The notes under the pieces were generated by a model. That model did not search any database and was not told where the DNA came from. It saw only the letters and a program-made list of their open reading frames with translations. A stretch of 64,000 nt of DNA, taken from positions 19,087,227 through 19,151,226 of the forward strand of contig NC_092096.1 of the NCBI RefSeq assembly GCF_045679555.1, written 5' to 3'. Source of the stretch: Salvelinus alpinus. Taxonomy: Eukaryota; Chordata; Actinopteri; Salmoniformes; Salmonidae. Positions 1 to 64,000 of this stretch are shown here, piece after piece; the stretch's first letter is position 1; every line of letters starts with the position of its first letter. Both the position numbers and the translations under genes were made by a program.

Positions 1-780
1 AGGCTTTTTGCCTCTGCCTTGCTCATTGAAACTACCAATCAACATCCTCAATACTTCCTACTTGCTTAGCCAGTACATCAACTGCCTCGTTCCCCTCCAC
101 TCCCACATGAGCTGGGACCTATGTAAATATGATCTGTATACCCATTTGTTTACTCCTGCCATGGGTTTGTATCACCTCATAAAGCAGGGCTTGCCTGATA
201 CGTGATATAAAGGACTGGATACTCCTTAGCACTGCACATGAATCAGAGCAAATAACAAATCTTTCTGGCTTAACTTCCTCCACCCACTGCAAGGTCAACA
301 GTATGGCCATCGTCTCTGCCGTATATACAGCCAGATGATCTGTAATACGTTTCCTGAATCTCACCTCACATTCCTGCACTACAAGTACTGACCCAGTACG
401 TCCTGTCCTTGGATCTTTTGAACCATCTGTGTATATGGCCACAACATCCTGATATACACAGTATCCAGACATCTCTTAACTATTGCCCTTTTCACCTCTG
501 CCATGGTAAGTGGTGCATTCAATGCATCATAGCTGCCCCCACTAAAGCTGTTCTCACCCAGTTATTCATACTATCCACTTCCCCTCTCAAATCCACCCGA
601 GCCATCACCCACTCACAACTCCTGATACTGATCCCACTTTGCCCTTTCAAACACCCCCCCTGCCTACTCCATCCACTGACACCTCCTCCCTCTGGCCTAC
701 TGTGCACACTATGGGGTAATGATCACTCCCTACTGTCGACTCCTCCCATACCTCCCACTCACAGATTCCTGCCATCGCAA
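1..780 (-). mobile_element. Fragment of an RNase H-bearing LINE
   Basis: The minus strand encodes an RNase H-like segment at 472-119, with IYTDGSKD (first catalytic Asp), TAETMAI (Glu) and SDSCAVL (Asp). Upstream, at about 780-520, lies the end of an AP-endonuclease domain. The reverse transcriptase that should lie between them is missing, so this is an internally deleted copy. It matches 11883-12680 almost base for base, so the two are copies of one already-deleted master or arose by duplication. The element runs off the left edge of the window and is cut on the right by a Tc1 fragment. The family is a non-LTR retrotransposon with RNase H (I/Nimb/R1-like group); the clade is uncertain. Confidence 0.75.
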
Positions 781-1670
781 ACCATGATGCCCCCTCCACC
801 ATACTTTACAGTTGGGATGAGGTTTTCATGTTGTGTGCTGTGCCTTTTTTTCTCCAGTGTTGTGTTCCTTAAACAACTCAACTTTTGTTTTATCTGTCCA
901 CAGAATATTTTGCCAGTAGCGCTGTGGAACATCCAGGTGCACTTTTGCAAACTTCAGACGTGCAGCAATGTTTTTTTGGACAGCAGTGGCTTCTTCCATG
1001 GTGTCCTCCCATGAACACTATTCTTATTTAGTGTTTAACCTATCGTAGACTTGTCAACAGAGATGTTAGCATGTTCCAGAAATTTCTGCAAGTCTTTAGC
1101 TGACACTCTAGGATTCTTCTTAACCTCTTTGAGCATTCTGCACTGTGCTCTTGCAGTCATCGTTGCAGGACGGCCACTCCTAGGGAGAGTAGCAACAGTG
1201 CTGAACTTCCTCCATTTATAGACAATTTGTCTTACCGTGGACTGACGGACATCAAGGCTTTTAGAGAAACTTTTGTAACCCTTTCCAGTTTACGCAAGTC
1301 AACAATTCTTAATCTTAGGTCTTCTGAGATCTCTTTTGTCCGAGGCATGGTTCACATCAGGCAATGCTTCTTGTGAATAGCAAACTCAAATTTTGTGAGT
1401 GTTTTGTATAGGGCAGGCCAGCTCTAACCAACATCTCCAATCTCGTTTCATTGATTGGACTCCAGGTTAGCCCCTGACTCCAATTAGCTTTTGGAGAAGT
1501 CATTAGCCTAGGGATTCACATACTTTTTCCAACCTACACTGTGAATGTTTAAACGATGTATTCAATATAGACAAGAAAAATACAATAATTTGTGTGTTAT
1601 TAGTTTAAGCACACTGTGTATGTCTATTGTTGTGACTTAGATGAAGATCAGATCAAATTTATTACCAAAA
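781..1670 (-). mobile_element. Degenerate Tc1/mariner transposon, truncated
   Basis: Read on the minus strand from an ATG at 1348, the sequence begins [18 protein letters not shown], the typical N-terminus of a fish Tc1 transposase. Recognisable pieces of the helix-turn-helix region and the first part of the DDE domain follow, with many stops and shifts. The homology ends at about 781, just after the GGGIMV region, so the C-terminal third and one terminal repeat are gone. The remaining end, at about 1500-1670, holds the terminal-repeat region. It abuts the LINE fragment without a visible target duplication. Confidence 0.8.
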
Positions 1671-1845
1671 TTGCAAAGTGGCTAGTATTACAGAGAAACA
1701 ACACATTTTGTTTTATTTATTGATCAAGAAGGAATCAATAGGCTACATAGCTCGATCAAATTATTTTACAAACAATCCTCCTGAGTCCTGCCCATCCATT
1801 TTAGCTGAACAGCTGAACACTCTCTGGGGGACCTCTGTCTTGTAG

Positions 1846-3200
1846 GTTCCCAGGACGTCACAGAGAACCATTTCAGGACCCTTTCAGCATGTTCTCAGGA
1901 CGTCACAGAGAACCATTTCAGGACCCTTTCAGCATGTTCTCAGGACGTCACAGAGAACCATTTCAGGACCCTTTCAGCATGTTCTCAGGGCGTCACAGAG
2001 AACCATTTCAGGACCCTTTCGGCATGTTCTCAAGACGTCACAGAGAACCATTTCAGGACCCTTTCAGCATGTTCTCAGGACGTCACAGAGAACCATTTCA
2101 GGACCCTTTCAGCATGTTCTCAAGACGTCACAGAGAACCATTTCAGGACCCTTTCAGCATGTTCTCAGGACGTCACAGAGAACCATTTCAGGACCCTTTC
2201 AGCATGTTCTCAGGACGTCACAGAGAACCATTTCAGGACCCTTTCGGCATGTTCTCAAGACGTCACAGAGAACCATTTCAGGACCCTTTCGGCATGTTCT
2301 CAAGACGTCACAGAGAACCATTTCAGGACCCTTTCAGCATGTTCTCAGGACGTCACAGAGAACCATTTCAGGACCCTTTCAGCATGTTCTCAGGACGTCA
2401 CAGAGAACCATTTCAGGACCCTTTCAGCATGTTCTCAGGACGTCACAGAGAACCATTTCAGGATGTTCTCAAGACGTCATAGAGAACCATTTCAGGACCC
2501 TTTCAGCATGTTCTCAGGACGTCACAGAGAACCATTTCAGGACCCTTTCAGCATGTTCTCAAGACGTCACAGAGAACCATTTCAGGACCCTTTCAGCATG
2601 TTCTCAGGACGTCACAGAGAACCATTTCAGGACCCTTTTAGCATGTTCTCAGGACGTCACAGAGAACCATTTCAGGACCCCGGCTTTCGGCATGTTCTCA
2701 AGACGTCACAGAGAACCATTTCAGGACCCTTTCAGCATGTTCTCAAGACGTCACAGAGAACCATTTCAGGACCCTTTCAGCATGTTCTCAGGACGTCACA
2801 GAGAACCATTTCAGGACCCTTTCAGCATGTTCTCAGGACATCACAGAGAACTATTTCAGGACACTTTCAGCATGTTCTCAGGACGTCACAGAGAACCATT
2901 TCAGGACACTTTCAGCATGTTCTCAGGACGTCACAGAGAACCATTTCAGGACCCTTTCAGCATGTTCTCAGGACGTCACAGAGAACCATTTCAGGACACT
3001 TTCAGCATGTTCTCAGGACGTCACAGAGAACCATTTCAGGACACTTTCAGCATGTTCTCAGGACGTCACAGAGAACCATTTCAGGACCCTTTCAGCATGT
3101 TCTCAGGACGTCACAGAGAACCATTTCAGGACCCTTTCAGCATGTTCTCAGGACGTCACAGAGAACCATTTCAGGACCCTTTCAGCATGTTCTCAGGACG
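1846..3200. repeat. 45-bp minisatellite, about 30 units
   Basis: Tandem unit of 45 bases built around GGACGTCACAGAGAACC, TTTCAGGACCCTTTCAGC and ATGTTCTCA. The phase shifts at about 2461 (a short unit) and 2690 (an altered unit containing CCCCGGCTTTCGG). Variants such as CAGGACG/CAAGACG, TTTCAGC/TTTCGGC and GACCCTT/GACACTT are interspersed, and the GACACTT form is concentrated in the distal third. Because 45 is divisible by 3 and the unit lacks stops, long frames repeating MFSGRHREPFQDPFS appear. They have no sign of being a gene. Confidence 0.95.
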
Positions 3201-3528
3201 TTCATTTTTTAATAGTTCTTAGGACGTCCGTTATGGTCCCAAGGGAATGTTCTCTAAGTTCCTAGGACACCTCTGAGGACCATGTCAAGACCTTTTTAGG
3301 ACATTCATTTTAATAGTCCTCAATGTGTGATGGTACCATGGGAACATTATCAGGGGGAACATTTTCTAGTTCCCGGTTTGTCCTGGAAGACTTTATTAGG
3401 ACGTTGCATCATGGCCCCCTGGAGGTTTCGTCAAGTTCCCAGGACATCTTTAGGATGTTCTTGCAACAATGTGTCATGGTCCCCCGACGCTCGCCTGGAT
3501 GTTCTTGGAGGTATTGGTCCCAGATTGG
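3201..3528. repeat. Degenerate flank of the 45-bp array
   Basis: Several imperfect modules of the type TTCCTAGGACACCTCTGAGGACCA and GTTCCCAGGACATC continue the vocabulary of the array (GGAC, GTTCTC, CATGGTCCC) but no longer line up at 45 bases. This looks like an older, decayed part of the same array or its ancestral sequence. I see no gene here. Confidence 0.5.
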
Positions 3529-5605
3529 GGCTGTGGCGGTACCGAAATTTCGTCAGCCAGTGATTGTCAAGCAAATAACTGTTGGTCTCACGGTAATTGA
3601 CCGTTAATTAACGTAAACACATTTAGCATCTCTTGGCTTCCACACATGATGCAGACCTTTGGAACATCTACATTTAAAAAAGTCTAATAAATCCATGTAA
3701 CTTAGCCTACACCATCACAATAAATGCATTATTTTAGAGAGGTCTAAAGAAGCATATGAAGAAAATGAATATTTCAGAAGAACAGAATAGCATACTTTGT
3801 GGGCTACATTAGCTCATTCAGCAGACAAGATTTGCTTAGAATTCTGTGGCATTATTTAATAGTGTGAAGAATACAATTGAACAAAGCAGAGTAAAATATA
3901 AATATTTTCTTCAAACGATTTGAGGGAGTGCGCACATGCGGCAATTCCGTTTTGAGCGGTTAACAAAGAAATACCTAATCCTATGCGCTTAATTTAGAGT
4001 TAATGTAACTTTAGCTGTTCTACAAACGTTGGGCTATATGTTTGGATTGTTAATACATTGTAAGGCTGCATGATTTGACTCTAATGATGATTTGAAAGAC
4101 ATGAGCTCTGCTTTGTTTCTTGTGCAGGCTGTACACTCTTCATTAGTCTCTCATTCACAATTTGACAAGCACTTGATAATGCCTCGAAATTCACAGCGGC
4201 ATCCCCCTTTGTGGCCGTAATGCACCCTAAAACCATGCCTTTTGCGGCCAGCGTGACCTTGGACTAGAGTTCTGCGCAGTGCCCTTCTCCCTGAGCGCAG
4301 TGCCCTTCTCCCTGAGTGCAGTGCCCTTCTCCCTGAGCGCTGCGCAGTGCCCTTCTCCCTGAGCGCTGCGCAGTGCCCTTCTCCCTGAGCGCTGCGCAGT
4401 GCCCTTCTCCCTGAGCGCTGCGCAGTGCCCTTCTCCCTGAGCGCTGCGCAGTGCCCTTCTCCCTGAGCGCTGCGCATTTCCCTTCTCCCTGAGCGCTGCG
4501 CAGTGCCCTTCTCCCTGAGCGCAGTGCCCTTCTCCCTGAGCGCAGTGCCCTTCTCCCTGAGCGCAGTGCCCTTCTCCCTGAGCGCAGTGCCCTTCTCCCT
4601 GAGCGCTGCACAGTGCCCTTCTCCCTGAGCGCTGCACAGTGCCCTTCTCCCTGAGCGCTGCACAGTGCCCTTCTCCCTGAGCGCAGTGCCCTTCTCCCTG
4701 AGCGCTGCACAGTGCCCTTCTCCCTGAGCGCTGCACAGTGCCCTTCTCCCTGAGCAGTGCCCTTCTCCCTGAGCGCAGTGCCCTTCTCCCTGAGCAGTGC
4801 CCTTCTCCCTGAGCGCAGTGCCCTTCTCCCTGAGCAGTGCCCTTCTCCCTGAGCGCAGTGCCCTTCTCCCTGAGCGCAGTGCCCTTCTCCCTGAGCGCTG
4901 CACGCTCCTAAGCACCTCTCACTCACATGACTCTCCATCACGTGATCGGGTCTCTCACACAAGCTACAAGTGATAAGACACATCGGGGAGGAAACTGCAC
5001 GCGTCCTTATCCAATTCCGAGTTGCATATTGAAGATATTGGAGGAACTATCCACATTCAGTTTTCGTCAGCCAACAAGATGTGTAGGCCTAAACAGCAAA
5101 AGCACTAGCCTATGTCAATCTACTATCCCCCATAGTACAAAGGTTGACCTATTTTGTGCGAGAAATAAGGACGCTTTTCCCTTGGTTTATTTTCATGCCA
5201 GTCAGGTAGGCTATACTCCTATTGTAAAGATAAACAATGTGCTTAATATTAGGAAAGTTGAGAAATAAATATAGTAGGTCTAGCCAATAGAAAGCTGATG
5301 GGATCCTCCTCCTTTTAATAGAGGCCATCCCTCTGTTTTCTCCCAAAAATGCATTGCGTATAGAAATGTGGCGCAACATGAGCTCATGAACTGCTTGGTT
5401 AGACTTTCAAAACATTTGCATTGATGTCAGAGTGATTAGAGGGACAATAGAATGCTGAGTAGCAGGCTACTAATGACCATCAGCAGCATCAGAGCTTGGA
5501 GAATTATTATTATCTTGACTAAACGGTCACGTGGAATTTGACTGTCTTCATGACTCGTGACCTCCGTTGTGGCGGTAATACGGTCACCACAACAGTCCTA
5601 GTCCC
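3529..5605. mobile_element. Putative non-autonomous DNA transposon
   Basis: The left end reads GGGCTGTGGCGGTACCG, and the right end, reverse-complemented, reads GGACTGTTGTGGTGACCG. The similarity continues inward into AATTGACCG-like motifs (3590-3610) and the segment with GGTCACGTGGAATTTGAC (5524-5541). These ends resemble a common fish repeat that I recall only as a terminal repeat of a hAT/MITE-type element. The 2-kb interior holds a minisatellite (4270-4905) and otherwise AT-rich sequence with no transposase. The exact ends and family are uncertain. Confidence 0.4.
4270..4905. repeat. Compound 19/21/26-bp minisatellite
   Basis: Units share the core AGTGCCCTTCTCCCTGAGC. They alternate between a 21-base form (prefix GC), a 26-base form (prefix GCTGCGC or GCTGCAC) and a 19-base form with no prefix. 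The 26-base forms cluster at 4330-4500 and 4605-4740, the 21-base forms at 4510-4600, and 19/21 alternation fills 4745-4860. The two 26-base subtypes, GCTGCGC and GCTGCAC, sit in separate blocks. Reverse-strand open frames rich in REKGTA are a by-product. Confidence 0.93.
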
Positions 5606-6065
5606 AGGTGTCCCAAACCATTATAAGTCAACTAATGAAATGGTATGGGGGTTTTAAGGTTAGTGATACACTGTTTAGCTAAAATGCCGTAAAAAAAGGT
5701 AAGCAATGACAATATGATTACATTTGACATAATCCCTTAGTAGACTTTTCAATATGACCCAACCTGGGATTTGAACTGACAACCTCTGGATTTGGGTTAT
5801 GCAGAACTTTCTGCTGGGCTACAAAATCTGTAGAATTTCAGAAGTCCCCTACACATTCATACCTATAATACATCTCTGCACTTAACAAAATAGTGCCATC
5901 TGCACTGCTAATTTAGTCATCAATTAATCTGACTATTCTGACTTAATTTACTTATTCCAGCTATTGTGTCTATGAGAGTGTACTCACATCCTGCCTTTTT
6001 ATTTTCATCTTCTGACTAAAGACATTTGTCTTAATTTTTCTTCCTTTGTGGATGTTTTTCACGTG
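5606..6065 (-). other. ZNF1 3' flank, shared with other copies
   Basis: Read on the minus strand, this matches the sequence just after ZNF2 to ZNF5. Shared blocks include CATCCACAAAGG, the stretch around ATAGCTGGAATAAGTAAATT, GCAGTGCAGATGGCACTATT and GGCCCAGCAGGAA. It is therefore probably 3' UTR and downstream flank that was duplicated with the gene. Unlike the plus-strand copies it lacks the repeat that begins with the TTGTATTGGTCACATACACG segment. Confidence 0.6.
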
Positions 6066-7396
6066 TCAGTAAGTTAGACTTTGAGTGAAGCTTTTCCCAA
6101 AGTCAACACAGCTAAGTGGTTTCTCTCCTGGTTTCTCTCCTGTGTGAGTCCGTTGATGGTTCCTTAGGTTCCACTTCTGATTGAAGCTTTTCCCACAGTC
6201 ATCACAGCTAAATGGTTTCTCTCCTGTGTGAGTAAGTGTATGCTTCTTTAGGGACCCCTTCTGATTGAAGCTTTTCCCACAGTCATCACAGCTAAATGGT
6301 TTCTCTCCTGTGTGAGTCAGTTTATGGTAACTTAGGTTCCCCTTCCAATAGAAGCTTTTCCCACAGTCATCACAGCTAAATGGTTTCTCTCCTGTGTGAG
6401 TCAGTTTATGTTTTCTTAGGTCCCCCTTCTGATAGAAGCTTTTCCCACAGTCATCACAGCTAAATGGTTTCTCTCCTGTGTGAGTCAGTTTATGGTAACT
6501 TAGGTTCCCCTTCTGATAGAAGCTTTTCCCACAGTCATCACAGCTAAATGGTTTCTCTCCTGTGTGAGTCAGTTTATGGTTTCTTAGGTTCCCCTTCTGA
6601 TTGAAGCTTTTCCCACAGTCACCACAGCTAAATGGCTTCTCTCCTGTGTGAATCTTCATGTGCTTGGACAGGTCTCCTTTGAGTTTGAAGGTCTTGCTAC
6701 AAACAGGGCAGGTGTAGGGTTTCCCACTGTGACAGAGTCGGACATGGGCCTTCAGTTTACAGGTGGAGTTGTAGCGTTTTCTGCAGAAGCGGCATTCACT
6801 GAGTCTCTTCTTGGAGAGAGTCACATGCCTCTGCAGGTCAACTTTCAGAGCAAACATTTCGCCACAGTCACGGCAGTGGTGAGTTTTTCTAGACGTGGTG
6901 CTGGGTTTGAAACAGTGCTCCACCACTGATGGGTTTGGATTCAATGATGAGCTGGGATCCAATGGTGGGCTGCTGTCAAGTCCTACTGGGTTTCTGCTTA
7001 CGCCTGAGCATTGGCTGACATTGTTCTGATTATCTGGAGGGTCACAGTGAATGCTGAGGCCCTTAAGGTGGGTCACAGTAACAAAAGGTATGAGATCCAC
7101 TTGTTTAGGGTCACTCTCTCTGTTCTCCACAGTCTGGGTTTGGGGAGAAGTGAAGGGCTGAAGTGGGTCCTCCTGATCACATTCACTTTTCACACAGGAA
7201 GGAGTGAATTTGATATCAGCCTCCAGCCCTTGAAGCTGCTCTTCCTCCTGACTGGTCCTGAGTTCCTCCTGTTCCTCTTTAATCTGTGGAAGCTCTGGGT
7301 TCTCCTGCCCCAGACTGGGGCTCCACTCCTGCTCACAGTGCTGCTGCTCAGGGAGAACCTCCTCTTCAGAGACAGTGAGAGAGAGCTGCAGGGAAT
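6066..7396 (-). CDS. ZNF1 exon 2: C2H2 zinc-finger protein
   Basis: Second exon of a two-exon gene; joined to exon 1 (10992-11157) it gives 498 aa. The acceptor is CTTTCCTCCAG at 7397 and the exon opens in phase 1 with DSLQLSLTVSEEEV. Residues 56 to about 225 are acidic and Ser/Pro-rich. A degenerate finger 1 (CRDC, second His lost) follows at about 230, then eight complete C2H2 fingers joined by TGEKPF linkers to about 488. Most carry QKG-N/S-L helices. The array is typical of a sequence-specific nuclear DNA-binding protein; the target is unknown. The last finger is broken: compared with ZNF3, one A is missing in the ACTCAAAAG run, so the frame ends TQSLTY, and the linker before it duplicates GEKP. 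The protein may still fold and bind. Confidence 0.85.
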
Positions 7397-8703
7397 CTGG
7401 AGGAAAGGAGAGGAGCAGAGGTTATCTATAGAGTCTTTAGACAGTCGTCACTAGCTGCCACAGCCATAAACCCTGCCTATTTCTAAAATGCATCTTCTTA
7501 AAGCAGAACTGAACTCAAGAACCAATTTCTCTCGTTGAAAACAGCATGTGACACCGATATGTCAGAAACATTTCTTCCTGTGCCAAAATGGTTGGTACAA
7601 TTTGGTCATAAAGTATCTTCCAAAACTGAGTTGTGAGATTTGAGTACAAGAGTTCGTCATGACTTAGAGGATTGGGTTTTGATTTCCACAATACCCTTTG
7701 AATTGTGTCGGGGACAACTGTAGCATTTTAGCTAAACCTTCCCCTAACTTTTACCCAATTAATTCTTAACCTGCCACGTAAATTCTCCCAAACTTTTACA
7801 TAAATTCACCTAACCTTTGTTGTTAGTTCTCCTAACCACCAATGTAAATTCTCCCCATAATTTTCCTTTGTTGTTATGGTGCAACAGGCAACATGGTCTC
7901 ATAAAAACACGTATAATACTATAGCTCCTCAAATACTAATGATAAGTTAGGTCATCCAATTCGTATGCTATTGTACAACCAGGTAAGACGTATGATACTA
8001 TAGCTTCTCTAATTCATATGATATTGTATGACGGCTATGACATGCATAATTTAACCTAATGTAATATATCATACTAAATGTAGGGAACGGATTGACTGAC
8101 CAAATCCTACAAATTGTTCTGAGACCAAGTTGCAGGTGCTTCGAAGCATGCGGAACATTTTTCAAAGCAGTCTGATCCTATACAAAAGTACAGCTGATGC
8201 TTGTATAAAATGTAAATTACCCCGTAATCAATGACATCCGAAGCTGTGTTTGATCACATGCTTTTTAGAAACGTGTTTTGCAAAATGTGAGATTACACCG
8301 ATTTTTTTTGAAAGTTACAATTGAACAGTAGCTCAGCAGGACGGGTTGGAAACCATCGAACACTGACGATAAGACAGGGTCGAATCACGGCAAAAGCACA
8401 ATATTTAGATTCATTTTATCTGCACATTGTGGTTCTAATAATATATTTCATTTAGTAGGCTACATGATAGGCTTTTGTCACACTCATATCCTCCTAAATA
8501 ACGGCATAGATTCAGTTTTAGAAGTTTTTTTGAATTGAGGCAATAAAGGGAAGTGGAATGTAAGATGCCTATCTCGTATTCTTACTATTTAGGTGTTCAA
8601 AGCCTGTGACTAACCACCGCGACTAACCACCGCGCCACAGAGTTTTGATTTACGTTTTTTTCAAATCAATTATCTGTACATCAAATGCTGCTGTTTATTT
8701 CTG

Positions 8704-8823
8704 ATCAGCACGTCACTAATGTGCATTGTTTTAATCAGCACGTCACTAATGTGCATTGTTTTAATCAGCACGTCACTAATGTGCATTGTTTTAATCAGCA
8801 CGTCACTAATGTGCATTGTTTTA
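8704..8823. repeat. Four perfect 30-bp tandem repeats
   Basis: The unit is TCAGCACGTCACTAATGTGC plus ATTGTTTTAA, repeated four times without a visible mismatch. The lack of differences suggests recent expansion. It lies in the ZNF1 intron, next to a hairpin-plus-poly-C duplication. Confidence 0.95.
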
Positions 8824-8847
8824 AGTCTGTGGCTGCAGATCAGATGT

Positions 8848-8932
8848 TTTCTGGACCCCCCCCCCCCCCCAGACTAAAGGTCCAGAAGCTTCTGGACCCC
8901 CCCCCCCCCCCAGACTAAAGGTCCAGAAGCTT
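8848..8932. repeat. Poly-C plus perfect palindrome, duplicated
   Basis: Two tandem copies of about 40 bases: TTTCTGGA or CTTCTGGA, then a run of about 15 C, then AGACTAAAGGTCCAGAAGCT. At the junction of the copies is the perfect 20-base palindrome GGTCCAGAAGCTTCTGGACC (about 8879-8898). The single-copy counterpart is at 57567-57590 in ZNF5, where a hAT remnant begins. Confidence 0.85.
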
Positions 8933-9289
8933 CTGTGCATGTGTTTATTCTCTACTTCACGCAGTCTCTGCTCTACTCGTAAACAACAGGTAACTCTGGC
9001 AAATGGTGCTAATTTAATAAAGTTATATCAAAGCTGAATCAATGTCTGCAAGATCTTATAAATGATAGTATTCTACAGAAGACAGCATAACGTTACTGTA
9101 AGACAGAAACATTTTCTCTAATGTGGCCAAGACTCAACAAGGTGCCACCAGGCAAAATACACAGGTGGGCTATGCTACAGTTTGACAGCACCATCTGCTC
9201 TAATCTTCACTGTGCATCATTCAAAATAACACTGTATAACTCAAGATCTAAACGTATATCCCCATGAAACTGATTAACATCAAATTAGG

Positions 9290-9552
9290 GCCGAGACGAT
9301 ACCAGTATCATGATACTCGTTAGTATCATGGCAAGCAAACAAAACATGAAAAGGATTAAACTTCTTTAGGAAAACAGCCCTAATGTTGGAAACAAACATC
9401 ATTATGTTGTCATCCAAAGACACATTTATTTCCCAAGCTATAATACACAATGTTTTACATACAGCAGGTTTTTAGGAACCAAAAAGTTACGTCTGCTATG
9501 TGCTTTCATTTTTGCATTGGAACAAATATAGTGATACTGATATCGTCCCGGC
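9290..9552. mobile_element. MITE, about 260 bp, shared with ZNF5 intron
   Basis: The inverted ends are GCCGAGACGATACCAGTATC on the left and, reverse-complemented, GCCGGGACGATATCAGTATC on the right. There is no coding sequence. The counterpart is in the ZNF5 intron at 56927-57183, in the same relative position, so the insertion predates the split of ZNF1 and ZNF5. The superfamily is not certain. Confidence 0.7.
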
Positions 9553-10283
9553 ACTAGATCAAATGGTTGATATACAGATGCTGCATGGACGGTTCACTAG
9601 TAAAACTAGAAAAAAAGTGTCATTCTTGATTGACAGTGAGAAACGTGAAGTGAAAGAGACCACAAAAATGTATTTGTTAAGAAACACATGCGCAGAACGT
9701 GATCAGCATTTGTACAGAAGCTTCGGGACCTTTAGTCCACACTGTTGATAAAACGCTACGAGTAATGAACCGTTTTTCGGCTACGGAGCTATAAATGAAC
9801 TGGAGACAGTGTCCAAGAATGACGACCGTTGTTTCTAACGTAGTCCACTCAGGTTCGCATTCGCCATTTCGTGGTTTCTGCCATCTTTCTAGATCCGGTT
9901 TAACTGGGACGACTACACCTGCTACTAGCACAGTGCACACTGGATAGACTGCAGTACAGTGCACATGTGCACCGGGAACTCTGCCTGAGCACGTGGACAG
10001 TTAAAGGTCATGAACAGTCAAAATCATGTTTTTCATGAAACTGGATGATATTTGAAGGAAACCAGATCAAAGTATGAAAAATGACTGTTGCTTCTACATT
10101 GATAAAGTTTGATCATAAAGTTACTCGTTCCCTCCCCCATGTCAAACACTTCGATATATTATTAAGGGGGCAAGGCTACATCACTTAATTTTAATGTGTG
10201 CTAACATACTATTCTCTTCTCTTTAAATAAGTACTGCATTGTCACAAACATCGGAGAACTCGTGTTTGCAGAGGGGCGTGGTT

Positions 10284-10420
10284 TATATAGCCCGCCATGG
10301 CTAACATCAACACCATCATCTCAGATACCCTAGACCCATTCCAATTTGCATACCGCCCCAACAGATCCACAGATGATGCTATCTCTATTGCTCTCCACAC
10401 CGCCCTTTCCCACCTGGACA
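10284..10420 (+). pseudogene. LINE reverse-transcriptase fragment (L2-like)
   Basis: The plus strand reads [18 protein letters not shown], the recognisable QxGYR/FAYR region of an L2-type reverse transcriptase. It is cut after SHLDK by the next repeat. It is a dead fragment only about 130 bases long. Confidence 0.75.
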
Positions 10421-10421
10421 A

Positions 10422-10800
10422 AATCAAATCAAACTGTATTTGCCACATGCGCCGAATACAAGTGTAGACTTTACCGTGAAATGCTTACTTACAAGCCCTT
10501 AACCAACAGTGCAGTTCAAGAAGAACAAAATATTTACAGAGTAGGCTAAAATAAAAAAATAACAAGGCTATATACAGGGGGCACCGGTACGAGTCAGTGT
10601 GCGGGGGTACAGGCTAGTTGAGGTAATCTGTACATGTAAGTGGGGGCGAAGTGACTATGCACAGGTAACACACAAACGATTTTTATTAATTGTTCAACAG
10701 TCTAATGGCTTGGGGGTAGAAGCTGTTAAGAAGCCTTTTGGACCAAAACTTGGCGCTCCGGTACCGCCTGCCATGCGGTAGCAGAGAGAACAGTCTATTT
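10422..10800. repeat. Abundant salmonid interspersed repeat
   Basis: The segment begins with AAATCAAACTGTATTTGCC, continues with GTGAAATGCTTACTTACAAG, and ends with an antisense piece of an L2-like LINE (GGGGTAGAAGCTGTTAAGAA). The same composite, in other arrangements, is at 34630-35270 and 41264-41904. I recognise it as a high-copy fish repeat but cannot classify it from sequence alone. Confidence 0.6.
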
Positions 10801-10809
10801 AAAGGTATA

Positions 10810-10972
10810 TGTGACCAACAGATGCATATCTGCATTACCAGTCATGTAAAACCAAAGATTAGGGACAAATGGATTTATATCAAATGTGCTAATTCCTTAT
10901 ATGAACTGTAACTCAGTAAAATCTGAGAAATTATTGCATGTTGCGTTTATATTTTTGTTTAGTGTAGCTATC
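10810..10972 (-). mobile_element. Tc1-A remnant beside ZNF1 exon 1
   Basis: On the minus strand, directly after the exon-1 donor, comes AACAAAAATATAAACGCAAC, the terminal repeat of a Tc1-like element. Only the end survives. The same end sits at the same distance from the donor in ZNF2 to ZNF5, so this insertion is older than all five genes. Confidence 0.8.
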
Positions 10973-10991
10973 AGAAGATCTACATACGAAC

Positions 10992-11157
10992 CTATTCTAC
11001 ATAGTTGTATCTCCGGTGTGATCCGCAGCAGTCTCCGTAGCCGATCATTCTCCTCGTGGTACTCCGCTACCGTTTCTTCAACTGCCCCAAAAATCTCCAC
11101 AGCTGCTGCAGTTAAACGCTCATTTAAAAACACACGAAACGACTGTAGTTTAGACAT
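10992..11157 (-). CDS. ZNF1 exon 1: fish ZNF N-terminal module
   Basis: The ATG at 11157 opens 55 codons plus one base, ending at donor ATAG|GTTCG. The protein begins MSKLQSFRVFLNERLTAAAV, continues with EIFGAVEETVAEY and ends RLLRITPEIQLCRI. It is highly charged and predicted to be mostly helical, with heptad-like Leu/Val/Ile spacing. From memory, many teleost zinc-finger proteins carry this kind of leader where mammals have KRAB; its partner is unknown to me. The promoter is no longer directly upstream: homology to the other 5' ends stops near 11225, where a LINE begins, and resumes at about 17931. Confidence 0.85.
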
Positions 11158-11498
11158 GTTTCAGTCGATAAATTGGGTATTCCGTTAGTATTGCTTCGTC
11201 CACGAGGGAAAATGGTTGTCACAAAGCTTCTTCTTCGGTGGGGTTTATCCGCGGTTGTCATCCAACGTTATGGTGCATTACCGCCACCTACTGTACTGGA
11301 GTGTGGGCCAGAAACAGGGACCAACTAAATCCTACCTGCCAGCCCCGTTGCTATTAAAAAAAATAACAAAATATTTGAGACAATATCTAATGACGTTCTA
11401 CTCAATATACTCTTTAAACGAATTTCCTGTATCCCCTGCTCCCTCATACTAGATCTCATCCTCTCGCTTTCCCTCCAATAATGTCCACAGTAGGCTAC

Positions 11499-11645
11499 CT
11501 GGGGCGGCAGGTGGTTAGAATGTTGGGCCAGAAACCGAAAGGGTGCTAGATCGAATCCCCGAGCTGACAAGGTAAAAATATGTGGCTGTCATTGTACATA
11601 AGAATTTGTTCTTAACTGACTTGCCTAGTTAAATAAAATAAAATA
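11499..11645 (+). mobile_element. tRNA-derived salmonid SINE
   Basis: The head GCGGCAGGTGGTTAGAATG leads to a pol III box-B-like AGATCGAATCCCCG. The shared tail GAATTTGTTCTTAACTGACT and TGCCTAGTTAAATAAAATAA follows. It is inserted in the 3' region of the LINE, so it is younger than that copy. Confidence 0.75.
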
Positions 11646-11912
11646 CATGCTCCACTGTCTCCTGGCAATACTCACATTTTCCTGTTGGATGCCTATCACG
11701 TGTAAGGTCTTATTCAACTGGCTGTGTCCCACCCTTAATCTTGTAAATATTGCCTCCTCTCTTCTGTCCCTTCCTGTCGTTCTCCCCTCCCCAACTTTCC
11801 TCTGTACTTGAAATAAAATGTCTGCCATTAGTATCTCTATTCCACTGCTCCTGCCATTTCTCCACCATCACTGTCCATGTCAGGCTTTTTGCCTCTGCCT
11901 TGCTCATTGAAA

Positions 11913-12353
11913 CTACCAATCAACATCCTCAATACTTCCTACTTGCTTAGCCAGTACATCAACTGCCTCGTTCCCCTCCACTCCCACATGAGCTGGGACC
12001 CATGTAAATATGATCTGTACACCCATTTGTTTACTCCTGCCATGGGTTTGTATCACCTCATAAAGCAGGTCTTGCCTGATATGTGATATAAAGGACTGGA
12101 GACTCCTTAGCACTGCACATGAATCAGAGAAAATAACTAATCTTTCTGGCTTAACTTCCTCCACCCACTGCAAGGTCAACAGTATGGCCATCGTCTCTGC
12201 CGTATATACAGCCAGATGATCTGTAATACGTTTCCTGAATCTCACCTCACATTCCTGCACTACAAGTACTGACCCAGTACGTCCTGTCCTTGGATATTTT
12301 GAACCATCTGTGTATATGGCCACAACATCCTGATATACACAGTATCCAGACAT
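11913..12353 (-). pseudogene. LINE RNase H domain (open remnant)
   Basis: 146 open codons with all four acidic RNase H positions visible: YTDGSK, AETMAI, SDSCAV and EAVDVLA. In an intact element this domain removes RNA from the RNA-DNA hybrid during insertion. Here it lacks the reverse transcriptase that should precede it, so the copy cannot move by itself. It differs from the copy at 119-472 at a handful of residues (for example KDPRTG against KYPRTG) and extends further. Confidence 0.8.
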
Positions 12354-12834
12354 CTCTTAACTATCGCCCTTTTCACCTCTGCCATGGTAAGTGGTGCATT
12401 CAATGCATCATAGCTGCCCCCACTAAAGCTGTTCTCACCCAGTTAGTCATACTATCCACTTCCCCTCTCAAATCCACCCGAGCCATCACCCACTCACAAC
12501 TCCTGATACTGATCCCACTTTGCACTTTCAAACCCCCCCCCCCCCCCCCCCCGCCTACTCCATCCACTGACACCTCCTCCTCCTCCCTCTGGCCTACTGT
12601 GCACACTATGGGGTAATGATCACTCCCTACTGTCGACTCCTCCCATACCTCCCACTCACAGATTCCTGCCATCGCACTAGATATCAAAGTGAGGTCCAAT
12701 GCAGAATCCTTCCCTGTCAATCCTAGTCCCTCAGCCATCATTCAGGCACACCAGATCTTTAACTTCTATCAGATGTTCCATCACTCGGCCATTTCCATCC
12801 ATCTGTTTCCCCCCCAGGCATTAAAATCCCCACA

Positions 12835-13965
12835 CCACATGACCTTAGTTCTATCCTGGCCCTGCACCCTCTCCACATGACCTTAGTTCTATCCTGGCCC
12901 TCCACATGACCTTAGTTCTATCCTGGCCCTCCACATGACCTTAGTTTATCCTGGCCCTCCACATGACCTTAGTTCTATCCTGGCCCTCCACATGACCTTA
13001 GTTCTATCCTGGCCCTCCACGTGACCTTAGTTCTATCCTGGCCCTCCACATGACCTTAGTTCTATCCTGGCCCTCCACATGACCTTAGTTCTATCCTGGC
13101 CCTCCACGTGACCTTAGTTCTATCCTGGCCCTCCAAGTGACCTTAGTTCTATCCTGGCCCTCCATGTGACCTTAGTTCTATCCAGGCCCTCCATGTGACC
13201 TTAGTTCTATCCTGGCCCTCCATGTGACCTTAGTTCTATCCAGGCCCTCCACATGACCTTAGTTCTATCCTGGCCCTCCACATGACCTTAGTTCTATCCT
13301 GGCCCTCCATGTGACCTTAGTTCTATCCAGGCCCTCCACATGACCTTAGTTCTATCCTGGCCCTCCACATGACCTTAGTTCTATCCTGGCCCTCCACATG
13401 ACCTTAGTTCTATCCTGGCCCTCCACGTGACCTTAGTTCTATCCTGGCCCTCCAAGTGACCTTAGTTCTATCCTGGCCCTCCATGTGACCTTAGCTCTAT
13501 CCAGGCCCTCCACATGACCTTAGTTCTATCCTGGCCCTCCACATGACCTTAGTTCTATCCTGGCCCTCCACGTGACCTTAGTTCTATCCTGGCCCTCCAA
13601 GTGACCTTAGTTCTATCCTGGCCCTCCATGTGACCTTAGTTCTATCCTGGCCCTCCACATGACCTTAGTTCTATCCTGGCCCTCCACGTGACCTTAGTTC
13701 TATCCTGGCCCTCCAAGTGACCTTAGTTCTATCCTGGCCCTCCATGTGACCTTAGTTCTATCCAGGCCCTCCATGTGACCTTAGTTCTATCCTGGCCCTC
13801 CATGTGACCTTAGTTCTATCCTGGCCCTCCATGTGACCTTAGTTCTATCCTGGCCCTCCATGTGACCTTAGTTCTATCCTGGCCCTCCACCCTCTCCACA
13901 TGACCTTAGTTCTATCCTGGCCCTCCACCCTCTCCATATGACCTTAGTTCTATCCTGGCCCTCCA
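12835..13965. repeat. 30-bp minisatellite derived from a LINE EN
   Basis: About 37 tandem units of CTCCACATGACCTTAGTTCT plus ATCCTGGCCC. The variable site after CCTCCA reads CATG, CGTG, AGTG or TGTG, giving higher-order patterns. Read on the minus strand in the LINE frame, the unit encodes EGQDRTKVMW. The frame is open from LEELEGQDRTKV on one side to MWCGDFNAWGG (the endonuclease GDFN motif) on the other. The array is therefore an in-frame amplification of ten endonuclease codons. Confidence 0.93.
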
Positions 13966-14085
13966 ACTCTTCTAGGTCCAATACCTGACACAGACTATAG
14001 TAGTTCACTACCACTATCATCCCTCCTCTCAACCACACCTCCACATATTCCTGTTCAACACCTTTACCTAGTTCACTACCACTAT
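13966..14085 (-). pseudogene. LINE endonuclease segment upstream of array
   Basis: On the minus strand the frame reads VEQEYVEVWLRGGMIVVVN then YYSLCQVLDLEELEGQD, a plausible AP-endonuclease strand leading directly into the repeat array and the GDFNAW motif. It ends at the LTR of the BEL/Pao fossil. Confidence 0.65.
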
Positions 14086-16762
14086 TGAAAGATTAGTGGA
14101 ATCTGTGTGGGTAGCTGGACAGGTAGGATGACTGACAGTGAAGGTGAACAGGTGGTCACGTGTCAGGTGACAGAAGAATGGATGAGACTGAGGCAGGAAT
14201 TCCTTTAACCATAAAGTGGTATATTTACTGAGTAGTCTGTGCTGCATAACAAAGGATACAAGATAACACGTATCCGATCAAATTCATAATCACAAACATC
14301 AAATCATAACAATCATTCATTATAACATAATTATGGAATTCAACAATCCAGTTCATTAAGAAGTCAATAGTAATCACCCGTGAGTCATTTAGGCTCTTAA
14401 CTATTTATCATAATCATGAAATAAATACAAACAGTGAATGGTCATTCAATCTATAATCCCCTTTAGTTTGATATCAAAGTCGATCAGTTAGCAAACAATG
14501 ACGTTTCTCATTTCACCCTTTCAATTGTCTTCATGTGTACATGTAATTAATTTAATTACATATTAACCATATCGATTGCATAATTGGCCTATGAGGATCC
14601 GTAGGGCCGCGATCATTGACAATTCACATTACACCATATGTTTGAAGCGTGCGCTCCAAGCCGCGCTCCGCGGTAATAACTATATACAATAACTGATGGC
14701 CCACTCTCCCGATCGCAACAGAGTCGGTGGACTTACGTGGATTCATGGACGCACAGAACTTCTCGAGCAGACGGAGTTAAGGAAGAGAAAGCAGCGAGAT
14801 CAAGCGATGGCGTTTTCCTCCTTTTATGTGGATGAGATCTGTCGGTCATTGCCACCTGACCTAATTAAAGCGCCCCTGGCCCAGCTGAGTAAGTGGCCAT
14901 GAATTAAAGGATTATTCCACCAACTCCATTGGCCTTTTCTACAGCCACCCTGGAAATTTGTTAAATTCCACACTCCTCAAAAAGGCTCATTGCTCCCCGT
15001 CCTCCGTCATCTCAGGGAGAGGAATTAGTCGAGCAACTGGCCTAATATATGTCCGGTTCTTTACCTGGATCTCCACTGATCTAACGCGACCATCGATCCC
15101 AGGCATGGTCTTAGTGATACGTCCCACCGGCCAGGAGGCTCGAGGCAGCTGAGGGTCCACCATCATTACTACTTGGCCAGTTTCCAGGCTGGCCATTTCT
15201 CTCCGCCATTTCCCTCTGTGCTGTAGGCTTGGTAGGTAATCCCGAATGAATCGGGCCCAGAAATGGTCAGCCAAGATCTGGCTGTGTCGCCACCGGCGTC
15301 TGCCAACGAGGTTGGTATCAGCATACATGGCTTGAGGAAGTGACGCATCTCGGCGTCCCATCAAGAGCATATTCGGTGTAACCGGATCGGGGTCAGCGAT
15401 ATCTGCAGAGAGATATCACAAGGGTTTGGAGTTCCATATCCCTTCCACCTCTATCAGGACGGTCCGCAAGACAGTTTCAGTGACACTTTGGTCCCCCAGG
15501 ACGACTCGTAAGGCCGTCTTTACAGATTTGATCTCTCGCTCCCATGTTCCTCCAAAATGAGGAGCTCCTGCAGGGTTAAATTTGAATAAGATTTGTTGGT
15601 CCATCAGCTGATCCTGGAGGCTGGGTTCCATGGCTTGGAAGGCTTCCTCCAACCTGGCTTCTCCTGCCTTGAAGTTTGTGCCTCTGTCAGCCAGGATCTC
15701 GTAGGGTTTCCCCCGTCGGGAGATAAACCGCCGTAGGGCCATGAGGAAGGCTTCAGTATCCAAACTCTCCAGTAGGTCCAGGTGGACACATCTAGTCGTC
15801 AAACACTTAAATAGAATGCCCCAGCGCTTTTCCACTCAACGACCTAGCTTGATTGTCAAGGGGCCAAAGCAATCTACTCCTGTTGACCAGAAGGGTGGTT
15901 TGAGGAGGCGCAAGCGTGCAGGGGGTAAATCTGCCATTTTGTGCACAGTGGCTCCGGCCCGCCATCTCTGACATTCTACGCAGGCGTATTGATGCTTACG
16001 AATGGCTCCTCGTCCTCCAAGTATCCAGTACTTCCGCCTCATCTCCCCATAGACCCTCTCTGGCCCTGGGTGGAGAAGCTTTTCATCATAACTCTTGATG
16101 AGGAGCCTGGTAAGAGGGTGTCTGGAGTCAAGGATAATTGGGTGGATAGCGTCGGGGTCCAAAACTTCTGCTCGGCACAGCCTCCCTCCGACTCTGATCA
16201 CTCCAAGGATTTGATCATATTCTGGGGCGAGAGAGAGAAGACGGCTCTCCTTAGCAACTTCCCTACCGGCTTTCAGAGCTTTTAGCTCCCCAGGGAAGCT
16301 AACTGCTTGTGCATGCTGGAGGAGTAGTGTCTTTGCCGCGAGGGAGGTGGCTATAGAAGCCACCCCATCTGATGTCTGGTTTGTGGCGGCGATCAGATCC
16401 GGCAGTGTTTGGGATTGTGCTAGGTCAGGGAGAGCTGTTGTTGGTTCCGTAGAGATGCTGTAACATTGGGTGGACTTCATTATTAACTCATGAGCTTCAA
16501 TTGGTTGCGGAGGAGCCGCACTCCTGGGGGCTTTCGGCCACTCGTTCTCTGGTTGGGACAAGAATGGTGGTCCCAAGCTCCAGCTATGGGGTTGAGCCAG
16601 TTCCTTAAGGGTTTTACCGCGAGTAACGTCATCAGCAGGATTGTTTATGCTATCAACATACCTCCAGTCCTGGACTTCTGTCAGGTCTTGGATTTCCGCA
16701 ATGCGAGTTCCGACAAACAACTTATACCTGCAGGACTCCGATGTGAGCCAGGTCAATACAGT
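14086..16762 (-). mobile_element. BEL/Pao LTR retrotransposon fossil, 5'-truncated
   Basis: Broken copy on the minus strand. Visible parts in order are the end of the RNase H/protease-RT polyprotein region (16762 down), an integrase with its zinc-binding and catalytic domains (about 16350-14990), and a terminal LTR of about 0.9 kb (14086 to about 14970, TG...CA ends). Gag, the protease and most of the reverse transcriptase are absent, as is the other LTR. There are several breaks. It is lodged inside the LINE block between LINE ORF1 and the LINE endonuclease, so it is younger than that LINE copy. The wording of the integrase places it in BEL/Pao rather than Gypsy. Confidence 0.8.
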
Positions 16763-17640
16763 GACCTCACACCAACTATATGCCACATTATGGTTTTATG
16801 TTACACTTTGGGTTTATACCATCCCCACATTTCCCATACTCATGCTCCCCTCCACACCTGGCACATCTCTCTTTACATGCTGTTGCCACATGCCCAAACC
16901 TCTGGCATTCAAAACATCTTAAAGGCTTCGGTACATATGCCCTCACATAATAACTCATATACCCTATGGTAACTTTAATTGGTAGTACCTAGTCCTTGAA
17001 GTGTAACAGAATAGACGGGCTATCTGCCCTAACTCCACCCCTTGTTGCTTGCAATCTATGAACATTCACTAGAACGCCTCCTGTCAAATTGTCCCTAACC
17101 TCTTGAATGCTAATACTCACAGGCCCCCCTGTTATCACCCCTTTAATCATTCCCTCTGCTCCACACCACCTTACACTTCCCTATTTGCTTCACCCCGAGA
17201 GCTTTCTCCCTCTGCGTCATGCCCTTACAGAACACCAACAAACTCCCATCTCTTAACACTTTACCATTGACAACTTCCCCAGTCAACTCTTTTATCACAG
17301 CCGTCAACCTTATCGGACTCATCGCCCCTATTCCCCCTTCCTCCTTGAACGTCAGAATCACTTTATGCTCCTCTTCACCTCCATGCTCCCCCTCGCGTCT
17401 TATCTTGCCCTTCCTCCCTGAACGTCAGAATTACTCCTCTTCCTCTGCACTTTCTACATCCAAACTGCCACTAGCGTTAGAAACTGTTGCTCTCCTCAAA
17501 CTTCCTTTTCTGCCTCCTCTCTACCTCCATAGACCTCTCGCTCCCCTTCAAACCCCTAACGTTACTCCCTTTCTCTCCCGCTTTCTTTTTCCTCTTTCTT
17601 AATCCCTCCTTATTTGTACCACTATGCTCCATCCTTTATT
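16763..17640 (-). pseudogene. LINE ORF1 remnant with CCHC knuckles
   Basis: On the minus strand, at about 16920-16800, there is a CCHC zinc knuckle (CFECQRFGHVATAC), then CARCGGEHEYGKC, and then the partial NHNVAYSWCEV. Together these form the knuckle array of an RNase H LINE ORF1 (RNA-binding, gag-like). Further upstream, 17361-17143 is open and reads LTAVIKELTGEV and DGSLLVFCKGM, typical of the region before the knuckles. The frame is interrupted and then cut by the BEL/Pao fossil. Confidence 0.75.
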
Positions 17641-17745
17641 TTGTACAATTTTATTTCACCTTTATTTAACCAGGTAGGCTAGTTGAGAACAAGTTCTCAT
17701 TTGCAACTGCGACCTGGCTAAGAAAAAGCAAAGCAGTGTGACACA
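17641..17745 (-). repeat. SINE-like tail fragment
   Basis: Read in reverse, it contains GAGAACTTGTTCTCAACTAG and ends CCTGGTTAAATAAAGGTG, a tail found in many fish short interspersed elements. Only about 100 bases remain, in the 5' part of the LINE block. Confidence 0.55.
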
Positions 17746-17930
17746 TACTTGCGTCACTTTCTTCTCCGTCACTATCTCCTACTATCTCTAACCGAGACAC
17801 AGCTCAGCTGTGCCGAACCGTCGCCACACAGAGTAAAGTTTGATTGTTTGTTTTTCCGCTAATTCTAACTGTTCACACAACGTCGCTTTGAAAACGCCGT
17901 TCCCAACGAGTTTTCGTTCATTGCTCTACC
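17746..17930 (-). other. 5' end of the LINE block
   Basis: No coding sequence is seen. This stretch lies between the LINE ORF1 region and the point (about 17931) where homology to the ZNF promoters resumes on the minus strand. It is probably LINE 5' UTR. Confidence 0.4.
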
Positions 17931-18132
17931 ACAAACAAAACAAAGCCTCCCTTTGTTTTACTTCCGTATTGTTTTGTTCTGTTTTTGTCAGCGGGTGGCA
18001 AGACCATAAACAGATCACAGCGGCCCCATGTGGATGGGGTTTTACTACAAATTACAGCCCAATGGTAACATTAGATTATTCAAATATGTTATACAAATCT
18101 CCAAACGTTGTGTTTTATTTATAGAGCTACAT
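17931..18132 (-). promoter_or_regulatory. Displaced ZNF1 promoter
   Basis: Read on the minus strand, this matches the block just upstream of ZNF2 to ZNF5: an ATTGG (inverted CCAAT) site, TAGTAAAACCCCATC, CGCTGTGAT, ACCCGCTGACAAAAACAGAA and GGAAGTAAAAC. In the other genes the block lies within 350 bases of the ATG. Here it is about 6.7 kb from the ZNF1 ATG because the LINE block intervenes. No TATA box is obvious. Promoter function is inferred from conservation and position. Confidence 0.55.
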
Positions 18133-18615
18133 CAGGAATAAGCAACTGGTGACCAGGCCTTTTGAAGGCCCTCAGATCAATTTCCGTAAAAAGTTCAAAC
18201 ATTTCCTGCAATTATGCACATTTTGCCAAAGGGTGAAGAGAAATGTTTGCAGTTTTCAATATATCATCTGAGTAAGACAAATTCAATGGGGGCCCGCTGT
18301 CCGGTAATTCGACCATGATTACTAAATTTAGATAGCTGGGCGCTAATCTCATTTACCAGTCTAAAAAATGTTAGCTGACATGGGCTAATTGAATGACTGT
18401 CAGTGGCTGCAATAACAAGAGAGACACTGCTGATGCACAACCACATTTTTATATTGCACCTTGTGTGTTTAACTACATTACGTTAGATATTATAACTCTC
18501 AACAACAAGTGAAGACCCCAACTGATTAAAAAAAATGTATTTACTCTTTATGGAAATTGATCGGAGAGCCTTCAAAATGGGAGCTGCAGGCCGGGTCACC
18601 AGTTAACCATCCCTG
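18133..18615. mobile_element. hAT-type MITE at promoter palindrome centre
   Basis: The ends are CAGGAATAAGCAACTGGTGA on the left and, reverse-complemented, CAGGGATGGTTAACTGGTGA on the right. The interior is non-coding. A copy at 54014-54505 has an 8-base target duplication with one mismatch (ATATAGTG/ATATAGCG), which is a hAT signature. Here the flanks are not a direct duplication. Instead the left flank is the reverse complement of the right flank (TATAAATAAAACA against TATAAAATAAAACA). Confidence 0.75.
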
Positions 18616-19089
18616 ATAAAGCACTATAAAATAAAACAAAACATTTGGGAGATTTGTATTACATATTTGAATAATTTAATGTTAGAATGAAACAATGAAG
18701 ACTTCTAAGCCCTTCTTGGAAAATACATGTAAAAATGAAATGCCTTTTATGGTGTCTGACGGAGTTAGTTGCATTTTCAGAAAATATTTAAGAATTATGT
18801 GATTCTTTGGTTAATATTAAGAAAAATATTTCTGAAAAAAATAATTTGTCGCGTCATTCAAGAATCCCTGAACTACAGTATCTATTCCCAGTATCATTGG
18901 TCTGTAGCGCGTAGTAACCCCCATCACCATGGGGGCGCTGTGGTTTGTTTCTGGGCTCGTTACCCGCTGATAAAAACAGAACAAAAGGGAAGTAAATCTG
19001 AGGGCGGGTTTGTTTCGTTTGTGTACACCATCCTTTCCTCGTGGATGTATACATACTAGCTGAATACCCAGTTCTCAGTCGACTGAAAC
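18616..19089 (+). promoter_or_regulatory. ZNF2 promoter and 5' UTR region
   Basis: Contains the block conserved in front of all the plus-strand ZNF genes: AATCCCTGAACTACAGTATC, CAGTATCATTGGTCTG (inverted CCAAT), ATCACCATGGGGGCGCTGTG and ACCCGCTGATAAAAACAGAA, then a variable GC-richer stretch and CAGTCGACTGAAAC just before the ATG. The transcription start cannot be fixed from sequence. Confidence 0.55.
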
Positions 19090-19255
19090 ATGTCTAAACT
19101 ACAGTCGTTTCGTGTGTTTTTAAATGAGCGTTTAACCGCGGCAGCTGTGGAGATTTTCGGGGCAGTTGAAGAAACGGTAGCCGAGTACCACGAGGAGAAT
19201 GATCGGCTACGGAGACTGCTGCGGATCACACCGGAGATAAAACTATGTAGAATAG
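19090..19255 (+). CDS. ZNF2 exon 1: fish ZNF N-terminal module
   Basis: ATG at 19090, 55 codons plus one base, donor ATAG|GTTCG. It matches ZNF1 exon 1 except for K instead of Q in TPEIKLC. It splices in phase 1 to exon 2 at 29351, rebuilding the codon for D in CRI-DSLQL. The intron is 10.1 kb. Confidence 0.85.
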
Positions 19256-19281
19256 GTTCGTATGTAGATCTTCTGATAGCT

Positions 19282-19935
19282 ACACTAAACAAAAAATATA
19301 AACGCAACATGCAACAATTTCAAAGATTTTTGTGAGTTATAGTTCATATAAGGAAATCAGTCAATTGAAATAAAATCATTAGGCCCTAATCTATGGATTT
19401 CACATGACTGGGAATAGAGATATGCATCTGTTGGTCACAGATGGTGATCAGGTGGGTCAGAAACCCAGTCACTATCTGGTGTGACCAACATTTGCCTCAT
19501 GTAGTGTGACATCTCCTTCACATAGAGTTGATCAGGCAGTTGATTGTGGAGTGTGGAAGGCTGTCCCACTCCTCTTCAGTGGCTGTGGGAAGTTGCTGGA
19601 TATTGGCTGGAACTGTCCTACATGTTGATCCTGAACATCCCAAACATGGTCAATGGGTGACATGTCTGGTGAGTATGCAGGCCTTTGAAGAACTGGGACA
19701 TTTTCAGCTTCCAGGAATTGTGTACAGATCCATGCAACATGGGGCTGTACATTGTCATGCTGAAACAGGAGGTGATGGTAGTGGATGAATGGCATGACAA
19801 TGGGCCTCAGGATTTCGTCACGGTGTCTCTGTGAATTCAAATTGCCATCGATAAAATGCAATTGTGTTTGTTGTCTGTAGCTTATGCCTGCCCATACCAT
19901 AACCCCACCTCCTCCTTTGTCCCCAAAACATACAT
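19282..19935 (-). mobile_element. Tc1-A element, truncated, in ZNF2 intron
   Basis: Starts 26 bases after the donor with the terminal repeat AAAAATATAAACGCAACATG. On the minus strand, 19900-19532 encodes part of a DDE transposase: MVWAGISYRQQTQLHFIDGN, FQHDNVQPHVA (second Asp) and SPDMSPIDHVWD, where the third acidic residue is D instead of the expected E. The N-terminal half and the other end are missing. It has the same position as in the other ZNF genes. Confidence 0.8.
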
Positions 19936-19980
19936 TGAATTATTTTCTAACATTTACATCTGAATATATTAACATTATAA

Positions 19981-20160
19981 ACTCAGCATAAAAATAAACG
20001 TCCTTTCGCTGTCAACTGCGTTTATTTTCAGCAAACTTAACATGTGTAAATATTTGTATGAACATAACAAGATTCAACAACTGAGGCATAAACTGAGCAA
20101 GTTCCACAGACATGTGACTAACAGAAATTGAATAATGTGTCCCTGAACGAAGGGGGGGTC
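19981..20160 (-). mobile_element. Tc1-B element, left part
   Basis: ACTCAGCATAAAAATAAACG opens a terminal repeat recognised from salmonid Tc1 elements. The element continues at 27982 after an inserted LINE, with the 15-base sequence AAAATCAAAAGTAAC duplicated on both sides (20161-20175 and 27967-27981). A worn remnant of the same end is at 55905-55970 in ZNF5. Confidence 0.8.
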
Positions 20161-20321
20161 AAAATCAAAAGTAACGGGCGGAGCTAGCATGTTGGAGTGA
20201 ACGGCGGTGTGTGAGAGGCTCCTGCAACTTTTTTGCGAAATAATCTAACTTAACCTACTTTATGATACTTTTTACAACAAACGTTTCTTTCTAATACAAC
20301 ATTGTAACTTACTGTGTAAAA

Positions 20322-21178
20322 ATGCCGAGTAATAAGCGACCAAAGGACAATAAATCCACATCGGAGGCCTACTCCACACCAAACAACGAGACAGACATGG
20401 CGGAAGGCACAGGCAACAACGTGACACTTACAGAACTTACCCGGGCTTTGGGAGAACTACGTGTTGCTTTAGCTGAGGATCTTAAGGCTACTATTGCTGA
20501 ACTGGACACCAAAATCGAGAGCACCATTCGAACGGTCGCTTCGCAGGGCCAGAGTATTGTGGACCTTGAGAAAGCTTCTGAATTCAACGCTGGTAGGATC
20601 GACGAGTTAGAGAAGCTATGCTCGTCACTGCAGGATAGGGTGCAGAGGCTTTCTGTGAAAGTGGTCGACCTGGAGGGCCGTTCCAGACGTAATAACCTTC
20701 GCGTTGTTGGTCTGGCAGAGGGGGTTGAGGCGGGCTCTCGCCCCCCGACTTCTTCGCCAAGCTATTGAAGGATGCAATGGGATCGGATGTTTTGGCTTCG
20801 GACCCCCAGCTGGACCGTGCACATCGCGCCCTTGTCCCAGTGCCTGGACCGGGCCAACGTCCTCGTCCAGTAATCATCTGTTGTCACAGTTTCAAGACCA
20901 AGGATCTTATCCTGCGCGAGGCCCGAATGAGGGGAAACCTGTTACATAAAGGGCACCCCTTCCGTGTCTATGATGATTATGCGCCCGATGTGGCAAAGCA
21001 CCGCGGCGACTACAGAGATGTCATGACCAAACTCTACAAACTCCATCTTCGCCCAGCCTTGCTCTTCCCTGCAAGACTAAGAATTCCCCCGCCTTCCGGT
21101 GAGAAGATTTGGCTCTCCTCGGTTTTGGACGCAGAGAAGTTTATCCGGGAACATACGCCAATCCCCCGTACAGGTTAG
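20322..21178 (+). pseudogene. LINE ORF1 protein (L1-like RNA binder)
   Basis: Begins MPSNKRPKDNKSTSEAYST. A coiled-coil stretch follows (ELTRALGELRVALAEDLKAT, then LEKASEFNAGRIDELEKLCS). Next come NNLRVVGLAEG (start of the RRM-like domain) and a C-terminal domain with RPRPVIICCHSF and YRDVMTKLYKLHLRPALLFP. This is the standard L1 ORF1p order: coiled coil, RRM, C-terminal domain. The frame changes once at the C-run near 20741-20746, apparently one base too many, so the listed range is a single broken gene. Confidence 0.82.
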
Positions 21179-21639
21179 AGTGCCTTGTCATTGTGTGTTA
21201 GGGTCTGCTCATAGAATCGAATCCATACTATACCATAACGGGTGAAACCGTATTGAACGGTCTCAACAAGGGCTACCGAACATGTAAGATGCTGTGGAGG
21301 GCGGTCAGAGCTCTCAGTTAAAGTCACTTTCATTCTGGCTGTGTTCAGAGCGATGCCTATTTAGGATGCCTTCCAGGTTTGATCATTGAAACTTTCGGAT
21401 GAATATACTTATATTTTTTTTGTTTCGTTATTTATTTTTCAATTCTTACATTTATTGTTATTACAATACCATTTATTTATTGCTTTCAGGGGACTGGGGG
21501 TGATGGTTGGGATGGGGCAGACACAGACACCTGGATAGCAAGTTGATGTTTTGTGCCGTTCTGCCTTTGTTTTAGCCGAGGGCCGCTCTCCCGATTAGAT
21601 CCCCACCAGCCCTCTGTAGTGTCTGTGTAGGTGTGCGTA

Positions 21640-21945
21640 CATATAATTATTATTATTATTATTTGTACTTTATAATAATTTTCTCTTGCATTTTACTATT
21701 ATGTATATTTTAAATTAGTGTAGATTATTATTCTGGGGCATGAATGTTTGTGTATGTATGTGTATGTATGTGTATATGTGTATATGTGCATATGTATATA
21801 TGTATGGGTGTGTGTGTATATGTATATATTTTTTTTAAATATATATACTTTTATATGTATTTTTTGTGTGTGTATGTGTATGTACGTATGTATGTGTATA
21901 TATATATGTGTATATATGTGTATGTGTGTGTATATATATTTTACC
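21640..21945. repeat. ATT and TGTA low-complexity tract
   Basis: TTATTATTATTATTATT at about 21645 is followed, from 21740, by a long stretch of TGTATG, TGTATA and TATATG repeats inside the LINE inter-ORF region. Two short direct repeats of TTTTACCTCTTGTTCGAGG follow at 21940-21980. Open frames rich in Cys/Val/Tyr here are by-products of the repeat. Confidence 0.8.
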
Positions 21946-23523
21946 TCTTGTTCGAGGTTTTACCTCTTGTTCGAGGTCGCGCCGTGCTTTTTTGGCATCG
22001 GCCAGACAATGTGTTTATTATTTTTCTTTTTCAATTTTTTTCTCTCCTATTTGTGTATTCCTGTTAAAGGTGGGTTGATCGGGGGGGTAAATAGTGGGGA
22101 AAGTAGGGGAACAGGGTGGGAAGTAAAGGTGCTTGCAGGGGGGAGGGGCTGGTTGGATACTGCTCGGGTGTAGCTGCTACATATGCTGATCGTGATGGTT
22201 TGGTGCGCTTTCTTACCTTTTTATTGAGTTACATGTTATGCAGGCAACCATAGGAACTACAAATGAGAGGGGGGCGGGGCTCACATTCACTTCCTGGAAT
22301 GTCAAGGGTTTAAACGAACCAATTAAGAGAGGCAAGGTCCTAGCCCACTTGAAAGCACTCTCGTCTGATATTATATTTTTGCAAGAAACCCATCTGAAAA
22401 ATAATTCTCATAGCAGACTTAAATGTAGGTGGGTGGGGCAAGTGTATCACTCTAACTTCTCTGCCAAAACGAGAGGCACAGCGATTCTGGTACGGAAAGG
22501 AATTCCCTTTCTACATAAAACCACTATTGTGGATAAAGAGGGTCGTTATGTGATCGTAATAGGAGAGATCCACTCTACTTCTGTAACTCTACTAAATATC
22601 TATGGGCCAAACATTGATAACCCCTCTTTTTTCAAAAGAGTCCTTGCCCTGATCCCAGATATCTCCCATACTAACCTGGTCATTGGAGGGGACCTTAACT
22701 GTGTGCTAGACCAATATTTGGACAGATCCTCTACCCGGCGAACCCCCACCTCCTATTCAAGTGAATTCTTGAATACCTACATAAAGAATTCTAACTTATT
22801 TGATATATGGAGGATCACTAACCCTACGGGTAGGGAATACTCCTTTTACTCTCATGTTCACAATGTTTATACTCGAATTGACTACTTTTTGGTTGATGCT
22901 AAACTACTCCCCTATACCTGTAATGTGAGGTATCATGATATTATAATCTCGGACCACAGTCCACTCACCTTCTCCCTGAGATTGGGTGACATCGTACCAA
23001 ACGAGAGGGTCTGGAGGTTGAATCCTCAGCTCCTCACAGAACCAACATTCTGTGAACATCTTAAAGACCAAATTACATTTTTCTTTGATACCAACGACAA
23101 CACAGAGACTTCCCCAGCATTATTGTGGGAAACACTTAAGGCTTATTTGAGAGGCTGTATCATCTCCTATCAGACTGCCAGGAGTAGGCAAAACAGGGGA
23201 AAATTGGTAGAACTGGAGGGACAAATTCACTTACTGGATAGGGAGAATGCTAGACATCCATCTATGGAGAAACATCAAAAAAATTACCTCTTTAAAATTT
23301 GAATATAATCAGATTCTCTCAGCTAAAATTGCTAAATCTTTTCTCTACGCCAAGCAAAAATATTTTGAGTTTGGTGACAAACCACACAAATTACTCGCCA
23401 GACAACTTCGAAAAAATGTGAGTGACCGAATGATTCACAAAGTTAAATCTGCATCTGGGGAATTACTCTCTTCCCCCAAAGACATCAATGACAGATTCCG
23501 TCAGTTTTATGAGACTCTATATA

Positions 23524-25128
23524 CAGTGAGGGAAAAAAGTATTTGATCCCCTGCTGATTTTGTACGTTTGCCCACTGACAAAGAAATGATCAGTCTATAA
23601 TTTTAATGGTAGGTTTATTTGAACAGTGAGAGACAGAATATCAACAAAAAAATCCAGAAAAACGCATGTCAAAAATGTTATGAATTGATTTGCATTTTAA
23701 TGAGGGAAATAAGTATTTGACCCCTCTGCAAAACATGACTTAGTACTTGGTGGCAAGACCCTTGTTGGCAATCACAGAGGTCAGACGTTTCTTGTAGTTG
23801 GCCACCAGGTTTGCACACATCTCAGGAGGGATTTTGTCCCACTCCTCTTTGCAGATCTTCTTCAAGTCATTAAGGTTTTGAGGCTGACGTTTGGCAACTC
23901 GAACCTTCAGCTCCCTCCACAGATTTTCTATGGGATTAAGGTCTGGATACTGGCTAGGCCACTCCAGGACCTTAATGTGCTTCTTCTTGAGCCACTCCTT
24001 TGTTGCCTTGGCCGTGTGTTTTGGGTCATTGTCATGCTGGAATACCCATCCACGACCCATTTTCAATACCCTGGCTGAGGGAAGGAGGTTTTCACCCAAG
24101 ATTTGACGGTACATGGCCCCGTTCATCGTCCCTTTGATGCGGTGAAGTTGTCCTGTCCCTTTAGCAGAAAAACACCCCCAAAGCATAATGTTTCCACCTC
24201 CATGTTTGACGGTGGGGATGGTTTCTTGGGGTCATAGGCAGCATTCCTCCTCCTCCAAACACGGCAAGTTGGGTTGATGCCAAAGAACTCCATTTTGGTC
24301 TCATCTGACCACAACACGTTCACCCAGTTGTCCTCTGAATCATTCAGATGTTCATTGGCAAACTTCAGACGGGCATGTATATGTGCTTTCTTGAGCAGGG
24401 GGACCTTGCGGGCGCTGCAGGATTTCAGTCCTTCACGGCATAGTGTGTTACCAATTGTTTTCTTGATGACTATGGTCCCAGCTGCCTTGAGATCATTGAC
24501 AAGATCCTCCTGTGTAGTTCTGGGCTGATTCCTCACCGTTCTCATGATCATTGCAACTTCACGAGGTGAGATCTTGCATGGAGCCCCAGGCTGAGGGAAA
24601 TTGACAGGTCTTTTGTGTTTCTTCCATTTGCGAATAATCACAGAAACTGTTGTCACCTTCTCACCAAGCTGCTTGGCGATGGTCTTGTAGCCCATTCCAG
24701 CCTTGTGTAGGTCTACAATCTTGTCCCTGACATCCTTGGAGAGCTCTTTGGTCTTGGCCATGGTGGAGAGTTTGGAATCTGATTGATTGATTGCTTCTGT
24801 GGACAGGTATCTTTTATACAGGTAAGAAACTGAGATTAGGAGCACTCCCTTTAAGAGTGTGCTCCTAATCTCCGTTCGTTACCTGTATGAAAGACACCTG
24901 GGAGCCAGAAATCTTTTTGATTGAGAAGGGGTCAAATACTTATTTCCCTCATTAAAATGCAAATCAATTTATAACATTTTTGACATGCATTTTTCTGGAT
25001 ATTTTTGTTGTTATTCTGTCTCTCACTGTTCAAATAAACCTACCATTAAAATTATAGACTGATAATATCTTTGTCAGTGGGCAAACGTACAAAATCAGCA
25101 GGGGATCAAATACTTTTTTCCCTCACTG
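23524..25128 (-). mobile_element. Tc1-C transposon, complete ends
   Basis: 1,605 bases flanked by TA (23522-23523 and 25129-25130). The terminal inverted repeats start CAGTGAGGGAAAAAAGTATT and run for about 200 bases. The empty LINE site reads CTCTATA-CATCTAAA and is in frame across the junction (ETLYTSKADPN), which proves the insertion point. The transposase is on the minus strand. Confidence 0.93.
23740..24761 (-). pseudogene. Tc1-C transposase, one frameshift
   Basis: Starts [20 protein letters not shown] at 24761. Two helix-turn-helix units follow ([20 protein letters not shown], then a second near [10 protein letters not shown]). The DDE domain has [21 protein letters not shown] and [10 protein letters not shown], i.e. 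DD34E. A single frame change lies near 24210, where PTVKHGGGN would be expected, apparently one C lost. The rest is open, about 340 codons, the usual Tc1 size. It would cut and paste at TA sites if intact. Confidence 0.88.
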
Positions 25129-27981
25129 TACATCTAAAGCAGATCCTAACCCCTTAATTATGCAAAACTTTTTGGAGGACTGTAATCTTCCTGCCCTGAA
25201 CCAGGAAGATTCTAACTTCCTGAATAAGGAAATATCTCTTGAAGAAATTCGAGAAACAATTAAATCTCTAAAGAGTGGCAAGACCCCGGGCCCAGATGGA
25301 TACCCTGGTGAATTCTATAAAACATTCAGCAACATGCTCTCTCCCTACCTGCACAAAATGTTGGTTCAGGCCAAGGAGGATGGAGCTCTCCCATCTACTT
25401 TGGATGAAGCATTCATTACAGTTATACATAAGAAGGGTAAAGATCCGGAAGAGGTAGGGTCATACAGACCAATATCCCTCCTTAATACAGACCAAAAGAT
25501 TTTAGCAAAAACCCTGGCTAACAGGCTTAGCACTTTAATTGGCAAATTGGTCCATTCGGACCAGACCGGCTTTATCCCGAACAGAAACTCATTCTTCAAT
25601 CTCAGGCGCCTCTTCAACATTATGTATTCTCAGAGGTTACCAAACGTGGACCTTGCCGTTATATCTCTTGACGCCGAGAAGGCTTTTGACCAAGTTGAGT
25701 GGTCCTATCTATTCAAAGTCCTACAGAAATGTAATATTGGAGATGGGTTCATAAATTGGATCCAGCTTTTATATAGGAACCCCTGTGCGAGAATACTCAC
25801 TAACCAATCATTGTCGCCCCGATTTAACCTTTACAGAGGGACAAGGCAGGGTTGTGCGCTGTCGCCTATGCTCTTCGCCCTAATCATTGAACCTCTCGCT
25901 CAGGCGATTAGATCTGATGCAGCAATACACGGCTATAATACTAAAGATACTCTAAATAAGATTTCCCTATACGCAGATGACATTCTCCTCTATGTAACAG
26001 AACCCCAAGCTAGTATTCCAGCTATTCTTGATGTGATTAATTTGTTTGGTACCTTCTCGGGATACAGAATAAATTGGAACAAGAGTGAATTAATGCCCAT
26101 ACGGTTACAAAACACCTCCTGGCTAGAACATCTTCCAGTTAAGTTATCTTCAGAAAAATGTACCTATCTAGGAATTGTAGTTACCAAACAATACTCCTTA
26201 CTATTTAAAGAGAATTTCCCCTCTCTGATGCAAAAACTCAAGACAAACATACAATTTTGGAGAACTCTCCCAATCTCTCTGCTCGGAAGAATTAATGCCA
26301 TTAAAATGGTCTTCCTCCCACAACTGCTCTACCTATACCAGAACATCCCAGTATTCATACCTAAATCCTTTCATAAACAACTGGACTCAATTATCAATCC
26401 ATTCATCTGGGATTATAAAACACACAGGATAGGTAAAAAACACCTCTGCAAATCCAAAATGGAAGGAGGATTGTCTCTCCCAAATTTTATATTTTATTAC
26501 TGGGCCGCTAACCTCCGCGCTGTTACGTTTTTGCTGGATGACGCACGTCCCTCACCCAGCTGGCTTAGTATGGAGCGGGAGGAGTGTCACCCCTTCTCTA
26601 TTGGTGCTGTGATTTTGTCGCCTGTCAATCTGGAGAGGTCACTTTATCGTAACAATCCTATTATACATAGCACAGTCCGAATATGGAAGCAAATTAAAAC
26701 CCACTTTGAGCTTAGACCATTGTCATTCATGCTCCCTGTTGCCAGGAACCCCTCCTTTGCCCCCTCTAACCTTGATAACACCTTTGAGCAATGGGGACAG
26801 TTGGGGATAAGTACCATAGGGGATTTATATATAGAAGGGACCTTTGCTTCCTTTGAGTTGCTGAGGGAAACTTATAATCTTCCTAGAAGTAACTTTTTCA
26901 GATACCTACAAATCAGAGACTATGTTAGAAAACACCTCCCAACATTTGGGAACGCTAAGCCTTCCATGTTTGACGGATGCATAAAGACATCCCCCACCTC
27001 AGACAAACTGATATCTCGTTTATATGATGCTTTTCAATCTGTTAGCACACCTTCTACAGATGCCATTAAGGCAAAATGGGAGGAAGAACTAGGGACTGAC
27101 ATTTCAGTGGCAGACTGGGAAGATAGCTTGGAGTATATCCACACCTGCTCCATTAACTCCAGACATCGTCTCATACAATTCAAGGTATTACACAGATTAC
27201 ACTATTCCAAAACCAAACTGCATAGGATATTTCCTGATACATCCCCTATGTGTGATAAATGTCAGGCTGCACAGGGTACACTACTCCACTGCTTTGCCCT
27301 ATGCTCTAGCTTGTATGGTTACTGGTGTGGAATTTTTAGGATCCTCTCTGAAGTTCTGGAGACTTCAATTGACCCAGACCCGCTTCTGATAATCCTGGGA
27401 GTGTCTGATTCCCTAAACGGATTAACCAACCCTCAAAAACAACTCATCTCTTACAGTCTCATTTCGGCAAAAAAACTAATCTTGTTGTTTTGGAAAAAGA
27501 GGGAAGCGCCCACTACCAAATTATGGCTCAGCGAATTGGCAAACACTGTACACTTAGAAAGAATTAGATATATTCTGAACAATAAATTATCAACATTTGA
27601 TCAAATCTGGCAGCCTTTCCTCTCTTACTTGGACCATTCGGCGCTGTGAATTTGTACTTTTTAACGCACTCTCAATTGTAATATTTTAATCCACCTTTGA
27701 GCAGCATGTGCTGGCACCGCCACCCGAGCAGTCGGGAGGGGAATAAGGGGGAGGGATAAAGGGGGGGAATAAGTGGGGGGTGACACCTACCCTCTTTCTT
27801 TCTACCTGTCCTTATTCTGTATGTCTTGTTTTGTAATATTTGTTTTGTACCCAGAACTCTGGGTCTTTTTGTTTCTGTCTGCTCTTTTATGTTTACATAA
27901 GAATTGTATACCTGTCTTATACCTATACACCATTCTTGTGTGTGCTCAATAAAAAATATTTGAACGAAAATCAAAAGTAAC

Positions 27982-29147
27982 AGTCAGTATGTGGTGTAGC
28001 CACCAGCTGCATTAAGTACTGCAGTGCATATCTTCCTCATGGACTGCACCAGATTTGCCAGTTCTTGCTGTGAGATGTTACCCCACTCTTCCACCAAGGC
28101 ACCTGCAAGTTCCCAGACATTTCTGGGGGGAATGGCCCTCACCCTCTGATCCAACAAGTCCCAGACGTGCTCAATGGGATTGAGATCCGGGCTCTTCGCT
28201 GGCCATGGCAGAACACTGACATTCCTGTCTTGCAGGAAATCACTCACAGGACGAGCAGTATGGCTGGTGGCATTGTCATGCTGGAGGGTCATGTCAGGAT
28301 GAGCCTGCAGGAAGGGTACCACATGAGGGAGGAGGATGGCTTCCCTGTAACGCACAGCGTTGCGATTGCCTGCAATGACAACAAGCTCAGTCCGATGATG
28401 CTGTGACACACGGCCCCAGACCATGACGGACCCTCCACCTCCAAATCGATCCCCCTCCAGGGTACAGGCCTCGGTGTAACGCTCATTCCTTTGACGATAA
28501 ACCCGAATCCAACCATCACCCCTGGTGAGACAAAACCATGACTCGTAAGTGAAGAGCACTTTTTGCCAGTCCTGTCTGGTCCAGCGAAGGTGGGTTTGTG
28601 CCCATAGTTTGACATTGTTGTCGGTGATGTCTGGTGAGGACCTGACTTACAACAGGCCTACAAGCCCTCAGTCCAGCCTCTCTCAGCTTATTGCGGACAG
28701 TTTGAGCACTGTTGGAGGGATTGTGCGTTCCTGGTGTAACTCGGGCAGTTGTTGCTATCCTGTCCCGCAGGTGTGATGTTCGGATGTACCGATCCTGTGC
28801 AGGTGTTGTTACACGTGGTCTGCCACTGCGAGGATGATCAGCTGTCTGTCCTGTCTCCCTGTAGCGCTGTCTTATGCGTCTCACAGTACGGACATTGCAA
28901 TTTATTGCCCGGGCCACATCTGCAGTCCTCATGCCTCCTTGCAGCACGTTCACAAATATGAGCAGGGACCCTGGGCATCTTTCTTTTGGTGTTTTTCAGA
29001 GTCAGGAGAAATGCCTCTTTTGTGTCCTAAGTTTTCATTACTGTGACCTTAATTGCCTACCGTCTGTAAGCTGCTAGTGTCTTAATGACCGTTCCACAGG
29101 TGCATGTTCATTAGTTGTTTATGGTTCATTGAACACACATGGGAAAC
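27982..29147 (-). mobile_element. Tc1-B element, right part with transposase
   Basis: Continuation of the element begun at 19981. On the minus strand, 28953-28516 holds the helix-turn-helix region (MRTADVARAINCNVRTVRRI, GRPRVTTPAQDRYI). 28559-27984 holds the catalytic part: TLQHDNATSHTARP and SPDLNPIEHVWD, with the first Asp region (FTYESWFCL) altered to E, so it is probably inactive. Two overlapping frames show a shift near 28530. The far terminal repeat is truncated at 29147, where ordinary ZNF intron sequence resumes (TTTTGGCACAGGAAGAAATG, also at 7560-7580 in reverse). Confidence 0.85.
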
Positions 29148-29350
29148 ATTTTGGCACAGGAAGAAATGTTTCTGACTTATATCAAAGTCACATGCTGTTT
29201 TCAACGAGAGAAATTGGTTCTTGAGTTCAGTTCTGCTTTAAGAAGATGCAATTTAGAAATAGTCGGGGTTTATGGCTGTGGCTGTGCCAGCTAGTGACGA
29301 CTGTCTAAAGGCTCTATGGATAACCTCTGCTCCTCTCTCCTTTCCTACAG
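29148..29350 (+). other. ZNF2 intron end and acceptor
   Basis: Matches the sequence before exon 2 in the other copies (GAGAGAAATTGGTTCTTGAG, TTTATGGCTGTGGCTGTGCC). The acceptor is TCCTTTCCTACAG. In ZNF2 alone the intron end happens to be open from an ATG at 29272 into exon 2. In ZNF3 to ZNF5 the same stretch has a stop or a shift, so I treat it as intron. Confidence 0.7.
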
Positions 29351-30653
<1,303 letters not shown>

Positions 30654-31179
30654 AAGACGAAAGAAAATTAGGACAAAGATATATTTAGTCACAAGATCAG
30701 GATGTGTACAATATTCTGAGTACACTCTCATAGACACAAATAGCTGGAATAAGTAGATTGAGTCAATGAGAGGATAGATTAACTGATGACTAAATTAGCA
30801 GTGCAGATGGCACTATTTTGTTAAGTGCAGAGATGTATTATAGGTATGAATGTGTAGGGGACTTCTGAAATTCTACAGATTTTGTGGCCCAGCAGGAAGA
30901 TCAGCATATCCCAAATCCAGAGGTTGTCAGTTCAAATCCCAGGTTGGGTCATATTGAAAAGTCTACTAAGTGAACATGTCAAATGTAATCATATTGTCAT
31001 TGAGTACCTTTTTTTTTTTACACCATTTTTGCTAAACAGTGTATCACTAACCTTAACAGAATACATGGTTCCAAATAAAATACAATTGTATTGGTCACAT
31101 ACACGTGTTTAGCAGAAGTTATTGTGGGTGTAGCGAAATGCTTGTGTTTCTAGCTCCAACAGTGCAGTAATATCTAACA
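30654..31179 (+). other. ZNF2 3' flank, shared among copies
   Basis: Matches the flanks of ZNF3 to ZNF5 and, in reverse, ZNF1. An AATAAAATACAATTG segment at about 31074 begins a repeat (TTGTATTGGTCACATACACG) absent from ZNF1. Up to 31179 this copy differs from the ZNF3/4 flanks at several sites; past 31180 the three become nearly identical. Confidence 0.6.
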
Positions 31180-31825
31180 ATTCACAGTAATACACACAAA
31201 CTTAAAAGTAAAAGAATGGAATTTAGGAATATATAAATATTAAGATGATCAATGTGGCATGGACTAAAATACAGTAGAATAGAGTACATTATATACATAT
31301 GAGATGAGTAAAGCAAAAATATGAAAACATTATTAAAGTGACTAGTGTTCCATTATGAAAGTGGCCAGTGAATTCAAGTCTATGTATATAGGGCAGCAGC
31401 CTCTAAGGTTCAGGGGTACGTAACCGGGTGGAAACCGGCCAAGAGAACATTCTCAAATATGTGGGTGTAAAACACTGTTAAAACCACTGTTTGTGTGTGG
31501 GGGTGGCTGTCCCTAGCATTGCCAAAAGACAAAGAGCTGTGACTGGATCAGTGGTTCACCCAGTCAGGGCCTTGATGGTTTTGGCAACAGTAACAAGGAG
31601 TGATGTGTAATACAACTAGGGTGCGGTGCCCTGGTAATGGGGGGGGGGGGGGTTTCTTTCTGTACATCAGGTGACGTCTCCAGGAACTAGACAAAAAACC
31701 TCTAGGGGACCATGACAGAACATCCTGACTACTTTAGGCGACCATTTTGTGACGTCCCGGGAGGTCCTAAAGACTCATTATTGTTTACAGGGAAGTTATG
31801 TTATTCATTAAAAAAGTTGCTTCTG

Positions 31826-32055
31826 ACCTGATAACATAATAACCACCTGATAACATAATAACCACCAGATAACAGAATAACCACCTGTTAACATAATAAC
31901 CACCTGATAACATAATAACCACCACCTGATAACATAATAACCAGATAACATAATAACCACCTGATAACATAACCACCAGATAACATAATAACCACCTGAT
32001 AACATAATAACCACCTGATAACATAATAACCACCTGACAACATAAAAACCACTGG
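31826..32055. repeat. 19-bp minisatellite downstream of ZNF2
   Basis: Units of GATAACATAATAACCACCT with CCAGATAAC and shorter variants, roughly twelve copies. Present at the same place after ZNF3 (38428-38688), ZNF4 (45068-45328) and ZNF5 (62400-62775, the longest). The reverse strand gives open frames rich in GGYYVIRWLLCY with no gene character. Confidence 0.9.
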
Positions 32056-32095
32056 AAAACATAATAAGATTGGTTAATAATCAAGTAAAGTGTTA

Positions 32096-32096
<1 letters not shown>

Positions 32097-32177
<81 letters not shown>
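32097..32177. repeat. (TG)n microsatellite
   Basis: About 40 uninterrupted TG units. The equivalent tracts are at about 38728-38804 and 45368-45468 (the longest), while after ZNF5 only a short tract remains (62817-62834). Lengths may vary between individuals. Confidence 0.95.
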
Positions 32178-32178
<1 letters not shown>

Positions 32179-32679
32179 CAGTGAGTTTGTGATTGGCAGT
32201 GGGTGGTGGTATGTGCATTAAATTCAGGGCAGTACTACATAAAGCATTGATTTTGTTATGTTATTACATTATTCATTAAAAAATGTGTTATTCACTGGTG
32301 AATGTAAACTTATTACATTTATTGGAAAAAGTTATTACGTTTACTGGCAAGTTTTTGCATTAACCAGGTTTATCACATAAAAACGTTAAGTTGTTACAAA
32401 TAGAAAATGTATTACATTTACCAGTGTTATTTCATTTACCGTTGTTACATTAATTACTGAACTTAATTCATTCAGTTTTATCATAATTATTGATAGAAAA
32501 GATGTGTCAGCGGTATTTTGCGACGGGGGAACACTGACTGGATCAAGAGTACCCCCCCCCCCCCAATTCTCCCAAGGTGCACCACGGAGCAAAGAGATGC
32601 TAGATAGTCTAGCTCAGGGATTGACCCTCTATAATATATATGTTTTAATTGTCAGGGTCTCAAGTTACTGTGACGAGTT

Positions 32680-32848
32680 AGAATAGTACAAAACACAAGA
32701 TGCAATTTTATAGTTTGGTTGTGCATCAGCAGTTTTTCTGTTATCTCTGTCACTGATAGTCACTCAATTAGCCCATGTCAGGTAACATTTGTTAGACTGG
32801 TAAATTAGTCTAGCGGCCAGCTATCTAAACTTGTAGTAATCATAGTCC
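32680..32848 (-). mobile_element. Reversed fragment of the promoter hAT MITE
   Basis: On the minus strand it reads as the interior of the MITE found at 18133-18615 (TAGATAGCTGGCCGCTA, CCAGTCTAACAAATGTTA, GATGCACAACCAAACTATA). Also at 39314-39482, 45960-46109 (cut) and 63330-63508. It lies next to a Tc1-A half. Confidence 0.65.
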
Positions 32849-33245
32849 CTGTTAGTGAGCATTTCTCCTTTGCCAAGATAATCCATCCGTCTGACAGGTG
32901 TGGCATATCAAGAAGCTAATTAAACAGCATCATTATTACACAGGTGCACTTTGTGCTGGGGACAATAAAAGGCCACTCTAAATTTTGCATTCTTGTCACA
33001 CAACACAATGCCACAGATGTCTCAAGTTTTGAGGGAGTGTGCAACCGGCATGCTGACTGCAGGAGAGTCCACCAGAGCTGTTGCCAAAGAATTTAATGTT
33101 CATTTCTCGACCGTAAGCTGCCTCCAATGTCGGATTAGAGAATTTGGCGGTACGTCCAACCCGGCCTCACAAGCGCAGACCACGTGTGACCACGCCAGCC
33201 CAGGACCTCCACATCCGGCCTTTTCCCCTATGGGATCGTTTGAGG
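32849..33245 (+). mobile_element. Tc1-A 5' half (deleted copy), unit A
   Basis: TCCCTGTTAGTGAGCATTTC, CTGACAGGTGTGGCATATCA and the start of the transposase, MPQMSQVLRECATGMLTAGE, then a helix-turn-helix (STRAVAKEFNVHFSTVSCL). It stops after PPHPAFSP, where flanking sequence is joined. The catalytic domain is absent. The duplicate is at 39483-39879 and the start survives at 63509-63660. Confidence 0.82.
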
Positions 33246-33473
33246 TGGTGGGGGGTGTTCAAATGAAGAATTTTCTGTATTTTACAAATATTTGTATGGA
33301 CTTATTTTTTGTGGCACAAATAAGTCTGTTTTTAGTAGTTGTTGTCAACTCTGTCACCGCTGGCTAACCCCCTTAAGATATATATTTTTTGGTCAGTATT
33401 GAGAAAATCTATTTGAATCACTGTTCTGGAACAAATGCTTAAACTATTGATGTATTTGGTGTACTAGATCTAA

Positions 33474-33632
33474 GGCAGTGGAGGCTGCTGAGGGGAGGAT
33501 GGCTCCTAATAATGTCAGGAATGGAGTGAGTGGAGTGGTATCAACCACATGGAAAACACATCTTTGTGTTTGATGCCATTCCGTTGAATCCATTCCAGCC
33601 ATTATTATGAGCCGTCCTCCCTTCAGCAGCAT
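33474..33632. mobile_element. Hairpin MITE, about 160 bp, unit A
   Basis: The left arm GGAGGCTGCTGAGGGGAGGA with TGGCTCCTAATAATG pairs with the right arm CATTATTATGAGCCGTCCTC with CCTTCAGCAGC. Non-coding. The duplicate is at 40108-40266. The ZNF5 copy (53523-53905) was later split by a SINE. Confidence 0.8.
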
Positions 33633-33639
33633 GCACTGA

Positions 33640-34222
33640 TCTAATGGATGTTAACATAATAAATGTTGTTTTAAGTTATGAATCTAGATAGACATGCCAA
33701 AATGCCCGCCATCCAGTAATTGGATCATGATTACTAAGTTTAGATATCTGGCCGTTAAACTAATTCACCAGTCTAAAAAGATGTTAGCTGATGTAAGATA
33801 ATTGAGTGACTGTCAGTGGCTGACATATCAAGAGAGAAACTGCTGATGCACAACCAAACTTCGATATTGTACCTTGTGTATTTTGCATTTTCAGAAAGAA
33901 ATGAAAGAATTAGGAGGTTATTTGGTCCATCAAAATTTATATTTTAAATGTTTTATATGAAGAAAAATATTTGTGTGAAGAAGGTAGAATTTGTCCCGTC
34001 TTTCAAGAATCCCTGAACTACAATATCTATTCCCAGTATCATTGGTCTGTAGCGTGTAGTAAAACCCCATCACCATGGGAACGCTGTGATTTGTTTCTGG
34101 GCTCCTTACCCGCTGACAAAAACAAAACAAAACAATACGGAAATAAAACGGTAGGGAGCGTTTGTTTGTGCTCGTCGACGAAGACATACATGTTGAATAC
34201 CCAATTCTCAGTCGACTGAAAC
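33640..34222 (+). promoter_or_regulatory. ZNF3 promoter and 5' UTR region
   Basis: Includes a shortened remnant of the hAT MITE (about 33715-33900), then the conserved block AATCCCTGAACTACAATATC, ATTGG, CCCCATCACCATGGGAACGC and ACCCGCTGACAAAAAC, and CAGTCGACTGAAACATG at the start codon. Identical to the ZNF4 region as far as I can see. Confidence 0.55.
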
Positions 34223-34388
34223 ATGTCTAAACTACAGTCGTTTCGTGTGTTTTTAAATGAGCGTTTAACCGCGGCAGCTGTGGAGATTTTCGGGGCAGTT
34301 GAAGAAACGGTAGCGGAGTACCGCGAGGAGAATGATCGGCTACGGAGACTGCTGCGGATCACACCGGAGATAAAACTATGTAGAATAG
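34223..34388 (+). CDS. ZNF3 exon 1: fish ZNF N-terminal module
   Basis: ATG at 34223, 55 codons plus one base, donor ATAG|GTTAG (the other ZNF genes except ZNF4 have GTTCG). EYREENDRL replaces EYHEENDRL of ZNF1/2. Splices in phase 1 to 35721 across a 1.3-kb intron. Confidence 0.85.
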
Positions 34389-34409
34389 GTTAGTATGTAG
34401 ATCTTCAGA

Positions 34410-34625
34410 TGGCTACGCTGAACAAAAATATTAACCCAACATTTAACAATTTCTAAGATGTTACCAAGTTACAGTTCATATAAGGAATTCAATCAATTGA
34501 AATAAATAGATTATGCCCTAATCTATGGATTTCACATTAACGGGAATGCAGATATGCATCTTGGTCACAGATACCTTAAAAGGTAGGGGGGTTGATCAGA
34601 AAACCAGTCAGTATCTGGTGTGACC
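34410..34625 (-). mobile_element. Tc1-A end remnant in ZNF3 intron
   Basis: CTGAACAAAAATATTAACCC, then the eroded terminal region up to CAGTATCTGGTGTGACCACC, where another repeat takes over. Same insertion as in the other four genes; the transposase part is gone. Duplicate at 41044-41259. Confidence 0.75.
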
Positions 34626-35275
34626 ACCAAATTTTATTTGTCACATGCACCGAATACAACAGGTGTAAACCTTACAGTGAAATGCTTACTTACAAGCCCT
34701 TAACCAACAATGCAGTAAAAAAATAATAATGAGAGCTGCAGTAAAATAACTGTAGAGAGGCTATAAACAGGGGGTACAGGTAGAGTCAATGTGCGGGGGC
34801 ACAGGTTAGTCGAGGTAATTGAGGTAATATGTACATGTAGCAGGAGTTATAGTGAGTATGCATAGATATCATGGTCCAAACACACTAAGACAAAGTGACA
34901 AAGCCTCTTCCACCTCAGGAGACTGAACATATTTTGCAATTGTCCTCAGATCCTCAAAAGGTTCTACAGCTGCACCATCGAGAGCATCCTGACTGGTTGC
35001 ATTACTGCCTGGTATGGCAACTGCTCGGGGCCAGGCTTCCTGCCATCCAGGACCTCTATACCAGGCGGTGTCAGAGGAAGGCCCTAAAAATTGTCAGACT
35101 CCAGCCAACCTAGTCATAGACTGTTCTCTCTGCTACCGCACGGCAAGCGGTACCAGAGCGCCAAGTCTAGGTCCAAAAGGCTTCTTAACAGCTTCTACCC
35201 CCAAGCCATGGCTCTGTTGGGGCGGTATGCAAATTGGAGTGGGCCTAGGGTTTCTGAGATGATGGTGTTGATGTG
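34626..35275 (+). mobile_element. Salmonid repeat plus L2-like RT 3' end
   Basis: 34626-34870 is the AATTTTATTTGTCACATGCA type of interspersed repeat. 34890-35275 reads, with interruptions, as the C-terminus of an L2-like reverse transcriptase: ESILTGCITAWYGNC, LPAIQDLYTRRCQRKA and LFSLLPHGKRYQSAKSRSKR. Both are dead. The duplicate in the ZNF4 intron is at 41260-41909. Confidence 0.7.
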
Positions 35276-35720
35276 AGCCATGACCAGCTATATAAACCAC
35301 GCCCCTCTGCAAACACGAGTTCTCCGATGTTTGTGACAATGCAGTACTTATTTAAAGAGAAGAGAATATTATGTTAGCACACAATAAAATTAAGTGATGT
35401 CACCTTGTCCCCTTAATAATATATCCAAGTGTTTGACATGGGGGAGGGAACCAGTAACTTTATGATCAAACTTTATCAATGTAGAAGCAACAGTCATTTT
35501 TCATACTTTGGTCATACTCCAATTTCATGAAAAACATGATTTTGACTGTTCATGACCTTTAACTGTTCATGTGCTCTGGCAGAGTTCCCGGTCACGTGCT
35601 GTTTTCAACGAGAGAATTGGTTCTTGAGTTCAGTTCAGTTTATGGCTGTGGCTGTGCCAGCTAGTGACGACTGTCTAAAGGCTCTATAGATAACCTCTGC
35701 TCCTCTCTCCTTTCCTCCAG

Positions 35721-37267
35721 ACTCCCTGCAGCTCTCTCTCGCTGTCTCTGAAGAGGAGGTTCTCCCTGATCAGCAGCACTGTGCGCAGGAGTGGAGCCCC
35801 AGTCTGGGGCAGGAGAACCCAGAGCTTCCACAGATTAAAGAGGAACAGGAGGAACTCAGGACCAGTCAGGAAGAAGAGCAGCTTCAAGGGCTGGAGGCTG
35901 ATAATAAATTCACTCCTTCCTGTGTGAAAAGTGAATGTGATCAGGAGGACCCACTTCAGCCCTTCACTTCTCCCCAAACCCAGACTGTGGAGAACAGCGA
36001 GAGTGACCCTAAACAAGTGGATCTCACACCTTTTGTTACTGTGACCCACGTTAAGGGTCTCTACATTCCCTGTGACCCTCCAGATAATCACAACGGTGCC
36101 TCCAGCCAGCTCTCAGCCGTAAGCAGTGACCCGGTAGGACTTAACAGCAGCCCACCAATGGATCCCAACTCATCATTTGATCCCAGCTCATCATTGAATC
36201 CAAACCCATCAATGGGTGAACACCGTTTTAAACCCAGCACCACGTCCAGAAAAACTCACCACTGTGGTGAAATGTTTGCTCTGAAACCTGACCTGCAGAG
36301 GCATGTGACTCTCTCCAAGAAGAGACTCAGTGAATGCCGTTTCTGCAGAAAACGCTACAACTCCACCTGTAAACTGAAGGCCCATGTCAGCCTCTGTCAC
36401 AGTGGGAAACCCTACACCTGCCCTGTTTGTAGCAAGACCTTCAAACTCAAAGGAGATCTGTCCAAGCACATGAGGATTCACACAGGGGAGAAACAATTTA
36501 AGTGTGGCGACTGTGGCAAAAGCTTCCATTGCAAGCAACACTTAACAGTGCACATGGTGACTCACACAGGAGAGAAACCATTTAGCTGTGATGCTTGTGG
36601 GAAAAGCTTCAGTCAGAAAGGGTCCCTAAAGAACCATACACTAACTCACACAGGAGAGAAACCATTTAGCTGTGATGACTGTGGGAAAAGCTTCTGTCAC
36701 AAGTGGTCCCTAAAGAAGCATACACTGACTCACAAAGGAGAGAAGCCATTTAGCTGTGATGCTTGTGGGAAAAGCTTCAGTCACAAGGGGTCCCTAAAGA
36801 AGCATACACTAACTCACACAGGAGAGAAACCATTTAGCTGTGATGACTGTGAGAAAAGCTTCTGTCACAAGTGGTCCCTAAAGAAGCATACACTGACTCA
36901 CACAGGAGAGAAACCATTTAGCTGTGATGACTGTGGGAAAAGCTTCAATCAGAAGGGGAGCCTAAGAAACCATCAACTGACTCACACAGGAGAGAAACTA
37001 TTTAGCTGTGATGACTGTGGGAAAAGCTTCTATCAGAAGGGGAACCTAAGAAACCATCAACTGACTCACACAGAAGAGAAACCATTTAGCTGTGATGACT
37101 GTGGGAAAAGCTTCTGTCACAAGGGGTCCCTAAAGAAGCATCAACTGACTCACACAGAAGAGAAACCATTTAGCTGTGATGACTGTGGGAAAAGCTTCAC
37201 TCAAAAGTCTAATTTACTGACGCATGTGAAAAACATCCACAAAGGTGGCAAACAGGAGGAAAACTGA
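35721..37267 (+). CDS. ZNF3 exon 2: C2H2 zinc-finger protein
   Basis: With exon 1 it makes 570 aa. The acceptor is CTTTCCTCCAG at 35720. Residues 56 to about 235 are acidic and Ser/Pro-rich and contain DPNSSFDPSSSLNPNPS. Finger 1 is a stump (HHCGEMFALKPDLQRH) because nine bases carrying the first CxxC are missing compared with ZNF1/2. Eleven complete C2H2 fingers follow, residues about 261-560, with linkers mostly TGEKPF but KGEKPF once and TEEKPF twice. The array ends [20 protein letters not shown]. Helices repeat a few types (QKG-S-LKK, HKW-S-LKK, QKG-N-LRN), so it may read a repetitive site. Probably nuclear and DNA-binding. Confidence 0.9.
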
Positions 37268-38722
37268 AAGACGAAGGAAAATTAGGACAAAGATATATTT
37301 AGTCACAAGATCAGGATGTGTACAATATTCTGAGTACACATAGACACAAATAGCTGGAATAAGTAAATTGAGTCAATGAGAGGATAGATTAACTGATGAC
37401 TAAATTAGCAGTGCAGATGGTACTATTTTGTTAAGTGCAGAGATGTATTATAGGTAATGAATGTGTAGGGGACTTCTGAAATTCTACAGATTTTGTGGCC
37501 CAGCAGGAAGATCAGCATATCCCAAATCCAGAGGTTGTCAGATCAAATCCCAGGTTGGGTCATATTGAAAAGTCTACTAAGTGATTATGTCAAATGTAAT
37601 CATATTGACATTGAGTACCTTTTTTTTTTCCACCATTTTTGCTAAACAGTGTATCACTAACCTTAACAGAATACATGGTTCCAAATAAAATACAGTTGTA
37701 TTGGTCACATACACGTGTTTAGCAGAAGTTATTGCGGGTGTAGAGAAATGCTTGTGTTTCTAGCTCCAACAGTGCAGTAATATCTAACGATTCACAGTAA
37801 TACACACAAACTTAAAAGTAAAAGAATGGAATTTAGGAATATATAAATATTAAGATGATCAATGTGGCATGGACTAAAATACAGTAGAATAGAGTACATT
37901 ATATACATATGAGATGAGTAAAGCAAAAATATGAAAACATTATTAAAGTGACTAGTGTTCCATTATGAAAGTGGCCAGTGAATTCAAGTCTATGTATATA
38001 GGGCAGCAGCCTCTAAGGTTCAGGGGTACGTAACCGGGTGGAAACCGGCCAAGAGAACATTCTCAAATATGTGGGTGTAAAACACTGTTAAAACCACTGT
38101 TTGTGTGTGGGGGTGGCTGTCCCTAGCATTGCCAAAAGACAAAGAGCTGTGACTGGATCAGTGGTTCACCCAGTCAGGGCCTTGATGGTTTTGGCAACAG
38201 TAACAAGGAGTGATGTGTAATACAACTAGGGTGCGGTGCCCTGGTAATGGGGGGGGGGGGTTTCTTTCTGTACATCAGGTGACGTCTCCAGGAACTAGAC
38301 AAAAAACCTCTAGGGGACCATGACAGAACATCCTGACTACTTTAGGCGACCATTTTGTGACGTCCCGGGAGGTCCTAAAGACTCATTATTGTTTACAGGG
38401 AAGTTTTGTTATTCATTAAAAAAGTTGCTTCTGACCTGATAACATAATAACCACCTGATAACATAATAACCACCAGATAACAGAATAACCACCTGTTAAC
38501 ATAATAACCACCTGATAACATAATAACCACCACCTGATAACATAATAACCAGATAACATAATAACCACCTGATAACATAACCACCAGATAACATAATAAC
38601 CACCTGATAACATAATAACCACCAGATAACATAATAACCACCTGATAACATAATAACCACCTGACAACATAAAAACCACTGGAAAACATAATAAGATTGG
38701 TTAATAATCAAGTAAAGTGTTA

Positions 38723-38807
<85 letters not shown>

Positions 38808-39482
38808 CAGTGAGTTTGTGATTGGCAGTGGGTGGTGGTATGTGCATTAAATTCAGGGCAGTACTACATAAAGCATTGATTTTGTTATGTTATTACATTA
38901 TTCATTAAAAAATGTGTTATTCACTGGTGAATGTAAACTTATTACATTTATTGGAAAAAGTTATTACGTTTACTGGCAAGTTTTTGCATTAACCAGGTTT
39001 ATCACATAAAAACGTTAAGTTGTTACAAATAGAAAATGTATTACATTTACCAGTGTTATTTCATTTACCGTTGTTACATTAATTACTGAACTTAATTCAT
39101 TCAGTTTTATCATAATTATTGATAGAAAAGATGTGTCAGCGGTATTTTGCGACGGGGGAACACTGACTGGATCAAGAGTACCCCCCCCCCCCCCCCCCAA
39201 TTCTCCCAAGGTGCACCACGGAGCAAAGAGATGCTAGATAGTCTAGCTCAGGGATTGACCCTCTATAATATATATGTTTTAATTGTCAGGGTCTCAAGTT
39301 ACTGTGACGAGTTAGAATAGTACAAAACACAAGATGCAATTTTATAGTTTGGTTGTGCATCAGCAGTTTTTCTGTTATCTCTGTCACTGATAGTCACTCA
39401 ATTAGCCCATGACAGGTAACATTTGTTAGACTGGTAAATTAGTCTAGCGGCCAGCTATCTAAACTTGTAGTAATCATAGTCC

Positions 39483-39879
39483 CTGTTAGTGAGCATTTCT
39501 CCTTTGCCAAGATAATCCATCCGTCTGACAGGTGTGGCATATCAAGAAGCTAATTAAACAGCATCATTATTACACAGGTGCACTTTGTGCTGGGGACAAT
39601 AAACGGCCACTCTAAATTTTGCATTCTTGTCACACAACACAATGCCACAGATGTCTCAAGTTTTGAGGGAGTGTGCAACCGGCATGCTGACTGCAGGAGA
39701 GTCCACCAGAGCTGTTGCCAAAGAATTTAATGTTCATTTCTCGACCGTAAGCTGCCTCCAATGTCGGATTAGAGAATTTGGCGGTACGTCCAACCCGGCC
39801 TCACAAGCGCAGACCACGTGTGACCACGCCAGCCCAGGACCTCCACATCCGGCCTTTTCCCCTATGGGATCGTTTGAGG
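39483..39879 (+). mobile_element. Tc1-A 5' half (deleted copy), unit B
   Basis: Duplicate of 32849-33245 with the same truncation point and the same helix-turn-helix sequence. One visible difference nearby is ATAAACGGCC for ATAAAAGGCC. Confidence 0.82.
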
Positions 39880-40107
39880 TGGTGGGGGGTGTTCAAATGA
39901 AGAATTTTCTGTATTTTACAAATATTTGTATGGACTTATTTTTTGTGGCACAAATAAGTCTGTTTTTAGTAGTTGTTGTCAACTCTGTCACCGCTGGCTA
40001 ACCCCCTTAAGATATATATTTTTTGGTCAGTATTGAGAAAATCTATTTGAATCACTGTTCTGGAACAAATGCTTAAACTATTGATGTATTTGGTGTACTA
40101 GATCTAA

Positions 40108-40266
40108 GGCAGTGGAGGCTGCTGAGGGGAGGATGGCTCCTAATAATGTCAGGAATGGAGTGAGTGGAGTGGTATCAACCACATGGAAAACACATCTTTG
40201 TGTTTGATGCCATTCCGTTGAATCCATTCCAGCCATTATTATGAGCCGTCCTCCCTTCAGCAGCAT
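40108..40266. mobile_element. Hairpin MITE, unit B
   Basis: Duplicate of the hairpin element at 33474-33632, with the same arms. Confidence 0.8.
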
Positions 40267-40273
40267 GCACTGA

Positions 40274-40856
40274 TCTAATGGATGTTAACATAATAAATGT
40301 TGTTTTAAGTTATGAATCTAGATAGACATGCCAAAATGCCCGCCATCCAGTAATTGGATCATGATTACTAAGTTTAGATATCTGGCCGTTAAACTAATTC
40401 ACCAGTCTAAAAAGATGTTAGCTGATGTAAGATAATTGAGTGACTGTCAGTGGCTGACATATCAAGAGAGAAACTGCTGATGCACAACCAAACTTCGATA
40501 TTGTACCTTGTGTATTTTGCATTTTCAGAAAGAAATGAAAGAATTAGGAGGTTATTTGGTCCATCAAAATTTATATTTTAAATGTTTTATATGAAGAAAA
40601 ATATTTGTGTGAAGAAGGTAGAATTTGTCCCGTCTTTCAAGAATCCCTGAACTACAATATCTATTCCCAGTATCATTGGTCTGTAGCGTGTAGTAAAACC
40701 CCATCACCATGGGAACGCTGTGATTTGTTTCTGGGCTCCTTACCCGCTGACAAAAACAAAACAAAACAATACGGAAATAAAACGGTAGGGAGCGTTTGTT
40801 TGTGCTCGTCGACGAAGACATACATGTTGAATACCCAATTCTCAGTCGACTGAAAC
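40274..40856 (+). promoter_or_regulatory. ZNF4 promoter and 5' UTR region
   Basis: Duplicate of 33640-34222, with the same conserved ATTGG, CCCCATCACCATGGGAACGC and ACCCGCTGACAAAAAC elements. No promoter difference from ZNF3 was seen, so both genes are expected to be regulated alike. Confidence 0.55.
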
Positions 40857-41022
40857 ATGTCTAAACTACAGTCGTTTCGTGTGTTTTTAAATGAGCGTTT
40901 AACCGCGGCAGCTGTGGAGATTTTCGGGGCAGTTGAAGAAACGGTAGCGGAGTACCGCGAGGAGAATGATCGGCTACGGAGACTGCTGCGGATCACACCG
41001 GAGATAAAACTATGTAGAATAG
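40857..41022 (+). CDS. ZNF4 exon 1: fish ZNF N-terminal module
   Basis: Identical to ZNF3 exon 1 by eye. ATG at 40857, donor ATAG|GTTAG, spliced in phase 1 to 42355. Confidence 0.85.
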
Positions 41023-42354
41023 GTTAGTATGTAGATCTTCAGATGGCTACGCTGAACAAAAATATTAACCCAACATTTAACAATTTCTAAGATGTTACCA
41101 AGTTACAGTTCATATAAGGAATTCAATCAATTGAAATAAATAGATTATGCCCTAATCTATGGATTTCACATTAACGGGAATGCAGATATGCATCTTGGTC
41201 ACAGATACCTTAAAAGGTAGGGGGGTTGATCAGAAAACCAGTCAGTATCTGGTGTGACCACCAAATTTTATTTGTCACATGCACCGAATACAACAGGTGT
41301 AAACCTTACAGTGAAATGCTTACTTACAAGCCCTTAACCAACAATGCAGTAAAAAAATAATAATGAGAGCTGCAGTAAAATAACTGTAGAGAGGCTATAA
41401 ACAGGGGGTACAGGTAGAGTCAATGTGCGGGGGCACAGGTTAGTCGAGGTAATTGAGGTAATATGTACATGTAGCAGGAGTTATAGTGAGTATGCATAGA
41501 TATCATGGTCCAAACACACTAAGACAAAGTGACAAAGCCTCTTCCACCTCAGGAGACTGAACATATTTTGCAATTGTCCTCAGATCCTCAAAAGGTTCTA
41601 CAGCTGCACCATCGAGAGCATCCTGACTGGTTGCATTACTGCCTGGTATGGCAACTGCTCGGGGCCAGGCTTCCTGCCATCCAGGACCTCTATACCAGGC
41701 GGTGTCAGAGGAAGGCCCTAAAAATTGTCAGACTCCAGCCAACCTAGTCATAGACTGTTCTCTCTGCTACCGCACGGCAAGCGGTACCAGAGCGCCAAGT
41801 CTAGGTCCAAAAGGCTTCTTAACAGCTTCTACCCCCAAGCCATGGCTCTGTTGGGGCGGTATGCAAATTGGAGTGGGCCTAGGGTTTCTGAGATGATGGT
41901 GTTGATGTGAGCCATGACCAGCTATATAAACCACGCCCCTCTGCAAACACGAGTTCTCCGATGTTTGTGACAATGCAGTACTTATTTAAAGAGAAGAGAA
42001 TATTATGTTAGCACACAATAAAATTAAGTGATGTCACCTTGTCCCCTTAATAATATATCCAAGTGTTTGACATGGGGGAGGGAACCAGTAACTTTATGAT
42101 CAAACTTTATCAATGTAGAAGCAACAGTCATTTTTCATACTTTGGTCATACTCCAATTTCATGAAAAACATGATTTTGACTGTTCATGACCTTTAACTGT
42201 TCATGTGCTCTGGCAGAGTTCCCGGTCACGTGCTGTTTTCAACGAGAGAATTGGTTCTTGAGTTCAGTTCAGTTTATGGCTGTGGCTGTGCCAGCTAGTG
42301 ACGACTGTCTAAAGGCTCTATAGATAACCTCTGCTCCTCTCTCCTTTCCTCCAG

Positions 42355-43901
42355 ACTCCCTGCAGCTCTCTCTCGCTGTCTCTGAAGAGGAGGTTCTCCC
42401 TGATCAGCAGCACTGTGCGCAGGAGTGGAGCCCCAGTCTGGGGCAGGAGAACCCAGAGCTTCCACAGATTAAAGAGGAACAGGAGGAACTCAGGACCAGT
42501 CAGGAAGAAGAGCAGCTTCAAGGGCTGGAGGCTGATAATAAATTCACTCCTTCCTGTGTGAAAAGTGAATGTGATCAGGAGGACCCACTTCAGCCCTTCA
42601 CTTCTCCCCAAACCCAGACTGTGGAGAACAGCGAGAGTGACCCTAAACAAGTGGATCTCACACCTTTTGTTACTGTGACCCACGTTAAGGGTCTCTACAT
42701 TCCCTGTGACCCTCCAGATAATCACAACGGTGCCTCCAGCCAGCTCTCAGCCGTAAGCAGTGACCCGGTAGGACTTAACAGCAGCCCACCAATGGATCCC
42801 AACTCATCATTTGATCCCAGCTCATCATTGAATCCAAACCCATCAATGGGTGAACACCGTTTTAAACCCAGCACCACGTCCAGAAAAACTCACCACTGTG
42901 GTGAAATGTTTGCTCTGAAACCTGACCTGCAGAGGCATGTGACTCTCTCCAAGAAGAGACTCAGTGAATGCCGTTTCTGCAGAAAACGCTACAACTCCAC
43001 CTGTAAACTGAAGGCCCATGTCAGCCTCTGTCACAGTGGGAAACCCTACACCTGCCCTGTTTGTAGCAAGACCTTCAAACTCAAAGGAGATCTGTCCAAG
43101 CACATGAGGATTCACACAGGGGAGAAACAATTTAAGTGTGGCGACTGTGGCAAAAGCTTCCATTGCAAGCAACACTTAACAGTGCACATGGTGACTCACA
43201 CAGGAGAGAAACCATTTAGCTGTGATGCTTGTGGGAAAAGCTTCAGTCAGAAAGGGTCCCTAAAGAACCATACACTAACTCACACAGGAGAGAAACCATT
43301 TAGCTGTGATGACTGTGGGAAAAGCTTCTGTCACAAGTGGTCCCTAAAGAAGCATACACTGACTCACACAGGAGATAAACCATTTAGCTGTGATGCTTGT
43401 GGGAAAAGCTTCAGTCACAAGGGGTCCCTAAAGAAGCATACACTAACTCACACAGGAGAGAAACCATTTAGCTGTGATGACTGTGAGAAAAGCTTCTGTC
43501 ACAAGTGGTCCCTAAAGAAGCATACACTGACTCACACAGGAGAGAAACCATTTAGCTGTGATGACTGTGGGAAAAGCTTCAATCAGAAGGGGAGCCTAAG
43601 AAACCATCAACTGACTCACACAGGAGAGAAACTTTTTAGCTGTGATGACTGTGGGAAAAGCTTCTATCAGAAGGGGAACCTAAGAAACCATCAACTGACT
43701 CACACAGAAGAGAAACCATTTAGCTGTGATGACTGTGGGAAAAGCTTCTGTCACAAGGGGTCCCTAAAGAAGCATCAACTGACTCACACAGAAGAGAAAC
43801 CATTTATCTGTGATGACTGTGGGAAAAGCTTCACTCAAAAGTCTAATTTACTGACGCATGTGAAAAACATCCACAAAGGTGGCAAACAGGAGGAAAACTG
43901 A
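42355..43901 (+). CDS. ZNF4 exon 2: C2H2 zinc-finger protein
   Basis: 570 aa with exon 1; same plan as ZNF3 (finger-1 stump plus eleven C2H2 fingers). I find five coding differences from ZNF3: linker KGEK becomes TGDK (two replacements), a nearby silent AAG/AAA, a silent CTA/CTT in a GEKLF linker, and PFSC becomes PFIC before the last finger. None of the replacements is in a base-contacting helix position, so ZNF3 and ZNF4 should read the same DNA. The I of PFIC also occurs in the lost tail of ZNF2 (30558), which points to conversion or an ancestral state. Confidence 0.9.
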
Positions 43902-44423
43902 AAGACGAAGGAAAATTAGGACAAAGATATATTTAGTCACAAGATCAGGATGTGTACAATATTCTGAGTACACATAGACACAAATAGCTGGAATAAGTAA
44001 ATTGAGTCAATGAGAGGATAGATTAACTGATGACTAAATTAGCAGTGCAGATGGTACTATTTTGTTAAGTGCAGAGATGTATTATAGGTAATGAATGTGT
44101 AGGGGACTTCTGAAATTCTACAGATTTTGTGGCCCAGCAGGAAGATCAGCATATCCCAAATCCAGAGGTTGTCAGATCAAATCCCAGGTTGGGTCATATT
44201 GAAAAGTCTACTAAGTGATTATGTCAAATGTAATCATATTGACATTGAGTACCTTTTTTTTTTCCACCATTTTTGCTAAACAGTGTATCACTAACCTTAA
44301 CAGAATACATGGTTCCAAATAAAATACAGTTGTATTGGTCACATACACGTGTTTAGCAGAAGTTATTGCGGGTGTAGAGAAATGCTTGTGTTTCTAGCTC
44401 CAACAGTGCAGTAATATCTAACG

Positions 44424-46109
<1,686 letters not shown>

Positions 46110-46385
46110 GGGGGATTGAGGAGTATTTCTGTCTGTAATAAAGCCCTTTTGTGTGGAAAAACGAATTGGCTGGGTCTGGCTCCCCAGTGGGTGGGCCTGT
46201 CTGCCAAGGGGGTTGGCCAATGCCCTCAAAGGCCCACCCATGGCTGCACCCATGCCCAGTCATGTGACATCCATAGAATATGGCCTAATGAATTTATTTC
46301 AATTGATTGAATTCCTTATATGAACTGTAACTCACTAAAGTCCTTGAAATTGTTGCATGTTGCGTTTATATTTTTGTTCAGCATG
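46110..46385 (+). mobile_element. Tc1-A 3' end fragment
   Basis: TAATAAAGCCCTTTTGTGTG, AGGCCCACCCATGGCTGCAC, then the terminal repeat ending GCGTTTATATTTTTGTTCAG. This is the end opposite to the half kept in units A and B. It may descend from the same insertion by a different deletion. Confidence 0.8.
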
Positions 46386-46443
46386 GCGGCTGGCAATGTT
46401 GCTAAACTTTAGAAATTACAAAAATAGCGTTAATTATTGGGTT

Positions 46444-46800
46444 ATTTAAGCAATAAGGCCCGAGGGGATGTGTTATATGGCCAATATACCTTGGCTAAGA
46501 TTTGTTCATAAGCACGATGCAACTCGGAGTGCCTGGATATCGACCTTAGCCGTGGTATATTGGCCATATACCACAAACTCCCGAGGTGACTTGTTGCTAT
46601 TATAAACTGGTTACTAATGTAATAAGACCAGTTTATAGTATTTTTTTGTCATATCCATTGTATATGGTCTGATATACCATGGCTTTCAGCCAATCAGCAT
46701 TCAGGACTCGATCCACCCGGTTTATAATGTCTGATATACCACAGCTTTCAGCCAATCACTATCCAGGACCCAAACTACCTGGTTTATAAGATACTATATA
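46444..46800. mobile_element. MITE-like inverted repeat
   Basis: Arms TATATGGCCAATATACC and TTAGCCGTGGTATATTGGCC face each other around 46500-46546. Downstream, two tandem modules share GATATACCA or GATATACCACAG, CTTTCAGCCAATCA and GGTTTATAA. A known high-copy salmonid repeat by memory; superfamily not certain. Confidence 0.6.
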
Positions 46801-48143
46801 CCAATGTAGCAGTTGTACTGAACTCCTAAGGCCTACAAGTTCTTAAAGAATTAATGTGCATCATTCATTACAATGACCATTAAACAGGCAAAGAGGTCTG
46901 CTTAGATAACCTACGCAGAAAAATATACATATTGACATTATGATTATGACTCTGTAATGACGTTGGCCTTTTGGGGGAGGTTTATGACCCACGTAAATAC
47001 CTTTCCTCTTTTCTCTCTCTCTACTTTATAGAGTTGACTCTTGTAAAGCCTTTGTAACATAGAGAGTCTGGTAACATCAAAAGGTGGGAAACGGAACCAT
47101 ATTTCGGTAATCCAACCAGTAGAAAATATGCGTTGGGACTTAATGAATATGATCTCAGATCAATTGTTGTCTGAGACATTATTACTAATGACAGGATGAC
47201 ATAAACTGTATCTTGGAAAGTTGACACATTCTAGTTATCAGATTCACATGGAATTGTTGTGCAATTTAAAAGTTTAAATATGAAACTATTTGTGAAAAGA
47301 TTAAATGTAATTTTAGCTTCTTAAATGAGAGAACGGTTTGTCATAGAGAAACTCTGCTCACTCAGAGGCCCCGCCCAAGTGAACAGACTTTGGTTGTAAA
47401 CTATGAAACACGCCCTTCTTTCACCACTATATAAACCCGTTGATGAAAATTCCACTTTCTGTTCCAAGGACGAGAGGACGGCGGTCCCCACGTTAAAAGG
47501 ACAAGATCACCAACAGAACTAAGCCAACCTCAGCGTGAGCTCTGGTTGAACGACAAGAACCTAACGAAATTAGCATCGAATTTCAACGTGAAGATGACGA
47601 TCCATAATTAAACCAAATTTTGTATTGCTGATTCAACTTGTTAGCCAGGGTTCGTGAAGATAACCAAGAATTTACAACTTTCAGATGAGACTAGTTAATT
47701 ACATTTACATGATTAGCTTAATCAGGTAATATTAATTACAGATAAATTATTTTATAGAATAGCATGTCATATCACTTAATCCGGCATAGCCAAAGACACA
47801 TCAACTTTAGCTTGCAGGAAAAAGCAGTTTCAGGTGTTTGAAACACACTACATTCTCTGAACCACGCCCCCTCGAACCTCACGTACTTCATGCCCCCTCT
47901 AAAATAATGGGTGCATGATGCCCCTGACTCTTACCAATTACTAAACACATTTAAACACACACACTGTATTACGGCCAAACAGGACCATGCTAAACGGAAC
48001 CAGACATGACTGACCTGGACTGACCATGTGAGAAGATGTTGTAGATGTTGTGTACTGTGGGGTCAGAGTTGACTGTAAATCAGGATTAGGTTCACAACAC
48101 CAGGAGAGTCAAAGTAAACAGGTGTGTGTTATCCATATTGACC
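46801..48143. other. Unassigned stretch
   Basis: AT-rich sequence without a convincing open frame. TATATAAA at 47428-47435 is followed by CTTTCTGTTCCAAGGACGAG, which could be an old LTR or promoter-like repeat, but I see no paired ends or target duplication. I call nothing here. Confidence 0.3.
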
Positions 48144-48148
48144 ACAAT

Positions 48149-48923
48149 TGTCAAGGTATGCGTGAAGGGCTGTAGAAAGTTGTAACGTCCTGACCAGAGT
48201 TATTATGTGTTTTGCTTGTTTAGTGTTGGTCAGGACGTGAGCTGGGTGGGAATTCTATGTTGTGTGTCTAGTTTGTCTGTTTCTATGTCCAGCCTAATAT
48301 GGTTCTCAATCAGAGGCAGATGGTAATCGTTGTCCCTGATTGAGAATCATATATAGGAGGCTTGTTTTGTGTTGGGATTTTGTGGGTGTTTGTTTCCTGT
48401 CTCTGTGATTGTCTGCACCAGATAGGTCTGTCTCGGTTTTTGCACATTTGTTATTTTGTATTGTTGTTTGTAGTCTTTCACTTGTTCGTTATTAAACATG
48501 TTTAACACTAGCCGCGCTGCACTTTGGTCCTCTCCTTCACCCCTGGAAGAAAACCGTTACAAAAGTCAGGCGCAGGAGAGCAGATAGTTGGTAGTAACAC
48601 GGAGCCTTTTATTTGGCGAACCAAAAGCACACGGCACAAACGAACACGAAATACAAAATACTGGTTGAACATAACCCAGCGCAACCAGCCTAGTGTGCGC
48701 ATACATGAACACAGAATAAACAATACCACACAAAGACATGGGGGAAACATAGGGTTAAATACGCAACACATAATGAGGGAAATGAGATCCAGGTGTGTGG
48801 GAAAACGAGACAAAACAAATGGAAAATGAAAAAGGGATCGGTGATGGCTAGAAGACCGGCGACGTCGACCGCCGAACATCGCCCGTACAAGGAGAGGCAT
48901 CGACTTCGGCAGAAGTCGTGACA
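48149..48923 (-). mobile_element. Solo LTR (minus), split by another LTR
   Basis: Fossil LTR of about 390 bases once the inner element is discounted. Ends on the plus strand are TGTCAAGG and GTCGTGACA, flanked by the 5-base duplication ACAAT (48144-48148 and 48924-48928). An AATAAA polyadenylation signal lies on the minus strand near 48615. No internal region remains, so it arose by LTR-LTR recombination. The family is probably Gypsy/ERV-like, uncertain. Confidence 0.8.
48181..48561 (+). mobile_element. Solo LTR nested in the previous one
   Basis: 381 bases with ends TGTAACG and CGTTACA and a 5-base target duplication AAAGT (48176-48180 and 48562-48566). It contains TATATAGGAGG and ATTATTAAACATG motifs. 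It looks whole as a solo LTR and must be younger than its host LTR. Family uncertain (LTR retrotransposon). Confidence 0.87.
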
Positions 48924-48928
48924 ACAAT

Positions 48929-50400
48929 GTGGAGGAGTGGGACTTTAACTGTATGCATTAGTCTACTACAATAGAAAGAGGTGTAGATGATGTATCTGCT
49001 TAAATGTTCCCCAAAGGAGGACATCTTTTCATTCTATACATACAGGCTTCTAGACTAATGCATGTTGAGTAAATAAAACTAAACACATGTTTGCTCCTCA
49101 GTGTCCCTCTGATTAAGAGGTGTCTGCATTACATCCTACTACAGCAAAAGGAAATTGGCTAGCTGGCCAATGAAGTGGATCTATTACACTAACGTGGATC
49201 CTTTCAGTAGGCTACAACAACATGAGAAGTGAGAATGTCAATTGTATATTTCATCCTTCTCTTTCCTTCCAGGTGTGTGTCTCGCACTCTCAGCCAGACC
49301 GACAAGACATGACTACATACTAACCTATGTGTCCAGCCAGCTGTGTATTTACATTTATGTCATTTACTAGACACTCTTATCCAGAGCAACAATTAGTGCA
49401 TTCATCTTAAGATGGCTAGGTGAGACAACCACATGTCGTAGTTTATACATTTTTCCTCATGACACTAACTGTTTGAGTGTCAACAGTTGGACTCAACAGT
49501 GTAAAGCCCTGTTTCCATGACATATGAACTCTGTCTGAGTGGAACACAGTGAAGTGCTTCTATCTAGTGACTGACATGTGAAGTTGTAGGTAAAGTAATG
49601 ATGACAATATTTTGCTAGACATTCGCACAACAGGACAAAGCAGCACAACAGGACATTATAGAGAGATAGTCACAACACTCTCCTGTTTCTCTCTACTAGA
49701 TCTCCTAGTATCCTGTGGAGTGAAACGGAAGTCAGTGTTCTGGTAACAGTATTCTCTCTCTCGCTCAGTCTCTCTCCCGCTCACTTGCACGCTAGCCCGT
49801 CCTGTCCATGAGTGTGACTATCTTGGGTGCAAAGTCTGGTACCTTTTGGAAGGTAAAGTGAATAAATCCATTTTGGAACACACAGGTGCGTGATAAAGCT
49901 AGCCAAAATCAAGATGGACAGCTCAGGGATTCTTGAGAGTCGGAACAGTTCTTGTCCAGCAGGAAACTTTATTTTTGTAGTTGAAAAAAAAGAAGATTTT
50001 CTTGCATTATTTGAGTTAAACAATGTAGGGGAATTGTATAATATTTGTAATATTATTAATTTCCATGTCTGCACTTTGCTCTTGTCTGGAGCAAAGGATC
50101 CCAATTTCAAACCCTCATTGTGTTTTTAAAATTCTAATAATAAATGTTAACTGAAAAAGTATAATATAGTTTTATTGCAAGGATCTATGTCTGACTTGAA
50201 ATCATATTTATCTGAAAACTGTAATTCCTAAAAAATTGTCTGGAGATTTGGTCAACTCATTCAGATTTGTCTAAAATGAATAAATGAATCAGGAATGAGC
50301 AAGGACCCCTTCTTCACCTCCTCATTACATGTAGTGCAACAAGACCAGTGTGTTACGTTATAAACTTTTGATAGATTTAAACAAATAATATTGAAATCAC
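48929..50400. other. Mostly unassigned stretch
   Basis: At 49347-49400, ATGTCATTTACTAGACACTC and TTATCCAGAGCAAC are a reversed tip of the L2 3' tail seen at 53160-53210. Otherwise I see no gene, repeat array or RNA gene. Confidence 0.4.
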
Positions 50401-50408
50401 TATAGTTT

Positions 50409-53054
50409 ATGGTTGTGACCATTAACTCCATCTCCCTGAGAGGATATTATATTTGGTTTAAACATGTTGAAACAACTGAGGGAAAAGAAAATTGCTACTT
50501 TGCATACCACTTGAATGAAGTAAACACAGTTACCAGCCCTTTCAAGCTTAACATCCTTATCATTTATCGCCCTCCAGGTTCCCTTGGAGAGTTCATCAAT
50601 GAGCTTGACGCCCTGATAAGTTCCTTTCCTGAGGATGGCTCACCTCTCACAGTTCTGGGTGACTTTAACCTCCCCACGTCTACCTTTGACTCATTCCTCT
50701 CTGCCTCCTTCTTTCCACTCCTCTCCTCTTTTGACCTCACCCTCTCACCTTCCCCCCCTACTCACAAGGCAGGCAATACGCTTGACCTCATCTTTACTAG
50801 ATGCTGTTCTTCCACTAATCTCATTGCAACTCCCCTCCAAGTCTCCGACCACTACCTTGTATCCTTTTCCCTCTCGCTCTCATCCAACACTTCCCACACT
50901 GCCCCTACTCGGATGGTATCGCGCCGTCCCAACCTTCGCTCTCTCTCCCCCGCTACTCTCTCCTCTTCCATCCTATCATCTCTTCCCTCTGCTCAAACCT
51001 TCTCCAACCTATCTCCTGATTCTGCCTCCTCAACCCTCCTCTCCTCCCTTTCTGCATCCTTTGACTCTCTATGTCCCCTATCCTCCAGGCCGGCTCGGTC
51101 CTCCCCTCCTGCTCAGTGGCTCGACGACTCACTGCGAGCTCACAGAACAGGGCTCCGGGCAGCCGAGCGGAAATGGAGGAAAACTCGCCTCCCTGCGGAC
51201 CTGGCATCCTTTCACTCCCTCCTCTCTACATTCTCCTCTTCTGTCTCTGCTGCTAAAGCCACTTTCTACCACTCTAAATTCCAAGCATCTGCCTCTAACC
51301 CTAGGAAGCTCTTTGCCACCTTCTCCTCCCTCCTGAATCCTCCTCCCCCTCCTCCCCCCTCCTCCCTCTCTGCGGATGACTTCGTCAACCATTTTGAAAA
51401 GAAGGTCGACGACATCCGATCCTCGTTTGCTAAGTCAAACGACACCGCTGGTTCTGCTCACACTGCCCTACCCTGTGCTTTGACCTCTTTCTCCCCTCTC
51501 TCTCCAGATGAAATCTCGCGTCTTGTGACGGCCGGCCGCCCAACAACCTGCCCGCTTGACCCTATCCCCTCCTCTCTTCTCCAGACCATTTCCGGACACC
51601 TTCTCCCTTACCTCACCTCGCTCATCAACTCATCCTTGACCGCTGGCTACGTCCCTTCCGTCTTCAAGAGAGCGAGAGTTGCACCCCTTCTGAAAAAACC
51701 TACACTCGATCCCTCCGATGTCAACAACTACAGACCAGTATCCCTTCTTTCTTTTCTCTCCAAAACTCTTGAACGTGCCGTCCTTGGCCAGCTCTCCTGC
51801 TATCTCTCTCAGAATGACCTTCTTGATCCAAATCAGTCAGGTTTCAAGACTAGTCATTCAACTGAGACTGCTCTTCTCTGTGTCACGGAGGCGCTCCGCA
51901 CTGCTAAAGCTAACTCTCTCTCCTCTGCTCTCATCCTTCTAGACCTATCGGCTGCCTTTGATACTGTGAACCATCAGATCCTCCTCTCCACCCTCTCCGA
52001 GCTGGGCATCTCCGGCGCGGCCCACGCTTGGATTGCGTCCTACCTGACAGGTCGCTCCTACCAGGTGGCGTGGCGAGAATCTGTCTCCGCACCACGTGCT
52101 CTCACCACTGGTGTCCCCCAGGGCTCTGTTCTAGGCCCTCTCCTATTCTCGCTATACACCAAGTCACTTGGCTCTGTCATATCCTCACATGGTCTCTCCT
52201 ATCATTGCTATGCAGACGACACACAATTAATCTTCTCCTTTCCCCCCTCTGATAACCAGGTGGCGAATCGCATCTCTGCATGTCTGGCAGACATATCAGT
52301 GTGGATGACGGATCACCACCTCAAGCTGAACCTCGGCAAGACGGAGCTGCTCTTCCTCCCGGGGAAGGACTGCCCGTTCCATGATCTCGCCATCACGGTT
52401 GACAACTCCATTGTGTCCTCCTCCCAGAGTGCTAAGAACCTTGGCGTGATCCTGGACAACACCCTGTCGTTCTCAACTCACATCAAGGCGGTGACCCGTT
52501 CCTGTAGGTTCATGCTCTACAACATTCGCAGAGTACGACCCTGCCTCACACAGGAAGCGGCGCAGGTCCTAATCCAGGCACTTGTCATCTCCCGTCTGGA
52601 TTACTGCAACTCGCTGTTGGCTGGGCTCCCTGCCTGTGCTATTAAACCCCTACAACTCATCCAGAACGCCGCAGCCCGTCTGGTGTTCAACCTTCCCAAG
52701 TTCTCTCACGTCACCCCGCTCCCCCGCTCTCTCCACTGGCTTCCAGTTGAAGCTCGCATCCGCTACAAGACCATGGTGCTTGCCTACGGAGCTGTGAGGG
52801 GAACGGCACCTCCGTACCTTCAGGCTCTGATCAGGCCCTACACCCAAACAAGGGCACTGCGTTCATCCGCCTCTGGCCTGCTCGCCTCCCTACCTCTGAG
52901 GAAGTACAGTTCCCGCTCAGCCCAGTCAAAACTGTTCGCTGCTCTGGCACCCCAATGGTGGAACAAACTCCCTCACGACGCCAGGTCAGCGGAGTCAATC
53001 ACCACCTTCCGGAGACACCTGAAACCCCACCTCTTTAAGGAATACCTAGGATAG
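50409..53054 (+). CDS. L2-type LINE endonuclease-RT, open 881 codons
   Basis: One uninterrupted frame. The first 38 or so residues are probably flanking sequence. Recognisable LINE protein starts near VTSPFKLNILIIYRPPGSLG, so the endonuclease lacks its N-terminus (5'-truncated insertion). Endonuclease motifs are GDFN (about residue 84) and SDHY (about 146). Reverse transcriptase motifs are NYRPVSLLS, LDLSAAFDTVNH (about 510), PQGSVLGPLLF (about 568) and the catalytic CYADD (about 600). The C-terminal region has RLDYCNSLLAGLP and LHWLPV, standard for L2/CR1-type elements. The coding strand is unusually C/T-rich. The open frame implies a young copy, but it cannot be autonomous without the endonuclease start. 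Confidence 0.88.
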   Translation: MVVTINSISLRGYYIWFKHVETTEGKENCYFAYHLNEVNTVTSPFKLNILIIYRPPGSLGEFINELDALISSFPEDGSPLTVLGDFNLPTSTFDSFLSASFFPLLSSFDLTLSPSPPTHKAGNTLDLIFTRCCSSTNLIATPLQVSDHYLVSFSLSLSSNTSHTAPTRMVSRRPNLRSLSPATLSSSILSSLPSAQTFSNLSPDSASSTLLSSLSASFDSLCPLSSRPARSSPPAQWLDDSLRAHRTGLRAAERKWRKTRLPADLASFHSLLSTFSSSVSAAKATFYHSKFQASASNPRKLFATFSSLLNPPPPPPPSSLSADDFVNHFEKKVDDIRSSFAKSNDTAGSAHTALPCALTSFSPLSPDEISRLVTAGRPTTCPLDPIPSSLLQTISGHLLPYLTSLINSSLTAGYVPSVFKRARVAPLLKKPTLDPSDVNNYRPVSLLSFLSKTLERAVLGQLSCYLSQNDLLDPNQSGFKTSHSTETALLCVTEALRTAKANSLSSALILLDLSAAFDTVNHQILLSTLSELGISGAAHAWIASYLTGRSYQVAWRESVSAPRALTTGVPQGSVLGPLLFSLYTKSLGSVISSHGLSYHCYADDTQLIFSFPPSDNQVANRISACLADISVWMTDHHLKLNLGKTELLFLPGKDCPFHDLAITVDNSIVSSSQSAKNLGVILDNTLSFSTHIKAVTRSCRFMLYNIRRVRPCLTQEAAQVLIQALVISRLDYCNSLLAGLPACAIKPLQLIQNAAARLVFNLPKFSHVTPLPRSLHWLPVEARIRYKTMVLAYGAVRGTAPPYLQALIRPYTQTRALRSSASGLLASLPLRKYSSRSAQSKLFAALAPQWWNKLPHDARSAESITTFRRHLKPHLFKEYLG

Positions 53055-53212
53055 GATAAAGTAATCCTTCTAACCCCCCCCTCCCCCTTAAAAGAGTTAG
53101 ATGCACTATTGTAAAGTGGTTGTTCCACTGGATATCATAAGGTGAATGCACAAATTTGTAAGTCGCTCTGGATAAGAGCGTCTGCTAAATGACTTAAATG
53201 TAAATGTAAGTA
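50510..53212 (+). mobile_element. L2-type LINE copy, 5'-truncated
   Basis: Covers the frame above plus a 3' UTR with TAAGTCGCTCTGGATAAGAG, CGTCTGCTAAATGAC and a TAAATGTAAATGTAA end repeat. No poly(A), as is usual for L2. I could not find a clear target duplication. It lies in the enlarged upstream region of ZNF5. Confidence 0.85.
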
Positions 53213-53522
53213 ACATAACATTTTTGTCAACTCTGTAAAACATCAGATTTTGTCTGACGTCAACTCTGTCAGAGTGCTGAAAGATACGTTTTTATTCTTG
53301 ATTTTCAAATGAAGAATTTTCTGTATTTTACAAATATTTGTATGGACTTATTTTTTGTGGCACAAATAAGTCTGTTTTTAGTAGTTGTTGTCAACTCTGT
53401 CACCGCTGGCTAACCCCCTTAAGATATATATTTTTTTGGTCAGTATTGAGAAAATCTATTTGAATCACTGTTCTGGAACAAATGCTTAAACTATTGATGT
53501 ATTTGGTGTGCTAGATCTAAGG
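53213..53522 (+). other. ZNF upstream flank resumes
   Basis: From about 53305 the sequence matches 33265-33470 in unit A (TCAAATGAAGAATTTTCTGT, CTCTGTCACCGCTGGCTAAC), so the ZNF upstream context is continuous here after about 7 kb of inserted DNA. Two TTGTCAACTCTGT-type short repeats precede it. Confidence 0.6.
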
Positions 53523-53905
53523 CAGTGGAGGCTGCTGAGGGGAGGATGGCTCCTAATAATGTCTGGAATGGAGTCAGTGGAGTGGTATCAACCACATGGA
53601 AAACACATCTTTGTGTTTGATGCCATTCCGTTGACTCCATTGTAGACATTATTTATTTTCTAAGGCCCTGCATCTCAGTGCAAGAGTGCACTGTAGTCCC
53701 TGGTTCAAATCCAGGCTGCATCACATCCAACCCTTATTGGGAGTCCCATAGGACAGTGCACAATTGGCCCAGCATCATCCAGGTTTGGTCGGGGTAGGCC
53801 GTCATTGTAAATATGAACTGACTTGAGAATTTGTTCTTAACTGACTTGCCTAGTTATATTTTTAATGTATGTATTATTATGAGCCGTGCTCACCTCAGCA
53901 GCCTC
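53523..53905. mobile_element. Hairpin MITE split by a SINE
   Basis: Same hairpin element as at 33474, with arms at 53523-53560 and 53872-53905. The interior is interrupted by the SINE at 53655-53870. Confidence 0.75.
53655..53870 (+). mobile_element. tRNA-derived salmonid SINE
   Basis: The tRNA-like head TAAGGCCCTGCATCTCAGTG has box B GGTTCAAATCC. The body contains GGGAGTCCCATAGGACAGTG and GGGGTAGGCCGTCATTGTAA, and the tail is TTAACTGACTTGCCTAGTTA. The flanks near TAGACATTATTTA and TATGTATTATTA may be the target duplication. Inserted in the hairpin MITE. Confidence 0.85.
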
Positions 53906-54013
53906 CAGTAATCTAAGGGATAATGTTTAACTTTTTAAATGTTGTTTTATGTTGTCGATCTAGAAAGGTATGCTAAAATGCTAACTAAATTAGCCCTAGA
54001 GCATTATATAGTG

Positions 54014-54505
54014 CAGGGATGGACAACTTTGATGGGGGTGGGGGCCACAAAAAATATGAACTCATCAAGTTTTAAAGTTAATTTCGTGCAATTCTACACA
54101 TTTTGCCAAGAGGCGTAGAGAAAATGTTGCAGTTTTAGAGGACGTTTGCTGCAATTCTACACATTTTGCCATAGGATGAAGGGAAATGTTTGCAGTTTTT
54201 AATATATTATCTGAGTGAGACCAAATCAAGTTTAGATAGCTGGCCGCTAAACTCATTTCCTTGTCTAAAAATATTTTGCTGACATAGGCTAAGTGAATGA
54301 CTGTCAGTGGCTGACAAGAGAGAAACTGCTGATGCACAACCAAATTTCAACATTGCACCTTGTGTATTTTACTACATTACATTAGATATTCTAACTCTCA
54401 ACAATAAGTGGAGACCCCAACTGATTAAAAAAAATATATATTTACTTTTTACATAAATTGATCAGAGGGCCTTCAACAGGACGGGTCACTAGTTGCCCAT
54501 CCCTG
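54014..54505. mobile_element. hAT MITE upstream of ZNF5
   Basis: Ends CAGGGATGGACAACTTTG and, reverse-complemented, CAGGGATGGGCAACTAGTGA. Flanked by ATATAGTG (54006-54013) and ATATAGCG (54506-54513), an 8-base duplication with one mismatch, as hAT transposases make. Same element as at 18133-18615. Here the two flanks are normal, not inverted. Confidence 0.82.
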
Positions 54506-54513
54506 ATATAGCG

Positions 54514-55020
54514 CTATAAAACAAAACATTTGGAGATTTGTATTACATATTTGAATAATTTAATGTTAGAATGAAACAATCAAGGCCTGTAAACACTTGT
54601 TGGACAATGTAAAAAAGAAAATGCCTTTTATTGTCTCTAATGAAGTTGCCATAAATCCAGTTAGTTGCATTTTCAGAAAGAAATGTAATAATTAGGAGAG
54701 TATTTGGGTCCATCAAAATTTATATTTCAAATGTTAATATTAAGAAAAATATTTGTGTGAAAAGGGTAGAGTTTGTCCCGTCTTTCAAGAATCCCTGAAC
54801 TACAGTATCTATTCCCAGTATCATTGGTCTGTAGCTTGTAGTAAAACCCCATCACCATGGGGACGCTGTGATTTGTTTCTGGTCTCGTTACCCGCTGATA
54901 AAAACAGAACAAGACAAGACGGAAGTACAACTGAGCGCGCGTTTTTTTTTGGTGACCACAACTTTTTCATCGAGGACGAAGCCATACTAGCGCAATAGCC
55001 AACTCTCAGTCGACAGAAAC
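54514..55020 (+). promoter_or_regulatory. ZNF5 promoter and 5' UTR region
   Basis: Conserved block: AATCCCTGAACTACAGTATC, ATTGG, CCCCATCACCATGGGGACGC, ACCCGCTGATAAAAACAGAA. The stretch next to the ATG has diverged most (GAGCGCGCG then a T-run, and CAGTCGACAGAAACATG instead of CGACTGAAAC). Confidence 0.55.
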
Positions 55021-55186
55021 ATGTCTAAACTACAGTCGTTTCGTGTGCTTTTAAATGAGCGTTTAACTGCGGCAGCTGTGGAGATTTTCGGGGCAGTTGA
55101 AGAAACGGTAGCGGAGTACCGCGAGGAGAATGATCGGCTACGGAGACTGCTGCGGATCACACCGGAGATACAACTATGTAGGATAG
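55021..55186 (+). CDS. ZNF5 exon 1: fish ZNF N-terminal module
   Basis: ATG at 55021, 55 codons plus one base, donor ATAG|GTTCG. Differs from ZNF2 by V in FRVLLNERL-type positions (L for F), EYREEND and TPEIQLC. Splices in phase 1 to 59894; the intron is 4.7 kb. Confidence 0.85.
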
Positions 55187-55204
55187 GTTCGTATGTAGAT
55201 CTAC

Positions 55205-55860
55205 AGATAGTGGCACTGAACAAAAATATAAACGCAACATGCAACAATTTCAAAGTTACAGTTCATATAGGGAAATTGAAATAAAATCATTTGTCCCTAA
55301 TCTATGGATTTCACATTACTGCGAATAGAGATATGCATCTGTTGGTCACAGATACCTTAAAATGTAGGTGGGTTGATCAGAAAACCAGTCACTATCTGGT
55401 GTGACCACCATTTGTCTCATGCAGGGGGACATCTCCTTCACATAAGAGTTGATCAGGCAGTTGCTTGTGGCGTGTTGAATGTTGTCCCACTCCTCTTCAG
55501 TGGCTGTGCGAAGTTGCTAGATATTGGCGGGAATTGGAACTGTCCTAAATGTCGATCCTGAAAATCGCTAACATGCTCTATGGGTGACATGTCTGGTGAG
55601 TATGCAGGCCTTGGAAGAACTGGGACATTTTCAGCTTCCAGGAATTGTGTACAGATCCATGCAACATGGGGCTGTACATTGTCATGCTGAAACAGGAGGT
55701 GATGGCAGCGGATGAATGGCATGACAATGGGCCTCAGGATTTCGTCACGGTGTCTCTGTGAATTCAAATTGCCATCGATAAAATGCAATTGTGTTTGTTG
55801 TCTGTAGCTTATGCCTGCCCATACCATAACCCCACCGCCTCCTTTGTCCCCAAAACATAC
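55205..55860 (-). mobile_element. Tc1-A element, truncated, in ZNF5 intron
   Basis: Starts GAACAAAAATATAAACGCAA 20 bases after the donor. On the minus strand, 55827-55453 encodes MVWAGISYRQQTQLHFIDGN, FQHDNVQPHVA and SPDMSPIEHV, with the catalytic E kept (ZNF2 has D). Same truncation as in ZNF2, so the decay began before these genes separated. Confidence 0.82.
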
Positions 55861-56263
55861 ATTGAATTATTTTCTAACATTTACATCTGAAGATATTAAC
55901 ATTATAAACATCAAAAAAAGAAATGACCTCACTGTCAACTGTGTTTATTTTAATCCAACTTAACATAGTCACTTTAATAACTCCCTCTACATGACTAATA
56001 AAATTTGATTTGATTAAAATGAATGTGATCCCCTTAATAATCACCTTATCCCTTAATAATATATCCAAGTGTTTGACATGGGGGAGGGAACCAGAAACTT
56101 TATGATCAAACTTTATCAATGAAGAAGCAACAGTCATTTGTCATACTTTTGTCATCATACTTTGATCTGGTTTCCTTCAAGTTTAATGAAAAACATGATT
56201 TTTGAATGTTCGTAACCTTTAACTGTCCACGTGCTCTGGCAGAGTTCCCGGTGGTGGAGCATG

Positions 56264-56501
56264 TGTAACAGTAGAACTTTAGACCAGTCCCCTCGCCCCG
56301 ACCCGGGCGCGAACCAGGGACCCTCTGCACACATCAACAACGGTCGCTCACGAAGCGTCGTTACCCATCGCTCCACAAAAGCCGCAGCCCTTGCAGAGCA
56401 AGGAGCAACACTACTTCTAGGTTTCAGAGCAAGTGACGTAACTGATTGAAACGCTATTAGCGCGTACCCGCTAACTAGCTAGCCATTTCACATCCGTTAC
56501 A
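56264..56501. mobile_element. 238-bp TG...CA element with tRNA-like box
   Basis: Ends TGTAACAG and CCGTTACA, flanked by CATG on both sides (56260-56263 and 56502-56505). On the minus strand it contains GGTCCCTGGTTCGCGCCCGG, which resembles a tRNA T-arm/box B. Comparison with the ZNF1 intron supports an insertion here. It could be a tiny LTR-type (TRIM or solo LTR) element or a SINE; ends and duplication favour the former. Confidence 0.6.
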
Positions 56502-56926
56502 CATGTTCGTACGATACTGCCGTCTGTCCAGTGTGCACTGTGCTAGTACGTAGGTGTAGTCGTATCAGTTAAACCAGATCTAGGAATATGGCAGAAACCA
56601 CGAAACGTGAGTGGATTATGTTAGAAACAACGGTCGTCATTCTTGGACACTGTCTCCAGTTAATTTATAGCTCCGTAGCCGAGAAACGGTGCATTACTCG
56701 TAGCGTTTAAAACAAAAGTGTGGCTGGGGATCCAACTTTTCACCTGCATTTTTTTCAAATGTATGTCCCACGTGTTGATCACGTTCTGCGCTTGTGTTTC
56801 TTTACAAACACATTTTTGTGGTCTACTTCCCTTCACATTTCTCACTGTCAACCGTGAATGACACATTTGAAATGTTTACCGGTGTAACGTCGATGCAGCA
56901 TCTGCATAGCAACCATGTGATCTCGG

Positions 56927-57183
56927 GCCGGGACGATACCAGTATCACAATATTCTTTCCAATGAAAACACCAAGCAGATCAAACTCTTTGGTTCTTTAA
57001 AACCTGCTGTATGTAAAACATTGTGTATTATAGCTTGGAAAATAAATGTGTCTTTGGATGACAACATAATGATGTTTGTTTCCAACATTAGGGCTGTTTT
57101 CCTGAAGAAGTTAAATCCTCTTCGTGTTTCGTTTCCATGACACAATACTAACGAGTATCGTAATACTGGTATCGTTTCGGCCC
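56927..57183. mobile_element. MITE shared with ZNF1 intron
   Basis: Counterpart of 9290-9552, in reverse. End GCCGGGACGATACCAGTATC on the left and ATACTGGTATCGTTTCGGCC on the right. Confidence 0.7.
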
Positions 57184-57559
57184 TAATTTGGTGTTAATCA
57201 GTTTCATGGGGATTTACGTTTAGATCTTCTTGAGTTATACAGTGTTGTTTTGAATGATGCACAGTGAAGTTTAGAGCAGATGGTGCTGTCAAACTGTAGC
57301 ATAGCCTACCTGTGTATTTTGCCTGGTGGCACCTTGTTGAGTCTTGGCCATTAGAGAAAAATGCGTTGGTGTTTCTGTCTTACAGTAACGTTATGCTGTC
57401 TTCTGTTATGTAGAATACTATCATTTATAAGATCTTGCAGACATTGATTCAGCTTTGATATAACTTTATTAAATTAGCAGAGTTACCTGTTCTTTACGAG
57501 TAGAGCAGAGACTGTGCGTGAAGTAGAGAATAAACACATGCGCAGAACATGATCCACAC

Positions 57560-58679
57560 ATGCACAGAAGCTTCTGGACCTTTAGTCTGGGTGGAAAAGG
57601 GTTTCAGCCTTGAGTACTTTTGTAAGTTTAACCCCACGGTCTGTGTGGGCAGTTTTGTTGAGCAGGCGCTTCAATGCCATGACAGAGGGTATCACGTCTG
57701 CTGCAGACGCAGTTGATGAGCTTATTTCTCCAGTCAGTTGTTCCAATGGCGCTAGGAGAGTGTTCATGTTTCCATGTTTCAAACATGTTCTCAAATGGAT
57801 GCTCGACCAGTCCGGTACACACTACCAAGTAGGCGCTACTGTTTATGTTAGTTGAAACACACATCCATGGGTGTCACTGCTACTAGCTTCCCACTGACAT
57901 TTGGACCAGCGATGTCAGCGCCATTAGCATGCCACAGTGGGTTGACGAGGATTTCGTACTGAGGAAGGCTGTACATGCTCAAGAATGTGCTGGGTCTCAT
58001 ACCGCTGCTGCCATTTCAATGGCATTTGAGAACATGTTTGAAACATGGGAACTCTCCTAGCGCCATTCGAACAACTGACGCCGGTCAGTTGTGTGTACCG
58101 GTGCTCGACCAGTCTGCAAAAGCCCTCATCATCCACGACAGAGAACGGTTGATTGTCAAGGGCAATGAATTCCATTATCTTGGCTTTAATGGATTTAGCC
58201 TTTTGCGATGTCTCTCTGAAATTGTCTTTCTCTTTCAAATGACTGCTCTACTTGCTTAGTTGTTGGAGGTGTGCGCTTAGTTTCTTTCAGCTTTTGTTTT
58301 AAGTAGTTGCTGAACGTCTGGGGGTGATGCACTTTCAAATTAGCATTTAGGTTTGTGGTTTTGAAAGATGTCACTTTCTCCCCTCAGGAAATAATAGCAG
58401 CACAAATGTTGCATATGGCCTTTTTGTTATCTTCCTTTGAAACTTCAAAATAGATCCACACAGCAGACATTGTGGGCTAGGTTAGGAATGCTGTGTTGCA
58501 CGTGTAGCGCTGTATTCTTTGTGGCGTCATTACGTCATCTACCTACGTTAAATAAGGAATGCTTTGACATCGGTTTTGCACTTCGGCGTTAAACTAGACA
58601 TCGGGTCGATGCCGATGTTGGCATTTTTAGCTAATATCGTCTGATTCCGATATGCTTACGATATATCGTGCATCCCTAG
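57560..58679 (-). pseudogene. hAT (ZBED-type) transposase remnant
   Basis: On the minus strand: a BED-finger start (MSAVWIYFEVSKEDNKKAIC, about 58470), then MEFIALDNQPFSVVDDEGFC (58165-58106), and the C-terminal part DVIPSVMALKRLLNKTA with HTDRGVKLTKVL (57690-57600). This is the standard order of ZBED-like hAT transposases. The right end carries ATCGTGCATCCCTA, a hAT-type terminus. Large internal losses and many stops; the central catalytic part is missing. Not present in this form in the ZNF1 intron. Confidence 0.75.
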
Positions 58680-59893
58680 TTCAGATAACTGATTTGGGAA
58701 AAAATAATATCAAAACTCTGTAGTGCGGTGGTTAGTCGTGGTGGTTAGTCGCGGGGTCACAGGCTTTGAACACCTAAATAGTAAGAATACGAGGTAGGCA
58801 TCTTATATTCCACTTCCCTTTATTGCCTCAATTCAAAAAACTTCTAAAACTGAATCTATGCCGTTATTTAGGAGGATGTGAGTGTGACAAAAGCTTATTA
58901 TGTCGCCTACTAAATTAAATGAATTATTAGAACCACAATGTGCAGATAGTGTGGTTTCACATAAAAATAAATCTAAATATTGTGCTTTTGCTGTGATTCG
59001 ACCCTGTCTTATCGTAAGTGTTCTATGGTTCCCAACCCTTCCTGCTGAGCTACTGTTCAATTGTAACTTTGAAGAAGAAAAAAATCTCACATTTTGCAAC
59101 ACACATTTCTGAAAAGCATGTGATCGAACAAAGCTTCGGACATCATTGATTACGGTGTAATATACGTTTTATACAAGCATCAGCTGTACTTTTGTATAGG
59201 ATCAGACTGCTTTGAAAATGTTACAAGCCTCGAAGCACCGGTGTCATTTGGTATGTAAATCTCTTCCCTACATTTAGTATGATGTATTACATTCGATTAC
59301 ATTATAAACGTGTCATAGCCTTCGTACAATATTATATGAATTAGAGAAGCTATAGTATCATATGTCTTACCTGGTCGTACAATGGCATACGAATTAGTTG
59401 AGCTAACTTATCATCTGTATTTGAGGAGCTATAGTATTATACGTCTTTCTCTGAGACCAGGTTGCTTGTTGCATCATACCAACAAAGGAGAATTATGGGG
59501 AGAATTTACATTGGGGGTTAGGAGAACTAACAACAAAGGTTAGGAGAATTGGGTTAAGGTTAGGCGAAGGGTTAGCTAAAATGCTACAGTTGTCCCCATC
59601 ACGACTCAAAGGCTATTGTGGAAATCTAAATCGTACCCTCAAATCTCACAACTCTGTTTTGGAAGATACTTTATGGCCAAAATGTACCAACCATTTTGAC
59701 ACTGGAATACATTTTTCGAACAAATATCGATGTCACAAATAACGTTTTCAATGAGAGACATTGGTTCTTGAGTTCAGTTCTGCTTTAAGAAGATGCATGT
59801 TAGAAATAGGCAGGGTTTATGACTATGGCTGTGCCAGCTAGTGACGACTGTCTAAAGGCTCTATAACCTCTGCTCATCTCTCCTTTCCTCCAG
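58680..59893 (+). other. ZNF5 intron, part shared with ZNF1
   Basis: Aligns in reverse with 7400-8640: GTGCGGTGGTTAGTCG, TTGCCTCAATTCAAAAAACT, AGCTATAGTATCATATGTCT and GGGTTAGCTAAAATGCTACA. Ends at the acceptor TCCTTTCCTCCAG. No gene seen. Confidence 0.6.
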
Positions 59894-61254
59894 ACTCCCT
59901 GCAGCTCTCAGTCTCTGAAGAGGAGGTTCTCCCTGAGCAGCAGCAGCACTGTGAGCAGGAGTGGAGCCCCAGTCTGGGGCAGGAGAACCCAGAGCTTCTA
60001 CAGATTCAGGAGGAACTCATGGCCACTCAGGAGGAAGAACAGCTTCAAGGGCTGGAGGCTGATATCAAATTTGCTCCTTCCTGTGTGAAACGTGAATGTG
60101 ATCAGGAGGACCCACTTCAGTCCTTGATTCTTCCCCAAACCCAGACTGTGGAGAACAGAGAGCGTGACCCTAAACAAGTGGATCTCACACCTTTTGTTAC
60201 TGTGACCCACGTTAAGGGCCTCAACATTCACTGTGACCCTCCAGATAATCAGAACAATGCCTCCAGCCACAGCTTAGCCGTAAACAGTGACCCAGTAGGA
60301 CTTGACAGCAGCCCACCGATGGATCCCAGCTCATCATTTGATCCCAGCTCATCATTGAATCCAAACCCATCAATGGGTGAACACCGTTATAAACCCAGCA
60401 CCACGTCTAGAAAAACTCGCCACTGTGGTGAAATGTTTGCTCTGAAACCTGACCTGCAGAGGCATGTGACTCTCTCCAAGAAGATACTCAGCGAATGCCG
60501 AGTCTGCAGAAAACGCTACAACTCCACCTGTAAACTGAAGGCCCATGTCCGCCTCTGTCACAGTGGGAAACCCTGCACTGTTTGTAGCAAGACCTTCAAA
60601 CTCAAAGGAGATCTGTCCAAGCACATGAGGATTCACACAGGGGAGAAACAGTTTAAGTGTGGCGACTGTGGGAAAGGGTTCAATCGTAAGGAACACGTAA
60701 CAGTGCACATGGTGACTCATACAGGAGAGAAACCATTTATCTGTGACGACTGTGGGAAAAGCTTCAGTCAGAAAGGGTCCCTAAAGAAGCATACACTGAC
60801 TCACACAGAAGAGAAACCATTTAGCTGTGGTGACTGTGGGAAAATGTTCAATCGCAAGGAACGCTTAACCATACACATGGTGACTCATGCAGGAGAGAAA
60901 CCATTTAGCTGTGATGCTTGTGGGAAAAGCTTCTGTCACAAGGCATCCCTAAAGAAGCATACACTGACTCACACAGGAGAGAAACTATTTAGCTGTGATG
61001 CTTGTGGGAAAAGCTTCTGTCACAAGGCATCCCTAAAGAAGCATACACTGACTCACACAGGAGAGAAACCATTTAGCTGTGCTGACTGTGGGAAAAGCTT
61101 CAATCAGAAGGGGAACCTAAGGAACCATCAACTGACTCACACAGAAGAGAAACCATTTAGCTGTGATGACTGTGGGAAAAGCTTCACTCAAAAGTCTAAT
61201 TTACTGACGCATGTGAAAAACATCCACAAAGGTGGCAAACAGGATGAAAACTGA
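59894..61254 (+). CDS. ZNF5 exon 2: C2H2 zinc-finger protein
   Basis: 508 aa with exon 1. An acidic N-terminal part starts DSLQLSVSEEEVLPEQQQHC, shorter than in the paralogs because KEEQ is missing near LLQIQEELMATQ. Finger 1 is a stump (RHCGEMFALKPDLQRH), as in ZNF3/4. Nine complete C2H2 fingers follow. The third finger reads KPCTVC where the others have KPYTCPVC, a six-base loss that keeps a CxxC. Fingers 7 and 8 are identical (CDACGKSFCHKASLKKHTLT), a recent internal duplication or conversion. The array ends [20 protein letters not shown]. No stop or shift; likely a functional nuclear DNA-binding protein. Confidence 0.9.
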
Positions 61255-63660
61255 AAGAAGATATTTAGTCACAAGATCAGGATGTGGACAATATTCTGAG
61301 TACACTTTCATAGACACAAATAGCTGGAATAAGTAAATTGAGTCAATAAGAGGATAGACAGATTAACTGATGACTAAATTAGCAGTGCAGATGGCACTAT
61401 TTTGTTAAGTGCAGAGATGTATTATAGGTATGAATGTGTAGGGGACTTCTGAAATTCTACAGATTTTGTGGCCCAGCAGGAAGATCAGCATATCCCAAAT
61501 CCAGAGGTTGTCAGTTCAAATCCCAGGTTGGGTCATATTGAAAAGTCTACTAGGTGATCATGTCAAATGTAATCATATTGTCATTGAGTACTCTTTTTTT
61601 TTTTTAACCATTTTTGCTAAACAGTGTATCACTAACCTTAACAGAATACATGGTCCCAAATAAAATACAATTGTATTGGTCACATACGCGTGTTTAGCAG
61701 AAGTTATTGTGGGTGTAGAGAAATGCTTGTGTTTCTTGCTCCAACAGTGCAGTAATATCTAACAATTCACAGTAATACACACAAACTTAAAAGTAAAAGA
61801 ATGGAATTTAGGAATATATAAATATTAAGATGATCAATGTGGCATGGACTAAAATACAGTAGAATAGAGTACATTATATACATATGAGATGAGTAAAGCA
61901 AAAATATGAAAACATTATTAAAGTGACTAGTGTTCCATTATGAAAGTGGCCAGTGAATTCAAGTCTATGTATGTAGGGCAGCAGCCTCTAAGGTTCAGGG
62001 TTACGTAACCGGGTGGAAACCGGCCAAGAGAACATTCTCATATGTGGGTGTAATACACTGTTAAAAGCACTGTTTGTGTGTGGGGGTGGCTGTCCCTAGC
62101 ATTGCCAAAAGACAAAGAGCTGTGACTGGATCAGTGGTTCACCCAGTCAGGGCCTTGATGGTTTTGGCAACAGTAACAAGGAGTGATGTGTAATACAACT
62201 AGGGTGCGCGTGTCCTGGTAATGGGGGTGGGGGGTTCTTTCTGTACATCAGGTGACGTCTCCAGGAACTAGACAAAAAAACTCTAGGGGACCATGACAGA
62301 ACATCCTGACTACTTTAGGCGACCATTTTGTGACGTCCCGGGAGGTCCTAAAGACTCATTATTGTTTACAGGGAAGTTATGTTATTCATTAAAAAAGTTG
62401 CTTATGACCTGATAACATAATAACCACCTGATAACATAATAACCACCTGATAACATAATAACCACCAGATAACATAATAACCACCAGATAACATAAAAAC
62501 CACCTGATAACATAATAACCACCAGATAACATAATAACCACCAGATAACAGAATAACCACCTGATAACATAATAACCACCTGATAACATAATAACCACCT
62601 GATAACATAATAACCACCTGATAACATAACCACCAGATAACATAATAACCACCAGATAACATAATAACCACAAGATAACATAAAAAACACCTGATAACAT
62701 AAAAACCCCCAGATAACATAATAACCACAAGATAACATAATAAGCACCAGATAACATAAAAACCACTGGAAAACATAATAATAAGATTGGTTAATAATCA
62801 CGTAAAGTGTTAACTCTGTGTGTGTGTGTGTGTATCAGAGAGTTTGTGTTGTGATTGGCAGTGGGTGGTGGAATGTGCATTAAATTCAGGGCAGTACTAC
62901 ATAAAACATTGATTTTGTTATGTTATTACATTATTCATAATGTAATTCACTGGTGAATGTAAACTTATTACATTTATTGGAAAAAGTTATTACGTTTACT
63001 GGCAAGTTATTACATTAACCAGGTTTATCACATAAAAACGTTAAGTTATTACAAATGGAAAATGTATTACATTTACCAGTGTTATTTCATTTACTGTTAC
63101 ATTAATTACTGAACTTAATTCATTAAGTTTTATCATAATTATTGATAGAAAAGATGTCAGCGGTATTTTGCGACGTGGGAACACTGACTGGATCAAGAGT
63201 ACCCCCCCCCCCCCCCCCCCCCAATTCTCCCAAGGTGTACCACGGAGCAAAGAGATGCTAGATAGTCTAGCTCAGGGATTGACCCTTTATAATATATATT
63301 TTTTACTTGTCGGGGTCTCAAGTTACTGTGGCGAGTTGGAATAGTACAAAACACAAGATGCAATTTTGTCGTTTGGTTGCGCATCAGCAGTTTTTCTGTT
63401 ATCTCTGATAACTGATAGTTACTCAATTAGCCCATGTCAGCTAACATTTGTTAGACTGGTAAATTAGTCTAGCGGCCAGCTATCTAAACTTGTAGTAATC
63501 ATAGTCCCTGTTAGTGAGCATTTCTCCTTTGCCAAGATAATCCATCCGTCTGACAGGTGTGGCATATCAAGAAGCTAATTAAACGTGGGGACAATAAAAG
63601 GCCACTCTAAAATGTTCATTTTTGTCACACAACACAATGCCACAGAAGTCTCAAGTTTTG
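61255..63660 (+). other. ZNF5 3' flank, diverged copy of unit flank
   Basis: Follows the order of 30654-33020: salmonid repeat (about 61660-61980), 19-bp array, short TG tract, poly-C run (63202-63222), reversed MITE and the beginning of Tc1-A. It carries scattered substitutions and small indels relative to units A/B, so it is older than their split. Homology ends at TCTCAAGTTTTGAG. Confidence 0.75.
62400..62775. repeat. 19-bp minisatellite downstream of ZNF5
   Basis: About 20 units of GATAACATAATAACCACCT type, including variants AACCACAAGATAACATAA and AACCCCCAGATAAC not seen in the other copies. The longest version in the window. Confidence 0.9.
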
Positions 63661-63688
63661 AGCTGCGCAATCTACCGAAGCGCAGCTC
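63659..63688. other. Short inverted repeat at homology end
   Basis: GAGCTGCGC and GCGCAGCTC flank CAATCTACCGAA, giving a 9-bp stem. It sits exactly where the shared ZNF flank/Tc1-A homology stops. Meaning unknown. Confidence 0.6.
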
Positions 63689-64000
63689 AGAGTAAATATT
63701 TATTCCATTTTCCTTTTTCAAATAGGTGGTTATTTAGAATGCATAAAATACTGTATTTACGATAGCATAGCTGCCTACGGCCCGATAGATACACAAAATC
63801 TTTTTGTTCCTCAGTCTTCCCGCTCTTTCATTCAAAACCCAACCCCCTTTCTTTGTGTAACCAGCCGTCATATCTGTTCCGTCCGCTAGGGCCGTTTTCC
63901 TTTATGACATAATTCGTAATCAATGTATGATCCATTCTGTGTAGATGTAATTCTGTGTGATTATTTAGGTATTTAGTAAATAAATAATTAAATAATTTTA
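63689..64000. other. Unassigned window end
   Basis: AT-rich, no convincing open frame or repeat recognised. Confidence 0.4.

Follow-up and report, generated by a model that had tools for sequence, protein, structure and literature searches.

We found that the zinc-finger genes ZNF1 and ZNF2 stand head-to-head behind mirror-image promoters centred on a small transposon, a hAT MITE. The locus looks like the scar of an old inversion or break inside the MITE, not the product of transposition at its edges. Our preferred reading, to which we give a probability of roughly 0.6, is that two separate MITE-bearing paralogues were fused head-to-head by an illegitimate inversion inside their MITEs; the confidence figures for the competing readings overlap and sum to more than 1.

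The window, by which we mean the whole 64,000-nucleotide stretch that was analysed, holds C2H2 zinc-finger genes in one array, with five exon 1 copies and five finger ORFs (Table 1). Both PF00096 and PF13465 were present in each of the four finger ORFs scanned against Pfam (6066-7421, 29263-30519, 35690-37267 and 59845-61254). Order and strand suggest which exon 1 copy belongs to which finger ORF. The ZNF3 and ZNF4 units are 99.2% identical across 6742 aligned bases; they form two tandem units of ~6.6 kb at 30586-43934, which represent either a duplication of very recent date or a unit doubled in assembly. Separately, positions 1846-3201 hold an array of ~30 copies of a 45-base unit that is open in several reading frames.

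Table 1. Coordinates of the genes, promoters and MITE sequences in the window
Feature	Coordinates	Strand	Basis or remark
Finger ORF	6066-7421	-	ORF list, Pfam-scanned
Finger ORF	29263-30519	+	ORF list, Pfam-scanned
Finger ORF	35690-37267	+	ORF list, Pfam-scanned
Finger ORF	42324-43901	+	ORF list only, outside Pfam scan
Finger ORF	59845-61254	+	ORF list, Pfam-scanned
ZNF1 promoter and exon 1 copy	18067-17930 with 11225-10986	-	Sequence matching
ZNF2 promoter and exon 1 copy	18892-19260	+	Sequence matching
ZNF3 promoter and exon 1 copy	~34037-34393	+	Sequence matching
ZNF4 promoter and exon 1 copy	40671-41027	+	Sequence matching
ZNF5 promoter and exon 1 copy	54819-55191	+	Sequence matching
ZNF1 exon 1 region	10986-11225	-	218/239 identical to ZNF2 exon 1 region
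Block with retroelement pieces and minisatellite, 6.7 kb	11226-17929	-	Homology resumes at 17930
ZNF1 promoter core, outer left arm	17930-18067	-	107/132 to 18892-19023; 110/134 to ZNF3 and 110/135 to ZNF5 promoters
ZNF1 promoter-proximal arm, ending at reversed right-hand flank of ancestral MITE insertion	18066-18132	-	60/67 to 18616-18684
Probable remnant of second MITE copy, 62 bases of right end reversed	18133-18194	-	52/62 to the sister's right end, 29/61 to its left end
Rearrangement junction inside MITE	18190-18202	.	Two-part switch 18198-18202; right-end similarity clear to ~18194
MITE body and right end of ZNF2 promoter, true left end missing	18199-18615	+	75.4% aligned to 54142-54505
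ZNF2 promoter, right arm	18616-19023	+	Sequence matching
ZNF2 first coding exon, ATG to likely splice site	19090-19255	+	Read by eye; five exon 1 copies aligned
MITE pieces without either end, ZNF3 and ZNF4	33704-33883 and 40338-40517		Between sister-type left flank and promoter
Sister MITE, ZNF5 promoter	54014-54505	+	Two different ends; 7/8 direct flanks

A first-pass annotation had described the flanks of the element at 18133-18615 as reverse complements of one another up to both edges, with the inverted similarity extending outward into the promoter block, and the alignments agreed on both points. The inner arms (18066-18132, reverse complemented, against 18616-18684) are identical at 60 of 67 positions, and the outer arms, which form the promoter core (17930-18067, reverse complemented, against 18892-19023), at 107 of 132. 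The flanks alone gave an inverted local score of 74; in 1000 dinucleotide-preserving shuffles the score averaged 13.6 and never exceeded 21. The right arm also has 207 bases (18685-18891) that the left arm lacks. The same annotation had held the inverted duplication to be exactly bounded by the hAT element. This proved incorrect, as the inverted copy continues ~62 bases into the element (52/62) and then fades (31/55 in the next stretch); by zone, inverted similarity is 89.6% just outside the MITE edge, 83.9% inside it and 56.4% past the junction. The mirror image passes the MITE edge because the left terminus of this 18 kb copy is a reversed copy of its right terminus.

The comparison of the 18 kb ends was made against the one element with both ends, the sister MITE at 54014-54505. 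Its flanks, ATATAGTG and ATATAGCG, form a direct 8-base target duplication matching at 7 of 8 positions, whereas the flanks of the 18 kb copy match at 2 of 8 in direct and 5 of 8 in inverted orientation; the annotated difference in direct flanks between the two copies is thus real. The 18 kb copy would have no target duplication because its left end was lost. The sequence CAGGGATGGNCAACT, which we take to be a hAT-type terminus, is present without a mismatch at each end of the sister, although a search for it allowing 3 mismatches was overall not above chance (4 found, 6.59 expected). Past the terminal ~15 bases the sister's ends differ, with a left-to-right score of 13 against 42 for the 18 kb left end and the sister's right end, and we rejected the idea that its two ends are alike beyond the terminal bases. 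The two elements are 483 (18 kb) and 492 bases (sister) long and contain no listed ORF of at least 150 amino acids, a weak test given that this cut-off is nearly the whole element. Near the sister's left end there is an internal tandem duplication (54081-54206) that the 18 kb copy lacks, and the window yielded no further copy of the true left end (54014-54080).

Positions 18133-18194 match the sister's right end, reversed, at 52 of 62 positions and its left end at 29 of 61, and on the latter count we rejected an ordinary left terminal repeat. With the terminal 15 bases removed, this segment scored 34 against the sister's right end (maximum of 14 in 1000 shuffles) and 6 against the left end (shuffle mean of 6.7, maximum of 13). 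Judged by sequence, this element at 18 kb carries two right ends and lacks a left one. A two-part alignment placed the best switch at 18198-18202 with a score of 83, compared with a maximum of 47.5 in 200 mononucleotide-shuffled controls; unswitched alignments scored 38 (all right), 34.5 (left, free truncation) and -9.5 (whole left end). By eye there is a short match, AAAGT, at 18190-18194, so the exact junction base is ambiguous. Taken as one piece, 18133-18270 scored 87 against the sister's left side and 74 against its right side reversed. The former score is higher because the second half is MITE body, and such split scoring is expected of a two-part sequence. We rejected the insertion of an independent second MITE into the first, since the sequence outside is promoter. 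Additionally, the right MITE end of the 18 kb copy carries a private insertion of 11 bases.

The sister has a target duplication, and its left flank recurs upstream of ZNF3 and ZNF4 (a 109-base match, 78%); together these show that the nonpalindromic state is ancestral. The right-hand MITE junction is common to ZNF1, ZNF2 and ZNF5, and a MITE piece persists at the equivalent position in ZNF3 and ZNF4; the insertion position of these pieces agrees with the sister's, not to the base, as both their ends are missing. The left arm starts with the reversed right-hand flank, and therefore ZNF1 derives from a gene with a MITE at the same site; when the 8 MITE-adjoining bases of the ZNF1 arm are reversed, 6 of them agree with the right target copy of the sister. 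Reversed MITE pieces also lie downstream of ZNF2, ZNF3, ZNF4 and ZNF5 (32633-32847, 39267-39481, 45927-46109 and 63291-63506, respectively). Outside this genome, the MITE motif had no match in a viral contig collection. An exact 20-base match in a cyanobacterial contig was taken as coincidence, as 17930-19260 matches 8000 bases of that contig at the same 20 only (E <0.3).

How closely ZNF1 and ZNF2 are related bears on how the pair arose. In the promoter core, ZNF1 is 81.1% identical to ZNF2, 82.1% to ZNF3 and 81.5% to ZNF5, and the others are 87.5% (ZNF2-ZNF3), 87.6% (ZNF2-ZNF5) and 88.1% (ZNF3-ZNF5) identical to each other. The corresponding values for exon 1 are 91.2, 92.7 and 92.1% for ZNF1 against ZNF2, ZNF3 and ZNF5 and 95.1, 89.7 and 92.4% among the others; those for the finger exons are 94.2, 93.1 and 92.2% and 93.7, 93.5 and 93.4%. 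Informative sites over four segments numbered 10 for ZNF1 with ZNF2, 6 for ZNF1 with ZNF3 and 12 for ZNF1 with ZNF5. Gapped columns were skipped in this count, 11 multistate columns were entered as "other," and ZNF4 was left out because it is identical to ZNF3 in the aligned core, exon 1 and finger segments (the intron segment is not among them). From these comparisons, ZNF1 and ZNF2 do not appear specially related in the promoter core or the informative sites, and the finger exons lean slightly to the pair. The paralogue picture appears star-like, with ZNF1 and ZNF2 as ordinary paralogues of similar age, so that the pair was either brought together or made around the time of array expansion. 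Setting the divergence of the arms against that of other ZNF promoters, as the first-pass annotation had proposed, did not single out the pair: the ZNF1 core is no closer to that of ZNF2 than to those of ZNF3 and ZNF5. Of the proposal that the event produced the divergent gene pair, the head-to-head order does come from the junction, but the core identities and site counts do not support one promoter having been copied from the other.

Taken together, these data are consistent with the following series of events. An ancestral zinc-finger gene would have received a single MITE insertion in its promoter, and the element would have travelled with the gene as it multiplied. ZNF1 would later have been inverted against ZNF2 through the joining of two broken MITEs at noncorresponding places: ZNF1's MITE would have contributed its last ~62 bases in reverse, fused a short way inward from the left end of ZNF2's MITE. 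A single inversion between two tandem genes, with both breakpoints falling in their MITEs, would be the most economical route, and it would yield a head-to-head gene pair around an imperfect palindrome. The comparisons above demonstrate both the anatomy and which state came first; for the joining mechanism we infer repair by end joining or by a template switch over a handful of matching bases. Of the two origins first suggested, aberrant transposition or a break at the element, a break fits, whereas transposition at the edges does not, given an internal junction (switch at 18198-18202) and two right ends.

The possibility that comes nearest, though we consider it clearly the less probable, is a fold-back by hairpin or template switch, in which a strand broken or stalled in ZNF2's MITE turned back and copied the ZNF2 promoter and gene in reverse to give ZNF1. 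A turn close to the inner boundary of the right end would give two right ends round a ~350-base spacer, the AAAGT seen by eye would be the short match at the turn, and foldback inversions via single-strand hairpins are described in yeast (PMC7467729). However, a fold-back predicts that ZNF1 and ZNF2 are each other's closest relatives. The finger exons are marginally closest for this pair (94.2%), but the pair gains no advantage from the informative sites (10 of 28), and its promoter core identity is 81.1% against 87.5 to 88.1% among the other genes. We prefer inversion to fold-back because of these promoter distances: ZNF1's 81.1 to 82.1% is as expected if it was already a separate paralogue. 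Several observations count against the inversion as well. The finger exons place ZNF1 marginally nearest ZNF2 (94.2% versus 93.1 and 92.2%); ZNF1 is no outgroup in exon 1, where ZNF2-ZNF5 identity (89.7%) is below that of ZNF1-ZNF2 (91.2%); the site patterns are nearly tied (10, 6 and 12), so that a fold-back may have taken place while the array expanded; and the reciprocal junction that a single inversion predicts was not found in the window, so it would lie outside or have been lost. Furthermore, the divergence of the ZNF1 promoter may come from faster evolution alone.

A route in which inverted MITE copies first recombined by ectopic homologous crossover and the spacer separating two facing MITEs was then deleted overlaps with the preferred inversion and is on its own terms unlikely. 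In its favour, reverse-oriented MITE pieces lie downstream of ZNF2 to ZNF5, and hAT MITEs at Atlantic cod inversion breakpoints are attributed to ectopic recombination (PMC12368964). However, a homologous crossover by itself leaves one left and one right end; two right ends require a second event, and within the window the MITE query detected none downstream of ZNF1. An assembly artefact, with paralogues or haplotypes misjoined in reverse, seems improbable. The array is repeat rich, and the 99.2% identity of the ZNF3 and ZNF4 units makes misassembly nearby possible, but the mirror is no plain reverse copy of a single sequence, because the arms are 10 to 19% divergent and private insertions are present, one of 11 bases at the right end of the MITE and another of 207 in the right arm. 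Transposition cuts at element termini, and a junction inside the element, with the switch at ~18190-18202, therefore argues against it. Alternative hAT transposition (reversed ends or sister chromatid) using the ends of two elements is accordingly the least credible reading: two MITE copies did take part, and Ac/Ds elements are described in PMC8225341 as yielding inversions and, in sister-chromatid events, inverted duplications, but the maize inversion junctions described there lie precisely at termini with 8-base duplications, the one here lies ~60 bases within the element, and the outer flank on either side is a form of the ancestral right-hand one, so that alternative transposition is contradicted as the direct source and survives only with a later deletion of the true left end.

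The ZNF1 promoter core is separated from ZNF1 exon 1 by the block at 11226-17929, which has TTTGTG at both sides. It contains an Integrase_H2C2 domain (PF17921, Pfam) in the ORF at 15836-16795 and a 29-base minisatellite array at 12871-13890. By eye, it also holds an RNase-H-like ORF (11913-12356) and further retroelement-like ORFs. Positions 1-779 and 11882-12676 are the same piece twice, with 96% identity, probably from a retroelement. This retroelement-bearing block would have been placed between the ZNF1 promoter and exon 1, now 6.7 kb apart, at some point in time. The common core suggests two divergent promoters, of which the putative ZNF1 promoter now stands apart from its exon 1.

A transposon can seem to mark the exact bounds of a rearrangement when one of its own ends belongs to the inverted copy, and comparing both ends with an intact sister tells true bounding from this case. 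We also put forward, as a speculation with little probability behind it at present, that promoter-borne MITEs in such an array are recurrent fragile sites, with every gene copy carrying a break-prone element at an equivalent promoter position, and that illegitimate joining at them flips genes into head-to-head pairs with one regulatory block. If MITEs in duplicated promoters do often serve as break points, this would account in part for genes switching strand within zinc-finger clusters; one junction is insufficient to show that. Among the papers listed for salmon zinc-finger genes, hAT elements, MITEs and tandem arrays, no title concerned this locus.

The array resembles tandem C2H2 zinc-finger clusters in its five copies of exon 1 and finger ORF and in the very similar pair of ZNF3 and ZNF4. 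Unlike in those clusters, one member is inverted against its neighbour and the promoter MITEs are fused. As in yeast hairpin foldback inversions (PMC7467729), there is an inverted duplication round a spacer; such a model predicts sister arms, whereas the promoter arms here are no closer than those of other paralogues. The maize p1/p2 system (PMC8225341) likewise combines hAT elements (Ac/Ds), paralogous genes and a changed gene order. Its junctions are at termini with 8-base target duplications; here, the junction is internal and no duplication is seen at the one junction. A further likeness is in a fish, the Atlantic cod, for which PMC12368964 describes the hAT-derived MITE gadMor-hAT-1784 at inversion breakpoints, ascribed to ectopic recombination, so that in both cases copies of a hAT-derived MITE lie at an inversion junction. 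The cod copies are tandem MITE arrays with ~600-base terminal repeats at large chromosomal inversions, in contrast to the one short junction here, which joins noncorresponding MITE positions between two paralogous promoters. The locus is thus a small, old example of a hAT MITE at an inversion junction, joined at positions that do not correspond.
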